Assembly (NCBI RefSeq): GCF_041260155.1
Contig: NC_091948.1
Span: forward strand, 5,593,501-5,657,500
Source of the DNA: Ptychodera flava
Taxonomy: Eukaryota; Hemichordata; Enteropneusta; Ptychoderidae
DNA: 64,000 nucleotides
Reading direction: 5' to 3'
The number at the start of each line of letters is the position of its first letter. The first letter of the stretch is position 1. Both the position numbers and the translations under genes were made by a program. The notes beneath the pieces are model-generated. The model was not told the origin of the DNA, searched no databases, and saw nothing but the letters and a program-made list of their open reading frames with translations. Shown here in pieces: positions 1 through 64,000 of the stretch.

Positions 1-927
1 TTCGGTGACCGAGCAGATAAAAAAAGTACCACATGTCGGGTGTGTGACCACGTCTTCTTTGTGAAAATGAGGATTGAAAATAAGTGACAATGAACCTGAG
101 TCGCTACTTAAGGTCTAATATCCTATCAAAATTGGAGGGTATAGAACTTGTGGTTACTGAGTTATGCATATATATGTATAATCAAGGTCAAAGGTCATCG
201 AGGCCACGTGACATTCTGAAAAAAAAAATTGTATGCTAATTAATCCCTATATGCCAAAAATCAGACCTCTAGCTCTATTCGCTTGCCCAGAATTAGATAT
301 GTGCATAATTAATGAAGTAAAGCGTGTGTTGTCATAAGGTCTTTCATCCTACTAAATCTAAAGGACATAGCACTTATGGTTACTTATTTATTGACATAAA
401 CGTATATTTTAGGTAAAAGGTCATTGGGTCACATGACATTTGGTCAAAAAATTTCTATCTTATAGTTATCCCTATATACCAAAAATCAGAAATCCAGGTA
501 CAGTGTGTGGTGTCATAAGGTCTTCCATCATAACAAATATGAAGGGTGTACCACTTGTGGTTACTGAGTTATGGACAAATATGTTTATTTGAGGTAAAAG
601 GACACCGAAGTCACATGACATTTTGTCAAAAAAATTGTATTGCTAAGTTATTCCTATATACCAAAAATCAGACCTCTAGCTCTATTGGCTTGCTCAAAAT
701 TAGATATGCACATAATTAATGAGGTACAATATGTGGCGTCATAAGGTGTCCCATCATACCATATATGAAGGGTGTAGCACTTGTGGTTACTGAGTTATGG
801 ACAAATATGTAAATTACAGGTCAAAGGTTACGTGACATTATGTCAAAATATCTGATATATCTGCGTGAACGGAGGGACATGACCCAATCTATAAGGCCCC
901 TGGACTTCATCCATGGGGACTAAAAAC
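1..927. repeat. Tandem repeat, about 233-base unit, with a conserved tail
   Basis: Four related units follow one another, each with a 'CACTTGTGGTTACTGAGTTATG' like segment (split here: CACTTGTGG then TTACTGAG), 'GGTCAAAGGTCA', and 'CCTATATACCAAAAATCAGA'. The last motif begins near 245, 478 and 653, giving spacings of 233 and 175, so one unit has lost about 58 bases. The array ends at 844-927 with a tail (ATATCTGCGTGAACGG ... GGGGACTAAAA) that recurs at 3698-3791. No coding potential is seen. The left end is cut by the window. Confidence 0.75.
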
Positions 928-1142
928 TGTGTCACTGAATCCTTTTTGCAATATGAATACGATGAGAAACTAAATTTTTATTTTACTTGGCCTTATACAT
1001 GGGATTCTATGGACAGCTGACTTATACATGGTAGTCTATGGTGGTGTAAACTAAAAAGTCTTCTAACACGGCCAAATTTGATCGCATTGTGAAACAAATC
1101 AACGTGCATCTGTGTGGGGTAGGGTACTATCCTTGTGCAAAG

Positions 1143-3674
1143 TTTATTGCTGGCGCAAATAAACTTGGAACACCGAAGTCCCTATATACAAAGGAAAACC
1201 GCTGGGAATATCCCTGTATCGCCAAGTAATCAGCCAACAGCAGTATCGCTAGTGCATTGGATCATCTTACACTTTGTTTATCGAAAACACTGCGGGGTGC
1301 CCATGCTGTGTCTCATAGACAAAACGCCTTAGCAGAGGCCGTTCATTTTGCGTGAACGATGGTACAATAAAGAATTGACGTTTTGAGTAAAGTTACGTTG
1401 GTAAATTTCAATGACCAGGGAACCTACATCTGATTTTAGTCATATTGGCCCGAAACCAACTCGCCCGTTGTTTGAGATTACACGTTCGTTCGTACCGCGT
1501 TCCTTGTGTTAAAATTCACATCCCCCCCTGTCGATTTAGTCTGTAAATATTAATTATGGATGTTATAATCGAGACTGTCTATGATTTTATCAGTTGGAAC
1601 AAAAATATTTCGATAGATTGACTAACACAACCAAAATTTTAAGCATTTTTCTTCAACTTTAAAAATAAGTCATCGCCTGGACATCGCCGTTTTCGTTGAA
1701 AATGCTCCATTTGGCATTAGTCGAATATGAACGCTCAGGTTTAACTTGGCCGTGTACTGCCTGAGAGATGGCTACTTCTTTAGCTATTTTTTTCAGTTTT
1801 GGTAAAGATATCGCCAACTATTCCTTTCAGTGCACAGTGCAAGTCTGTTTACGTTTGCAGGAAAAATGTATCGTTGGCTCGCCCAACAAATTGAATTCGG
1901 GCGAGTTGGTATCGGGAATCTGGGTGGTTTGAAAAGGTACCCGTTTTGAAGCAAAATGTAGGTTATCAACATCATTGATGATATGCCTTTTTTCTCACCG
2001 TGTTGTCTCATTTCTCTGTAATTTTTTGGTGATAGCGATTTGAAAATAGTAATTTCTTGTCCGCTGATCATGGCGATTTGATGTAGCTCTCAGAATTCGA
2101 AGTACGAAACGTCGACGTCACTGGCTAGGCTGCGGGCCATGCCGCGGGAGATCAGAAAATACATTTTCAAACTCTGGGTCAAACTAAGTTTACGTTCTCG
2201 ATCGGATAACGTTGAGGTCAAAAAACAAACTTTGCCATAGCGATTAAAATCTGCAGCATTTCAGCGTTCTTTGCAATTGATGATATGATTGAAACATTTT
2301 TATTTAGCCTGTCCTTTTCATCGTACGTTTCTTGAGAATAGTATGTACCCACTTCAATCGGATACCCCTATGGATAATGATATCATCTGTATGACGCACG
2401 CAAATAAATGTGATTGAACGATGACTTTCTTGTGTCATGTCAAGGCCGAGACTCGGACACGGCCTGGTCTACGTCGCCTTTGCCTCTGAGGAGAGGTTTT
2501 CAGAAACAAAGCCGAGAAAAGGTCTAGCTTTATCTACGGTTTACTTTATTCTTCAAAATCACGAAAGCCGTCGATGGCGACCGTAGAGGTTATGGCCGAC
2601 AGTTGGATGCTTGTAACAGAGATTCCCCGCCACGCCACGCCGTGCGCCAGCAGCAACAAGTCTGACCATCCACGCTCGCGCTTTATTTCAACTTGATAAT
2701 CAGCTGATACACTGAAATTCTCCGAAAACCGTAACCTTGCCAGTATTAGTTCTCACAGACTTTCGCTACGACATGTCGGATAAAAAACCGTCAAAGCCAG
2801 GAAGTTTTACCAAGCAACTCACATCGGTGCATGGCCGATAACGTACCGGTAACTTACCGGTACCATTGGTTATTTTCACAACCGTCTATTCCTCACTTAG
2901 AATACGCATCTACTTTACACCGGTCGACAAACCATAGATCCTCGAGAAACGAGGGTCTATGGACAAACCGGTTTCTTCGAAACGAAATTAGAAATTTCGC
3001 TTGAATTTCTTTCAAGGAAACACTGTCGCTTTGAATGGAAATTGTCGAAGTACATGCTCGAGACATCGCTCGATGGGCGTGTTAAAAACGTGAATAGGCC
3101 TAAAGGTCCATGTACAACATATAAGAAAGAGACGCACATTTTAAACCTCAACGTAAGTTGATCACTTTATAAAAATGAAAGTTAAAAATACAGATTTAAC
3201 CACAATGCCGGGCGTAATTTACAATTTTTGTGAGATAGTGGAAATGACGGCATTTATGATGACACGCCTGCACAACGAAACGAAGCCAAACGATAGCGAG
3301 CTCCATGACAACACCTACCGTTTTCTCACCTGCACTCTTTCTTCATTTTGAGGGAAAGTCTGTCAAAACGGTTGCTTCAACAGGTTCCCTGCTCATCGAA
3401 ATTTACCCAAGTAACTTTACTCAAAACGTCAATCCTTTCTTGTATCATCGTTCACGCAAATTGAACGGCCTCTGCTATGGTTTTTTGTCTATGAGACACA
3501 GTATGGGCACCCCGCAGTGATTTTGATAAACAAACTGTAAGATGATCTAACTCACTACAGTGTCACTAGCGATACCGCTTTGGCTAATCACTTGGCGATA
3601 TAGGGATATCGCCAGCGGTTTTCCTATGTATATAGGGACTTCGGTGTTCCAAGTTTATTTGCGCCAGCAATAAA
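1143..3674. mobile_element. Inverted-repeat element with arms of about 290 bases
   Basis: The stretch 1143-1424 is repeated in reverse complement at 3380-3674, starting from TTTATTGCTGGCGC outside and ending near GGTTCCC inside. The arms are diverged by small indels and substitutions, so the element is not recent. The 1.95 kb core has no convincing reading frame or recognised transposase; it contains a short hairpin at 2932-2962 (CCATAGATCCTCG facing CGAGGGTCTATGG). It is flanked by direct copies of an 85-base repeat (844-927 and 3698-3791). Most likely a non-autonomous DNA transposon with long terminal inverted repeats; superfamily not determined. Confidence 0.7.
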
Positions 3675-3697
3675 AGAAATTGACCAGGGCATGTTTG

Positions 3698-3791
3698 AGA
3701 TATCTGCGTGAACGGACGGACGGACGGACGCACACACGCACGGACATGACCAAACCTATAAGTCCCCCCGGACGGTGTCCGTGGGGACTAA
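3698..3791 (+). repeat. Copy of the GGACGG-rich repeat tail
   Basis: Begins ATATCTGCGTGAACGGACGG, has a short GGAC array and CACACACG, then GACATGACCAAACCTATAAG and ends GTGTCCGTGGGGACTAAAAA. The same tail closes the tandem array at 844-927 in the same orientation, so the inverted-repeat element between them may have landed in, or brought along, this repeat. Confidence 0.7.
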
Positions 3792-3919
3792 AAATATCAG
3801 ATAAACTTCACAGGTTGTGCTGCGATTAATCTGAGAATGATGCATGTAAAACCTTGCAAGGGAACAATTTCCAGGTTCAAGACACTGACTTTAAAGCTGT
3901 TGAAAGCCAAGCTATTTAC

Positions 3920-4046
3920 CTTTCAGCTGTCTCAGAGCCTCCGTGTTTGTAACATCGACTTTCGAGTTCAGGAGTTGCTTTTGTTTGAGCTCCACTTCAC
4001 CCTCCAGCCTGGTGAATTTTTCAATTCCCTCCGTGACTCTATGGGG
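3920..4046 (-). CDS. RPRD2-like: RPRD2-like exon 5 (start of coiled coil)
   Basis: Acceptor TCCTCACAG, donor GTAAATAG. Encodes 42 codons with [21 protein letters not shown], resembling the RPRD2 stretch 'IELKEKQLSTMRVDV'. It leaves one base for the next exon, which is not in the window. Confidence 0.87.
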
Positions 4047-7000
4047 CTGTGAGGATTGGATCATGATCAAAGAGTCAGACGAGGGGGTCACATGATACAT
4101 ACATTTGCACAAGCTTTATAAGCTTTGGCTGTGAAAATGATCCTAAAGAATTAACATTCCTATGACAAGTTTGGTGCCTTTCTTCTTTGTGGGTGGTGCC
4201 TTTCTTCTTTGTGAGAAATGCTAAAATCATGAAAAATTCCCACTTATGCTTCTTATGTTTCTTATCTGTGTGGACATACTCATATTTAACATCACTTTTC
4301 TGAACCTTAAGTGAGCAACTGAATACGGTATTCTTTATGAAATTCACAAAATTAGACCCAGGCATTAAGAATAAATCAGAAAACTAAATCTACACGTTTT
4401 GTTGTAACATTTACTTTATTCAACATTTGATGGCTTATCAAGAAGTTGTGCAAATCCTACTTACCTTAAACTCAGCCAGGAATTTTGTGCTTGCCTTGAT
4501 CCTGACCTTTGAACTCACTGCCAAGACAACAAGAAAGACCAATTATCAAGTTTTTGTCAGGCATCATGCAGATATGCTGAAGTTGATGAAATTTAGTAGT
4601 CTTTACCGGTAACCCTTTGAGTGATGTAATTTTTCCCACTAAAATTTTTTGTGCAACAGTTTTCCAATATTTCTGAATTTTTCTGCAGTATTTTTTTGAT
4701 AATTTTGAATCAATGGATACAACTTTTCATTGGCTACAGTTTTTGATCAAATTTTTTGGGAAAATCTGAAAAAGTTTTTGTCTGGAAATGAAAAATTTGT
4801 CAGCATTATATTTTATAAAGGGGATAAAACATTGACTTTGGCTATCAAACGATTAGTAGCCAACCATGTCCATTTATACACATCATGTTTAGGTGGATTT
4901 TCAGGAGACTCAAACTACCATGCTGAGCACGAGTACATGTGTTACTCTCAAATTTATAAGGCATGCACAGTCAGTGGAAATAGGTTACAGCTCAATATTA
5001 CTTTTCACACAAGCTTGGCCGGATGGCAGATGGCAAGCCTTGCAGGAAAATGGTGACAATTTCATGCTCAGATTACAGATCTATTCTGCGTCCCAAATAA
5101 CTGTACCCTTTTAGCATCATCTCTACCCAGCCATTCTATGAGGTTATTACGAAATACAGCAAAGGATGCACGAGGACATTGGCGCCGCGCATCGCCCTCC
5201 GCTTCACGTCGGGCGATACGCTGCGCCAATGTCCTCGTGCATCCTTTGTGGTATTTTCATAATAACCTTTTATTATACATCTTGCATTCGTGACCGGGGC
5301 ATCAAATTGTCAGAGTAATGACCGCTTTCGTTCAATGTCGACAATTTTTCTTCCGATTTATCGCGCCAGTTTGGAACGCTATCTCGGATGCGCTTCTGCA
5401 AGTTCTGTGTGTGCACCACACACGTACAGAGAGCGCGAGACATGTTCTGGCATTGGTCCAATGGGTCCCTTGAAACCGTTCACCACTGAACGCGCAGATA
5501 CAGCCGCAGGGGATGGGCCGCCTTGAAACCGCACGTGTTACGGAACGGGTGTTCCGTACGGCTTTTTTAGCGCACGCAAAATTCTATTGTTCTCAATGCT
5601 GGATGTATAATAATGTAAGTTATTCAGTGTTATTAGCTCAATGTTAATTATCCTTATTCCCTCTTCGTTCAGTTTGATAATACTTACCAACATCAGCTTT
5701 GATCTTCTCTATAAACTCACTCTCAAAAACGCCTCGTTCTTCCCAGATATTGAAAATCCGCAGTATGTTTGGTCTGATTGATGGCTCTCTGTTAAATAAC
5801 GTACAGATCTCAGTGAGGTATAAAACAAAAATCAATTTAAGAGAGAGAGACGAAATTAAAAAATCCTCTCTTCACCACAGTGTTTGACAGATATGTCTCT
5901 CTTTCCCAAAGATAAAGATATCATCAGACTTAAATTTAAAAATTTCCATTTTTTTCAATAAGGATAAAACTTCCTTGCAGAGTATTGTAAAATTCGAACG
6001 ATTCATCTTTGGATATACAACTATTCAAACACATGATAGACTACAGGGAGACGTTATCGAATAAAAAAGATTTGCATCAAACTTTCATCACCAGTAGTGT
6101 TAATAATCTTTTTTAACAAATTACTGTGTACAATTAACTGATCTTTGTTTTCTGCTCTTGACATCTCTAAGTGTATTATGAAATCAAGTTCACAACAACT
6201 TCCAATATGTAATATAATGTATTTGACTTTTCAAGAGTAACATTAGTTCTCAGAATATTGGTGGGCCCTAATGTTTCACTATATCAACTCAAATGGTAGT
6301 TTGGTTGGTGGTTTGAAAAGTAGAGTTTGAAAATTTTGAGGCTACTTTTCACTAGCTTTCAACTCGTGAACTGTAACAGAAAGATGAAGATGAAGATCAC
6401 TGAATCCACCTACTACAGAGTGAAATTCAGGTTTAACATACCTGTTGCAAATGGTATCATTGTTTGCAAATTTTGGAAATGCGTATCAGATATACAACCA
6501 AATGCTACAATGGGTTAAACCGGGAATTTGAATGGGGCACGGTGTGCACAAGTGCGCAAGTGTGTATTTCTATGCGCGCTTGTATACTTAGGTTTTGTTT
6601 GTACTGCCATCACGTGATCTTTTGGGCGTACTGAGTCTGGAGAAAATCGTGCATCTTTTTTATTCAGGAACAGAACCATTGTACCAGAAAAAATTTAATT
6701 TGTCATCTCACCTTGCTAATGTCGCAGCTTCCTCCATGACTGTGGCAAAGGAATCTATGAAGACACTGGCACCTTTCCTTTTACTGTGCTGTACAACGTC
6801 ATTACACAGATAAAACAGATTCAGTCGTTGTGTGGCCTTTGCTGCATGAGAGATAAAAAAAACACTATCATTTGTTGAAAAGGACATTATGTGTCAATTT
6901 TTACAACTATTTTCATTATTTTGTTCTTCAAAGCACGTATATTTTCTTATTCTTCTTTCAAAGGTATGTTAAAGTACTAGCTTTGTCGGCATAACATATT

Positions 7001-8736
7001 GGTATAGTGTGCAATGTTATAATTGACAAATGCTTTCTTGTCTGGACAAATCAACAGTAACATTGGACGACATAACAGACATTCTGGCTGTCTTGACAAA
7101 TTGAATACTAGGCACTGAGTCATGATTTAGGGAGTAAAATAACTTGATAAGACGATGTATCTAACAAACAAAACAAAAATACTGGAAAATACATGAACAT
7201 CTAAAGTTACGGCTGATAGAGCTTTAAACCCTAACTATAAATTGGATAATTGTGGAAATTTGGCCTTTTTCACCATAATACTGTGTGATGGATATAAGAA
7301 GGATATCCCAATTACTATGTTAGGCTAAATTGATGAACAACTGATGCTAAAAAGTTCTGGTCGAGACAAAAGATTTTTACATATATCTCTGCTGGAATAG
7401 GGTTGACACAAAGATATTTCAAGAAATTTCTAAAGAAAGAGTTCTCAAATGTAATAAATCTGAGGGTGTACTCCAAGTAACCATTGACTTGAGGGCTTCC
7501 CTATTATTCAAAGGCCTGTGTAACAGCCTTTTTATTGCAGTTTTTCACATATTGTCATTGCAGGGCCACTTACAATAAACTTTTTTTTGGTCTCTCACCA
7601 TAAAATCCACACGCAACAAAACCAGCTTTGCCTAACTTCCCCTCCAAAGATGAATACTGGCACTGGAATTGTATGATAAAATTTGCATATCTAATCACTA
7701 GACATGAGACTCAAAGAAGCACTGTATTACATAACCACGTTGCATTTACAGGATATTTTGAAAGCATAAAAATTTGCAATATTGTTCCATCCATCTTTCT
7801 GACTGTTATTGGTTTGCCTAATTTTACTGGTACACCTCACTCTCTTGTCCACAACTTTGAATTCCTTGTGTACAGTCCCGAACTGGGTTGTAGTAACTTG
7901 TAAACTGCAGACACAGGACTGTGCTACAGATGATAAAAGTGTGCTTGGCCTTTACTTTCATTTGTTACCTTTTCGTCTGTTATAATTCACCATGTGAAGG
8001 TAAAGGGAAAGCAAACCTCTAAATCTGATTTCAATTAGCATTTACTGGCTTTACAGTAACATCCCAAGGGAGATGAACACTTGACAGTGTCTGTGTTGAA
8101 AAGTCGACCTCTTGAGATTAAGGGTGATTCTGCAAATACTATGACTTGGAAAGAATATCCAATTCAGAGGTTGATAGTTACCCAAGTGTCGCTACAAATC
8201 CTCAAACCCTTGCAATTGTTTAGCAGCATCGAACACAAAACAAAAAGGAAAAGTCTTGAAACTATAACAATTACTTCTTATGTATTATACATTTCAATTC
8301 CAAAATTGTACTTTGACATGAAACTACCCACTGAGAAAATCTACAATGTTTGATTCTGAAACACGGATTAAATAACACTGATCGATATTTATATACTCAT
8401 GCATCAGCATGGATTCCCAAATGAGGGTAAGACACCCGGTTCGCATCGTTTACAACGACAATATCACGCTCCCGACAATGCCATGCCAAACAGTTTGACA
8501 TCGAAACTCAAACTTCACCAATGACCTAGGCTGGGCGAACGCGGCTGCACACATTTAGAAAGCAATCACGGCTATTAAGACTTACATTTCTTCAAGACTT
8601 TCATCCATAAGTTGACAATCTTTTTATGGTGAGCTTTGTGATGCACACACCACAACGATAGCGTCTGAATACTGTCTTGAGTGTTGTTTACACTTTGCAG
8701 TTTTCGTTCAAAACTGTGTTCATTCAGTGACGCCAT
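3920..8736 (-). CDS. RPRD2-like: RPRD2-like RNA polymerase II CTD-interacting protein, first five exons
   Basis: Coding segments on the minus strand are 8736-8586, 6841-6712, 5788-5688, 4517-4465 and 4046-3920; phases join without a break to 187 codons. Residues 1-130 or so form a CID (CTD-interaction domain): N-terminal helix with [20 protein letters not shown], then [19 protein letters not shown], then the closing helix [19 protein letters not shown]. These match the RPRD family, which bind the phosphorylated CTD repeats of RNA polymerase II in the nucleus and act as scaffolds for CTD phosphatases (family knowledge). The following segment ([15 protein letters not shown], then [21 protein letters not shown]) aligns with the RPRD2 region after the CID that begins its coiled coil, which separates RPRD2 from RPRD1A/B. 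No further exon is visible between 3920 and the left edge, where repeats fill the space, so the 3' part lies outside the window. Confidence 0.9.
4465..4517 (-). CDS. RPRD2-like: RPRD2-like exon 4 (linker after CID)
   Basis: Only 53 bases: acceptor TTGGCAG, donor GTAAGTAGG. Encodes 17 full codons ([15 protein letters not shown]), aligned with the RPRD2 segment that joins CID to coiled coil. Phase fits both neighbours, which supports so short an exon. Confidence 0.85.
4518..5687. other. RPRD2-like intron sequence with one end of a small transposon
   Basis: AT-rich non-coding DNA. At 4610 it has TAACCCTTTGAG, the same end as the element at 16574-16818, but no matching right end was found. The perfect-stem hairpin element at 5141-5268 also lies here. 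Confidence 0.5.
5141..5268. mobile_element. 128-base hairpin element (MITE-like)
   Basis: AGGTTATTACGAAATACAGC at the left faces a nearly perfect reverse complement ending in AATAACCT. The stem continues through AGGATGCACGAGGACATTGG to a GC-rich loop that itself contains GGGCGATACGC facing GCGCATCGCCC. The GC-rich core stands out from the AT-rich intron. It is a fold-back element; family not recognised. Confidence 0.75.
5688..5788 (-). CDS. RPRD2-like: RPRD2-like exon 3 (end of CID)
   Basis: Acceptor TTTAACAG, donor GTAAGT. Encodes 33 full codons, including [19 protein letters not shown], the last CID helix with the RPRD-typical IWEER/VF motif. Confidence 0.92.
5789..6711. other. RPRD2-like intron between exons 2 and 3
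   Basis: AT-rich, no repeat structure, open frame or RNA gene recognised. Confidence 0.5.
6712..6841 (-). CDS. RPRD2-like: RPRD2-like exon 2 (CID core helices)
   Basis: Flanked by acceptor ATGCAG and donor GTGAGA. Encodes 42 full codons containing [18 protein letters not shown], the most conserved block of CID proteins, whose Asn-Asp pair lies in the CTD peptide groove. Enters with two bases and leaves with two, matching its neighbours. Confidence 0.92.
6842..8585. other. RPRD2-like intron 1
   Basis: 1.7 kb of AT-rich sequence after the first coding exon. No domain-like reading frame, repeat or RNA gene recognised on either strand. Confidence 0.5.
8586..8736 (-). CDS. RPRD2-like: RPRD2-like exon 1 (start codon, CID helices 1-2)
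   Basis: Starts at ATG 8736-8734 in a good context (A at -3, G at +4) and encodes 50 residues beginning [16 protein letters not shown]. It ends AAG AAA T followed by the perfect donor GTAAGT at 8585. The pattern 'SIQ.LS.WC..HK.HH..IV..WMK' is the RPRD-type CID amino end. No in-frame upstream ATG was needed. Confidence 0.92.
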
Positions 8737-8739
8737 CTT
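8731..8739 (-). promoter_or_regulatory. YY1-like motif overlapping the RPRD2-like start codon
   Basis: On the minus strand the start codon lies in AAGATGGCG, the core of the YY1 consensus. In many animals this motif sits just downstream of TATA-less promoters with the ATG inside it. Seen directly as sequence; function is inferred. Confidence 0.4.
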
Positions 8740-9919
8740 GGAAAAGCCCCCTCACTGGTGACCAGGTCACGGTGTGCACGATATTTGAGCACTTTGTCAC
8801 GCAAACAGTAAAATAATAATTGCAATGGACTTGATGTATCACAAGCGGTCACCAAGTTTGAGTTTTGATTCCATTTAGAGTCGACGTCTTCATAAACTTA
8901 ATGTTGTCGCCACGACTGCCCGATCACATTGACGAAGACCGCCATGTTGTTGAACGAGATATACGCATGCTCAAACAAGACATGCTTAAAGTGGGTCGTC
9001 GCGAGAGGGCTCGGGTTAGCGGCTGGAAGGATCTCCGCGCGCGTCGAGCCGGCATCAAATTTGATATTTGATTGCTCTTCGAGAGAGACTATTAAGAAGC
9101 TGATGGACATGAATTTAAACACGGTTCACTAATTTTCTAAATATGGTTGTGCTGAAAACAAACTTTATTACAGCAACGACTTTAATTAACGGTTCATGAA
9201 GGCGACAAGGCTTCAAATCTATTTTATCCATATCATTGTGTAAATGTTTATAACTTTCTGATAGGCCTAATTACTTTTAATAGCACCAAAATCTTTTTTG
9301 ACTTTTTTATCCTTTCATTGCGTTTCAGGTTGAATGTTTGGGGATTTTCATTGTAATGAGCATAGGAAAATATTTATATTTTTTATTATATTTTATGGTG
9401 TTTTTGTTTTTTTTTTGGGGGGGGGGGTGCACGTACATTGACCTTTAGCTTTTATCCATAACAGTAACAATATTAGGGCTAGGACATTGTAAGTGTATTT
9501 GCAATACCACGATGGACGTAGTTTATTCGTGAAAAAGTTGAGAAACTTTTCAGCAAAGCATAAGGAAACACATCTCGTCTCCTGCCGTGACTTCCACATT
9601 CGTACAAATACAGTAGTAATTTTTTTACTTTTTGTTCTTTCACTATGTGAAAGAGAAAAAAAGTAAGTTCGTAAATACAGTTTTATGTTTATGTATTTTT
9701 GTTTGTTTTTACGGGTTTCCTTATTCAATCCGAGGACCGTGTTGAGAGACTATCGTATGCCGACAAGCCTTTCCTTCTCAGAATTCAGTAGGATTGAGGG
9801 CGCCCTCGGCGACAATTCATTTAGTCTTCTTTTATCGAGCTGGTGCATGGATACAAATCAACGTCACTTGTGAATAGATATACTGCGATAAACCCATGTA
9901 ATCCACTTTTTCTTGTTTA
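8740..9919. other. Upstream region of the RPRD2-like gene, no gene seen
   Basis: Contains a moderately GC-rich stretch at 8880-9080 (GCGCGCGTCGAGCC), possibly part of the promoter, then AT-rich DNA with a poly-T/poly-G tract at 9402-9428. Small open frames on both strands overlap each other and resemble no known protein. Confidence 0.45.
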
Positions 9920-10093
9920 ACTGGTCAGTTTCTTCGGCCTGGGGCGGGCCGGTAGATTATTTTTTGCCGACGTCAAGAAGTGGCTGACCCACCCCTATTC
10001 CAAATTTTGAAAACAGGGTGACCCCCTATCCCAAATTTCGAAAACAGGGTGACACCCCCCCCCCACGCGACAACTGTGAAACAAAAGGTGGAC

Positions 10094-10096
<3 letters not shown>

Positions 10097-10155
<59 letters not shown>
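10097..10155. repeat. (TA)n microsatellite
   Basis: About 58 bases of uninterrupted alternating T and A inside element A. Confidence 0.95.
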
Positions 10156-10160
<5 letters not shown>

Positions 10161-10854
10161 TTTACATACATTTATATTTTAACAGTCATTCTGTGTTTTA
10201 ATGAAATTGTTGACATGTCAGTTGTAAGATAGGAATTTCAAAGTGTCAATCTTGAAGTTTGAATACAGTACATTTTGAATGAGTTGTGAATGTATTTCAC
10301 ATTTTCTATGCTTAACCAGATGTCCTGAACAGAAATGGATGTCAATCATTAATATCAAAGAGGAAAAAGCAGTAAATCAAAAATTTTGATGGGTGTTAAG
10401 ACTTGCCAGCCATCCAATTAAATCTCCTGAGGAGCCATAGAGAGGCATTTTAGCCAAATCTGATGTGTGCAGTGTCTGAGATGACCTTTTCTTGTAACAT
10501 TGAAACAATAAAAGCACAGCTAATAATGACAAAAACTGCCTTTTTAACTGTTATTTTGGTCATAAAAAAGCATCATTCTACAGAAAACCTGAGACACAAA
10601 GGAAAACAGATCACATTGCATCAATGACAACGAAAGATATCTTGTCATTTTTCTATCTCTAAAATAAGTCACTTTATCCAATATATATTGTGAAATATTT
10701 GTGCATGTTGCTTTCTCATACTGAATTCTCATACAGAGAACAGAAAAGTATCAGGAATTTGTCATGCTTTTCATATGAAATGCAGATTTCATAACGGTAC
10801 ACTTTCACTTAGCAAACATCAAGATATCTCTGGCATATATCTCTGATTTATTAA

Positions 10855-11110
10855 AGTATGGCGCCCAAAGGGCGCGGAGAAAAATATGAAACATCCTGAT
10901 ACCTCTGATATATATTTCTTGTATATTAAAGTCATGCACAGGAAGGGCGTGCTGAAAAATGTCTGATATATTTAAGTAATGTGCTCGAAGAGCACGCTGA
11001 AAAATATTGAACATACAGATCTCTTATATATGTATGCCTGATATTGGGCGTGCTGAAAATATGTATGATTATTAAAGTTACGCGCCCGAAGGGCGCGCTG
11101 AAAAATGCAA
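10855..11110. repeat. Spaced palindromic subrepeats in element A
   Basis: Five units at 40-80 base spacing each carry a palindrome (GGCGCCCAAAGGGCGCG, GTGCTCGAAGAGCACGC, GCGCCCGAAGGGCGCGC and shorter versions) followed by a TGAAAAAT-like tail. The second and third keep base pairing while the sequence changes (GCTC with GAGC instead of GCCC with GGGC). Confidence 0.7.
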
Positions 11111-12311
11111 CTGAATGATGAAATTTGTGGCTGACACGATGCATTTTAGGCAATGATGAGCCTGTGTCGAAATTCACAAACACACTGACCCCCCTATTGG
11201 GCATTTCAAAAACATGGTGACCCCCCCCCCCCCCCCCCCCCCATCACCAAGTCAAAAACAGGGTGAACCCCCCATGAATCCACCGGCCCCCCCAGGCCGA
11301 AGAAACTGACCAGTCCCTTACGGGGGACGCAACAACAAGCGTTTGTGACATGTGTGCACATCTTTGTGTCATGTCGAATATTTCCAAAAAATTTTTAATA
11401 ATTATGTCAAACAATTTGCTCTCTGTAAAATCCCCACAGCAGAAATGTACCTCTTTCAGTGTCAATACTGAAAATCACGTTACTTTATTCTCTGTTCACA
11501 TACCTTTTTCTAGGACGTGTAAAGAGATCTTTATAGCAATCACTTGAAGGAATTTTGATTGTTTGCATTTGGTGTTGAAAATCTGCAATGTATCAGCATA
11601 AATGTTATCACATATGCGCTACAATTCATCATTATCCTAAACAAATGAAAAAAAAAGATTTATACACCATGAAAAGGCTTTCCACACACTTCATAAACAC
11701 ATTATTGACACAAGACAGACATGTTTTTCTCTCCTAAAATGCACTAATTTTTATTTTAGTACTACTGAACATGTCAATGGAAATTGCTGAGATAATTACT
11801 ATCAGAAATCCTGGGTAAAAGATTGCACAAACCCAAAAAGGGAGCATACTTGAACATCCTTTTGCATTATCTCATCAAAAATTTTATCAACCTCTTTGGT
11901 TTAGTCTCCAGTAAAATGTACATCATCCAAAATTTGAAAATTCTATGTGATCATATACTTGTATGCATGACACTATATTCAAAAGAATATACATTTCAAC
12001 ACTTTGGTATATAAAATTTAATTGCCATCCAAAACATTTTACAAGGTGAACTTTGAAAAATTCTAAAAAAACTGTTTTACCTTGTTGCCAGAACTCTGAT
12101 ATATGGCAGGGACTTCTTTCCCTGTAAATGATTAGCAGTCATAGACTGAAAAAAACTGAGTTTACATTTGGAAAGAACATGTGATAAAAACTCTACACAG
12201 AGAAACACATTATTTTGCATACTGAGTAAGATTGACCTTTACTTTTGCCGACAAATGTAAATACAGCCACACATTCAGATGTACAGTGAGAAAGAGGAAA
12301 GACTATACGGA

Positions 12312-12380
12312 GAGAGAGAGAGAGAGAGAAGAGAGAGGAGAGAGAGAGAGAGAGAGCAGGCCACACACACACACACACAG
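12312..12380. repeat. (GA)n followed by (CA)n microsatellite
   Basis: About 45 bases of GA repeats with a few slips, then CACACACACACACACACA. Shadow frames across it encode only RE/SL dipeptides and are not genes. Confidence 0.95.
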
Positions 12381-12884
12381 TGACCTTCTAGATGCACACA
12401 CAAAGGTCACACTACACATTAACCCACACATAAACATACTGTGACACATCCAATTATACATACCATAAGCCCAGACCACACACACACACATAAATGTACC
12501 AACACCACACGCATTCAGATAAACAGGACAATCCTTTAAAAGATACAAAAACACTTGCATATACATACTGAGATGTAAATGTATGACCAACTGAACACAT
12601 TATCAAGGATTGGCAGCAATGACAAATATGTTTCACTCTGTGATTGACGGCAAACTTGCAGTGTGTTGCAAGGTTATATCTCACTGGTCGATTGTCACTA
12701 TTCACAGCAACTTAGGGAGTTTATATGTATTATTTAATTATAATGGTGAGATTCTGCCAACCAATTGGATAACAGCTTCCAAATCGCTGCAAGTCGGCCC
12801 GTGATAGGCAGTGGAATACTGTGTATTGCAAAATAACTTCTTGTCATTTCTGTAAGTTTCCATGGTATATACAGAAACATTACT

Positions 12885-13130
12885 ATTAAAGTAGTTTGAG
12901 CCTCAAAGATTAAAGACAAAACTTTTGCTCAAACTTTCCTCATGCAAACTTTCAACCATTCTCTTTCAAAATCAAGAATAAAAATCAGGGTCATTGTGCA
13001 AACTGTGGCACCAGAGAAACAAGTCACCCAATATTTACCAACATTTGAAATTCAAAATGGCCACCATCTATGTATTATCTCAATGGGGAAAATAAAACTC
13101 CAAACAACCTTGTTGAAAAACATGCAAAAA
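12885..13130 (-). mobile_element. Partial copy of the AGGTAGAACGCACC short element
   Basis: Reverse-orientation relative of 23121-23475: shared blocks CAAACTTTCAACCATTCTCT, AAATTCAAAATGGCC and the 'ACCAGAGAAACAA' block, in the same order. Truncated at both ends. Confidence 0.7.
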
Positions 13131-13789
13131 GATAAAGTTAATGAGGCTTTAATACTCTGTGCATTCTTCCTCTAACGTCTCTCATACACATAACACTGTG
13201 CTCCTATACTCATTGTTTTATACTTAGGTACATGTTACTCTTATTGTACTGCATCACTGATGTCCCTGGGTATAAGTCAAACTTTTTTCTCTTGGTACTG
13301 TTTACTTTCTTAATTGTGACCAGGATTCAATTTATAAATCCTGAGTTTCGTTTCTCGAGGTTCAAATATTTGATATGCATTGCAGTATATGTACTAAAGA
13401 GAAATTCTCCATGGTATGGAGAAATAAGTCATCGTAAACGGAGACTCATTCAAGGTGCAATTTGAAAAAAAAGCAACAAACTACATATCTTCATTAGATC
13501 TCCACGCCCGCTAAAAAGTGACTGAAACAAAGGTTTTCAATATGCACTCAACTTTATAAAACACTCAGTTGCCTGTAAAATATTACTGTTCTTCAAAACG
13601 GTCAAAAAATTGTACAATTTAAATAAAACCATAAATTACAATATCACCTTTATACATGTAAAATCCAGTATCTCCAAGACGTTAGACCCATTGACGATTT
13701 TTTTTATCAAAGCATTATTCCGCATTAATTTTTAAAATGATGATAACAGCAAAGTCGATTTAATGACACGTATGTCATTAACGTCTGTT

Positions 13790-13981
13790 TCAAAGTCCCA
13801 GTGCTTGTCTGTGTTGATGCCAAACTTCCCTGAGTTTCTCTTTGGTATTGTCATCTTCAAATATGAAGTTGATGCTCTGGTAGGAAAGTTTCCAAAGTTC
13901 CTCACGATTCAATTGAAACGCATCAGCAGCAATGAGGTATTCCTTGGACAGACTTGTTAGAAACACACCTTTGTCATCGGT
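13790..13981 (-). CDS. ADAL: ADAL-like exon 8 (Asp pair and stop)
   Basis: 63 codons plus TGA at 13792-13790. Starts TDDKGVFLTSLSKEYLIAA with the Asp pair of the active site; ends KLREVWHQHRQALGL. Acceptor TTTCTCTAG. Confidence 0.94.
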   Translation of the reverse strand, partial: TDDKGVFLTSLSKEYLIAADAFQLNREELWKLSYQSINFIFEDDNTKEKLREVWHQHRQALGL

Positions 13982-16900
13982 CTAGAGAAAAAGGAGACCA
14001 AAGAAAATTAATTTAAAAATTTTTCCATTCCTTGTTCAACACCTTGTAGATCTAGTGTACTAATTAAACATTTAACTCATTGCCAATGTTCAGTGTCCTA
14101 TATTATATCATACCAGTATGTTGATGGTGCAAATACAGCGATCTGATTGGTCAAGACGAGAAAAGAACGGAAGCATATTCGCGATATACTACGGTTGGCA
14201 CACACGTGAGCTTTCAGCAAGAGCAAAGTCCTATTCTGATGTTCCATGCGAGAATTTCGATTTACTGTATGATGTAATAGCAATAAATCACACCCAGCGA
14301 CGGTATACCACTCGATTTTGACCAGTTCACTTTATATATGCACTCACTATTGCTCGTACATATATGTCGTGCAATGGTCAAAATTTCACGGTATACCATT
14401 GCTGGGTGTGCTTTATTGCTTGATTATACTACACATAATCACAGTCCCTCTATCCACCGGTCTGGAAACGTGGCTGGTTTCTTTGTGACACTCCGTGATA
14501 TGAACCAACACACGATTCACACCTTAAACAAAGGACACTGACAATGTTCAACTGGCCGCTATATCGATGTCGCTACCCCACGATCCTATGACAGCCGCAA
14601 TGTGATCGTTCAAAAACATGACGTTTGTGGGTTGTTATTTTCAGAATATCACAAAACATTACAACTTGTTCACTTTAGAAACACTAAACAATTTATTTTT
14701 TCATTAAATGGGTAACGTTGCCCCTCTAGATAAAGCTTGAAAGGGACCACACATTATGGTTGCATTATGATCACGATCGAAAAACAAAATGGCCATGCAC
14801 TGTTCGCAAGTGTCATGGACTATTGCCCGAAATCAGAAGACAGGCAAAATCAGCTGAATATTAACATCGACAGCTGAGTAGTTCATTACCAAACTTGTTA
14901 TTGTGTTGACATGATAGCATTTTGTAAAAGTATTTACTGTGCCTGAGCGCGAGCGTACGTATCGAGAGTTCGCCATATCACAGTCCCTCTAGTGGATAGA
15001 GGGACTGTGGCCATATTGACGCTACATGGAAAAATATATGCGAAAAAAATTTACGTGCATTTCTGCAGTTGTCGTTCCTATTCTGCTCAGTTAACAGACA
15101 TAATTTCACAGAATATTACACAGAAAACATATTTAGATCATATTTGGAGGCACTGACTACTAGCATTGAAAGAGAAATGGACGACAAATTGTCCGGTGTG
15201 TTTCCTGCCGTGCCTGAGCGAGCGTACGTATCGAGAGTTCGCCATATTGACGCTGCATGGGAAAATGTGCGACGACACAACTAAAATCTACATGCATTTC
15301 TGCAGTTGTCTTTCCTATTCTGTTCAGTTAACAGGCATGATTTCACAGAATATTACACAGAAAACATATTTAGATCATATTTGGAGACACTGACTACTAG
15401 CATTGCAAGAGAAGGGGGACCACAAATTTTCCGGTGTGATTCCAGCCGTTGCTTGTGCTACGTACGTCAACACACTCGCAGCGGTCAACCCCAGAAATTA
15501 TCGCACACTATCATCATTTACGATGGGATAAGGATCACGAAAAACACACACCGGTTTCAGGATATGATAATTTCTGTCTTCGTGTCGTAGATAGACGCAG
15601 AGAACACTTAATAGAGCCAAAAACAGCGGAAATTCGAGAAAAGCGTACACACAATCGGGGACTGTGGCATGCAGGACAAACCCAAGCTACGCATTATCAC
15701 GTGACTGGCCCTCGTATCGCGGTTCGGCTGTGCGGTCTAGGTGATTGACACCTTTTACAATAGGCGTTTCCAGACCGGTGGATAGAGGGACTGTGACATA
15801 ATGCTACTTCATATACAATTGTAGCAGAATTTTTGGGTACTGAAGGTACATATTGATTTAATATGGGTGCCTCAAGGTAGTCAACAGGTTAGAGATGACA
15901 AACCAGAAAACAGTTAACAGCTTAATGGGGGAGGGGGGGGGGGAGAGGAGGAGGAGCGATGGGGCTTAACCCCTTGACCAGCATCCTGTGCTTGTGTGCA
16001 AGTAACTTACATCACTGCTGAAATCTTAGAGTAAATAAAGGAAATTAAAGCCGCACTTTTCAATCCCTGTTTTTCGCATTAGTGGAGTTCTCCTCCCAGT
16101 CAAACACATGGCCAGTACGATGTTTGATTTCTATAACATTAATTACACAAACCGATTTCAATCTTTTGTCACCTTTTGCTAATCCTGCCAACAGAGCTTA
16201 TATAATCGTTTGATTGACGGTCGGTTCAAATTGCCAACGGTCATTTATTCCCAAGCACCACACTCAAACTTCCTTAAAAAACGTCTTCCAGTCACGTTAG
16301 AATTTGAATATAACCACTGAGTTCGATCGGCAGCAGCTTCGTGCTAACCGCTTGGCAGTCTGTCAGCGTTTTTGCGGTCGGAAAAAACTAAAAAGTGGCA
16401 TTTTCTGGAGCGTGTGCCCTCATGTTACCTGCTTGGTGTCCACTTACTCAATGAATGCCGCCATAGGTTGGCGCCCTTTTAAAGGGAGGCTCCGCCTTTA
16501 AGTTGAAGTGTCTTTGAGTTGGTAGTATGCAAGATTTTCTCCAGCCCTATGAAAGTTTCTTATGTCTTTCTTATTAACCCTTTGAGTACAAAATTCAATT
16601 TTTATCGCCTTTACAAAATATAACCTATACAATTTTTTCAGATCAAGACAACTTTTTTGTCAAGATTATTCCAAAAATTGTGATCATAAACTGTACCCAA
16701 TGAATAATGACGTCCATTTGGTCTAAAATCATAACAAAAATTAGAGAAAAAGTCATAAAAATTGGTAAATGTTGCACTAGAATTTTGGTTGCAAAAATTA
16801 AAGTTCTCAAAGGGTTACTTTGGCTAAGCGGAAATAATCTAGGGAGTACGTATGTACAATGTCCTAACTCTTCTAACAGTCAGAGGTTTCCACATCCTGC

Positions 16901-19900
16901 TACAGTGCTAAGTGTATACCCTACAAATTCAGGACATGTGTTGAGATGGTTTTATTAGCTCAGAAATAATTCATTCATTTTTCAAAATATTTCATTGCCA
17001 CGATAGAAAACCACATCAGTAGTTGACATCCACTCATCAGAGGAATAGTGATTTTGGGTAGGTTGACTGCAAATGATAAATGACAGATAAAACATGATCT
17101 GATTTGATTTGATTTGATTTGATTGATACAGAATCAATACACGGTCTCTGTGAACTTACCGCTATTGTGACTGGATGTTGAGAATCATACCAAAACTTGA
17201 AATGGTGGTTGTCATAAGTTGGTACTGTTTTACACATGACGTTGGATGTTAAGCACAATTCTGAAAGGTAAAATAAACACTCTAGTTTTTGGAAAGACAA
17301 ATTCCACTACTGCAGGCAAGAACTGTACTGATCATATGAAAGGACACAAGCAGTAGAGTAAATGTATTGAACATCCCATACCCTAGTGGAGTTTTTTGTA
17401 TATAAGGAGGTTTTATTGCAGACAGTAATGATAGGTTATGGTGATGGTCATAAGGGAGCAATATGCTGATATATTGAGAATTCTGAGTTTTTACTATTTC
17501 GTGTAACTTTGGCTGAATAAGACATTTTAAAATGTTGTTTTCTTTCCTATGGATATGAAGAGCATATCATGAGCTTTCAAAGCATGTGTTGAATGTATTG
17601 CTCTGTAATGTTCTGCAGCAGTGAACACAATTCACACACTTTTATAGTTTTTCTTTCATTGATGGTATGCCATGCCACATCTTCACAAGGAATCATGGAA
17701 GCAACTGAGCTAGTCTGAACTCTGCCTATTATTTGAAACAGTAAACAATTTCTATGTTTATCTTGTTTGTAAAGACCTGGAAAACCATTTTAGAGTCCTT
17801 CAGGCGTAGATCAAATGGCTGGCAAGGCAAACAGTGAGACACATACAGCCTCCATTTTGATGTCCGCTTAGTTGTGACTCCTGTGTGCTACTTCCATGTC
17901 TAACTAAGTGGGAAACTTGGAACAAATTCTTTTGCTGAAACTTTCTGAAGTTATTTAACACTGACGTCAAAGGCTTATTACCATGAATGGTATGATGACA
18001 GTGGAAGTCATACCTTCATCCTGTGAGGTTAATGACACCGGTATCTAATGAGATGAATCCTCACCTAATGGGATCTGATATTCCTGCACTAATGACACTA
18101 AATGTTGGTTGCCACCCACATCAGGATGAAGAAATGTCAAATGCCCAGCTCTGTCGGGCTGCAGTCTGATTAAGGCTTCATCATCTGGCATTTTAGGAAC
18201 CTTACGGAAGAAATGAGAGTTAATTTTGGTAGCTTATCAACGGAAAATCATGATAAACAGGAAATCATGACACTGAAATGGCTGCCATGTCATCCGTTAA
18301 CCAGTGTAAAATGGCAATAATTGTCTTGGAGTTCATTCACAAAATTCTACATCTGAGAAGAAAATTATGGTACTATATTTACATTTGTAAATGAAATACA
18401 ACGCACTCATGAAGGACACTGTTGTTTGTGATTTGCAGAGTACATGTATTTTCAAAAACATGGAACATGCAACAATTTTTATTTTCAGCAAGACTCAAGA
18501 CACATTACTGCATCGAGGGGAGTGGTAAAATTTGAAGATCATTTTTTTCTGAAAATTCATCCGTCGACCACACATCCCTCTTTTGGTTTTTGATTCTCAT
18601 CTCATGGTATGACAAATTACAAAGTTTCCTTGATAGTATCAATAAATAGACGAATTCAAACAATTTTTCTTTACAGAATTAGCTCTAACTGTAGCCGACA
18701 AAATTATCATAACTTTTACCCACAGCACACTCTCAAAAGCCTCACACCTATTGGAAATTCCAGGACAAAGTTAATTGATAATCATAAATTACAGGTACTG
18801 TACATATTACACTTTTCTCCTTCTTGAAATGACCTACTGAGGTCGGCATTCTCTGAATACAAATTTCTTTGTTAAATTTACTCTGGAAAGCTCTGTTTTT
18901 AACACTTGTAAGATGTTGAATAGCAGCAACTGGTTTACTTTTCATGCTAAATTAAAATTTGCTATCTCCTTCCACAGGCAATGATTATTTATCAATTCAT
19001 GTAAGATGCACAGTGACAGCAAATGGAAGCCACAAGCTGTTCTCAAATTCACTGACAATCCTTTTGGAATTTCCGTACAAAGACAACCTTTGCCTTCATC
19101 ATGAAGCAATATTCAAGTGCATAAGTGATAGCTTGCACAGACGGACAACAAGCGGCTCACTGATACGCTTTGGCTACTGCGGTGTGATAAGTATTTTTTC
19201 TTTGACTGTATACATGTAGTTGCCGCCATTGCAATCCAATGCAGCTTGTGATTGTGTCATCGCATGTCATGCCCTAGCAAAAATAGTTTTCACTTTGATC
19301 AAATTTGCAAACGATACAGTTAGAGTTACTCAGAAAACTTTAAAAACTTGAAAATAAATTTAAAGGCATTGATACACTTTCATTTGAGATGCAAGATAAT
19401 ACACCATTTGATAGCATCTGCCATGTGCTATGGCAGGCATCATGACTTGTGTCAAAGGTCACTGCCATGGCAAAATGTATGCTGCAATATGCTGAGTAGC
19501 TGGGCTTAGCGAGCTGCCACATGCATAGCTCAGGGCCATCAACATCTGTGACAAGGATGAGTATCTTAAAAATGTCTTGACACGTCTTTATCCAAAACCC
19601 ATCTACTACAAACAGTGAACTGTCACTTTATTGAAATGAAAAAGCTGTGCAAATTCATGGGCTCAGCCCTACTGTGATATTATTGAATACTGTAGATACT
19701 GCCTTACCTCAGCTAAATGAACAGCAACCTTCAGGCCTGCATCTCTGGCTTTGAGCAAGGCAGGTATCAATTTTGTAGCATCAACCTCATAAAGCAAAAT
19801 CAGATTTCAAGATTGATCAGTTAAATGTGTTTGTACCATGAAAAGTACTGGTTCTGGGAGAACCCAAGGCTGTAAGAACATAAGTTTGAAAAATAATGTG

Positions 19901-22900
19901 GATTATTGTCTTCTCTGTATTTTTAATACTGTTCCACGATTTAAAATGGTTTGAAACAGCCATTAGAGTTGTAACAGTAGTACTGGGGTAAGCTCAGTGA
20001 AAGTGTGCCATGGAAAATATACAGGTTATAACTTACATGCACAAAACTGATCTACGTTAGAAAAAAGGTCTTTAAACAAATCTGAAAGCACTTTTGTTTC
20101 TTAGTAATTTATGTTTTGCAAAAATAAGACCTTTTAATAGCTTTGTTAGGTCACATACATGTGTAACTAATGCAGTCACGCAGGGATGTAGAAAACAGCC
20201 GGCAGCCGGCAAAAACAACTGGCTGTCGGCAAAAATTTGCTCTCTGTGAAAATTTAGTTCTAGTAAAAAATCAGGACATTTTGCACAAAACTTTACGTGC
20301 ACATACTTTTAATTACCTGTACTTGTATTTTTACCACATGAAACCAAAATTTTCTACATCCGTGTGGTGTAGCAGTTTTTTTGCCAAACTTCATTTGAAA
20401 GACAAAGGCAAAATGTTTAGGAGCCTTCATGACATTTCTCTGAGTTCCTCATTGCATAAGTACATGAAAGCCGGCCAGATAAAAATGTACAGAGAAATAC
20501 GTAACATTTGCCAATTTACTGACCTTCACAAACATAAAAAATCTATACCCGTTTAATGCTGAAGATTTTGCCATTACAAAAGTATTTCATCGTAGCAATT
20601 CAACTATTGCCATGAAACAAAGACACCCGTTTGTCATCATTTCTGAACTTTCTGGTCATTGACTAGAAAGTAGTGCATGACCGTAGTGACCTTACAAGTC
20701 AAGTTTTGAAGTATGAGATTATTGAAATTAACTGATAATATTTAAATTGGAAGCCAAACATTTGATTGGTTGAAATTTCCAGAGTTGCACCTCATCAGTA
20801 CTCTTCAATAAATCATCCCTGACAGCCAGATGGCTGTACAGCGTCAACAGCTGTTGTAGAATGGTAACTTAACCCTTTCACCACCATGGTTTGTCCCAAA
20901 TCCATTGTTTTCTACGGTAAAGTTGGACCTGTATACAGGGAACTGGGGGTGAAAGGGTTAAAAGATGTCATGTCATCATTCTCCCTTCTTCCCCTCCCAG
21001 TCCAGACTTGTTTTGACTCCTGCCAAGTCTTATTGTGATGTTGGTGTAAATCAACAACTAGAATTGCCACATAAGGGCGAAAGGTTGGTTGGCACAAACA
21101 GGGAAGTTTACATGAACTCATTTCTGAAAGGATGTAAGACAAATGGGGCTATTGCATTCAGTGAAACAAGCAAGAACAGGAAATTAACAGATCAAAACAT
21201 TTCATTTTAAAGACTGTGACTACTTTTCAGATTAATACAATTTATCAAGAGTCGAATGGCAAAGTTTACGCTACGCACTAGTACGAGCAATGTAGTGTAG
21301 CATGTGACCTTTACATCAGAAAAGAATAAACATACACAAAACAACGAACAACCACTAGCAGAGAGTTAACAACATCAAGAAGTTTGATAAGAACTCACTG
21401 CAGGGTCACCGCTAAGGTCAACGCCAAGGACAATGCCACCACTGCTCTCTTTGTACTCCTCTGCTAGTTTGACAATCTCCATGGCAACCTCAAGACTGAC
21501 TCTTCTGTCGATGGAAAGCAGAAACCTGGAAACAAAGAGAGACATGTCGTGATATTAATACCATAGAAGCTTCCAAGTTCTACTGTCTAATACCTTTAAG
21601 ATGTTTCACCATGGAACGATTTGAGAAACAAATATTTGTACTGTTGGGGGATGACACATGTTATAGCCAAAATAAGTACGTTTTGGAGTTTAAATCATGG
21701 TTTTAATCTATCACTCTACTGAAATTACTCAAGTGCATGTAACCAGAGACCACTTTGTTTCTCCTCATTTGAGTCAAACAGTATAATACTCTAGGTTAAA
21801 TAATATAACATTCTACACATCTATCTAACCTTCAGTCCATGAATATTAAATAAAGATTGCCTGTACATTTTATAGTCAATTTTGTAACACAACAATCATC
21901 GTAATCCATCTGTAATACTGCTCTGATTTTTTGTTCACCGGGATATATCCTTTTGAAATTTAATCATATTAAATATTAATTTACCTTTGAAAGAGAACCA
22001 CACTTTAGAATTCAATTCTCTGTTTGTTTACTTTTCAGTTGTTTTGATATTTTTTGACAATTTTTCAGTTTGCACATTTTTTATCCACTTTTTGACCCAT
22101 TCAATACCAAAAGTCACCCTACTTCACAGAAAAGTGACAGGTTCATGAGCTATAACAAGAGAGTGACTGAGACCATTTCAAAAGAGGTAAGAAAGTGATG
22201 CAACTCAGGACAAATGTTGGGATTTTGTAAGGAATAATTCAAAAAGAAATCGAACAATATCAGTGCGGGAGTCTCAGATTGTCAAAAATGCATACACAGC
22301 AAATTTTTTTTTAGTTTAGGGAGAGGGAGTTTGACCTCAGTTCCAGAAATGAACATAAGTTTTGCATTTATTTTGGTGACAACATTCCTATTTTTACAAG
22401 TGCACATTAAAAAGAAAACTTTACACACATACCAACATTATAAATTTAAAATTTGTAATATGCACTATATTTCACTAGCTTGTGATTTACTCAACAATTA
22501 ACACTTTATCCAGGGTAACACTGTAACTGAAATGTCCTTTTTCAATGTGAAGAAAAAGTCACAAAAAACAGTTTTAACATCTGGAGTTTTGCTTAGAGGG
22601 AGTTAGTTTTGATCTAAACAAAAATATTTTGTTTGTGTAACTTATGCAACAATCTGTGACAGTCCCTTACCTACCTCACAATTATGTCAAGTCCATCTTC
22701 TTCGCATTGTCTGATTCCAGCAAGGACTGTTTCTATGTAGCTTCTTTTTGTCATACCTGATAAGTTAAGCAATGTGTCAATCACAACTCAAAAGTGAAAG
22801 CTTCAACTTCTGCTCAGACCTTCCCGAATGAAACTTTCAACCATTCTCTTACCAAATCAACAATAAGACTCAGGAGTCTCTGTGCAAAGTTGGGAACTAG

Positions 22901-25900
22901 AGAAACAAATTACCAAACATTTACTGATATTTGAAATTCAAAATGTCCGCCATCCCTGTGTAATGGCGAAAAATATAGTTTTCAATTTTCAAAAAATTAA
23001 GACAGTGGAAATTTGTCTTACTCCAAGAGCTTTAAAATGAGCCCCAAACAAGCGGTGGACCAGAAAAGTATTGGATAAATTTGAGTCTGAATATCTGTCC
23101 CCCGAGGTGCATTCTACCTTAAGGTAGAACGCACCTCGGGGACAGAAATTCAGGCCTTCAAATTTTATCACTTTTATTCTGACCTACCACTTGTGGGGGC
23201 TCATTTTGAAGCTATTGGCGAAAGAAAAGTTTTCACCGTCTTAGTTTTTCGAAAATCGAAAATTTTACTTTTTCTCATACAGTTAACACAGGGATGCGGC
23301 CATTTTGGATTTCAAATATCGAGAAATCACAAGTTATTTGTCTCTCTAGTACCAAAGTTTGCATGGTGACCCCTGCTTTTTGTTCTTGCTTTGGTAAGAG
23401 AATGGTTGAAAGTTTCACTGAGGAAAGTTTGAGCAAAAGTTTAAGTCTTTCTCTTTCGAGGTGCATATTACCTTAATGCTACTCCTAGCCTAGACAGTTA
23501 TTGTTGCCAGCTGTTCATATCACACTGTTTTCATTTGAAAGACAAGGTACAGTATGAACTTTCAAGAAAGGAAGTACTGAGAACGAATACTTCTAGGGGA
23601 CAGATATTCAGACTCTCAAACTTTAAAATTCTGTTTTGGCCTACCACTCATTAGGGCTTACTCTGAAGCTCTAGCAGTGAGTAAAGTTTTCACTGGCTTG
23701 GTTTTGCGAATATCATGAAGTTTATTTTCCCAATCAAGATAACACAAGGATGGTGGCCATTTTGAATTTTAAATATCGGTAAATATTAGGTAATTTATTT
23801 CTCTGGAACCAAAGTTTGGACAGTGACCCTGATCTTTTTGGTTAAAAGTTTGCTTGAGAAAAATTTGAGCATAAGAGAAAACAACACAATTTATGTCAAA
23901 TTTAAATTTGTTTTTTACCTGTAGCTGGTACATCTCTTGGAGTGCTTCTCAATTCTAGATAGAGGACGTTGTCATCTCTGAATTCCTGAATCACATCCCT
24001 GATCGACATGGCAACCGCCTCTGTGCAGTTGACCAATTGATGGATTATTCCAAACATTTGGAAGGTTCTTTTGTGACAAAAAATTGAAACAATACGTGAT
24101 GCACTAGCTGTATTATGCAACATAAAATTATACTTTGTTACGCTCAGGGTCAATCCAGTAGAATATTAAACAAGTTTCTTAAGTCACTTTTCAAGGTAAT
24201 GCCTTGATGAACTAAAGCAACCATGCTTGGGGTTCAAAGTTTCTTTTACCAGTGTCCCCTAAGCTGAGCATAAAAATCAAGTTGAGCCGAATGATTGAAT
24301 GGAAATTGGAAAAGTCAACACTGAGAAATAGATTTGTCATGAAGTTCTGATGGGAAGTGTATTGCTTACATAGCCCTTATTCTAGATCATAAATTATTTT
24401 AATTATTATTATGAAGACAAGAAAAGTACTTTTGAGTTAGCTCTGAAGAAACAGGAAGTCAATTGCTGAAGTCAATCATAATGAAGATATTGGACTACCG
24501 GTATTGATTACATGATAATTGCCATTTTTTAATAACCATTATAGTCTTTTACAGATTAATATGCTTTTCCATTGGCAGGAGTAAATTTGCTTGCATGAAG
24601 TAGATTCACCCCTTTAACCACCGTGGTTTGGCCCAAACCATTTGTTACGAATGGTGATTAACTTGTTTACAGGGTGTGGTGATCAGGTTATACATTTATG
24701 ATCTATGTAAATCCTTTTTTTAAGTGTTGAGTATCTTGTCGATTATTCAAGTCAGTACAAATGACTACATAATCTTTAGCAAAGTCATGAAAAAATAATT
24801 ACTTTCCATAAGTTGTCTGTGATCTTTACAATTAATCAAGTGTATCACGTTGTGTAGACATACAAACAAAATCATCCGTACTATACTGTATATTATTTCA
24901 TATGTATTGCTGTATCCATCAGAATGTTGCATGAGAAAAAATAAAACCTATATATTTACAAGCTGATGTACAATTAGCAAAAATGAAAGTAAACCTGTGT
25001 CTTTATTAACACAGATAATCCCATGACATTTGTTTCCCCATTACACACAAATAACGTTCAAGGGATACTCAAATTACTTCTGATATAAAATTCATTGCAA
25101 TATTTACTTAAAAGTGCCCAAAATTGTAAAATATTGGATAAATACATTGCATGACTAACTGGTATTTTTTTACCAGGCTATATGCAAATGACATTTTAAT
25201 TATGCAAATTTTAAAAAAACAAGGTCTTCCAGGGGAACTACTTTCTGTTTGTAAATATGTCTCTCTGATATAAAACAGTGATGACTCTGTTATCTATTCT
25301 AATGATTCGGACCAAAATGTTTGCTGTTTTCAACATTTTGATGGTTCTAGTTGAGTATTAAACCCATTACAAACTATATTGTGTTCCCAGTTTGTTTAAA
25401 AGTAACCTATGGCATTTAAACAACAAGTTTTCTTGTAAAATAAAAGTCAAAATGCTTGATATGCACACTCTATCCATGCGTTGTTTTTTGTGCATAATAG
25501 AACGCCCTTTGAGAGCAACAGATGCTGACCTCTATAGAAAATTTACATATGAATACAGCTAAGCCAATCATAGACCTCATATATTGAGTATGTCATGACA
25601 GTGGATCACTGGGCTTTATTATGTCATACTTTGTGATACTTTTTAATATGTGATAAATAAATGTAATGATAACAGAACCCTATGACATTGTGCAGATAAT
25701 GACGTTATTTAAGTGAGTGATGCGGCGTATCCATAGCAACACTTTCACATGCTTTGCTTGTGAAAAGTAGTACCACAGGATATGCCGCATCACTCAATAA
25801 CATAACTTCAGTGTTCTTCGAAATGCTGCATGAGGTAATGAGGTTCTGTCATACCATGCTACACACAAAATGTGATGAATACTGACAGATATGCCTTGTG

Positions 25901-26213
25901 GGACAAGGTTTAAATCAGCTTGTAAGGTTGAGAATTGAAAAATAAACACTTCAATGATCAGTGATGAAACACTGGCAAAGGATATGGACACACAATACAA
26001 GATAGAAAGTGAAACACAATGATGAAGCTCTTACTCTTCTAATGATCTCTCTTGTCCTTTCTTCAAGGTTGTCAGCAAGTGTTCAAAGTTGTTGTTGTTG
26101 GTTTGCTGTTTGGCAGAGTGTAGCTTGACTAAGTTCATTATTGTTTTCTCACTGACTGAACCATTCAGGTGTGCATGCAGCTCCTGGTTTGCATCCATCG
26201 TATACCAGAACAT
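13790..26213 (-). CDS. ADAL: ADAL-like adenosine deaminase family protein (N6-methyl-AMP deaminase)
   Basis: Eight minus-strand exons (26213-26035, 24067-23919, 22756-22675, 21525-21399, 19785-19708, 18200-18065, 17260-17160, 13981-13790) all have GT-AG borders and matching phases, giving 1044 bases, 347 residues plus stop, close to human ADAL (about 355). ADAL proteins are cytosolic zinc enzymes that deaminate N6-methyl-AMP to IMP (family knowledge). Visible active-site elements: zinc ligands in LHAHLNG (residues about 12-18), the catalytic Glu with zinc His in VHLAE, the catalytic His in DRAGHLTF, and zinc/catalytic Asp pair in TDDKGVF. RSTPRDV and LCLTSNV are ADAL-typical. Oddities: the usual 'LPKVELHAHL' entry reads NQELHAHL, and the nearly invariant GHG is GHL. 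The amino end is the least certain part: ATG 26213 or 26198 could start, or exon 1 may really begin at an acceptor before GAGCTGCATG with an unseen upstream exon. Confidence 0.92.
14440..15795. mobile_element. P-like element copy 1, 7-base target duplication ACATAAT
   Basis: Perfect inverted ends CACAGTCCCTCTATCCACCG (both ends, continuing to CGTCTGGAAACG-like sequence) with ACATAAT directly outside at 14433-14439 and 15796-15802. The 1356-base body has no transposase frame; it consists partly of a tandem repeat of about 233-240 bases (units from 14941, 15212 and a decayed third from about 15431). It lies in the last intron of the ADAL-like gene. The 7-base duplication and CA...TG ends are compatible with the P superfamily; this is inference. 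Confidence 0.88.
14979..15009. other. 31-base excision-type scar made of two abutting element ends
   Basis: The insert CACAGTCCCTCTA + GTGGATAGAGGGACTGTG is nothing but the two ends of the family above, facing each other, flanked by perfect 7-base copies of GCCATAT (14972-14978 and 15010-15016). The neighbouring tandem unit at 15240-15255 has the same site uninterrupted (GTTCGCCATATTGACGCT), a true empty site. Confidence 0.9.
16574..16818. mobile_element. 245-base short element, ends TTAACCCTTTGAG
   Basis: Starts TTAACCCTTTGAG and ends with CTCAAAGGGTTA. The AT-rich body has no frame of note. A second left end of this type stands at 4610. In the last intron of the ADAL-like gene. Confidence 0.65.
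17099..17125. repeat. (GATTT)n short tandem repeat
   Basis: Four to five copies of GATTT just beyond the donor of ADAL-like exon 7. Confidence 0.9.
17160..17260 (-). CDS. ADAL: ADAL-like exon 7
   Basis: 33 full codons: LCLTSNVMCKTVPTYDNHHF then FWYDSQHPVTIA, matching 'FCLTSNV..QTVPSYDQHHFGFWY'. Acceptor TACCTTTCAG, donor GTAAGT. Confidence 0.94.
18065..18200 (-). CDS. ADAL: ADAL-like exon 6 (catalytic His, altered GHG)
   Basis: 45 full codons with DRAGHLTFLHPDVGG and LVQEYQIPL. It aligns with ADAL 'DRIGHGTFL...RIPLE'. The His is kept but the following Gly is Leu (codon TTG). Acceptor CCGTAAG, donor GTGAGG. This exon has no long open frame of its own and was found by the homology gap between exons 5 and 7. 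Confidence 0.9.
18201..19707. other. ADAL-like intron 5
   Basis: AT-rich, no recognised repeat or reading frame. The 86-codon frame at 18959-19219 resembles nothing known and has no splice support. Confidence 0.45.
19708..19785 (-). CDS. ADAL: ADAL-like exon 5 (catalytic Glu)
   Basis: 26 codons ending AGLKVAVHLAE, which carries a zinc-binding His and the catalytic Glu. Acceptor TTTATGAG, donor GTAAGG. Confidence 0.93.
20177..20367. mobile_element. 190-base inverted-end element
   Basis: CACGCAGGGATGTAGAAAA at the left faces TTTTCTACATCCGTGTGG at the right. Inside the left end GCAGCCGGCAAAAAC is followed by a diverged second copy (GGCTGTCGGCAAAAAT). In ADAL-like intron 4. Confidence 0.6.
20869..20961. 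mobile_element. 93-base MITE, copy 1 (TTAACCCTTTCACC ends)
   Basis: Begins TTAACCCTTTCACCACCATG and ends GGGGGTGAAAGGGTTAA. An almost identical 93-base copy is at 39804-39896 and a decayed one at 24606-24690. In ADAL-like intron 4. Confidence 0.85.
21399..21525 (-). CDS. ADAL: ADAL-like exon 4
   Basis: 42 full codons with LLSIDRRVSLEVAMEIVKLA and VLGVDLSGDPA, the ADAL 'AVDRR' and 'GLDLSGDP' blocks. Acceptor GTTTCCAG, donor GTGAGT. Confidence 0.94.
22675..22756 (-). CDS. ADAL: ADAL-like exon 3
   Basis: 26 full codons, MTKRSYIETVLAGIRQCEED then GLDIIV; acceptor TTATCAG, donor GTAGGTAAG. Phase fits exons 2 and 4. Confidence 0.93.
22785..23475. mobile_element. Two head-to-head copies of a 350-base short element
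   Basis: The right copy (23121-23475) starts AGGTAGAACGCACCTCGG and ends CGAGGTGCATATTACCT, which are its inverted ends. The left copy (about 22785-23120) is its reverse complement with 15-20 percent divergence and no clear outer end. The junction is a perfect-looking palindrome around 23118 (TCTACCTTAAGGTAGA). The pair lies in ADAL-like intron 2, between exon 3 and exon 2, and could fold into a long hairpin in the pre-mRNA. Confidence 0.8.
23575..23885 (+). mobile_element. Third copy of the AGGTAGAACGCACC element in ADAL-like intron 2
   Basis: Direct-orientation relative of 23121-23475: GGGGACAGATATTCAG, GGCCTACCACTC, GGCCATTTTGAATTT and ACCAAAGTTTGGACAGTGACC occur in order. It ends 34 bases before ADAL-like exon 2. 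Confidence 0.75.
23919..24067 (-). CDS. ADAL: ADAL-like exon 2
   Basis: 49 full codons, acceptor CACAAAAG, donor GTAAAAAA. Encodes FQMFGIIHQLV and YLELRSTPRDVPATG, matching ADAL 'FQMFQTIHQL' and 'YLELRSTPR'. Confidence 0.93.
24606..24690. mobile_element. Decayed copy of the TTAACCCTTTCACC MITE
   Basis: TCACCCCTTTAACCACCGTG, then GGCCCAAACCATTTGTTACG, then CAGGGTGTGGTGATCAGGTTA align with the 93-base element with many substitutions. Confidence 0.5.
24691..26034. other. ADAL-like intron 1 with a hairpin element
   Basis: AT-rich non-coding DNA. At 25702-25806 a fold-back repeat: GTTATTTAAGTGAGTGATGC faces a diverged reverse complement ending CACTCAATAACATAAC, with an inner stem TTTCACATGC/GCTTGTGAAA. 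Confidence 0.6.
26035..26213 (-). CDS. ADAL: ADAL-like exon 1 (HxH zinc motif)
   Basis: Contains ELHAHLNGSVSEKTIMNLV, the first beta strand of the deaminase barrel with both zinc histidines. Donor GTAAGAGC. Two in-frame ATGs (26213, 26198) precede the motif by 11 and 6 residues. A possible CAG acceptor at 26184-26186 lacks a pyrimidine tract, so a first exon here is preferred but not certain. Confidence 0.8.
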
Positions 26214-27257
26214 TTGGTGACATGCAAGTGAAAAGAGACAGAACTTTTACTATTGATTGTGTTGTACTGTTTGAGTTGAAAATACAAAACAAATTTTCTA
26301 TCACTTGTTAGAAAGTATACAGTCACTAGCTAGAATTAGACGATGTACTAGACAGTCTTATAATGGAATTTTTGCAAGACTTGTCTGCCATTTCACACTG
26401 TCATTTTATCCAAAAATTTACTCAGGCGGGAATAAAAGAATAAACACAGATGGGCGGATATTACTGCAGCATGTGTGATTGGCTTTGATATGTCATGATA
26501 GTAAGGTTGCCTGATTGATTGTGATTGTTCAAATAGTGATGTTTGGTCTTAAAACACAGGCATTTCTTCAAAACAACTGAAAAAATCCATACATCAATGA
26601 GATTTCTGAGATAATAAAAACCAGCAAGGTCAATGAGTATAGTGTTCTGGTTATTTTCGCGGCGTGAAGGGCCCGTCAAAAACTTTGGTTGCAGATCTTT
26701 TTTATTGGGCTTGTTTCACACCTTGGTGATTTCTCTATTACATCAGCCTGCCTGACATAGTCTTACTGACGGCAACTGTCCAGCTAAACGAATGCCTGTG
26801 GTCATTACCAACTAGCTCCGCCTCCAACCACAGGCGCAGTTGGTAACAACACAAAGCACATCATCTGCTGGCACAGTCCGTTACTTTGACTAGTCGTCCA
26901 CTAACTGCCAGCTGCCCGGACAAGAGACTGTGGCAAGCAAAGATGCACACGGCACTGCAGCTGTGAATAGACCTTTCCCCAGTTATCCCACAATGCATTG
27001 CTGTGGCTGTAGCAAACAAGGTTTACCACACTGCGTAACAAACACCATTTACATATGCACACAGTACTAGAGATTTCCCATATTTATCATCATTTGTACC
27101 ATCATTGATTCCTCTGTGAAGTCTACCATGTCGATCAAGTGTAGACAAATTCCTGGACTAGTAAAAATCCTGAAAACATACCTACATTAAATGCTTCCAA
27201 TTTGCAGGTAAAAACAACGTTATGATTCATCATGGCATAATTGTTTTAGAACGAGTT
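26214..27257. other. Upstream flank of the ADAL-like gene
   Basis: Would hold the ADAL-like promoter. No TATA box in a convincing position and no upstream coding exon were found on the minus strand; the sequence LQPK encoded near 26690 lacks an ATG and a usable donor. Confidence 0.4.
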
Positions 27258-27410
27258 AATGGTAATATACTTTGGATGAAGTGGTTTTAGTACGAGGTGG
27301 TACTTGGGGGCAAAGTGGTGTTGGACGAGGTAGTACAATTGGGACAAGGTGGTTTTGGTATGAATTGGTTTTGGGACGAAGTTGTGTTGGGCAAACTGGA
27401 TATGGTGTGG
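27258..27410. repeat. Degenerate minisatellite (GGACGAGGTGGT-type)
   Basis: Nine or so imperfect units of 12-18 bases of the kind GGGACAAGGTGGTTTTGG, GGACGAGGTAGTACAATT. Strong purine/G bias on the plus strand keeps frames open on both strands; no gene is proposed. Confidence 0.6.
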
Positions 27411-27883
27411 CAAAGTGTTTGGACCGTGAGCTTATGTATACGCTACACTGAGTTGAGTGCCAGTGCTGGCAAAACAACATTACATACAAACAAACTGATT
27501 TTGTATTGTACAACGGATTGTTATACAATAATGACAGATTTGCGATGCCCAAAAATGTCTTGTGTATTTTGTATACATCAGCGATGAAAATATAGGTCAC
27601 AATGTGACCTGCGATTGTGACCTGCCACAATAGTGCAGTTTCTGCTCAAATTTGAATTTCTGTCCTCCAGCCAGTGTACCTGCCTGTGTATCAAGCACTT
27701 GGTCCGTTTCTAGCTCCATGGTCCCACCATGGAGGTAGAAAGCTACCTCTATGGTCCCACATTGGGGTAAACCTCGCTCACCTTGACTCGGACTACCATC
27801 GCCTGAGATGTACAACACTCTATTAAACACACCCTGAGTGTTCAGTGTTTATTACGGAGAGGTGCATCGAGTACACTAGCTGC

Positions 27884-27968
27884 AGTACAGTAGCTCGAGG
27901 TTTTGCCTGGGTGTTTGGGCCGGACGGCAAAACCAGTCCACCCAGGCAAAACCTCGAGCTACTGTACT
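27884..27968. repeat. 30-base perfect inverted repeat with 25-base loop
   Basis: AGTACAGTAGCTCGAGGTTT and the following ten bases to 27913 are matched exactly in reverse at 27939-27968. The loop includes GGGCCGGACGGC. The preceding TAGCTGCAGTACAGTA (27879-27894) recurs at the extreme right end of the window (63985-64000). Confidence 0.85.
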
Positions 27969-27978
27969 AGCTCAACAG

Positions 27979-28721
27979 AGGGAAAAAGTGCGTGACTAGA
28001 GCGAGAAACTGACGCTTTCTCGCAATCAGTGAGAATCTGTTCTTATTCTCACCGCTGTCGGTGAGAAAATTTTAATCTCCAATCAAGTGTGAGAACAAAT
28101 TCTCACTAAGTATACAGCGAGAATTGAAATTCACTGGTGAGAATCATCAAGACTCGCCGTTCATTGGCGAGAATCATAAAGACTCCGAAAGGAGAGTCTT
28201 GATGATTCTCGCCAGTGAATAGGGCCGTTCAGAGTTTACGTCACTGTTCTCTCATTAATATGCAAAAATAAATATTTGTCCGCATTTTTAGATTACGCTT
28301 TTGAAAATTACGCATGCAAGAACGACGAAAACACATCTCAGGGGGCGACTGCTAGTGTAACAGTGAATACTAAAAAACATATTCACGACCCACAGTACAA
28401 GCTGCACAAACAGCCACGCATGCAACATTGATAAAATTTGTCCGCATTTCAAGCTGCGTGTCCGATGTCGCGCGCGTACAGCTATATTTAGTAACACACC
28501 TGTAACCGTGAACAGCGCTATTTCTCGCTGTACTTAGTGAGAATTTCCATTCTCACCGGTGAGAATTTGTTCTCACACTTGATTCTCGCTAAGGAATGCA
28601 TTTCTCACCAATCTCCAGTGGAGATTAAAATTTTCTCACCGACAGCGGTGAGAATAAGAACAGATTCTCACCGATTGCGAGAAAGCGTCAGTTTCTCACT
28701 CTGGTCACGCACTTTTTCCCT
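27979..28721. mobile_element. 743-base long-inverted-repeat element built of GAGAAT units
   Basis: The first 102 bases (27979-28080) are matched almost perfectly in reverse at 28620-28721; outer ends AGGGAAAAAGTGCGTGAC. Homology continues inward with indels to about 200 bases per arm. Inside, GAGAATC/GATTCTC blocks recur about twenty times, including a stem at 28139-28225 (GAGAATCATCAAGACTC facing GAGTCTTGATGATTCTC). No target duplication was recognised and no protein is encoded. Confidence 0.8.
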
Positions 28722-28786
28722 ATAGTGGCTACTACTGGTGCGAGTACACGAGCGGTTGACTGCACTGGGCATACGATGTGTGGAAC

Positions 28787-30401
28787 CACGGTCCCTCCAC
28801 AAAACGGTCAAGAAACGCCACCAGTTTCTTTTGTTATAGTCCGGGTTTCGATTGGGCTTTCTGTTGATTTTACTGATGGGGATAATCCCGGATTATCACG
28901 CGTGCGGCGGGAGGTGTTAACAGTTACGTGCATAAAATTATCGTAAGCAGAAACTTAATTCTCCCAGAATGCATTCTGATTATTGTCTGCGCATGCGTCT
29001 AAAGGCCAAAGTTTGTTTACATCTGCCGTGGAGTCACGCAGCGTGAACTATGTACAAGTTCGGAGACGATTTCGTCAATTTTGACAACTCCCATGTTGAT
29101 TGGGACTTCATTTTGGAAGATAAAAATCCTGCGTCGACACGTACTGCATATACTGCTGCGAAACCCAAGCCTTGCGTGGTCTTCCAATGTCCACAGTGTA
29201 GCAACCGATACAATCAGTTTGTATATAAATACCCATCGATGGGCTGACCACGGTCTCTCATTGGTAACATACGAAACCCATACACGACATGATTTGTATC
29301 TCACTTGATCCTCAATCAGGAAAATCCATGGCAGAGAGTTTGGCATCCAGGCTTGGGGAGGTCATGTCACCAAAATGTCGCGACACTTGTAGGGTTTCTA
29401 GATTCTCTAAATTTGGCGGTCTGAGAATTCGAAAGGTCGACAAAATCAAAACATTGGGTTCGGCAGTAACTTGTGTCTTTAAGAAAGAACAGATTCCGTC
29501 ATGAACCTGATTGCCTACTTTTGAGAAGACTGAACGATCGGTAGGGACGCACTTGACACCTCTGAACGATCGATAAAGGAGAAAAAAAGGGGGAAAAAAC
29601 GTTGCACTATTACCATAACGCCAACTCTCAATGGGTCGACGCACGGTCGACGGGAGCACCTTGCAAAAACAAGGTCATCGTAAGAGTTCCTTGATTTCGT
29701 GCATTGAATTTTGTTGAAAACGATTAAAAATTTCAAATCGAACTCTCAAAGTTTGGAACTGAGGAATTATCATGTTAAATCGATATCAAAAGGGAGTTAA
29801 GGAAGACATTTTAGGATTTTCCCATGTAATGCAGATACGACTCGTCGATCCCAAGCGACGCCATTTTGTTTTCAGTTGAAAATAAACGCGGCAAAAAAGA
29901 CTAGTTTTCTTGTCGAATTAGGTTTCAAAATAACAACACAACACGATTCCCTATTTTTTCGAAGTCTTTGCCTTGTTAGGAGGTGCATGACTTACTTTTT
30001 TGATGAAAGGTGAAAAAACAAACGGGGGAGTAAAATTCACAGTGTTTCCGAAATGCATGGCGTCGGTCAAGATCACCTCATGGCTGAACTCAGCCATAAA
30101 ATATCATCCAAGATTTCTCGATAGTGACCTAGATCTTTAAGAAACTGTTTTACTCATCTTCTCACCAGTCTTCAAATACATGCGAAACAGTGCAGAAAGA
30201 TGAAAATAAGTAGCTTGATTGACTGAAAATCGTAGGATACCGGAGCGGGACCGTGTCACAAGACGCCACTGAAACAAGACGCTAACTTGCCTATGACGTC
30301 ATTCGCTTCCTGCGTCCACCGCAACGCGGACTGTTGCAACTGTGTAGGTGATTAGCACCTTTGAACAAAAGCGTTCTTGACCGTTTTGTGGAGGGACCGT
30401 G
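28787..30401. mobile_element. P-like element copy 2, 7-base target duplication GTGGAAC
   Basis: Ends CACGGTCCCTCCACAAAACG and the reverse complement, followed inward by GGTCAAGAACGC-like sequence; GTGGAAC stands at 28780-28786 and 30402-30408. Same family as 14440-15795 (shared CACRGTCCCTCYA...GGAAACGCC plan) but with diverged ends and a different body. A 65-codon frame at 29050-29247 contains CPQCSNRY but matches no known transposase. Non-autonomous. Confidence 0.87.
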
Positions 30402-31710
30402 GTGGAACCAGCGCCGTCGCTTGTATGTCATTTCACAGTCCCTCTATCACATGTTTATCATTCACTGCAAGTTGCAGTGTTTTTTATAAGGTCAGCACTC
30501 AATGAAATTTCACCGGAGTTGCCCTGTTTACGTTACCAGGGTTCCCCATAATAAGATAACAAGACCCGGCCTCCCTTATCCGGCGATGTTCACAAACCTT
30601 GACAAAACACTGCATTGAATGAATCTACTACAAAGGTGGGCAGACAAAGGTCTCAGCCAACAATGACATCGTACTTCTCCTTCAATACAATACAACATAG
30701 GTACCCATACAACGTGATATATCTCACCGTTTTTGGAAGTTTCTTGCAGAAATGAGACAGGCACGTTTTCGCGTCGGCTGTATCCGCCATTTTCGAAAAA
30801 AAGAATGAATGAATAATGCACCCTAACTCAGTGAAGATAATCGATTGGTTCCGTCACAGGTTCTGGCGAGATCCGAGATGCCTTTATTTAAGTGAAAAAG
30901 GCAAGGGAGTTGGCTCTACGTTCAATAGTTTGATTTGGTAAAAATGATAGTGAATTATGAATGAAACCAACCTTGATGTTCACAGCTCTGTGCTTCGGAA
31001 TGAAAAAATTCACAAGGATTGAATTGAGACATGGTTTTGGTCATTTTTAAAAAGTTCCTTTCTTGTGCATTAGGCCTATAAGCTTATGTAGGCCTAGAGG
31101 ACTAAATTCAAAAGTTTACCAATGGGAAGGTATACAGCAGGTAAATTGTCAACTCTGACTTGGTGTGAACAAAGAAAAGATTTATATTTGATATTATTTG
31201 GTAGCGCAATTAATTACTTAGTCAATGCACTGTAGTACCCAGGATCAAGCTCAATTCAAGGAGTAACTGGTATTGCTATTATCATTTGTTTGTTTTTTTC
31301 GAAACTGTAATCATTATTGTGTATACTTTCATTGAATGTTTATGTCTTGATTGCAACCCCAAGAAAACAACATTTGACAAATGTATACATGTTTATAAAG
31401 ATACAAAAAAATCGAATGTTTCCTAAAACATGTGTTTCCTGTAGCAAATTGAACAATGCTCTGCACTAATTTAGGGCTACATCGATGACGAGTAGTCTAT
31501 TTGTCCTATCCACGGTCACTCCACAAGGAGAGACTGTGTCCTATTTGCAGATCGACCATGAAGTACAGCGAATAACTTGATGAATCTGCCGACTACCTTC
31601 TTACAGTTGTCACGGTTTCCTTAAAAAGAAATATTTCACTTGCAATGAATAACATGGGCGACTTTTGCCCTCAATGAATACAACTGAGAAACGCATACGG
31701 AGCTTACTTA
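30402..31710. other. Intergenic DNA with one solitary P-like end
   Basis: CACAGTCCCTCTATCACATG at 30434 is a single end of the P-like family without its partner. At 30786-30797 the minus strand has AAAATGGCGGAT, a YY1-like motif at an 81-codon frame (30821-30576) that resembles no known protein. The rest is AT-rich without features. Confidence 0.45.
31511..31538. other. 28-base excision-type scar of the P-like family
   Basis: CACGGTCACTCCACA joined to AGGAGAGACTGTG: a left and a right element end abutting. Flanks are TCCTATC (31504-31510) and TCCTATT (31539-31545), a 7-base duplication with one mismatch. Second example of the pattern at 14979-15009. Confidence 0.75.
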
Positions 31711-34700
31711 GGGACGATTCAGAATTTACTTCCAGGGGGAGGGTGGAGGATTTTCTATTTTCTGGGTGATTTTTTTCCACGGCCCCCCAGTAAATCATAG
31801 AAAAAAAATCTATGCCCCCTCATCTTTCCTGTTTTTTTTCCATGGGCCCCTCTAATATATACATGCATGCTTACACACTATAAACATATCCAGTCTAACA
31901 AGTTGCAGGAACTGTAGTGGACATTTAATCGATGATATAACAAATCATTTCAGGGCTATGTGACAATAAAAAGAACGATTTGCAGGGACTGCAAGTGGCA
32001 CACTTTTGGAAAGGGTAGCAATAAACATATCTGGTTGTAAATTTCTGAAGAAAAGTTGATTACTAAATATGAATACTTTTTTCGTTATGTCTCACTGATA
32101 CATATGATGCACACAAAGACAAGCAAAGATGTCAGTTAGAAATGGTGAACAGAAAATCAGAGGAGCAGATAATTGGCAAAGTGATATATATCTTGAAGTT
32201 TAATGGTACATCATTTGCAGATATCCAGATATTTCTGGAAAGAGATGTACATGTACATGCACAAGTTCAGCATACATTTTCATTTGATGATGCTGAATAT
32301 TTGCAGACTCACCGTGAAAGTTTTAAACATTAGGAATTAAAATTGGTGAAAGCCAACTTGTTTCTACTTTTCTCTTTTTTTCTAATTTGATTGTCATAAA
32401 ACCAAGTAGCTGCCACTGAAAGCAACAATGCTGAGGAATATTTAGAACATTTCTTGAACAAAACACCTTATCCAAAACATGAATTCACATGTTATTCTGC
32501 TCATTCCATTCACAATCCAATGTTCATATTAAAATTCAGATAACCCTGTGTAAGTCAAAGTTCACATTTTGTCAGCAGTATTTTTCAAAATTGACAGAGC
32601 ATTCATATTTCAAATTTTTTTAACAAACTTTAATTTTAAAATAGTCATGATGCGCATGTTTTCAGATGACACGAAACAACACATGTTAATTTGTTGTTTT
32701 TTCCTTTTCTGCCAGCCGCCACTGAAAAATCTTTGATTATACATATCAGAATGAATGGGACACAAAAGTGTTAGCATCAATACACAATTTGTAAGCCTAT
32801 CCATATTTCTCCTCCTCTATAAACAAGCCTCATACACACTGAGATCACTTCTTGGACAACAGCAAACTTCTTGGGTACACAATATTTCAACAATCCGACA
32901 CCATAGCATTGATGCAGTGCCACATGATCTTCTGGATGCACATACAGGATTATTGGAAAATCAACCCTTTTGTAAATTTTTCACCATATATTTTTGACAG
33001 TAATACATAATAGTTTTATTTTCAACATTAAACAACTATTTGCTGAAAAGCAACTTGAAGATGAGACGGCCATAATTTATTTTCAAAAAAGTTTATAAGT
33101 AGATGTAAGCACTGTAAAAAGTTATGTAGAACATTTAAAAAATTTAGAAAGGGTAAAATTGATGAGAATGAAACATAGAAAAAAGGAGTAGAAAAGAAGA
33201 GAGGATAAAAAATACGAGGACTATGACTGGTTAAAGTTGCTCTTGATTGGGAAGGCTTCAAAATTTAAACGTAAAAGAATAAGATAAATACCTTGATAAA
33301 CATAAATTACCAAAACAAAAAAAAATTGAAAGCTGAAAAAGTTCAAATTATAACCGCACATATACATGCACAACCTTCATTCACTTTAAGAAAACTGTCA
33401 GGGAAAGATATTGTAACAACTTATGTCACAGATGAGTCAGAGTCAGATAGCAGTGACTCTGAATTGGAAACCTCTGTCATTAGGGTCATTGAGAGTGATG
33501 ATGATGGTGTTGGTTCTGAATATGATAGTGACACAGACACTGACACTGACAAAATCCCAGAGAACCAACGTGACCATGTTACTTTAAGAAGTGGCAGAGT
33601 AGCACGTCGTTTTGTCTGAATTAAGGTGGAGCTGCATGTTGCCAACACAGTTTTTTTTCAAAGCAATATTTCTCATCAAAGGTGACAAGGAAACCCCTCA
33701 TACCATATATTTTCAAAAGCAGAGACTCTAAAGTTTATTATGGTAGCATTAGTTTACTCAAAGGATGAAGTGGGTGTATATTTGGGGTAAAAAACCTCAA
33801 TTTTGGTATTATTGATAAAAATTAATTTAAGTCCAAAACTAGACAGTATTTTCTGAAAGGAGAGTATTTGTAGCAAAAAACCAACTATTTTATTTGGTAT
33901 TATCCATCCAATTTTTAAATTGTAGGGGTTTAAAGACTGACACTCTAATAATTGATCAAAATCATGATCAGCAAAATTAAAATGCCTCTTATTCAAAATG
34001 CCTCTTATTAAAAATGTAAGAGCTTTATTGCCAAACAAAACCAATTTATAGTCGCTTTGTTACATAGCATTTAAAAAACATAATGTGAAAATTTCAGATA
34101 ATTTGACCCTGCCGGAGTGGAGTTAAATTCTTTGGAAATTTTGAAATTGGAAGGAAAAAGAAGCCAAGAAATCAGGTGACTTGCATATATTTGCATAAAT
34201 TAACACTTCTTTATCACACAACTTTAAACTGCTTTACAAGCTACAAGGTAAACCCAACCTTAAAAAGACATTTGCTGTAATTTTTAGCATTTGTTCAATG
34301 TTCAACTCGGTGTATCAGCATTTGTTTGTTATTCTATCACTACATAGAACACCCAATGCTGTATTTAGCAGCATACCAGTGTGAACATAAATGACCATTG
34401 TTATTGTTGACAAATGAATTCTAGTCTGGACTTGATCCGAGATCTCTTTTCAACAAAAACAACCCTGACTGTTAACTGTATGGTTTGTGTTGACATGCTA
34501 AATACTGGACATTTCATGACGCTTCAGGAAGGAGAACAAGATACTGCAGTAGATGCATAAGACAAATCACTTTGAATATCGAATTTGGCAGCTAAGGAGT
34601 TTAACTAAACATGTTGAGTTTATCTGTCACCCAAGTAGCATCTATGGTTCTCTTTTGTCGAGATCAGAAATTCTTGGCAAATATTGAATTGATGTTTTTT

Positions 34701-34827
34701 TTCCTTGCCCCCCCCTAAAAGATTTTGGTATTTTTGTCTGCCCCCCCCCTAATTTTTCTTGGGAAAAATGGGTGCCCCCCCCCTGAAAATCCTCCAGCCC
34801 CCCTGGAAGTAAATTCTGAACCGTCCC
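31711..34827. mobile_element. G-run inverted-repeat element B (Harbinger-like, 3.1 kb)
   Basis: Left end GGGACGATTCAGAATTTACT then TCCAGGGGGAGGGTGGAGGA; right end is the reverse complement, closing GGAAGTAAATTCTGAACCGTCCC. TTA at 31708-31710 and 34828-34830. Subterminal runs of C follow inside the right end (34735-34800). The core is AT-rich and holds one open frame (33293-33619). TTA duplication with GGG/CCC termini suggests PIF/Harbinger; no DDE transposase or Myb-like partner gene was recognised. Confidence 0.8.
33293..33619 (+). CDS. Acidic open frame inside element B, unrecognised
   Basis: 108 codons. The second half is strongly acidic and serine rich (TDESESDSSDSELETS, then DDDGVGSEYDSDTDTDTD) and ends HVTLRSGRVARRFV. 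An 'RSGR' tail after an acidic stretch is common at the carboxy end of transposon and retroelement polyproteins, so this may be the last exon of a decayed element protein. Length and composition alone do not prove translation. Confidence 0.3.
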   Translation: MININYQNKKKLKAEKVQIITAHIHAQPSFTLRKLSGKDIVTTYVTDESESDSSDSELETSVIRVIESDDDGVGSEYDSDTDTDTDKIPENQRDHVTLRSGRVARRFV

Positions 34828-36728
34828 TTAGTAAGCTTGGAAGGATAGATAGCATGGGAAAATAGATGGCAGATATAGCTGCTATCTATCCTCTCATTTG
34901 CATATCAATAGAAACACGCAATTTATGTATGCAAATGAGAAATGTCAGGATAGATGGTAGCAGGATAGATAGCAGAACACCGGATCGCCAACGCTGCGCC
35001 TGGGGGCTTATGGCCCTGACCAAAATCAGGTGCCGCCATCTGGTAAATTCGGTCAATTTTACAAAATTAACACAAAACATGTTTTGAAGGCTGATACTGA
35101 TATACTAATTTTACATATTTTTTACCTTGACCTAAAAATTTGGAGGAAAAGTACAGCTGTTCGTAACTGCCCTCCCACTGGCATAGCGGAAAATATTTGA
35201 TGCAGATCCGTAGCCCTGCTACACCCTGGCCCTGCCCCTCCCCTGCCACGGCCCAAACTTACTTCCGAGTCCTCGGCGAGAAGCAACATTTCACCGATGC
35301 TTTTTTGAAAGGAAGATGTTATTCGCACAGCAGTGGTGCGGATAAGGAATCTAAACTTTTTATTCGCATCGCAGAGTGTGTCTAGCTTTGATGTACCAAA
35401 GCTTGGCAATCGCTATTAATCCAGGTCCCCTAGTTTCCTCTTTTCCCGTTCCATAGTACGTATTTGAGACGTAAAACTGCTTGTAGGTGGAATTTGACAC
35501 GCATTTGTACCATTGTTTCAGTTGTTTACTTCATGTATCCGAATGGTTTCGGGAGGCAAGCTCAATATGTCCAGTCCATAACCTAGAGTAACCGGGGCCA
35601 AAATTATTTTTGTCAGCGTCGCTGCTAGCTGTGGGTCCATATAGCTGTGGTGTTTCCTGAGACTGGATTCCCGCCTTTTACGGGTTGGTTTTGACTTTTA
35701 CGATTTTAAACCCACCACCGGACCCACAGTTAAGGGCACATATCCTCCAAAAAAGAGATATGCCGTTATTTTACGTTGACATTACCAACAATGCGTTCCA
35801 CTATTTATTTATCTATTGCATAATTTATTTCATATTTTGCTTTCTTCTCATTTCGTCATTGACGTGTTTGGGTACGGTCCAGTTCAGTCGTGATAATACT
35901 ATATAACAAACAAATCATATTCTATTTTTCAGAAGGAGCTGCATGTAGAACCCTGATGAATGAAATAGTTCCTGATCATGTTGTGTAAGAGCTTTCTGTG
36001 CTAGCAAAATGATCGAGAAGCGAAGCGTCAGATCTAAAATTGCTGAAGTGCCTTGACATGATGGGTTGAAAGGTGAAATTTGTCACCGATATCCAATTAA
36101 ACTAATTGTTATGTAAATTATACTGTTTCAGTTATTCCGGGGGAGAATACTGCAGTGATTGGGGAAGGGTCAAGCTTTAGAATGCCGGACGAGGGGGAGG
36201 GTCACATTTTACATTACACATTACACCACCCTGTAATTACTGAATGCTCCCTTATTGAGATTGAGACTCAGTTTTCAACAATAAGCTTAATGCTTGACAC
36301 TACACACTTTCGACATGAGTTTTCAGACGCAACGAAAATACTGGGAAGCACATACAAAGCTACGACATATTTCTCTATAGCAAATCTCTATGTAGTATGC
36401 ACTGAGAGTTGCCCTGGAGTTGTCTATTGATCTCATCTGAACAGATTGTATTCATGTTAGGATTCGTATATAGAGGAGGGGACATCATCTAATTATTTTA
36501 AAACCTTACAGAAACAGACATGACGACGAGAAAATATCATGCTACCAAGACAACGAAGACGCAACGAAACTGTGTCGACAACTCTTATTGGTCTTTAACA
36601 ATACACGACCATTCCACGAAAAACGGATATCTCACACTGTTTCCTTTGCCTTGTTCATATACACACCAGATTTAGGAGTTGGTAAAGGCGAATTCGGAAG
36701 AGAATATTACTGAATGAAGACAAACAGC
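34828..36728. other. Intergenic DNA upstream of the CUB-LDLa gene
   Basis: Holds a fold-back repeat at 34860-34980 (GATAGCTGCTATCTATCCTC and CTCATTTGCATA facing TATGCAAATGAG and GGATAGATAGCAG), an inverted pair CTGTGGGTCC/GGACCCACAG at 35630-35722, and at 36150-36258 a relic of the element-D type (GGGTCACATTTTACATT ... TACTGAATGCTCCCTTA). The promoter and 5' untranslated part of the next gene should be near 36500-36728; no TATA box stands out. Confidence 0.45.
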
Positions 36729-36739
36729 ATGCCTTACAG
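36729..36739 (+). CDS. CUB-LDLa gene, exon 1 coding part (11 bases)
   Basis: ATG CCT TAC AG followed by donor GTAAGA. Chosen because its two leftover bases join the single C of the next exon to give Ser and place a methionine five residues ahead of a hydrophobic signal core. Context CAGCATGC is weak at -3. Confidence 0.7.
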
Positions 36740-39700
36740 GTAAGAAGGGGAGATGAGGCGAGCAATAGAAACAAAGAAATATACATAGTGAGGGGAAAAA
36801 AGATCTAACTTGAAAGGTGCAAGTTTCTGGAAAAGATGGAGAGGAAGGCTTACTTTCGAAAGATGGTCAAATATAGATCCAGAGAACAACAAAAAGACGT
36901 CAGCCACACTGGCAATGTTTACTTAACATTTCTACGATTATGAAGTTTTGATCAAACGAAATTTCTAAGCTCACAGCCGAGTTTTTACTTACTTTTTCAT
37001 AGATTTCTTGTGTCCGCGCACAAGGAGTGCCGACGTTTCTGCAACGAGCGGATTACACGTTTATTACTTTTTCTCCGTTGTGTTCTTAGTTACAATATCT
37101 AAAATGCCTGATTCAAATGAGAGGGGATAGTGAGCCACTATTCTCCTTCAATTGCTAAGCAAACTGGCGGAGGAAGATACGAAATATTGCAGATATTATT
37201 CAATGAGGCCACATTTAAACGATTTAGCGATGAAGAAAATTATTTTTTGAACGTCATATTTCATATAGAAGACAATACTAAAGTTACGACAATTTGCTAA
37301 CTCAGACCTACAGGTTATCATTTCTAGGCATGGAGGAGAGTAAAGTAGATCAGCATAATTTCTTGTAGTCGGACTACCTAAAATAATGTAGATTTATCAG
37401 GTTTTGTCTAAATTCTGCTCTTAGAGTTCGACTGACATTTGCATCCTCCGATTCTGCTTACAATTTTTTGACGTCGACTGAAATATTTCATTGTTCCCCG
37501 TTCAGTTATACACTTTGACGGCTAGGAAAAGCAGAGTGGGTACTACATTGTAATTTCCGAACTCTTTTTTTCCCTCCAGCTCTTTTACATTGTTCTCCGT
37601 GATCCTAGCATCGTTACTCGTGCTGGGAAGTTGCGCTGGCCACGATTTTGTCGAGGCAAGACCGACATTAACGCGTAAGTATCCTGAGATAGCGGTTCTA
37701 CCTCCATAATACCATCCAGACATTGCAATGATCACGGGCCGTCGCCGTTTTCGCCGTGCCCTAAACTGTATCAAAATTAGCAGGGCGAAAAATCTGATTA
37801 AAGACAGGAAAGTTAATCTGTGAAACGTAGTATGAGGGAACACACTGAGTGTTACTCCCCTTTGATTTAAATTCTATCATACAGAATATAGCCTGTACAG
37901 TTCGATGAATTGGTCAGTACAACAGAGCGACTAAATCAGCATTCTCTTTCATTTAGACTGTGGTGGGTTCCTCAATGAGTCAGAAGGTGAAATCATGTCT
38001 CCAGGGTATCCTCGGGGTTACCCTAGTGACCAACTGTGTATTTGGCTAATCGAAGTCCCCGTGTACCACTACGTACGTCTAGAGCTGCATTTTGTGGATT
38101 TGGAGCAGGCGACGATAAACTCCTGCTGGGATTTCATTGAGGTAAGAATTTCGCAGCAGCGGAAAGACTTTGGCCTATTTTAAACAGAATTACAATATGT
38201 TCGTTTTGTACCGGAGCTTTATCCACTTATAGCCATTTACCTACTTCTGGTTTCTATTGCACCTGGCCGACCGAGCCTTTACCAATTTCTCCTTTGAATT
38301 GGCAAGCAGACTTGCTGAGAAATAAATGTAAACTGAGAAGAAAATTTTGTGTTTGTCTTCTTCCTGCAGGTACGAGAAGGCAACAAGGAAGGCACTTTGT
38401 ACGGGATAGAATGCCACCGCTACTCGATGGGTCGTGTTTCATCAAAGAGTCGATGGATGTGGGTGAAATTCAAATCGGACGCCGCCTATGAGGGCGCTGG
38501 CTTTCTCGCCAGGTGGTCCTCTGTTCCTGGTATGTACAAGCACGGTTACTGCCGGGGTACAACGTTCACCATATACCTCACAGCGTTATCGCTCAAGGGT
38601 CCGGGGTAAATTGTCACATTCAACAGAAAGTCGGAAGACAAAAGGGAATCTGCAAATAGAATAACTTTTATTTAATTAATCTTTGTAATACTAAATTTGT
38701 CAAAACATAATTTAAAGACTTACTTTGCAACGACGTTAATGAACATCAAAATACATAATTTGATCTTTTTTAATAGTTTACATGTACTTGATATATTTTC
38801 TTTTATGTTCAAGGTGGCGATGACGGTGAGAGTTATACGGCCCCATTCTTGGGTAAGTATTGATCTTTTCACTTTTCTCAGACTTGTCTTTAGCTGGTCA
38901 TCAAAGTCACGACGAGAACTAACGCCTATTGGTATTGTTATTCAAAACCTTGAGTTAGAAACCGATCACACTGTATCCATAGTAAATATATTGTTTTCTG
39001 AATTTAGTACTAAGAATGCTTGACTATTTACTGCTTGTTTGTTGAGTGTGTGTTTATTAGGGTAGAATGCGTCTTGGAAACACTGTTTTTACTGTATCTT
39101 TCCTAGATCCTGTCCGCTGCTTCTGTGAAGTCATTTTGAAGCGCGCGGAACTTTTCACCTCTTTCTTCTTTAAAAAATTGGAAATTAAATTTTACTGTAT
39201 AGAGGTCATTTCAAAAAAGGTAAATTTTAGGTGATAGTTACTCTAGTTTCCAACTTTGCACGACGGTGACTCCTGACTTACATTCTTTCTTATTGAAGAG
39301 AACAGTTTAATGATTGTTTATGTTTCCCACAGGAAAGTTTGAGCAAAATTAAAATCTGTCCTTTCTGCACCATATTTGAGTCCCCTAAACGATTTGAGAC
39401 AGTGTTCATGCATTTCGCAACCCTGGCGTGACACGGACACGGATTTTGTGAACAAGTACCCGTGCTAAACTCTGATAGGAATTGAATACAGTATCCTTGG
39501 CCAATGTCTTGTGTGTTATGGTGTCACAATGTTGAGTGCAGCTGAGTATCTGTTGATCTGCCACAGGTCATCTTGTTTCGCCTGTCCAGTAATCATCGTT
39601 CGAACCACTTGGTCTCAAAGGTATACAGTCAGCTGTAATCTAAATATGCCCATATATGGTCATAGGGGCGTTCCTTGGTATTCAAAATGCCCATGTAAGG

Positions 39701-40688
39701 GCGCTGTTTTTAAAAAGCGGCCACCCGCTTAAAATCTGTGAGTAGTTAGATTTCCTCCTTCCATGGTAACCGTGGCAAAATTGGAACAGATGACAGTATA
39801 CCTTTAACCTTTTCACCACCATGGTTTTTCCCAAATCCATTGTTTTCTATGGTAAAGTTGGACCTGTATACAGGAAACTGGGGGTGAAAGGGTTAAAGCT
39901 GTCCTCCTTATGATGACGCTGCGAGCCGTCTCCTTACTCATCGTCGATTTGTCAAGGTCTTTCTTACGTTCCTACTTTTCAGCTTGTGGTCATGAGAACC
40001 AATGGCGATGTGGCAACTATGAATGCATCCCTGCCAACCAAAAGTGTAACAGGAAGAACAACTGTGGTGACATGAGCGATGAGTTGGACTGTGGTATGTA
40101 CATAGTTTTTACCTTCTCAGCGACCAAGCACAGTGTTTAGAGCCTCAGCAACTGTAACTTTCACAGTTTGGTACTTCTGCACCACCACATAGTAACATTT
40201 TCTTTGTATACTCAACTATGTGCGTTGAAATCCCTTCTTGTACTTCGCTTGTCTGACGTGTGGCATTCTGTTCGGTGCATACATTATTGTCTTGCAAATA
40301 TTGGCCATAAGTCACCGCTGCCAGAAAATGTATTTGCATTTACTTCAGAATTGAAGCTAAGATATTAAGGCTTTCAATCTCTTCTCACTCCTTTATTCTT
40401 CATTTGCAAAACTGCTTGAATAATATTTGTATCTTTCCGATTTCAGGGCCAACTAGAACAAAAAAGAAAACTTTAAGGTTGGTTGTAGCCATGGGAGCGG
40501 CGGTTTTTGTGGTATTCATTATTGTGGTAGTGTTCAATCTTTACGTCTGTAAATGCAAGCAACGGATGCCAGGACGGGGATTGGCGAGACATGCCGAGAA
40601 CGATGCAACCAGGCACATCACCAGGGTCGGGCTGTGCCTTGTGGTGCCAACGAAGGCAGAGAAGTCGTGGTGGGAACAGTGTCAGTAG
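36729..40688 (+). CDS. CUB-LDLa single-pass membrane protein (NETO-like architecture)
   Basis: Exons 36729-36739, 37580-37674, 37957-38141, 38370-38529, 38814-38852, 39983-40093 and 40447-40688 join in phase to 280 residues plus stop TAG. Order: signal peptide (MPYSSFTLFSVILASLLVLG, cleavage near SCAG), one CUB domain (about residues 36-148, four cysteines), a short acidic linker (GGDDGESYTAPFLA), one LDLa module with six cysteines and calcium-type acidic residues (NCGDMSDELDC), TRTKKK, a transmembrane helix (LVVAMGAAVFVVFIIVVVF) and a cytoplasmic tail. CUB plus LDLa plus membrane segment is the plan of NETO-type receptor auxiliary subunits, but those have two CUB domains, so orthology is not claimed. 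The tail frame is uncertain: the better-looking tail lies in another frame to 40984 (see separate entry). Confidence 0.85.
37580..37674 (+). CDS. CUB-LDLa gene, exon 2 (signal peptide core)
   Basis: Strong acceptor TTTTTTTCCCTCCAG and perfect donor GTAAGT. Encodes SFTLFSVILASLLVLGSCAG and HDFVEARPTLT. Leaves one base that completes His with the AC of the CUB exon. Confidence 0.82.
37957..38141 (+). CDS. CUB-LDLa gene, exon 3 (CUB, first half)
   Basis: Acceptor TTTCATTTAG, donor GTAAGA. Encodes CGGFLNESEGEIMSPGYPRG then YP, LCIWLIEVP and LELHFVDLE, the CUB signature (C-G ... SP-YP--YP---C-W) up to CWDFIE. Confidence 0.95.
38370..38529 (+). CDS. CUB-LDLa gene, exon 4 (CUB, second half)
   Basis: Acceptor TTCCTGCAG, donor GTATGT. 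Encodes VREGNKEGTLYGIECHRY and WVKFKSDAAYEGAGFLARW, the CUB end motif 'F.SD....GFLARW'. Confidence 0.95.
38814..38852 (+). CDS. CUB-LDLa gene, exon 5 (39-base linker)
   Basis: Acceptor TGTTCAAG, donor GTAAGT. Adds GDDGESYTAPFL. Its phase (two bases in, one out) is exactly what the CUB and LDLa exons need, but it is a multiple of three, so skipping would keep the frame and its inclusion cannot be proved here. Confidence 0.65.
39055..39375 (+). mobile_element. Divergent copy of the AGGTAGAACGCACC element
   Basis: GGTAGAATGCGTCTTGG at the left, then TAGTTTCCAACTTTGCACG, GGTGACTCCTGA and GGAAAGTTTGAGCAAAATTA at the right in the order seen at 23121-23475. Lies between linker and LDLa exons. Confidence 0.5.
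39804..39896. mobile_element. 93-base MITE, copy 2 (TTAACCCTTTCACC family)
   Basis: Over 90 percent identical to 20869-20961, including CCCAAATCCATTGTTTTCTA and GTAAAGTTGGACCTGTATAC. It lies 86 bases ahead of the LDLa exon. Confidence 0.85.
39983..40093 (+). CDS. CUB-LDLa gene, exon 6 (LDLa)
   Basis: Acceptor CTACTTTTCAG, donor GTATGT. One complete LDLa module: CGHENQWRCGNYECIPANQK then CNRKNNCGDMSDELDC, six cysteines. Confidence 0.95.
40447..40688 (+). CDS. CUB-LDLa gene, last exon (transmembrane segment and tail)
   Basis: Acceptor GATTTCAG. Encodes GPTRTKKKTLRLVVAMGAAV then FVVFIIVVVFNLYVCKCKQR, a stop-transfer type helix with flanking basic residues, and a 36-residue tail to TAG 40686-40688. 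Confidence 0.8.
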
Positions 40689-40984
40689 TCTGTAGCAACC
40701 TGTTACACGACCCAATAGTTGTACTGGAGGAAAGAAATCAGATGAACCAGTTTCCGAACCCTAATACCGTGCGAAGTGCTTTCACTGCCTATATCGGAGG
40801 AGAACGATCCGACAGAGAGCCACCGCCGTATATAGCACATACCAAAGACAAGGGCTCCGCCATCGACAAGGGAAATGGTGATCTAGAAGGACCAGAGGGG
40901 TCAGATTGGAAGAATACGACGTCATTCCATCCGAGATTGTTGCCGCCAATCGATACCATGGCTTCCTTACCACATGTAGAGTAA
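40553..40984 (+). other. Alternative-frame tail of the CUB-LDLa protein
   Basis: From 40553 a second frame stays open for 143 codons to TAA... (stop at 40982-40984, TAG/TAA context) and includes EERNQMNQFPNPNTVRSAFT, SDREPPPYIAHTKDKG (a PPPY motif) and LLPPIDTMASLPHVE. Its composition looks more like a receptor tail than the other frame does. A frame change between 40553 and 40688 (indel in this assembly, or a small unrecognised intron) would make a protein of about 380 residues. No convincing splice pair of the right length was found. Confidence 0.45.
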
Positions 40985-41300
40985 TTCATAAAAGAAAAGG
41001 TCACCTTAATTTCATCTCACTTCTTTACAAGGTGACCAAAACGCTGTAGCGCAATACAATTAGGTAAGAAGTAAAGCAGAATGTATTTGCTCACGCTATT
41101 TCCACTTGAACTGATTTTAGAGGTTAATAGTAATCAACGATGGGGATGATTTACTTGTGATTTATTTTAGAATTGACTCCATGGTTAAATTTAAGTTTGG
41201 AAACGACCAGATTCACACATGTACTGTGAAAAAAAGTAAAGAAATGCCGATCGCAATATGCGAAAGAAAATAATTGCAGTTATATAAATTTTTAGAAAGC

Positions 41301-41401
<101 letters not shown>

Positions 41402-41673
41402 GTTACATAAACGTTGCAACGTGTAACTTTTTGGATGAACTTGTAGAAAACATATGTATCCGTCGCCGACCCAGACTGCACATTTAACGTGAAATTCATC
41501 GATCGTCAGCACCACAAACTTTGTTGGGTGTACCGGACGTGCAAACGTTGATGATAAAAAACTTCAGCAACTCCTGAAGACGTTCCTTTCAGATTAGTGA
41601 ATGTGAAGTGGAATTTCGTCGTATTGTATACCATTTCGCTTTATTCGTTGTAATCTTTTACACCCACTGTTGT

Positions 41674-41679
41674 AATAAA
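41674..41679 (+). terminator. Candidate polyadenylation signal of the CUB-LDLa gene
   Basis: AATAAA about 690-990 bases after the possible stop codons, in TGTAATAAAAACATT. A further AATAAA occurs at 42033. Confidence 0.35.
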
Positions 41680-42882
41680 AACATTATCTTTCTGGATTCT
41701 GCAAGAAGAGTGCCTTCCATTTATGTCCTCGACATTTAAAGTTTTATCATGTCTAGGAACTAGACCATCACTTAAACTCAGATTTTTTTTCATGAAAATA
41801 ATTAGAACTCAATTAAGGGTATCCCTTTTTTACATTCTTTTCCTGAAAATATATCATTTTATCAAATTATTTTCTTTCCAGTTTGTGTTTCTCTGAAATT
41901 TCATGATTTCTGTTTTCCAAAATTTAGGTTGGAATATTTCCAAAGAAAAGCCTGATTCCCTCTTGGTTTTCGTAAAAGGGAAACTCTTTTCTGTTCTGTT
42001 GAAGAGTAAATTTAAAGCAAAAGTGGAAAAACAATAAACGTACTATATACGTGTCTTTGTCTTCTGAAACATTCAGTCATGCTAACAAGCTCTTAGCTTT
42101 CAACGTTTTAGAATACTTTTTATCTTCAAGCCACACAACAAAACATTAGTAATGAAGGTTGTATTCTAATGTCCTCATGAATATTCTTTAAAAATCAGGA
42201 AAAAAATGATAAATCGGTCATACAGACATAAAATGATACTTACTTTCATCACATAAACTGGTCCGGATCGGCACGCACATATGTGACGTGAGGCCAAACA
42301 CACTTAGTTGCGTTTACTGTGCGCATGTTTTAATTATCCACGGCCCCTAATAGAATGTGATGTGATAAATTTAGACATGGAAGGCATGTCTAATGAAATT
42401 TCATGTTGCCAAAGCTTTAGCGATTCCCTATAACCGAAAGTGGTGTCAGGACTCTACAGACCCAATGGTCTGCAAGCAGCATAATGCAGCGCTGTAAATC
42501 CGTCGATCGATCATCTTATGAGTAACGTTACGGTTCCGACTCAATGTGGACGTCGAACCTGGCCATAAACCTGGAAGTTACCCCTAAACATAAGTTCAAT
42601 TGAATAAATATATACCGTATGATCTTCAGATAAAGACGGCTCGAAGCATCAAGCCATTCTTAGAAAGACGATAAATTTCCTTCATCACCTAAAAAGATTC
42701 CGTAAATTCCGAATCGGATCTACAGCGAAGCGTAAGGAAGACATCAATTGTAGCCTGAACTCTGCAGCGCCGTGGATGTGTTATCGAAAGTCGACAACAA
42801 AACAGAGTTTCCGCCGAGTGACGAAAGTTTAAAGGTATCTGACGAGCTCGATATGTGTCACTGCAAACATTAAAGTCCGTAA
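41680..42882. other. Intergenic DNA, no feature recognised
   Basis: AT-rich to 42250, then mixed composition. Neither strand shows a domain-like frame or repeat. Confidence 0.4.
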
Positions 42883-43694
42883 GGGAGCCGTCATTATTTA
42901 CGGCCGGGGGGGGGGAGGTCGGAGGAATTTCATCGAAAACTCAAAAATTCCGAGTAACCCCCGCAAACCATGATGAATTTGAGTAACCCACCTCTCTAAC
43001 ACAGACATTTTGACTGACCCCCCCATTTTGAAAAGTTAAATTTAAATACATGTATTTGTATAATTTACAAAAATACAGCAATAGTAAAGACCATTCAAAT
43101 CCTCTTGCACCCTGCTAGATTATCCTCCGTTATATCTCATGACGGTTGAAAAAGATGAAACCAACAAAATGAAATTCAAAGTCACAACAAAATATAGATA
43201 TAAAACGTCACATTATACACATCATCCAACCATATAGTATATTATTTAATATGGATGGGTACCATGACAAGGTCTTCACTAGCATATCTGACGGGGTAGA
43301 GTTTGAAAGTAGAAGGGAGAACATGCGGGAGCCTGAGGGGGAAAGTGTCAGAGGGGTTGTACCCTCTCTTGCCTGGAAAATTTTCAGAAATTGAAGTGTG
43401 CAATGGTGCAGTATGGTGCAATCTAAGAGGTGTTTTCAATGTGTATTTTTACTGAGTAAAACTGTCAGAATACCCCAAGGGGGAAAGGGGTTCCCCCTCT
43501 CGCATCGAAAATGTTTAGAAATTGGTTTGTGAAATGGTGCAATCTGAGAGGTGTTTCAATGCATTTCGCACCAAAACATGAGTAACCCCCTTCTTTCTCT
43601 CAACATTTTGTACCCCCTTGTAGCTTTCAATTTTTTGAGTGACCCCCGGCCCTCACATTCCTCCGACCCCCAGGCCGTAAATAATGATGACTTC
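42883..43694. mobile_element. G-run inverted-repeat element C (Harbinger-like)
   Basis: Left end GGGAGCCGTCATTATTTACG then GCCGGGGGGGGGGAGGTCGGAGGAAT; right end ATTCCTCCGACCCCCAGGCC then GTAAATAATGATGACTTC. TAA stands outside on the left (42880-42882) and TTA on the right. Runs of ACCCCC/GGGGG recur near both ends. No coding capacity. Confidence 0.72.
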
Positions 43695-43768
43695 TTAAGA
43701 TGTAAAAATTGACGACCGGGATCGCGACTTGCGAGTTTACACCAGCCGAGACCGGTGACAGCAGCAGA

Positions 43769-43826
43769 AAACTGTGGCCACAAGCATGCAATGAGGTATA
43801 CCTTTTTGCATGCTTGTAGCCATAAG
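43769..43826. repeat. Small fold-back repeat
   Basis: TGTGGCCACAAGCATGCAA faces TTGCATGCTTGTAGCCATA across AGGTATACCT. Confidence 0.65.
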
Positions 43827-45002
43827 TTCACTGATCATATCTCATTCAAATAAAAATATTATTTTTCTAAAGAAAACCAAATAAAAATTGAATTTATGTT
43901 AAAACACTTGTGTTTTTTGTCTGTGTTTGTTTTTTCTCTGGCTCGCTGGCTGGTAGGTTTTTCAAAAATCCAAGGACGGCAAACTAAAGAATTTTCTAAC
44001 TCTGATTACTGTAGCTGTCAGTCGCTAACTTAATGAAACCTGTCTCTGCCATGCCCGCCGATGGCCGACTTGTTTTGGCGTCGGAACTGCGCGAGACAAT
44101 GATTGACAAGTTCACGTGACGGAATCCGTATCTTTGATTGTTAAAGATGTCGTTAGGTGTATCAACATTTCAACTTGATCGGACTTATCATAGAAACAGT
44201 GAAAGTACCATGTAAAGTATTTGCATATCTCCTTGGCGATGGGCCGTTTTACTCATTAAATGAAAGCAACCCCGGGAAATAACGTTAAGATTGCGACATT
44301 ATTTTGCAATCTGTCACAATTATGTTTTATCCATCCACATCGAATGAAAAGCAAGAAGACTGTTCATGTGATAAATCTACAATCACATGGCATTTATCTC
44401 TCTTCACGTCATTGTATACTCGTATTTTTCGCGGAGCCAAACAACTTCTCACCTATGGCTCATGTCTCTCAGCGAAAAACACTTGTATTATATAGAAAAA
44501 TACAGTGGAATTATATATAATTATCACTTTATAGTTATTACTCTTTAGAGCCTGTACATATTTGTGATGTATTCCACTAATGGAATGGTCTGTGATGCCA
44601 CTCCCGGAAAAACTGTACTAAAATTTCCTAGTACCTTGGCCTCCGAGTATCTCACACACCACCGTTTTAAAACACCGATGAGTGATATAGATTGGAATGG
44701 GATGGAGTGGAATGGAGTGTAGCAATTGCAAGATCTGATACTTAAAAGTTTATAATTGCTTTTTGTTTAATGGCAACGACGAATACGTTGGTCGTACTTT
44801 TAAAACAATTGGTTTTGAGTATCACTTTTCTAATGGCTGCTGTTCCATCAAAAGTAAATTGGTGACATGCTGCCATAACGTTCATATGAAATTACATCGT
44901 CGCTAATAATTTTCATTAATACTTGCTGATGCACAATTAAGGTCGTGTATTTTACTGCTCTGACTGCTGCTCTGCTGATGAAAACGACGACCACGAAGAC
45001 AA
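43827..45002. other. Intergenic DNA, no gene seen
   Basis: AT-rich. A short GGAATG-type minisatellite lies at 44690-44720. Nothing else recognised. Confidence 0.4.
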
Positions 45003-45235
45003 GGGAGCCGTAATTTTTTATGGCCTTGAGAGTCGGAGGAATGTGAGGGGGTCACTCAATTAAAATTGAAAGCTACAAGGAGGGTTGCTCAAAATGTGGA
45101 GAGAAAGCAGGGGTACTGAATATTTGGTGCAAAATGAATTGAAACACCTCTCAGATTGCACTATTTCACACATCAATTTCTCAAAATTTTCAATGACTGC
45201 TCCCCGACAATCGCTTTGGTGTTGGATTTGATGAA
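45003..45235 (-). mobile_element. Truncated relative of element C
   Basis: Starts GGGAGCCGTAATTTTTTATG then GCC and GTCGGAGGAATGTGAGGG, followed by sequence matching the right half of element C in reverse (GTCACTCAATTAAAATTGAAAG, split; ACACCTCTCAGATTGCAC). No right end seen. Confidence 0.65.
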
Positions 45236-45621
45236 AACCGATGAGACAATTGCGGAACCATGGAGCTTGACAAGCAGTCTTGATAACCACGACTGAAACC
45301 CACCAACACTATCTTTACATACTGATCTTCAAAGGTAACTGTGGATCATAAACAACCAGTCAAAGGACTGTTATGGAGAACGCGAGGTTGTTTTGCAGTG
45401 CGCTTGCGTGTAATCGTGCCATAATCGCCATTACTAGTGTTCTCATAGAAACTTTTCTATTAAAGTGACAATTCAAATTCATGAAAACAATCAGAGTCAC
45501 GGTCAATCACAGTCAAATATCTATCTCTTTTCGATGTAATACTGGCAGGGCAATAATTTTCTTCTTCTATATTCCTTCTTTTGTGATAATCATGCGTATG
45601 TGTGAATTTTTGCTTATTATG

Positions 45622-45656
<35 letters not shown>

Positions 45657-45657
45657 C
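45622..45657. repeat. (AAC)n microsatellite
   Basis: Twelve AAC units. They make a poly-Asn run in a short frame that has no other support. Confidence 0.97.
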
Positions 45658-46046
45658 TTATTCCAAACTCCTCTCCAGTTGCATGTCGAATGTCACGGCC
45701 CTTCGAAACCGACTACCTGCTTGATTCCTCGTAGGTGAACGTCTCATTCTTGCACTTAGAATATGTGTCACAGGCAATGGCTACTCAATTTATTTGAGGA
45801 TAGTAATTTCCGTTGTGTCGTAGTTAATACTTGTCGACGGGGATTTATAATCTTACAGCCTATTACAAGTGGGTGCCAGACTGATTATTATCCTGAAAAG
45901 ATCAATCGGGTCAAACGGACACTATCGAGACGGAAATCATGCCAGGAAGAAATTTACTGCAATTAACCTTTCGTAAAATTAATAAAAGCTTACAAGAGTC
46001 TACGGTGACACAACTGAACCAAATTGTTGTGTTGTTCGCATCAAAG

Positions 46047-46113
46047 ATGAGCTTCGTAATCTTCATTTGTTTGTTCGGAGTCTTCGGTCCGTTAGTAACA
46101 AGTAATGCCATCG
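46047..46113 (+). CDS. Mosaic gene exon 1 (signal peptide)
   Basis: ATG in AAAGATGA, then MSFVIFICLFGVFGPLVTSN and AI before donor GTAAGT. Typical signal peptide with cleavage after the TSN-A region. Two overlapping donors are possible (GTAAGT at 46114, GTAACG at 46118); only the second gives the phase needed by the next exon. Confidence 0.65.
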
Positions 46114-49100
46114 GTAAGTAACGTCATAATGAAACTTGGACTTTGTCTCTATTACGCCCTCGAACGTTTGAGAAACAACATGTTCCCTGCCAACCATATG
46201 AAGATACAGGCTTTCCGTCGATAGTCAATGCATATACCACTTTGACTGCAAACATGTTAAACATTTACTGATAATTCAAAAATACAACCTTGGGGAACTA
46301 CTCCGAAAAGGAAGCACGCCGGTTTTCGGCGATTCAGTGTCATGAAAACTAAGTTAAAAAAGTTTATGCCATACCTGAAAGTAGCATGTAAGACATCTTT
46401 TGAAAATGGAAGTTGCTCCCACATTTGTCCTTCATAATCAAGTGTGAAAATCCAGGGTTATAAATATTTACAATGATCTAATATTTACAGATAAAATACT
46501 ATAAAAATGCCAGTCATTATTCGTATGTTGGAAAAAAAGACATTTTTGACAAGAAAAGCCAATGAAATTATGATAACCGTATCTTCAAGATAACTTCATA
46601 TAAATTAATAGCTGCAGACCTGAGAAGAATGATAAGACTATCAAAGTCCGAACATCTGTCAACAACGGACACCTTACTAAAATTACTTGCCTGGGATGGG
46701 GACGAGACGATATGGTGTTCTGAGATCTGCTAACTATTGCTAGCCCAGAACATGTCTGACGATTTAGGAAGGAAATCAACGAAATTAAGTGCTGGAAACG
46801 CTTTCACAGATGTTTCGCTTCCTTCATCGCCCGCTTTTCTTGTCACCTGACAGGCAATTTTCTTGTGAAAGGCGAAGAACCTCGATACTGGCAAAGCACA
46901 ACTTCTCTGAGGAGATGTATGTGGGCGGAGGCTATGACTGTGAGAAAGATGGACGTTTCAAACCCTTGCAATGCTACAATAACGGTATCTGTGGATGCGT
47001 TAACGCTTAGGGAGCATTCGTTATTTACGGGGAGGGGGGGGTCGGTGGAAATCAGGGGGGGGGTTGACTTTTACAAAACCGCTTTTCAGGGGGGGTCAAA
47101 TTTTACAATCAATGATTGAAGGGGGGGGGTCAAATTTTACAAAGGTTTGTGTTGAGTTATGGAAAACAAAATTGACTTTGGAATTTCACCGAAATGTTGC
47201 TTGTGTAACCGATGTTTCGAGACGGCAGAATAATAACCGACCGAAGCTCAGCCAAATTTATTTCTCTAGCAGGGCCAACAAGTCCGAGACTGGCATTAAC
47301 CTCTCTAGAGCAGCAACAGAGCATGTAGCCCTGAGTACAGGTCTGTGTGTTCCTGGCGTATACGGCCTCCACCACGCTGCCCTGCAACGGTCTGTGGAGA
47401 TAACTGGGGTCTCTGCAGCGAGATTCAAAATGGGGATCGCCATGGGTAAACAACTTGTCGAGTATGTTATGTTTCAGAAAATGAGCGGTTTTGGACGTTA
47501 GGAGAAGTCAATCGCATCTTTTCTGGGATTGGTTAGGAGGTAAAGGTAGGCAGGGAAAGGATTTTGCCCCAATAGAGCAGAATTTCGGCCAAAAAGACCG
47601 TTTAGTCTTCATTGCGGTCCAGATCCAGGCCGCAGAGACCTCAAGTCTGTTCAAAGACCATTGCAGGGCTGTGGTAGAGGCCATATAATTGCTGGAACAC
47701 ACGTGCACACACCTGTACGCAGGGCTACACAGCCATGAGGGCACACAGTCCATGTAGCCGACAATGAGATGCAAATGATATGCGGTCAAGGTCTCCTCAA
47801 CTAACTTTCAGCTGGTTCTTCACTTTCTACAAAGGCACAGACTTATTCTACCTGCAACTTAAAACTGATAGTGATTTGTAGCTCATTCTTTACTATTTTT
47901 CATAGTTTTTGATAGCCGGTAACACACACTTCGTGTTCGTGTCGGCTACATGGACGATCTGCCGAAATGAGGAACCAACACACAGTCATATAATGTAACA
48001 AACAACTTCTGTATATATTGTGTCAAATATCGGGGTCTACATACAAAATAGTAAAACCGTACCCAAAACTATAAATATTACTCCATGGTAACAGTAACCG
48101 TACTGATCGACCTCCCGACGGCAGGAGTCGAACACACTTTCAGAACAAAACTCTGTTCAAACCCTTTCTAAATGCTTAACAATTTCTATGGAAAACTTAA
48201 CGGTACCGCAGAGGTACCTCAGACTTGACGACGCGGCTGGGAAACACAAATAGTTCACACGCGACTTTAACTAATGTTCGATGATGAGCACAATTTAAGT
48301 CCCGTGTAATGTCTGCACATGAAAGTCGGCGACAACACACGCAATTCACTGCTAAGCAGCGTCCAGTTCAGCTACCACGGGAGCAGCCATCTTACTAATA
48401 TTCTTAGATCTTTTGTTTACTTCCGGTCGGGACATGCCGAACTAATCTGAAGTCTTACTCTGCTAACTCCGCGCATCGACAAAAGTTCAGTGGAACAATC
48501 ATAAATAATGTTCTCATGACAATCTCAGACATCTGACTGAACTCATAAACGGAATAAAGTTCACAGTTAACACACAATTTGCTGCAGAAAGATCAGCTTT
48601 CAACTTGTGGTGATATTATCATCTTAGCAGTGCGTATATTGCAAATATACGGCACGGCTTTCACTTGTGTGAGCAATGTTCGTTCCATCGACTAAAGTAA
48701 AGTAGAGCATGGCGTAGGGTTTAAATAAACTGTCCGATCCGCACAAAATTCGATCTCTGCCACTCACCGGTTTCTTTACATATCTGCTGACTTGAGTAAG
48801 ACTCAAAATAGAGAAATATCTGACTTAAAAAGCACACGCTGACACTCAAACCTTCCAGTGCCAGTGCAGCATGTAACGTAAAAACTCTCTGGAAAGTTCC
48901 CGTCTTGGACTCCCTAGGTATACAGTGATAACACACAAGAACTCCCAGGCAAAATAGAAAATACACAGGTCCTCCATACATAATCTATGAGAAGCTATGA
49001 ATAATTTCTTTTAAATACAAAACTAGCTAAATCTGTGTATTTATAGATTCTTGATTATTGATATTAATGTACTTGATAAGACTAGGGTAGTTATCAGTGC

Positions 49101-52100
49101 ATGTGTGAGCAAGAAATATGATTTTGGAATTTCACCGAATTGTTAATTCACTATCTTGTCAGAGGAAACTATGAATAATTTTTTTCCATAACATAACTAG
49201 TTAAATCTGTGTATTTATGTACGCTTGATTATTGATATTAATTTACTTGATTAGACTAGGGTGGTAACAAGTGGATGTTTGTGCAAGAAATTTGATTTTG
49301 GAATGTCACCGAAATGTTGATTCACTATCTTGTATATATGGAAACTATGAATAATTTTTTTCCAATATAAAACTAGGTAAATCTGTGTATTTATGTACTC
49401 TTGATTATTGATATTAGTGTGCTTGATTAGACTACAGCGATTACAAGTTCATGTGTGTGCAAAAATTTGATTTTGGCATTTCACCAAAAATGTTGATTCT
49501 CTAGTATGTGAGGAAACTTTTTCAGCCCGGGGCCACAGGGTGCGAAGGGTTAATGAATCAAATCTGATGAATTTTTTTTTTTGGGGGGGGGGGGTCACAT
49601 TTTACAATTGATGAATTGAGGGGGGGTCAAATTTTAGAAATTTGATTTGGAGGGGGGGTCGCTTTTACGTTTCATTTGTCGCTCAAATTCCACCGCCCCC
49701 CCCTCCCCGTAAATAACGAATGCTCCCTTATGGCAACTTTATTTCAAGAACGGCAACTCCTCCGAATAGAGATCCACCTGTTTGTAAAGGTAAAAGGTTT
49801 ACTTTTCATCAAAGTCTCTCAATCTCTGTCTCTGTCTGTCTATCTCTGTCTCTCCCCTCTCTGTATGTCTCTGTCTGTTTGTCTGTCTCCCCTCTGTTTG
49901 TCTGTCGGTCTCTCTCTGTCTGTCTGTCTCCCCTCTGTCTGTCTGTCTGTCTGTCTGTCTCGCTCTCTCTCTCAACATGTCTGTCACTAGTTTTATCCAT
50001 TGTATGTTGATTTCTGACACCGAAATTACATTACCGCTACGTTCATGAGTTACAAATAGTAACCATTATATAAGGGAAAGGAATTGACCATTATTTCTTG
50101 TTTAGAGGGGGCAGAAAAAAGAAATACACACAAGATTTAAACATTTGTCTTCGAAGTCGACAGTGCATGTATATACGTTTTCCCCTAAAAATTCTGCCCT
50201 TTTTTAGAATCTAGTCTGTTGAATAACTTCTTACCAAAATAGCAAGGGAGTCATAAATTCTGCTCCCATCGTTTGTCATTAGTTCACCCTCTCGAGATAT
50301 AATAGTATTTCCCTTAACCCTTGACTCGTCGGAAAATTAGGTCTGAAGCCCGGTCATTGTCCACTGAGTGAAATCACCAGTTCCTGTGATATGGTATGTA
50401 ACAGCGACGCTGAGTGTCCTACGAATTTGAAGTGTTGTGACACGGACTGCGGGAAAACATGTGTCGAACCAAAGCAAGGCAAGTGTTACCTTTCTCTACG
50501 ACTTATTATAACAACATTAATAAGAATAATAATAATGGGTTCTTATATAGCGCACATATCCACAGGTACATGTGCTCAAGGCGCTTTACAATTATTATTA
50601 ACACTGGTCACTGGACCTAATATGATACCACTCAACTTCACATGTGCAGCCAATAAGCGCAGCAGAGCTAAACGCACACATTACAACCACTGTCCTACAA
50701 GGTACCCATCACTCCTGGGTTGGTAGAAGCAATGAGGAATAAAGAGCCTTGCTCAAGGACACAACACCATGGCCATGTCGGGGCTCGAACTCACCATCCC
50801 GTGATCGTGAGTCCACTGCTCTAGCCACTGGCCTATCATTGCCTCCTCCATCGTGTACAAGATGTTACATTCAGATAACTGTACAAAGTGTTACAGTGTT
50901 CGAAAAAAGTGTTCGTGGGAATTTGAGAAGCTGTCAAATGTCCGGGGACAGGGCACTCAAACCCCCGATTTGGGGACAGGTATGAGTGTTCAATGAGGTC
51001 AAAACCGCTGTACATATGAGTATACCCTTGCTGTTCGCATGCGCCTCGCGAGCGTTGAACCAACATGTCTTGGCTTTAGAGGTAACGCTTGTCCGTGACA
51101 ACAAACTAAGATAGTGTTTGTTCTTTAACAACTTTATAGTAGCGATGGTGTCCATTTTAATATGTACCAGTATCGATGTCGGGCACGAACTAGAATGCAG
51201 AGTATGTGTAGTCCTGTCCAAAGACTGTACAAGATATGGATAAGGTCAAGAGTACTACACAAAGTTAAGACCATACAAAATATGGACAAAGAAACAAAGT
51301 CACTCTTTTTTACCTCTTTGTCATATCAAGAAAATTTGGAATATTTACATGAACTCAGACAGGGTATAAAATGACCTTGGTACATAACTGGAAAGGTGTC
51401 AAAAATTACCCCTTTGCTCAAGACGCATGATTTGATCTGTGACCTCCACACAAAATGAACTTCCCTGTTCCGACTTGCTTTCCTATGACAAATAAACATT
51501 GCCAAAATATTAGGAAAACTGCTAAGGCACCGCCAATTAATATTTGATCACAAAAGCTTGCATGAGGTCCAAACTTTTGTGACAGTGTATGTTCTGCCAT
51601 GCATGGTGGAAGTTGTATAACTTGATTTTTTTGGTACAGAAGGTAAAAAATGTTTTCAGTGAATGTTTAATCTTGTCTGGCTGCAAGCAGAGTTAAAGAA
51701 GTGAGTGCACTGTGGACCAGAATTTTAGCGTGTTTCAAGAAGCGAAACAAAAAAAACTACTTTCCTATAAAAAAAATCATGAAATAAGGTAAAAAAAGAG
51801 CGATTTGTCCCTTTAACAGCCAAGTAGGCGAATGGCGCACATCATAGACGCGAAGGAGCGCTATTAAACACTATAAGTGCCTTGGTTGAAAGCTAATACA
51901 GCACTGACAAGGCGATATGTAAAGCCGAGGTGTATGTGCGTAATAAATCGATCTGCTTCTCCTGAATTTCATGTTATGTTACACCAGTTAATGAATGTTT
52001 GACGTTTTGAACTCTTCAAAAACTATCTGTATTTGGTTGACGTAAGGCCGCATTCACAAACACCTGGGGGTGGGGGGGCCGCAGGAGATTCTAAAAAATG

Positions 52101-55100
52101 TTCGCAGATTTTTTCAAATGCCCCTTACAAACTCACAATGCGTTCAGGTCCCCCCTTCTGACTTGCTTTAATTTTGAAGTTCCCATCCCTAGGCCCTAAA
52201 AGATGGGTAAAATGTGGCCGATATGGTGCTTTGTCCAAAAATATTAAATCATAATACATTGGAGTCTATTGGGCAAGCTATTAACATTTTCTCCATTAAA
52301 TACAAGCTATATTTACACATTTATATGTGTTTGATAATTCATGTAAACGTACCTTGCTTGAAGTGGCACGTAAAAAGTGCATGTTTGTACAATAAAATTT
52401 GCTTTTTGGATTTCATCGATAATGTTGATTCACCATACATGGAAGTCTATGAGAAAATTATAAACAATATTTTTCAAATATAAAACTAGTAATATCTGTG
52501 CATTTGCAGACGTTTAGTAATCGATATAAATGTACTTGATTAGCATACGATGGTTACAAATGAACATGAATGTGTAAAAGAAATATAATTTTGGAATTTC
52601 ACCGAAAATGTTGAGTTGTGAAGTCTACGACAAAACTATGAATAACTTTTTCCAATGTAAAACTTACTGTTCATGTGCATATATAGACGTTGGATGATTG
52701 ACATAAATGTACTTGATTAGCATAGGGGGTTACAAGTGCATATATGCACATTTTGAATTTTGCCGAAAATTTGATCCAATGTATATGGGAGTCTATGAGA
52801 AAACTATGAATATCTCTTTTACAATACTTAACTAACTAAATCTGTGCTTTTATAAGTGTTTGACAGTTGATACAAGTGTCCTTGATTCAAATAGGGTTTT
52901 TGAAAGTTCTGATGTGGACAACAAATATGATATAATTGGAATTTCTCATAAAAATTATTATTTCACTTCCAGGGCTCGAAATTAACTTTTTCCCAACTGG
53001 GCTACCATTTTCTGAAGTTGGTAGCCCAGTGGCAATGGCTGGTAGCCCATGCATTTTGTAGTTTTGGGATATTTTTTCCTTAACCAGGCAAGAAAAGACC
53101 TATTTTTCAAGATTCTGCCCATGAAGTGAATTTCTATTCATCTGATGTGAATACTTGCACACCTTTAATACCCGAAGGAAACAGTAATAAGTTATGATTG
53201 GACAGCTGTGACACTCAAAAGTTTGGTGACCTATTGACATCCCGTTTCATACTCAGAGTTGTATGCAAATTTTGATAGTCGCCATGACAACGACTTTTTC
53301 TCATCCGATGAGACAGCAGGGCTAAAAATAGAGCATGGGCTTTCTATGCAGGGGAGGAGACAATAATTTCCGTGTAACTGTGATTGATACATTATGATCT
53401 AAAATATAACATTTTTGTAACATTTTATTAGTACTCAACATACACTATCAGAGAGTGTTGTAAGGTATAGTACTCTTAGTACAAAGTGGGAAAATTACAT
53501 AATTACATAACTGAATTGCATCAGTGAATGCACTAAATGCAACAATGAACATACATGAGTAAATAACTTTGCAAAGTATCTAACTAATCTAATATAGCGA
53601 AATGCATTTCCATCGGCCATCATTTCCTGTGCCTGTCAACGAAGTACATCAGTTCACAGGTTCAGATACTGAAACTTTGCAATTTTCATAACAAAGTTAT
53701 AGTCTGGACTTTCTGTGTCGAGATAGCTGGCTAGTTGGGTATGACTGCATTCAGCTCGTCCCAGTGAAGGACATCGCAAGCCAAGTTCTAGTTCTGACTG
53801 AACTTCATGTCCTAGGCTTTGGTAGTCCGTGTGGGCTACCATTTCATGAATTTTGGTAGCCCCAGGGAAAAGTTGGTAGTCTGTGGACGTGGGACTACCG
53901 CTAATTTCGATCCCTGACTTCTCATGGTAGTCTACATGTAAAGTATTATACATTTTCCTTGACAAAACCTGCTATATCTGTAATATACATGTATATATTT
54001 AAGTGTTGTTACATACTGACTTTTTGGCTGAAATAAGTTTCTCAATACACGATAACAGTGCTCTCTCCACAATTTCAAGCCAAACTATAAATGAAGGTAA
54101 ACATTACAGCTATTGTCCTTTTTGCGATCACATAAGAAAGGTTTGGAAACAGAATGTCAGGAAAACTGGACATATTTGTATTTGTATAAAAGGGACATTA
54201 GGTGTACCCTGGGCAATCAAGTATGTTTTGTTCTGTGTATCGACTGCAGTTTCTTGTTCTACTTCCAAAGCATGCTAGAATAACAAAATTCAGTTTGGCA
54301 AATATATGCAAGTGTAAAGACCATAATCATTGTTATAGATGACAAATTGATTCTCTTCGGAACTTGAATTCAATTTTAAACAGTAACAATACTGACTGTA
54401 AAGTTAAGTGTTAAAGGATAGAACACCAATTAAACGCCTTTTGTAACACTTTTTGAACGCGTCTAGACGTTCAGAAATTTAACACTACGTGTTCAACCAA
54501 TGTTCAATTTTTAACACACGTGTGCAGATTTTGAACACTTCGTGTTCATCAGACATTATATTGAACACCATGTGTTCATATCTGAACACACGTTGCACAT
54601 GAAATGCGTTCAAAAAATTGAACGCATTTACGCGTTCAAAGGGCTGTAACACTTTTTGAACGCATGGACGCCGTTCAACGATAAGTGTGTTAAAGGTTAG
54701 AACACATGATATGCACTTGTTGAACACCTTTAATTTTGGGCGTTCATGGGGTGTTCAAGCCTGGAAATAACAAAACAGACCACTTATATTCAGTAAAATT
54801 ATTTTATTTAAAATACACAAAATCCCTTTGTAAAATACAATTATTTAGTGTCAATTGGGCACATAAACACCGTTGGTGTTTTCCTCAGACAAACTTTACA
54901 AAGTGGCCATATGGCCACTTTGTAAAGTTTGTCAGAGGAAAACACCAACGCTAATTAACACCTTCCTATCAAAACATAAACAAAAGAAAATCCCCATAAA
55001 CACTGTAGATCGTTTTCAAACAATATGAACAAAGTAGTGACAAAACAGGTTTTACTTATAATTGTGGATTACGTTATATATTGATACTTGCAAAAACGTA

Positions 55101-58100
55101 CGAAAACATCTGTTTGAAAAAGCTAAAAATTTGGCTTACTTGAATATATCACATTTTGATAATTCCTTATGTCTTAAAAATGTCTGAAATGTCTTTAATG
55201 TCTCAAAAATACAATTTTGTGTATTTCATCATAACTTGTACATAATATGATTAGGAAAATCCCGGAAACCTGTACTCCAAATATTAAATGAATCGTACTG
55301 GCCGTTTTGAAGAAAACGCTTGGGATGTAAACATTTGAGGATGATGCCACACATTTACCTATGATATAAGGTCTACGTCCTTAACAGCAAAGCTAAAATC
55401 AGTAACAAACCGAGAACAAAGACGTCTTGATCTAAAATATAAAATAATCAAAGATTTGGTAGCAGGCTATGATCAATTAAATGTTACTGGCATAAGCTTT
55501 CAAAGACGTGAAGTCTCCTTCATCAGATGCCAGGGTGCAATGAAGATTTGCAGCAGACAGCGACAGAAAATTCAGAGTGGAAATTTCAGAAAATTCCGAA
55601 ATTTAGAGTGTAATTTTTTTTACTGTGAATTTTCTGTGGCTTTCTGCTTTAATTCTTCATTCCACCATTGCATCTGATAAGGGTGACTACAAGTATTTGA
55701 AAGCTTATTCTCCAGTAACATTTAGTTAATCATAGCGTTCTGGACATAGCTCAGATAAATTCAGAACAGAAATACAGAAACTTATCAATTCAGTTACTAA
55801 CCCTCGAAAGTTCAAATCTACATCAGAGATGAGCTGAGGTTCTCAAGCTTGTTTCCAGACAGCTATCTGTACACTCATATTCTTCAATTTCTGTACCAAT
55901 AGCTTCTGTAATAACTCTTCGATTTCACGTTCATCCAACTTTTCACATCCTGAAAATAATGCAACAATAGATAATATGGCGACATGAGACTTCAAATGAA
56001 AGACAATTTGGCCTTATTAGGTTAAGGAAAAGGGGTGACTTTTGTATACAGTGCCTCTTTTCGTCAATGTTACAAAATATTGGCTTCTTCGTGTCATCAA
56101 CTGATGAAAAGTAAAAGCAAAGCCAACTCTCATATGCTAAAACAATATTCTTCGATGTTTAACTAAAGTTTTAAATTTACATGCGATTGTGGTTACTAAA
56201 AGACATGTTTTAACTGTGATTACGCAGCGGTAATGTGGCATATCGATCGCGCTCGGGTCAAGGGTCATCGCTCCAGTGATGACCCTTGACCCGAGTGCGA
56301 TCGATACCCCATGGCCCAAAACACTGCTGCGTATTCACAGCTAGTGTATGGTCCACCAGCCACTGAAAGAAATAAAGGTTTCTTCACGTAGTTAAGCTTT
56401 TTCAAAGTACAATACAATTAGTTCCGAAGGTTAATAATACAGATGCTTCAAAATCCAATACCTTTTAATATTTTGGAGAGAAAACTTACCCTTTCTGGTC
56501 TTGCTTTCGCACGATCACGACTTCAGCGTGCGCTTACAAGAAAAATGTCGCAACTTCCGTTTTGATGCATCATGGGATAAGAAAGGCACCGAACTGAACA
56601 CCAAGTGTTAAGAAGTAGAACACCTCTTGCACGCCGATGTTAAAATTTAAACGTTCATGGTGATTTTTTTATTTTATTTTCAATATTTCAAAATTTCAAC
56701 CCGTAATAAACGTGTAAAATTATTTTTATACTTCCTTTTTAGAAAAAACATGCTTTCAGCAATTGTAGACCGGAAATATTTCCACTTATTGTGAAATTCG
56801 TTACACCGAAATCCGTGCACGTATGCCGGACAGCGAGGCAGTAGTAAAGTTAATATAGCCATTGTAAAGTAAAAAACACAAAAGATTGTTAATTGTTTCA
56901 CAGTATTGTAAAATTTCTGTGATGCTGAGTTTTTGAACACTTGAAGGAGATAGTTGTTAACACTACGTGTTCAGGTTTAGAACATCATTGTTAATAATAT
57001 GAACACTAGTGTTAACAATATGAACACTAGCCGTTCAAATTTGAACACCGACATGTACATTTTGAACGCGTAAAGACGCGTCTAGCGTCCGGTATTTTTA
57101 CAGTATGACTGTTCACATATGGCTGTGCTAGATTTTTTATCACACTTCATGGAGTAGAACAAGAAACTGGAGTGGATACACAAAACAAAACCACCCAATA
57201 AATTAGCCAAACGTTATAGTTTAAATTGACAACAATACACATATTTCATATCAATCAGAGACAGGTTTGTTTCGAGTCCCCCTCTTTAAGTCCCAAATCC
57301 TTTCAGGTGCTCCCAAACACACCTTTGATATTTTCAAGCGCCCTCGGTCAATTCACACACACCCTCCCGAGGTGTTTGTGAATGCAGCCTCATCCTAGTA
57401 TATTATTCAATATGCATACACTAATTAAATACAGCGAAATATTTCAGATGATTTCAATAACTTCATTACATAAAAAACATAAACAATTATGAAGACGGAT
57501 GAGAAGATGGTAATAGCACCTCATCACATTAAAACACGAAATGATTTCCGATTGCGAATATAAAGTAGCAGGGCATCATCAGGAGCAAATTATTGTAACA
57601 ATTAACTGCAAATTTATTTCTTTGGCAAACTGTTAGTACAATCAATCATGGCAACTAATCGTTTCAAAAACAGAACGTGAAACTGCGAGATCATAATCAC
57701 TATCTCCAGTAAAAATACTTAAAATTTCCCACTTGCTTAATTCTCGTAAAGACAAGGCTTGTTCGCTCAAACAGACTTTATTGGAACACTAGCAGCGCGT
57801 CCGGTCAGCGCAAAAATCGAAACTTCAACCCGCCCAGCATAGTGTGCCTGTTCAGAAATTGTAGTTCAGTGACACATAAGTTCAATCAAATTGCTGCGTG
57901 AAGCATTCAACGATTTGATGCATTTTTGGTAAAACTGGAAAATCTCTTGATATCCCCGTGTTGAAATAATGTGTTGTAAGGTCAAATGTCAAATAGCGTC
58001 CAATAACACCTGAAATTATTGTACTCCGTGTCAAAGTTATTGAAATCCGCACTATAAGATAATACCAGGTATAACCATTGCACACAACGTATTGTGCACG

Positions 58101-61100
58101 ATTTTGCAATGAATGAATTCTAACCCAGACTTCAATTCATATTTCAACGATAAAATTAGACTATTTACAGCCCTTATCATGTCGACAAGATGAACATTTT
58201 GTATTAAGCCTGACTTTTGAAGTATAACAATTGAATGGGATTTTTAACATGAGCTGGAAAATACTTCAAAAGTTGCAGATAGCAATGGACCTTTAAAAGC
58301 TCAAGTTCTCTAGTGTCCGCCCATTTGAGATATTTGTACAATCTTGATGAACACATGTTACGTTCACCAAGTTGCCTCAATAATTAAAAGTTACCGACGG
58401 TAGAACCTCATTATTATGAAATCATCTATGTCCCAGCCGTTTCACATAAGTTTTGCTAGGCAGAGGTGTGTATTATGCAACACGGGGAGCCATTTTTAGC
58501 TCACGTGTTCACACACGTGAGCTAATGTCATAGCAATGTCTGTCTGTCTTACTGTCCGTGTGTGTGTGTCTGTTTACACAATAACTCAAAAACGCCTAAA
58601 CAAATTCATGTCAGATTTGGAAGACTGGTACCATATGCTTCTTGCAAGAACCAATTAGATTTTGGTTAGTGTGGCTTGCATATTAATGAAATTATAACAT
58701 ATCAATTTTTTCATATAATTGTTTCCTATGGAGACAGTAATGACAGTGTCGACATATAACAAGAAATACTGCACAAAGTTTCATGAAACTTTTCACAGAT
58801 TGCAATCTTAGAACATTATGATGATTCTGTGAGTGTCATGTCAATTATATGCTCATTTGCATATTTAATTAACTTTTGTAATTAGTGACATAACTCTGAA
58901 ATTCTTGCACCAAATTTAATGATACATGCAACAAATATAGATCCGATATATATCTAATTGTACTTAGAAGCATTTGGCAGTGTCAAGTTAATAAATAGCT
59001 CATTCGCATATTTTATGAAGTTTTGTAATTAGCCGTTTAACTTCGAAATAACTGCACCAAGTTTCATGAAATGAGCTGCAGATACTGATCCGATAGATAG
59101 CTATCTGTGTTGTAAAGCATTTAGTAGTGCGAAGTTAATTAAGGGTTCATTTACATATTTAAGGAACTTTGTAATAAGGGATATAACTCCGAAATTATGG
59201 CACCAAATTTGGTGAAACGTGCTACAGATACTGATCTGATAAATATCTAATTGTGCTACGAAACATTGAGCAGTGTCAAGTTAATTAAGGGTTCATTTGC
59301 ATATTTAATCAATTTTGTGATTGGTGATATTACTTCAAAATTACAGCATTAAATTTGATAAAACGTGCTACATATGTTGATCTGATAGATATCTAATTGT
59401 CCAATGAAGCATTGATCAGTGTCAAATTAATAAACAGCTCATTTGCATATTAAATATGTTTTGTAATTAGTGATTTAACTCTGAGAGTACAGTGCGAAAG
59501 TTGATGAAACCTGCTACATATAATGATATAACAGATATATAATTATTCTGTGAAGCGTACTACTATTAATGAGCCTGTTGTAAAACACGTGAGCACATTC
59601 AGTTCACATTTGGTAAAATATTACGTTTGACTAGCAAATTGTATAGATATTTCCGTAAATATACAATGTTCAAAAAAAAAGTCTGTAAACCTTTCAGTTA
59701 ACCCTTTCCGATGGCAACTACGTGTTTTAGCACTACTGCATGTTGAACAGTTGTGTTATTTTGTTACAATACTCATTATCTGAATATACTTGGTTTGATA
59801 AATTAAGTATTGGCGTTCCTATGAAACTTACATTTACGAAATGAGGAACATCTTAGATGAAATAACAAATTTATGCGTGTTTCGATTTCTTTGATATTAC
59901 TGCCCGCATTATCAATTTTTATTTTCCAGAATGCTATCCAAAAGAACACAGCTGCGCAGATAAACTGACATGCGTTCTCGAATATTTCATCTGTGACGGC
60001 ATACCAGATTGCCCGGATGGAGACGACGAATGGAAGTGCAGTAAGACCTCTCTTGCATGTTCCTCACCTTTGGGTCAATTTTTACAGAAAAGATCTTGCC
60101 ATATGCATATAAACACTTATATTGATTTCCACACCAAGACTTACGAATGTAACAGTTTTAACGACTTATTTCGACTTTTATTGGAGATGTACACCTTATT
60201 TGTTTGTAACGCAGTTTTGTTGACAGTATACTCTGACTTCGTTAAAGGTGGAGGGAACTTCATCTAAAATTTATACCATATTCATGTGTGTATTTTTCCC
60301 AGCCAACGGAGATATTAATCGAAAAAGCTATTCCGGAAGCAATTTTTGAGGCAGGGGAAATTTTAATTTTGCTAGGACAGGGGACATATTTTTAGGTGGC
60401 AGGGGAGGAAATTTTAGTTTTTTATTCGGGCAGGGCAGATATTGGTTTATTGTCCTGGGGACAGGGCTCGTCGAAAAACGAGGAGAGGGGAATTAAGCTA
60501 CTTTTAAAACGGGGACAGGGGAATTTCAGCCATGGTGTTTCCAGGGATGGGGACACAGTGCAAGTACTTATACCTTTTAAAGGTTACCCAGACTACTTAG
60601 CCTATCGATTGACCCCACATCTCGCTCTACGTACGCGAGACGGAAACCAAATACAAGGCCACTGCAGTATGTGTCTGCATGGGAATGTTAATTTTCAGGG
60701 GAATTTTTTTCAGGGCAGGGGAAAATCGACAGTTTTTTTTTCATCACAGGGTAGGGTAGCTTCATGTCTGCAGGGGAAATGGAATGGCAAAATTTTGAGG
60801 GAATTTTTTCCACGGCAGGGGAAATCGGCATGTTTTTTCGCCACAGGGCAGGGGAGTTTCAAACATTCACAGTGGGGAGGGGAAACAGGCAAAAATATGT
60901 GGGGAGCGGGTAAAAATGAAGTTTGAGTGCGGCAGGGTAAGTCGAAAAATTTTCAATGGGAGGGCAAATTATGAACAGCTAATTGATTACCCTCTTGAAT
61001 TAAAATTAGTAAGTTCACATTACTTGTCCTGTACAATATATCTTATCATAGTAAGGACCTCTTTAAGAATGCATTGTTCGTTGGCTGCACCTGTAAATTT

Positions 61101-63134
61101 TAGTAAGTGAATAAATGAAAGTATTTAAAACGACAAACTCACGCACAACACAGGCAGAGACACGAACAACAGATAGACAAACACAAACAAAAACAGATAC
61201 AGACACACATACATATCTATTCATATCGACATATCTCAACAAACATGTATATCGATATCTGTACAAACAGACACATACATACATACACACACTGATCTTT
61301 AAGAATATTTTACACTTGCACGACAAGTTATGATAATGTTATCAGCAATGTAACGATTTGTCACCACTACATTCCCGTTTTTGTAGCTACTGAACGTTTT
61401 GATTGTCCATTTGGAAGGACGATTTCTATGGCATACCGCTGTGACGATTTCCCACAATGTGTTGATGGTAGTGATGAGGAAGGGTGCGATGAAATCGCAT
61501 GTAAGTTCTTGTAAATGGGAAAACGTTAATTATGAGAATTAGCACAGATAAATTGGCTTTTTGGTATGTAGCTTAACTTGACCAAAACGCCTGCAATTGT
61601 ACTGTGATAGAATTGTTTACACGCAACACTCTATGTACATTGTTGTCAGTTCATATGGGTACCAAATACTGGAAGGATATACCAATCCATTGATTAATTT
61701 ATATCACAGAAATATTAAACGCAACAAAAGAGAATTGTTGTTATCTCAGAGTGTATCTTGTTATATTTTTTGTGACCTTCCAGTCTTGGAACTTTCTTGA
61801 TTTGGCCAGATGAAGAAATTATGAGTTGATCGCCATGAATTATTAATTCTGTTACAGCGAAGCAGCGAAATTGCACAATTTACACGCACTACACATGCCA
61901 CTTTTTACACATGCAAGACACCAGCCACCTCGTTATGAATTCTCCGGAAAAAGCTGAGCTTTAAACCCAATAGGTGTATATTTTTCAAAGCTTACTTTTT
62001 GCTTAAGGATAATCTGACAGCAAATTTGAATAATATCTGAAATTCGCTTTTTACCGTCCCCTGTACAAGCGCTGTGACGTCTCAGAATGAATAAAAACCA
62101 ACGATTGAAAAGATTGTGAACTCTAAAGGATTATATATCTCTCTGAGAGATGTGTCAGAGCCTAAAGACAGCAGACATTCTTTCCGTGATTGATACGTCA
62201 GCTTTTGATCACACAAGTTACAACGACAAACACTGCATGCAGACTTTTAATAAAGGAAGGGAAACCTCATTTATGTCAGAGGTTATTCAGATCCTTATGG
62301 AAATAATCGTTACAAAATGCAAATCACAGAATTTGCATATACCTAGGCTTCCAGAATATATATACTTTTATAGGGTTCCGAGCTCAGTGTTTTGCAATGA
62401 CTTCATTGTTTGGAAGGGTCTATTAGTAGTCCACCTGGATGCTTGAAACAAAATTAATGTCAGCAACACATACCATTTTATTCTTGTCTTCGTTATTTTG
62501 TCTATATTTTCGTGTAAAAGTTATCAAATTTTAGTATTTTAGATCATGCGTACTGTGGAAGAATTTTGCGTCACTCATATGCTTCCTTTATACTTGGTTT
62601 TTTCCATCAGTTGAATGTGAAACGTATGATGATGAAGGGACAATTCCACGGCGTTGGGTCTGCGATGGCGCCGAGGACTGTAGAGATGGAAGTGATGAGA
62701 AAGACTGCCGTATGTATTATACTCCAGAATTTCACTATAGCCATGTTTTGCTTATTCCTTTTTCATATCTATTAGTAAATAGAAATAGTTAATATAACGT
62801 GCCTGCAGGTTAGAACTCGTATGGCACAGAGGAATATCAGGGGAAAACGGTCAAAGACAATACTTAATATTGATATTGATAATTAATATTTAACAATACT
62901 TTTCAAAGTGGCAGTGAATTAAAATGTAAGTCTAACTTAGACAAGATAGAAACACCACTGCATGTCGGCGTATGCTATATGGTTCGACAAATGTGAAACG
63001 ACAAAATAAACATCTACTTTCAGCATGCGAAGAGGAGCATGGACGATTTTTGTGTCAGGACGGAAAATGCATCAGTGAATACTCACTTTGCGATGGCTAT
63101 ATTGATTGTGCAGATGAGAGTGACGAAACCTGTA
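46047..63134 (+). CDS. Mosaic secreted/surface protein: thyroglobulin-1, WAP and LDLa domains (disrupted, right end open)
   Basis: Exons: 46047-46113 (signal peptide), 46854-47009 continued at 49731-49789 (thyroglobulin type-1, split by a transposon), 50341-50478 (WAP), then four LDLa exons 59930-60040, 61387-61500, 62611-62709, 63024-63134. From the thyroglobulin-1 exon end onward every junction has one base left and two bases taken, so all modules are freely joinable. Thyroglobulin-1 and WAP domains often inhibit proteases; LDLa modules bind calcium and ligands (family knowledge). The signal exon leaves one base while the thyroglobulin-1 exon takes one, so either the donor is four bases further on (AATCGGTAA then GTAACG) or a small exon was missed. 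Whether the LDLa exons, 9.4 kb beyond the WAP exon, belong to the same transcript is inferred from phase and strand. The gene runs past the right edge. Confidence 0.55.
46114..46853. other. Intron between signal and thyroglobulin-1 exons
   Basis: 740 bases of AT-rich DNA. Searched for a small exon of length 1 modulo 3 to reconcile phases; none with convincing borders was found. Confidence 0.4.
46854..47009 (+). CDS. Thyroglobulin type-1 exon, 5' part, interrupted by element D
   Basis: Acceptor TCACCTGACAG. Encodes QFSCERRRTSILAKHNFSEE, a YVGGGYDCEKDGRFKPLQCY core and NNGICGCVNA: five of the six thyroglobulin-1 cysteines, with the family CWCV reading CGCV. The frame hits TAG at 47008-47010, formed by the junction with the transposon. 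Confidence 0.88.
47010..49727. mobile_element. G-run inverted-repeat element D inserted in a coding exon (Harbinger-like)
   Basis: Ends GGGAGCATTCGTTATTTACG then GGGAGGGGGGGG and the reverse complement on the right, about 44 bases each with few mismatches. TTA duplicated at 47007-47009 and 49728-49730. Both ends carry subterminal units of the form GGGGGGGTCAAATTTTACAA. The core has no transposase frame; at 48985-49510 it holds three tandem units of about 174 bases that also occur in element F. The high similarity of the ends suggests a fairly recent insertion. Confidence 0.9.
48985..49510. repeat. 174-base tandem repeat within element D
   Basis: AACTATGAATAATTTTTTTC recurs at about 48993, 49166 and 49341, each followed by AAAACTAG..AAATCTGTGT, TTGATTATTGATATTAAT and TTTTGGAATTTCACCGAA. 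Confidence 0.85.
49731..49789 (+). CDS. Thyroglobulin type-1 exon, 3' part after element D
   Basis: Immediately after the second TTA of the duplication the original frame resumes as YGNFISRTATPPNRDPPVCK, giving the Gly and the sixth cysteine expected of the domain, then donor GTAAAA. Counting a single TTA, the two pieces form one exon of 215 bases. Confidence 0.85.
49808..49978. repeat. TCTG/TCTC-rich microsatellite
   Basis: Imperfect TCTGTCTG and CTCTCTCT blocks with CCCCTCTGT interruptions, starting 19 bases after the donor of the thyroglobulin-1 exon. Long frames here (SLSVCLS, TDRQTDRQ) are repeat artefacts. Confidence 0.95.
50341..50478 (+). CDS. WAP four-disulfide domain exon
   Basis: Acceptor GGAAAATTAG. 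Encodes LKPGHCPLSEITSSCDMVCN, SDAECPTNLKCCDTDC and GKTCVEPKQ: eight cysteines in WAP spacing with the KPG.CP start. The donor reads AAG then GCAAGT, a GC-AG intron type; no GT donor in frame is near. Confidence 0.88.
50505..50851 (-). mobile_element. tRNA-derived SINE
   Basis: On the minus strand from 50851: GGAGGCAATGATAGGCCAG, then TGGCTAGAGCAGTGGACT (A-box like), GAGTTCGAGCCCC (B-box like), then the body GTGTCCTTGAGCAAGGCTCT, GGGTTGGTAG..., GCGCTTGAGCACATGTACC-like sequence and a tail of TTATTATTATTC. The two RNA polymerase III boxes and the simple-repeat tail identify a SINE; it sits 27 bases after the WAP exon. Confidence 0.8.
50852..52045. other. Intron sequence between WAP exon and element F
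   Basis: No exon or repeat recognised; mixed composition with several short shadow frames. Confidence 0.4.
52240..52960. repeat. 174-base tandem repeat within element F
   Basis: About four diverged units; TCTATGAGAAAACTATGAAT-like anchors recur near 52447, 52622 and 52793, with AAAACTAGTAATATCTGTGC, TGATTAGCATA..GGTTACAA and TTTTGGAATTTCACCGAA between them, as in element D. Confidence 0.8.
52970..53916. mobile_element. CAGGG...CCCTG element nested in F (hAT-like)
   Basis: Left CAGGGCTCGAAATTAAC, right GCTAATTTCGATCCCTG; ACTTC directly outside both ends (52965-52969, 53917-53921). GGTAGCCC repeats are clustered inside both ends. Ends resemble hAT elements, but only five duplicated bases are seen instead of eight. 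Confidence 0.65.
54871..54950. repeat. 80-base near-perfect palindrome
   Basis: CGTTGGTGTTTTCCTCAGAC runs into ACTTTACAAAGTGGCCATAT and back, closing AACACCAACG; centre GCCATATGGC at 54905-54914. Confidence 0.9.
56213..56340. repeat. 128-base fold-back repeat
   Basis: TGTGATTACGCAGC faces GCTGCGTATTCACA; inner stem ATCGATCGC..CTCGGGTCAAGG and GGTCATC with its reverse, loop CGCTCCAGT. Confidence 0.85.
57390..58489. other. Intron sequence, no feature recognised
   Basis: AT-rich; no LDLa- or WAP-like exon found. Confidence 0.4.
58490..59640. repeat. Tandem repeat, about 146-base unit, with palindromic head
   Basis: Head: TAGCTCACGTGTTCACACAC then GTGAGCTA, then GTCTGTCTGTC. Body: TTTTGTAATTAG-type anchors near 58873, 59021, 59165, 59312 and 59458, each followed by ATAACTC..AAATT and GCACCAA, and preceded by AGCTCATTTGCATATT. 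Tail: ACACGTGAGCACATTCAG. It ends 290 bases before LDLa exon 1. Confidence 0.8.
59930..60040 (+). CDS. LDLa exon 1 of the mosaic gene
   Basis: Acceptor TATTTTCCAG, donor GTAAGA. CYPKEHSCADKLTCVLEYFI then CDGIPDCPDGDDEWKC: six cysteines and acidic calcium ligands. Confidence 0.9.
60340..60960 (+). repeat. GCAGGGGAA-type degenerate repeat
   Basis: Units such as GGCAGGGGAAATTTT, GACAGGGGACATATTTTT and GGCAGGGGAAATCGGCATG recur every 25-60 bases. The 176-codon open frame over it reads repeated GRGKS..FF segments and is explained by the repeat. Confidence 0.65.
61110..61300. repeat. CA/ACAGA-rich low-complexity stretch
   Basis: ACACAAACAAAAACAGATAC, ACATACATACATACACAC and similar, 90 bases ahead of LDLa exon 2. 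Confidence 0.7.
61387..61500 (+). CDS. LDLa exon 2, lacking cysteines 1 and 3
   Basis: Acceptor TTTTTGTAG, donor GTAAGT. TERFDCPFGRTISMAYRCDD then FPQCVDGSDEEGC. The cysteines at positions 1 and 3, which pair with each other in LDLa modules, are both missing; 2, 4, 5 and 6 and the calcium site are kept. Confidence 0.87.
61501..62610. other. Intron between LDLa exons 2 and 3
   Basis: AT-rich, nothing recognised. Confidence 0.4.
62611..62709 (+). CDS. LDLa exon 3, lacking cysteines 2 and 3
   Basis: Acceptor TTTCCATCAG, donor GTATGT. ECETYDDEGTIPRRWVCDGA then EDCRDGSDEKDC. Only four cysteines; by alignment the second and third are Asp and Thr. Confidence 0.85.
63024..63134 (+). CDS. LDLa exon 4
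   Basis: Acceptor CTACTTTCAG, donor GTAGGT. CEEEHGRFLCQDGKCISEYS then LCDGYIDCADESDETC: canonical six cysteines and DESDE calcium motif. Confidence 0.9.
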
Positions 63135-63984
63135 GTAGGTGACATCATGCACGTTTAGTACCTCATAAAAACTCGCCTCTTTTTTTTTGCTCCAATTAGT
63201 TCCACAACTGTCAACTTGTCATTATGTTTTCACGGGGTTAGCCACTGATGAGGATGGAATGAGTAATCATCCGAGGTGTAGGTCTTCAAATCTATAAATT
63301 AAACATATATTTCATAAAGGATGGAATGTTTCCACTAACTTTTACGTTTTGCGAAAAAGTCTGAGTCAGTGAAACGCAAGTCTGTACACAAATTGCAGTC
63401 ACAGCTATCAACAACTGACGGTAGATAAAGGATGTTAAACATTTGAAGTCATTTTTGAGACGTTATGCAATTAATGACTAATTAATAGTGTTCGACAGGC
63501 TTAGCAACAGTACCCTCAACCTTGAACTATGACTTCAATATTTCCTCCACCTATTGTTGTCAGTGTGGCAATAAGAGTTGAATGAAATATCAGATCCTTA
63601 GTGTATCACTTACCATTTTTAGGATGCATATTTCATACATTTACAGTTGTTAATCTTAAAAGCTCATTAGATGCAGCTTTTGCATATTGTACTTGTGATT
63701 GTACTGTTTGTGAAATCATATCAATGTACCTAATTTTCAACCTGTTTACACGGCCCTTATGTTTATAACGTCCAATGCATTGGTTGACAACCAAATCTTG
63801 ACCGTACTAAATTCGTTCATGATCAATAACACAGGATCGTGTGCGCAGTGTGTTGTATTGCAAAGGCTAATGCTGTGTATGTAACCCAGGGCAGGCTTTA
63901 GGGAAAAGGTAGAAAACACGTTAACAAGAGTCACAAATATTGTCCGTCTATGATGTTACTGTGGCTATCATTCGTTGATAAGAA
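63135..63984. other. Sequence after LDLa exon 4, no exon recognised
   Basis: Presumed intron; the gene should continue to the right because exon 4 ends with an intron donor. Confidence 0.4.
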
Positions 63985-64000
63985 TAGCTGCAGTACAGTA
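63985..64000. repeat. Start of a repeat cut by the window edge
   Basis: TAGCTGCAGTACAGTA is identical to 27879-27894, where it enters the 30-base palindrome. Sixteen bases only. Confidence 0.4.

What the first reader, a model, noticed from the sequence alone, without database searches (positions are those of the whole stretch)
46854..49789. Transposon inserted in the coding exon of a thyroglobulin type-1 domain
The frame for a thyroglobulin-1 domain runs to its fifth cysteine and then meets TAG exactly at the junction with an element whose ends are inverted repeats (GGGAGCATTCG...CGAATGCTCCC). After the second copy of the TTA duplication the same frame resumes with the Gly and sixth Cys of the domain and a proper donor. 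This is a precise, reversible-looking gene knock-out in the sequenced haplotype: either a recent polymorphic insertion or an early pseudogene. The other exons of the gene are intact, favouring a recent event.
Basis: partly seen in the sequence, partly recalled or inferred. Interest (0 to 1): 0.88.

Follow-up and report, generated by a model that had tools for sequence, protein, structure and literature searches.

The report
Transposon in a twice-broken exon
In an acorn worm, a jumping-gene fragment sits inside one exon of a gene for a small multi-domain protein, but that exon also carries a second, separate frame-breaking change, so the gene (or at least that domain) looks lost rather than merely switched off by the insertion.

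Summary
A 2718-bp element (47010-49727) without a detectable transposase, with near-perfect inverted ends and a TTA duplication, interrupts a thyroglobulin type-1 (TG1) exon. Joining the flanks reopens the TG1 frame to a donor site. The window is taken to be from the acorn worm Ptychodera flava: the neighbouring gene's protein matches at 100% over 245 aa. A related element about 3.3 kb upstream has a TAA duplication, so the target looks like TWA, as in PIF/Harbinger.

The interpretation needs correcting. Two of three acorn-worm homologues show that the TG1 exon is entered in another frame. The exon starts in that frame (GNFLVKGEEPRY) and slips to the TG1 frame at about 46886-46891, 120 bp before the transposon. 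Without the element the message would still stop early. This is not a single reversible knock-out but an exon with two lesions. The remaining TG1 sequence is not decayed and the six other coding exons are open, so the loss looks recent. Skipping the exon would leave an open 215-aa WAP-LDLa4 protein. A young unprocessed pseudogene is most likely; a TG1-less gene is the rival. Ordinary in kind.

The parts
46047..46113 (+). signal-peptide-like first coding exon, MSFVIFICLFGVFGPLVTSNAI(G), donor phase 1
   Evidence: aligned to P0001 MNYLVLVGLFGALGPLALANAIG in the frame-aware alignment; donor score 8.8
46854..47009 (+). left part of the TG1 exon, including the first TTA copy
   Evidence: acceptor score 10.3; Pfam PF00086 4e-7
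46886..46891 (+). site of the frame change inside the TG1 exon (bases missing relative to P0001/P0002); upstream of the element
   Evidence: 2 of 3 homologues place one frameshift at 46889 with an 11- and 8-residue gap beside it; P0001 score 477 with, 418 without a frameshift allowed; P0002 387 and 368
47007..47009 (+). target-site duplication TTA, left copy
47010..49727 (.). DNA transposon without detectable transposase, 2718 bp
   Evidence: TIRs; no transposase domain in three + frames or three - frames at E up to 0.5
47010..47050 (+). left terminal inverted repeat
   Evidence: 40 of 41 aligned columns identical to the right end
49688..49727 (-). right terminal inverted repeat
47057..47161 (+). 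subterminal direct repeats of the type GGGGGGGTCAAATTTTACAA, left
   Evidence: family D3
49588..49668 (+). subterminal direct repeats, right, same orientation as the left ones
   Evidence: family D3
48986..49503 (+). three tandem copies of a 174-nt unit inside the element
49728..49730 (+). target-site duplication TTA, right copy
49731..49789 (+). right part of the TG1 exon, up to Cys6, donor phase 1
   Evidence: donor score 7.7
50341..50478 (+). WAP-domain exon, 138 nt, phase 1-1; GC donor (AAG|GCAAGT)
   Evidence: Pfam WAP 1.6e-9
59930..60040 (+). LDL-receptor class A exon 1, 111 nt
   Evidence: Pfam PF00057 8.3e-6
61387..61500 (+). LDL-receptor class A exon 2, 114 nt
   Evidence: exon read by eye; open in the spliced reading; four LDLa stretches in the product
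62611..62709 (+). LDL-receptor class A exon 3, 99 nt
63024..63142 (+). LDL-receptor class A exon 4 and stop codon TGA

Best explanation
In Ptychodera flava, a cut-and-paste DNA transposon that carries no transposase (PIF/Harbinger-like by its TWA target and end structure) inserted into the TG1 exon of a secreted TG1-WAP-LDLa4 gene, whose nearest listed paralogues lie on a different, 53-Mb contig. The same exon also suffered a frame-breaking loss of bases about 120 bp upstream. As the sequence stands, a message with the whole 2.9-kb exon would be read out of frame from the signal peptide and stop after 110 aa inside the element. The gene is most likely a young unprocessed pseudogene in this haplotype. 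Shown: the insertion with its TSD and ends, the frame change against two homologues, the open other exons. Inferred: species, superfamily, loss of function, recency. The order of the two lesions is unknown.
For: TIR/TSD and restored TG1 frame on joining. Species by a 100% match over 245 aa of the upstream gene's protein, P0004 Ptychodera flava. Frame change at 46889 found with both Ptychodera paralogues P0001 and P0002. Readings: 110 aa as sequenced, 95 aa without the element, 215 aa with the exon skipped. TG1 Cys2-Cys6 identity to the three homologues 64-70%, against 55-61% among the homologues, and 19 of 20 of their invariant residues kept: no sign of decay. In a simple neutral simulation an open frame with at most one of the 18 kept residues hit survives in 88% of runs at 1% divergence and 5% at 10%. 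No protein near 100% to this gene among 24 hits of 72 candidates (lengths 139-443 aa) or 3 hits of 7 candidates (97-310 aa), although the neighbour gene is present.
Against: All six other coding exons are open in frame, which a functional TG1-less gene would also show. The missing protein could also be a gene model longer than 443 aa or shorter than 97 aa, or one not held in the database.
Confidence: 0.6

Rival explanations
1. The gene lives on without its TG1 domain. The exon was symmetric (phase 1-1) in the ancestor, so splicing from the signal-peptide exon straight to the WAP exon keeps the frame and yields a 215-aa secreted WAP-LDLa4 protein; the 2.9-kb disrupted exon is simply skipped.
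For: The skipped reading is fully open over 215 aa with WAP 2.1e-10 and four LDLa stretches 3.9e-27. Both lesions lie in the TG1 exon and the other exons are open. An internal exon of 2936 nt is hard to define (general splicing knowledge, recalled).
Against: The 215-aa product lies within the length ranges and shares its WAP and LDLa sequence with the queries, yet nothing near 100% was listed. The WAP exon has a poorly scoring acceptor (-1.2) and a GC donor. No transcript evidence was available.
Confidence: 0.2
2. One reading: one recent, perhaps polymorphic insertion knocks out an otherwise sound gene; the apparent frame change is a one-base sequencing or assembly error, or some other splicing supplies the frame.
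For: With one missing base at 46889-46891 the exon would keep a Cys1, and the stretch from Cys1 to the residue before Cys2 would be 17 residues, against 28, 25 and 20 in P0001, P0002 and P0003 (counted by hand sequences). The ends are nearly identical.
Against: The exon's first residues match homologues in the other frame (7 of 12 with P0001, GEEPRY shared with P0002), so choosing another upstream exon does not repair it; no acceptor downstream of the frame change up to 46900 has the needed phase. The frame change comes with an 8-11 residue gap, which fits a larger deletion better than a one-base error. The published assembly was corrected with short reads.
Confidence: 0.17
3. The element works as an intron (introner-like) and is spliced out precisely.
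For: Insertion within an exon with the TG1 frame kept on both sides.
Against: By simple consensus scores there is no donor at the left edge (best in 46951-47080: 46985, 4.1, inside the exon) and no acceptor at the right edge; the nearest is 49749 (3.4), and the higher ones at 49790 (4.8) and 49815 (5.2) lie at or beyond the exon's end. Pairing 46985 with 49749 removes 43 coding nt and leaves the frame broken (lengths counted by hand).
Confidence: 0.03

Closest known systems
PIF/Harbinger DNA transposons (non-autonomous members)
   Same: 3-bp TWA target-site duplication (TTA here; TAA at the related copy 42883-43695), TIR under 60 bp beginning with G, as described for 214 families in PMC4482050 (section 5 read)
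   Different: no transposase or Myb/SANT ORF, so membership by protein is untestable; subterminal G-run direct repeats and an internal 174-nt array were not looked for in known families
NuwaII (PHIS superfamily)
   Same: 3-bp TNA duplication (PMC4482050 passages)
   Different: NuwaII prefers C|TNA|G; here the sites are C|TTA|T and G|TAA|G
Ptychodera flava 'whey acidic protein-like' (P0001) and 'sortilin-related receptor-like' (P0002); Saccoglossus LOC144355152 (P0003)
   Same: TG1, WAP and LDLa domains in the same order, 56, 48 and 63% identity
   Different: as listed proteins their TG1 domains read in one frame; P0001/P0002 are listed with a contig of 53.1 Mb, the window's neighbour gene P0004 with one of 37.3 Mb

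Membership tests
PIF/Harbinger | TWA target-site duplication | tested here: met
   TTA/TTA at this element; TAA/TAA at 42880-42882 and 43696-43698 (placed by eye, its outermost right bases are diverged); TTA beside a lone right end at 36252-36254 whose left end was not found
PIF/Harbinger | TIR mostly shorter than 60 bp, first base usually A or G | tested here: met
   about 41 bp, GGGAGC...; criterion from PMC4482050 section 5
PIF/Harbinger | DDE transposase and Myb/SANT protein | tested here: not met
   no such Pfam domain in six frames of the element; expected of a non-autonomous copy, so it is called PIF/Harbinger-like only
Thyroglobulin type-1 domain | Cys2-Cys6 motif with QC and CxCV | tested here: met
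   Pfam PF00086 3e-9 for the joined stretch from 46891 to Cys6
Thyroglobulin type-1 domain | Cys1 and the N-terminal part in the same frame | tested here: not met
   frame change at 46889; Cys1 of homologues (RYC, KYC) absent as the sequence stands
unprocessed pseudogene | introns kept, frame-breaking lesions | tested here: met
unprocessed pseudogene | no functional product | not testable with these tools
   no transcripts available

The most novel reading that the evidence does not exclude
A transposon plus a frameshift have in effect deleted one domain from a living gene: the disrupted, once symmetric exon is skipped whole and the gene now makes a TG1-less WAP-LDLa4 protein, caught while the dead exon is still fresh.
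Probability: 0.2. Interest if true: 0.45.

Novelty: new member of a known kind. Interest (0 to 1): 0.22.

Why it matters
It is a clean example of gene or exon loss in a hemichordate with an identifiable transposon, and it shows that a tidy 'one insertion, one knock-out' reading can miss a second lesion that only homologues reveal. If the exon-skipping reading held, it would be a natural test of domain loss by exon skipping.

Tried and rejected
Rejected: the element as an intron (no fitting splice sites at its edges). All splice scores come from a matrix typed from recalled consensus values, so they are rough. Rejected: typical Kolobok or piggyBac, which make TTAA duplications (passages of PMC9587614); the right flank here is TTAT. 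The same passages report 3-4 bp duplications for some KolobokP families and RR..YY termini for Kolobok, which the GG..CC ends fit, so that relationship is unlikely but not excluded. Not settled: other superfamilies with 3-bp duplications such as Zator (recalled); the passages of PMC10294476 gave no criterion to test. The 145-aa open frame in the element (47064-47498) gave only a sub-threshold Pfam match (Ig_TPPC8_C, E=0.0032, 17.7 bits against a cut-off of 27), and the minus strand one at E=0.15; both taken as chance. Led nowhere: Rfam (0 matches), tRNA scan (0), plasmid collection (no match), own-genome search (none held). The search for a left end of the element whose right end is at 36251, in 26001-36200 with up to 5 errors, found none. 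Literature: listings only; no title on this insertion was seen in them, which is no proof of absence.

Full report
What is there. The exon at 46854-49789 is interrupted at 47010 by an element of 2718 bp. Its ends are inverted repeats, perfect over 32 bp and identical at 40 of 41 columns in a gapped alignment; the 21-mer end with up to 3 mismatches had no match in 100 shuffles of the window. TTA flanks it on both sides. With one TTA and the element left out, the TG1 frame runs on to the sixth cysteine and a donor of score 7.7. Pfam gives Thyroglobulin_1 at 2.7e-10 for the joined reading and 3e-9 for the part from 46891 on; the best sequence relatives with solved structures are saxiphilins, through their TG1 repeats.

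The organism. A protein read by eye from the upstream gene (CUB, LDLa and transmembrane exons between 37.9 and 40.7 kb; signal part not included) matches P0004, 'membrane frizzled-related protein-like [Ptychodera flava]' (285 aa), at 100% over 100% of the 245 aa given. The window is therefore taken to be from this acorn worm.

The gene. Reading exons by eye and by Pfam on three + frames of 34001-60500 and of 60001-64000 gives: signal-peptide-like exon 46047-46113, TG1 exon, WAP exon 50341-50478, LDLa exons 59930-60040, 61387-61500, 62611-62709, and 63024 to a TGA ending at 63142. A protein search found 3 proteins with E up to 0.001 among 7 candidates, all from acorn worms and all with TG1, WAP and LDLa: P0001 and P0002 of P. 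flava and P0003 (partial) of Saccoglossus.

The second lesion. The homologues settle the frame in which the TG1 exon is entered. From the signal exon (phase 1) the exon begins GNFLVKGEEPRY, matching GNVVVSDEELRY of P0001 (7 of 12) and sharing GEEPRY with P0002; the TG1 motif proper (AKHNFSEEMYVGGGYDCEKDG...) is in another frame. A frame-aware alignment that allowed shifts anywhere over signal, TG1 (element left out) and WAP exons placed exactly one, at 46889, for P0001 and for P0002, next to gaps of 11 and 8 residues where the homologues have their first cysteine. For P0001 the score falls from 477 to 418 and for P0002 from 387 to 368 if shifts are forbidden. P0003 aligned only from just before Cys2 and is silent on the point. 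A single deletion (by hand count 34 nt against P0001, 25 against P0002) is the simplest account; one missing base with a naturally shorter loop is the alternative, and only that alternative could well be a base-level assembly error. The published P. flava assembly used PacBio reads, Purge Haplotigs, HiC and Pilon with Illumina reads (section 16 of PMC11175523 read). That the window comes from that assembly is inferred from the species only.

Consequences. As sequenced, translation from the signal exon gives 110 aa and stops at 47117-47119 inside the element; the TAG at the junction is in a frame that is not used. Without the element the message would still stop after 95 aa, at the start of the WAP exon. 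With the TG1 exon skipped the frame is open for 215 aa, signal-WAP-LDLa4. The TG1 exon without the element is 215 nt, not a multiple of 3, while the WAP exon and the first three LDLa exons are 138, 111, 114 and 99 nt, all multiples of 3.

Age. The TG1 Cys2-Cys6 stretch (44 columns) is 66, 70 and 64% identical to P0001, P0002 and P0003, which among themselves are 57, 61 and 55% identical; it keeps 19 of the 20 residues invariant in the three. For the WAP exon the window's identities are 78, 52 and 67%. A neutral simulation on 59 codons keeps an open frame with at most one of 18 kept residues hit in 88% of runs at 1% divergence, 29% at 5% and 5% at 10%. The loss of constraint on this exon is therefore young on the scale of the gene family; the near-identical TIRs agree but are short. 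No absolute date follows.

The element. No transposase domain was seen in six frames. A second element at 42883-43695 has related ends and TAA on both sides (boundaries placed by eye), and a lone related right end at 36251 is followed by TTA. A TWA target and a G-starting TIR under 60 bp are published marks of PIF/Harbinger (PMC4482050 section 5); without a transposase the element is only PIF/Harbinger-like.

Verdict. The best account is a young unprocessed pseudogene, or a gene losing its TG1 exon, in P. flava. In favour of a plain pseudogene, protein searches that should have listed the 215-aa product, or a TG1-bearing product of up to 443 aa, listed no close match (24 hits of 72 candidates, best P0002 57% over 70% of the query and P0001 64% over 58%; 3 hits of 7 candidates). 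Against it, every other exon is still open. Splice scores of the other exons are mixed: most lie between 4 and 12, the lowest are the WAP acceptor (-1.2) and the donor of LDLa exon 3 (2.3), and the WAP donor is of the GC type.

Noticed in passing
42883-43695: A second, 813-bp element with related ends (left GGGAGCCGTCATTATTTACGG) and a TAA duplication at 42880-42882 / 43696-43698.
   Followed up: partly
36252-36254 and upstream: A lone right end (..GAATGCTCCC) followed by TTA; no left end found. A similar start (GGGAGCCGTAATTTTTTATGG) lies near 45004.
   Followed up: partly
52045-57390: An about 5.3-kb stretch in the WAP-LDLa intron bounded by 25-bp inverted arms (AGGCCGCATTCACAAACACC..., 92%), holding a further pair of 39-bp arms (54225-57191) and an array (52275-52967) 66-81% like the 174-nt repeats of the main element.
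   Followed up: partly
37600-40984: Upstream gene with CUB, LDLa and transmembrane exons, identical to P. flava P0004 over the 245 aa tested.
   Followed up: yes
50479-50484: The WAP exon ends at a GC-type donor (AAG|GCAAGT).
   Followed up: no
58851-59527: Tandem array of a 146-bp unit, 4.6 copies, in the intron before the first LDLa exon.
   Followed up: no
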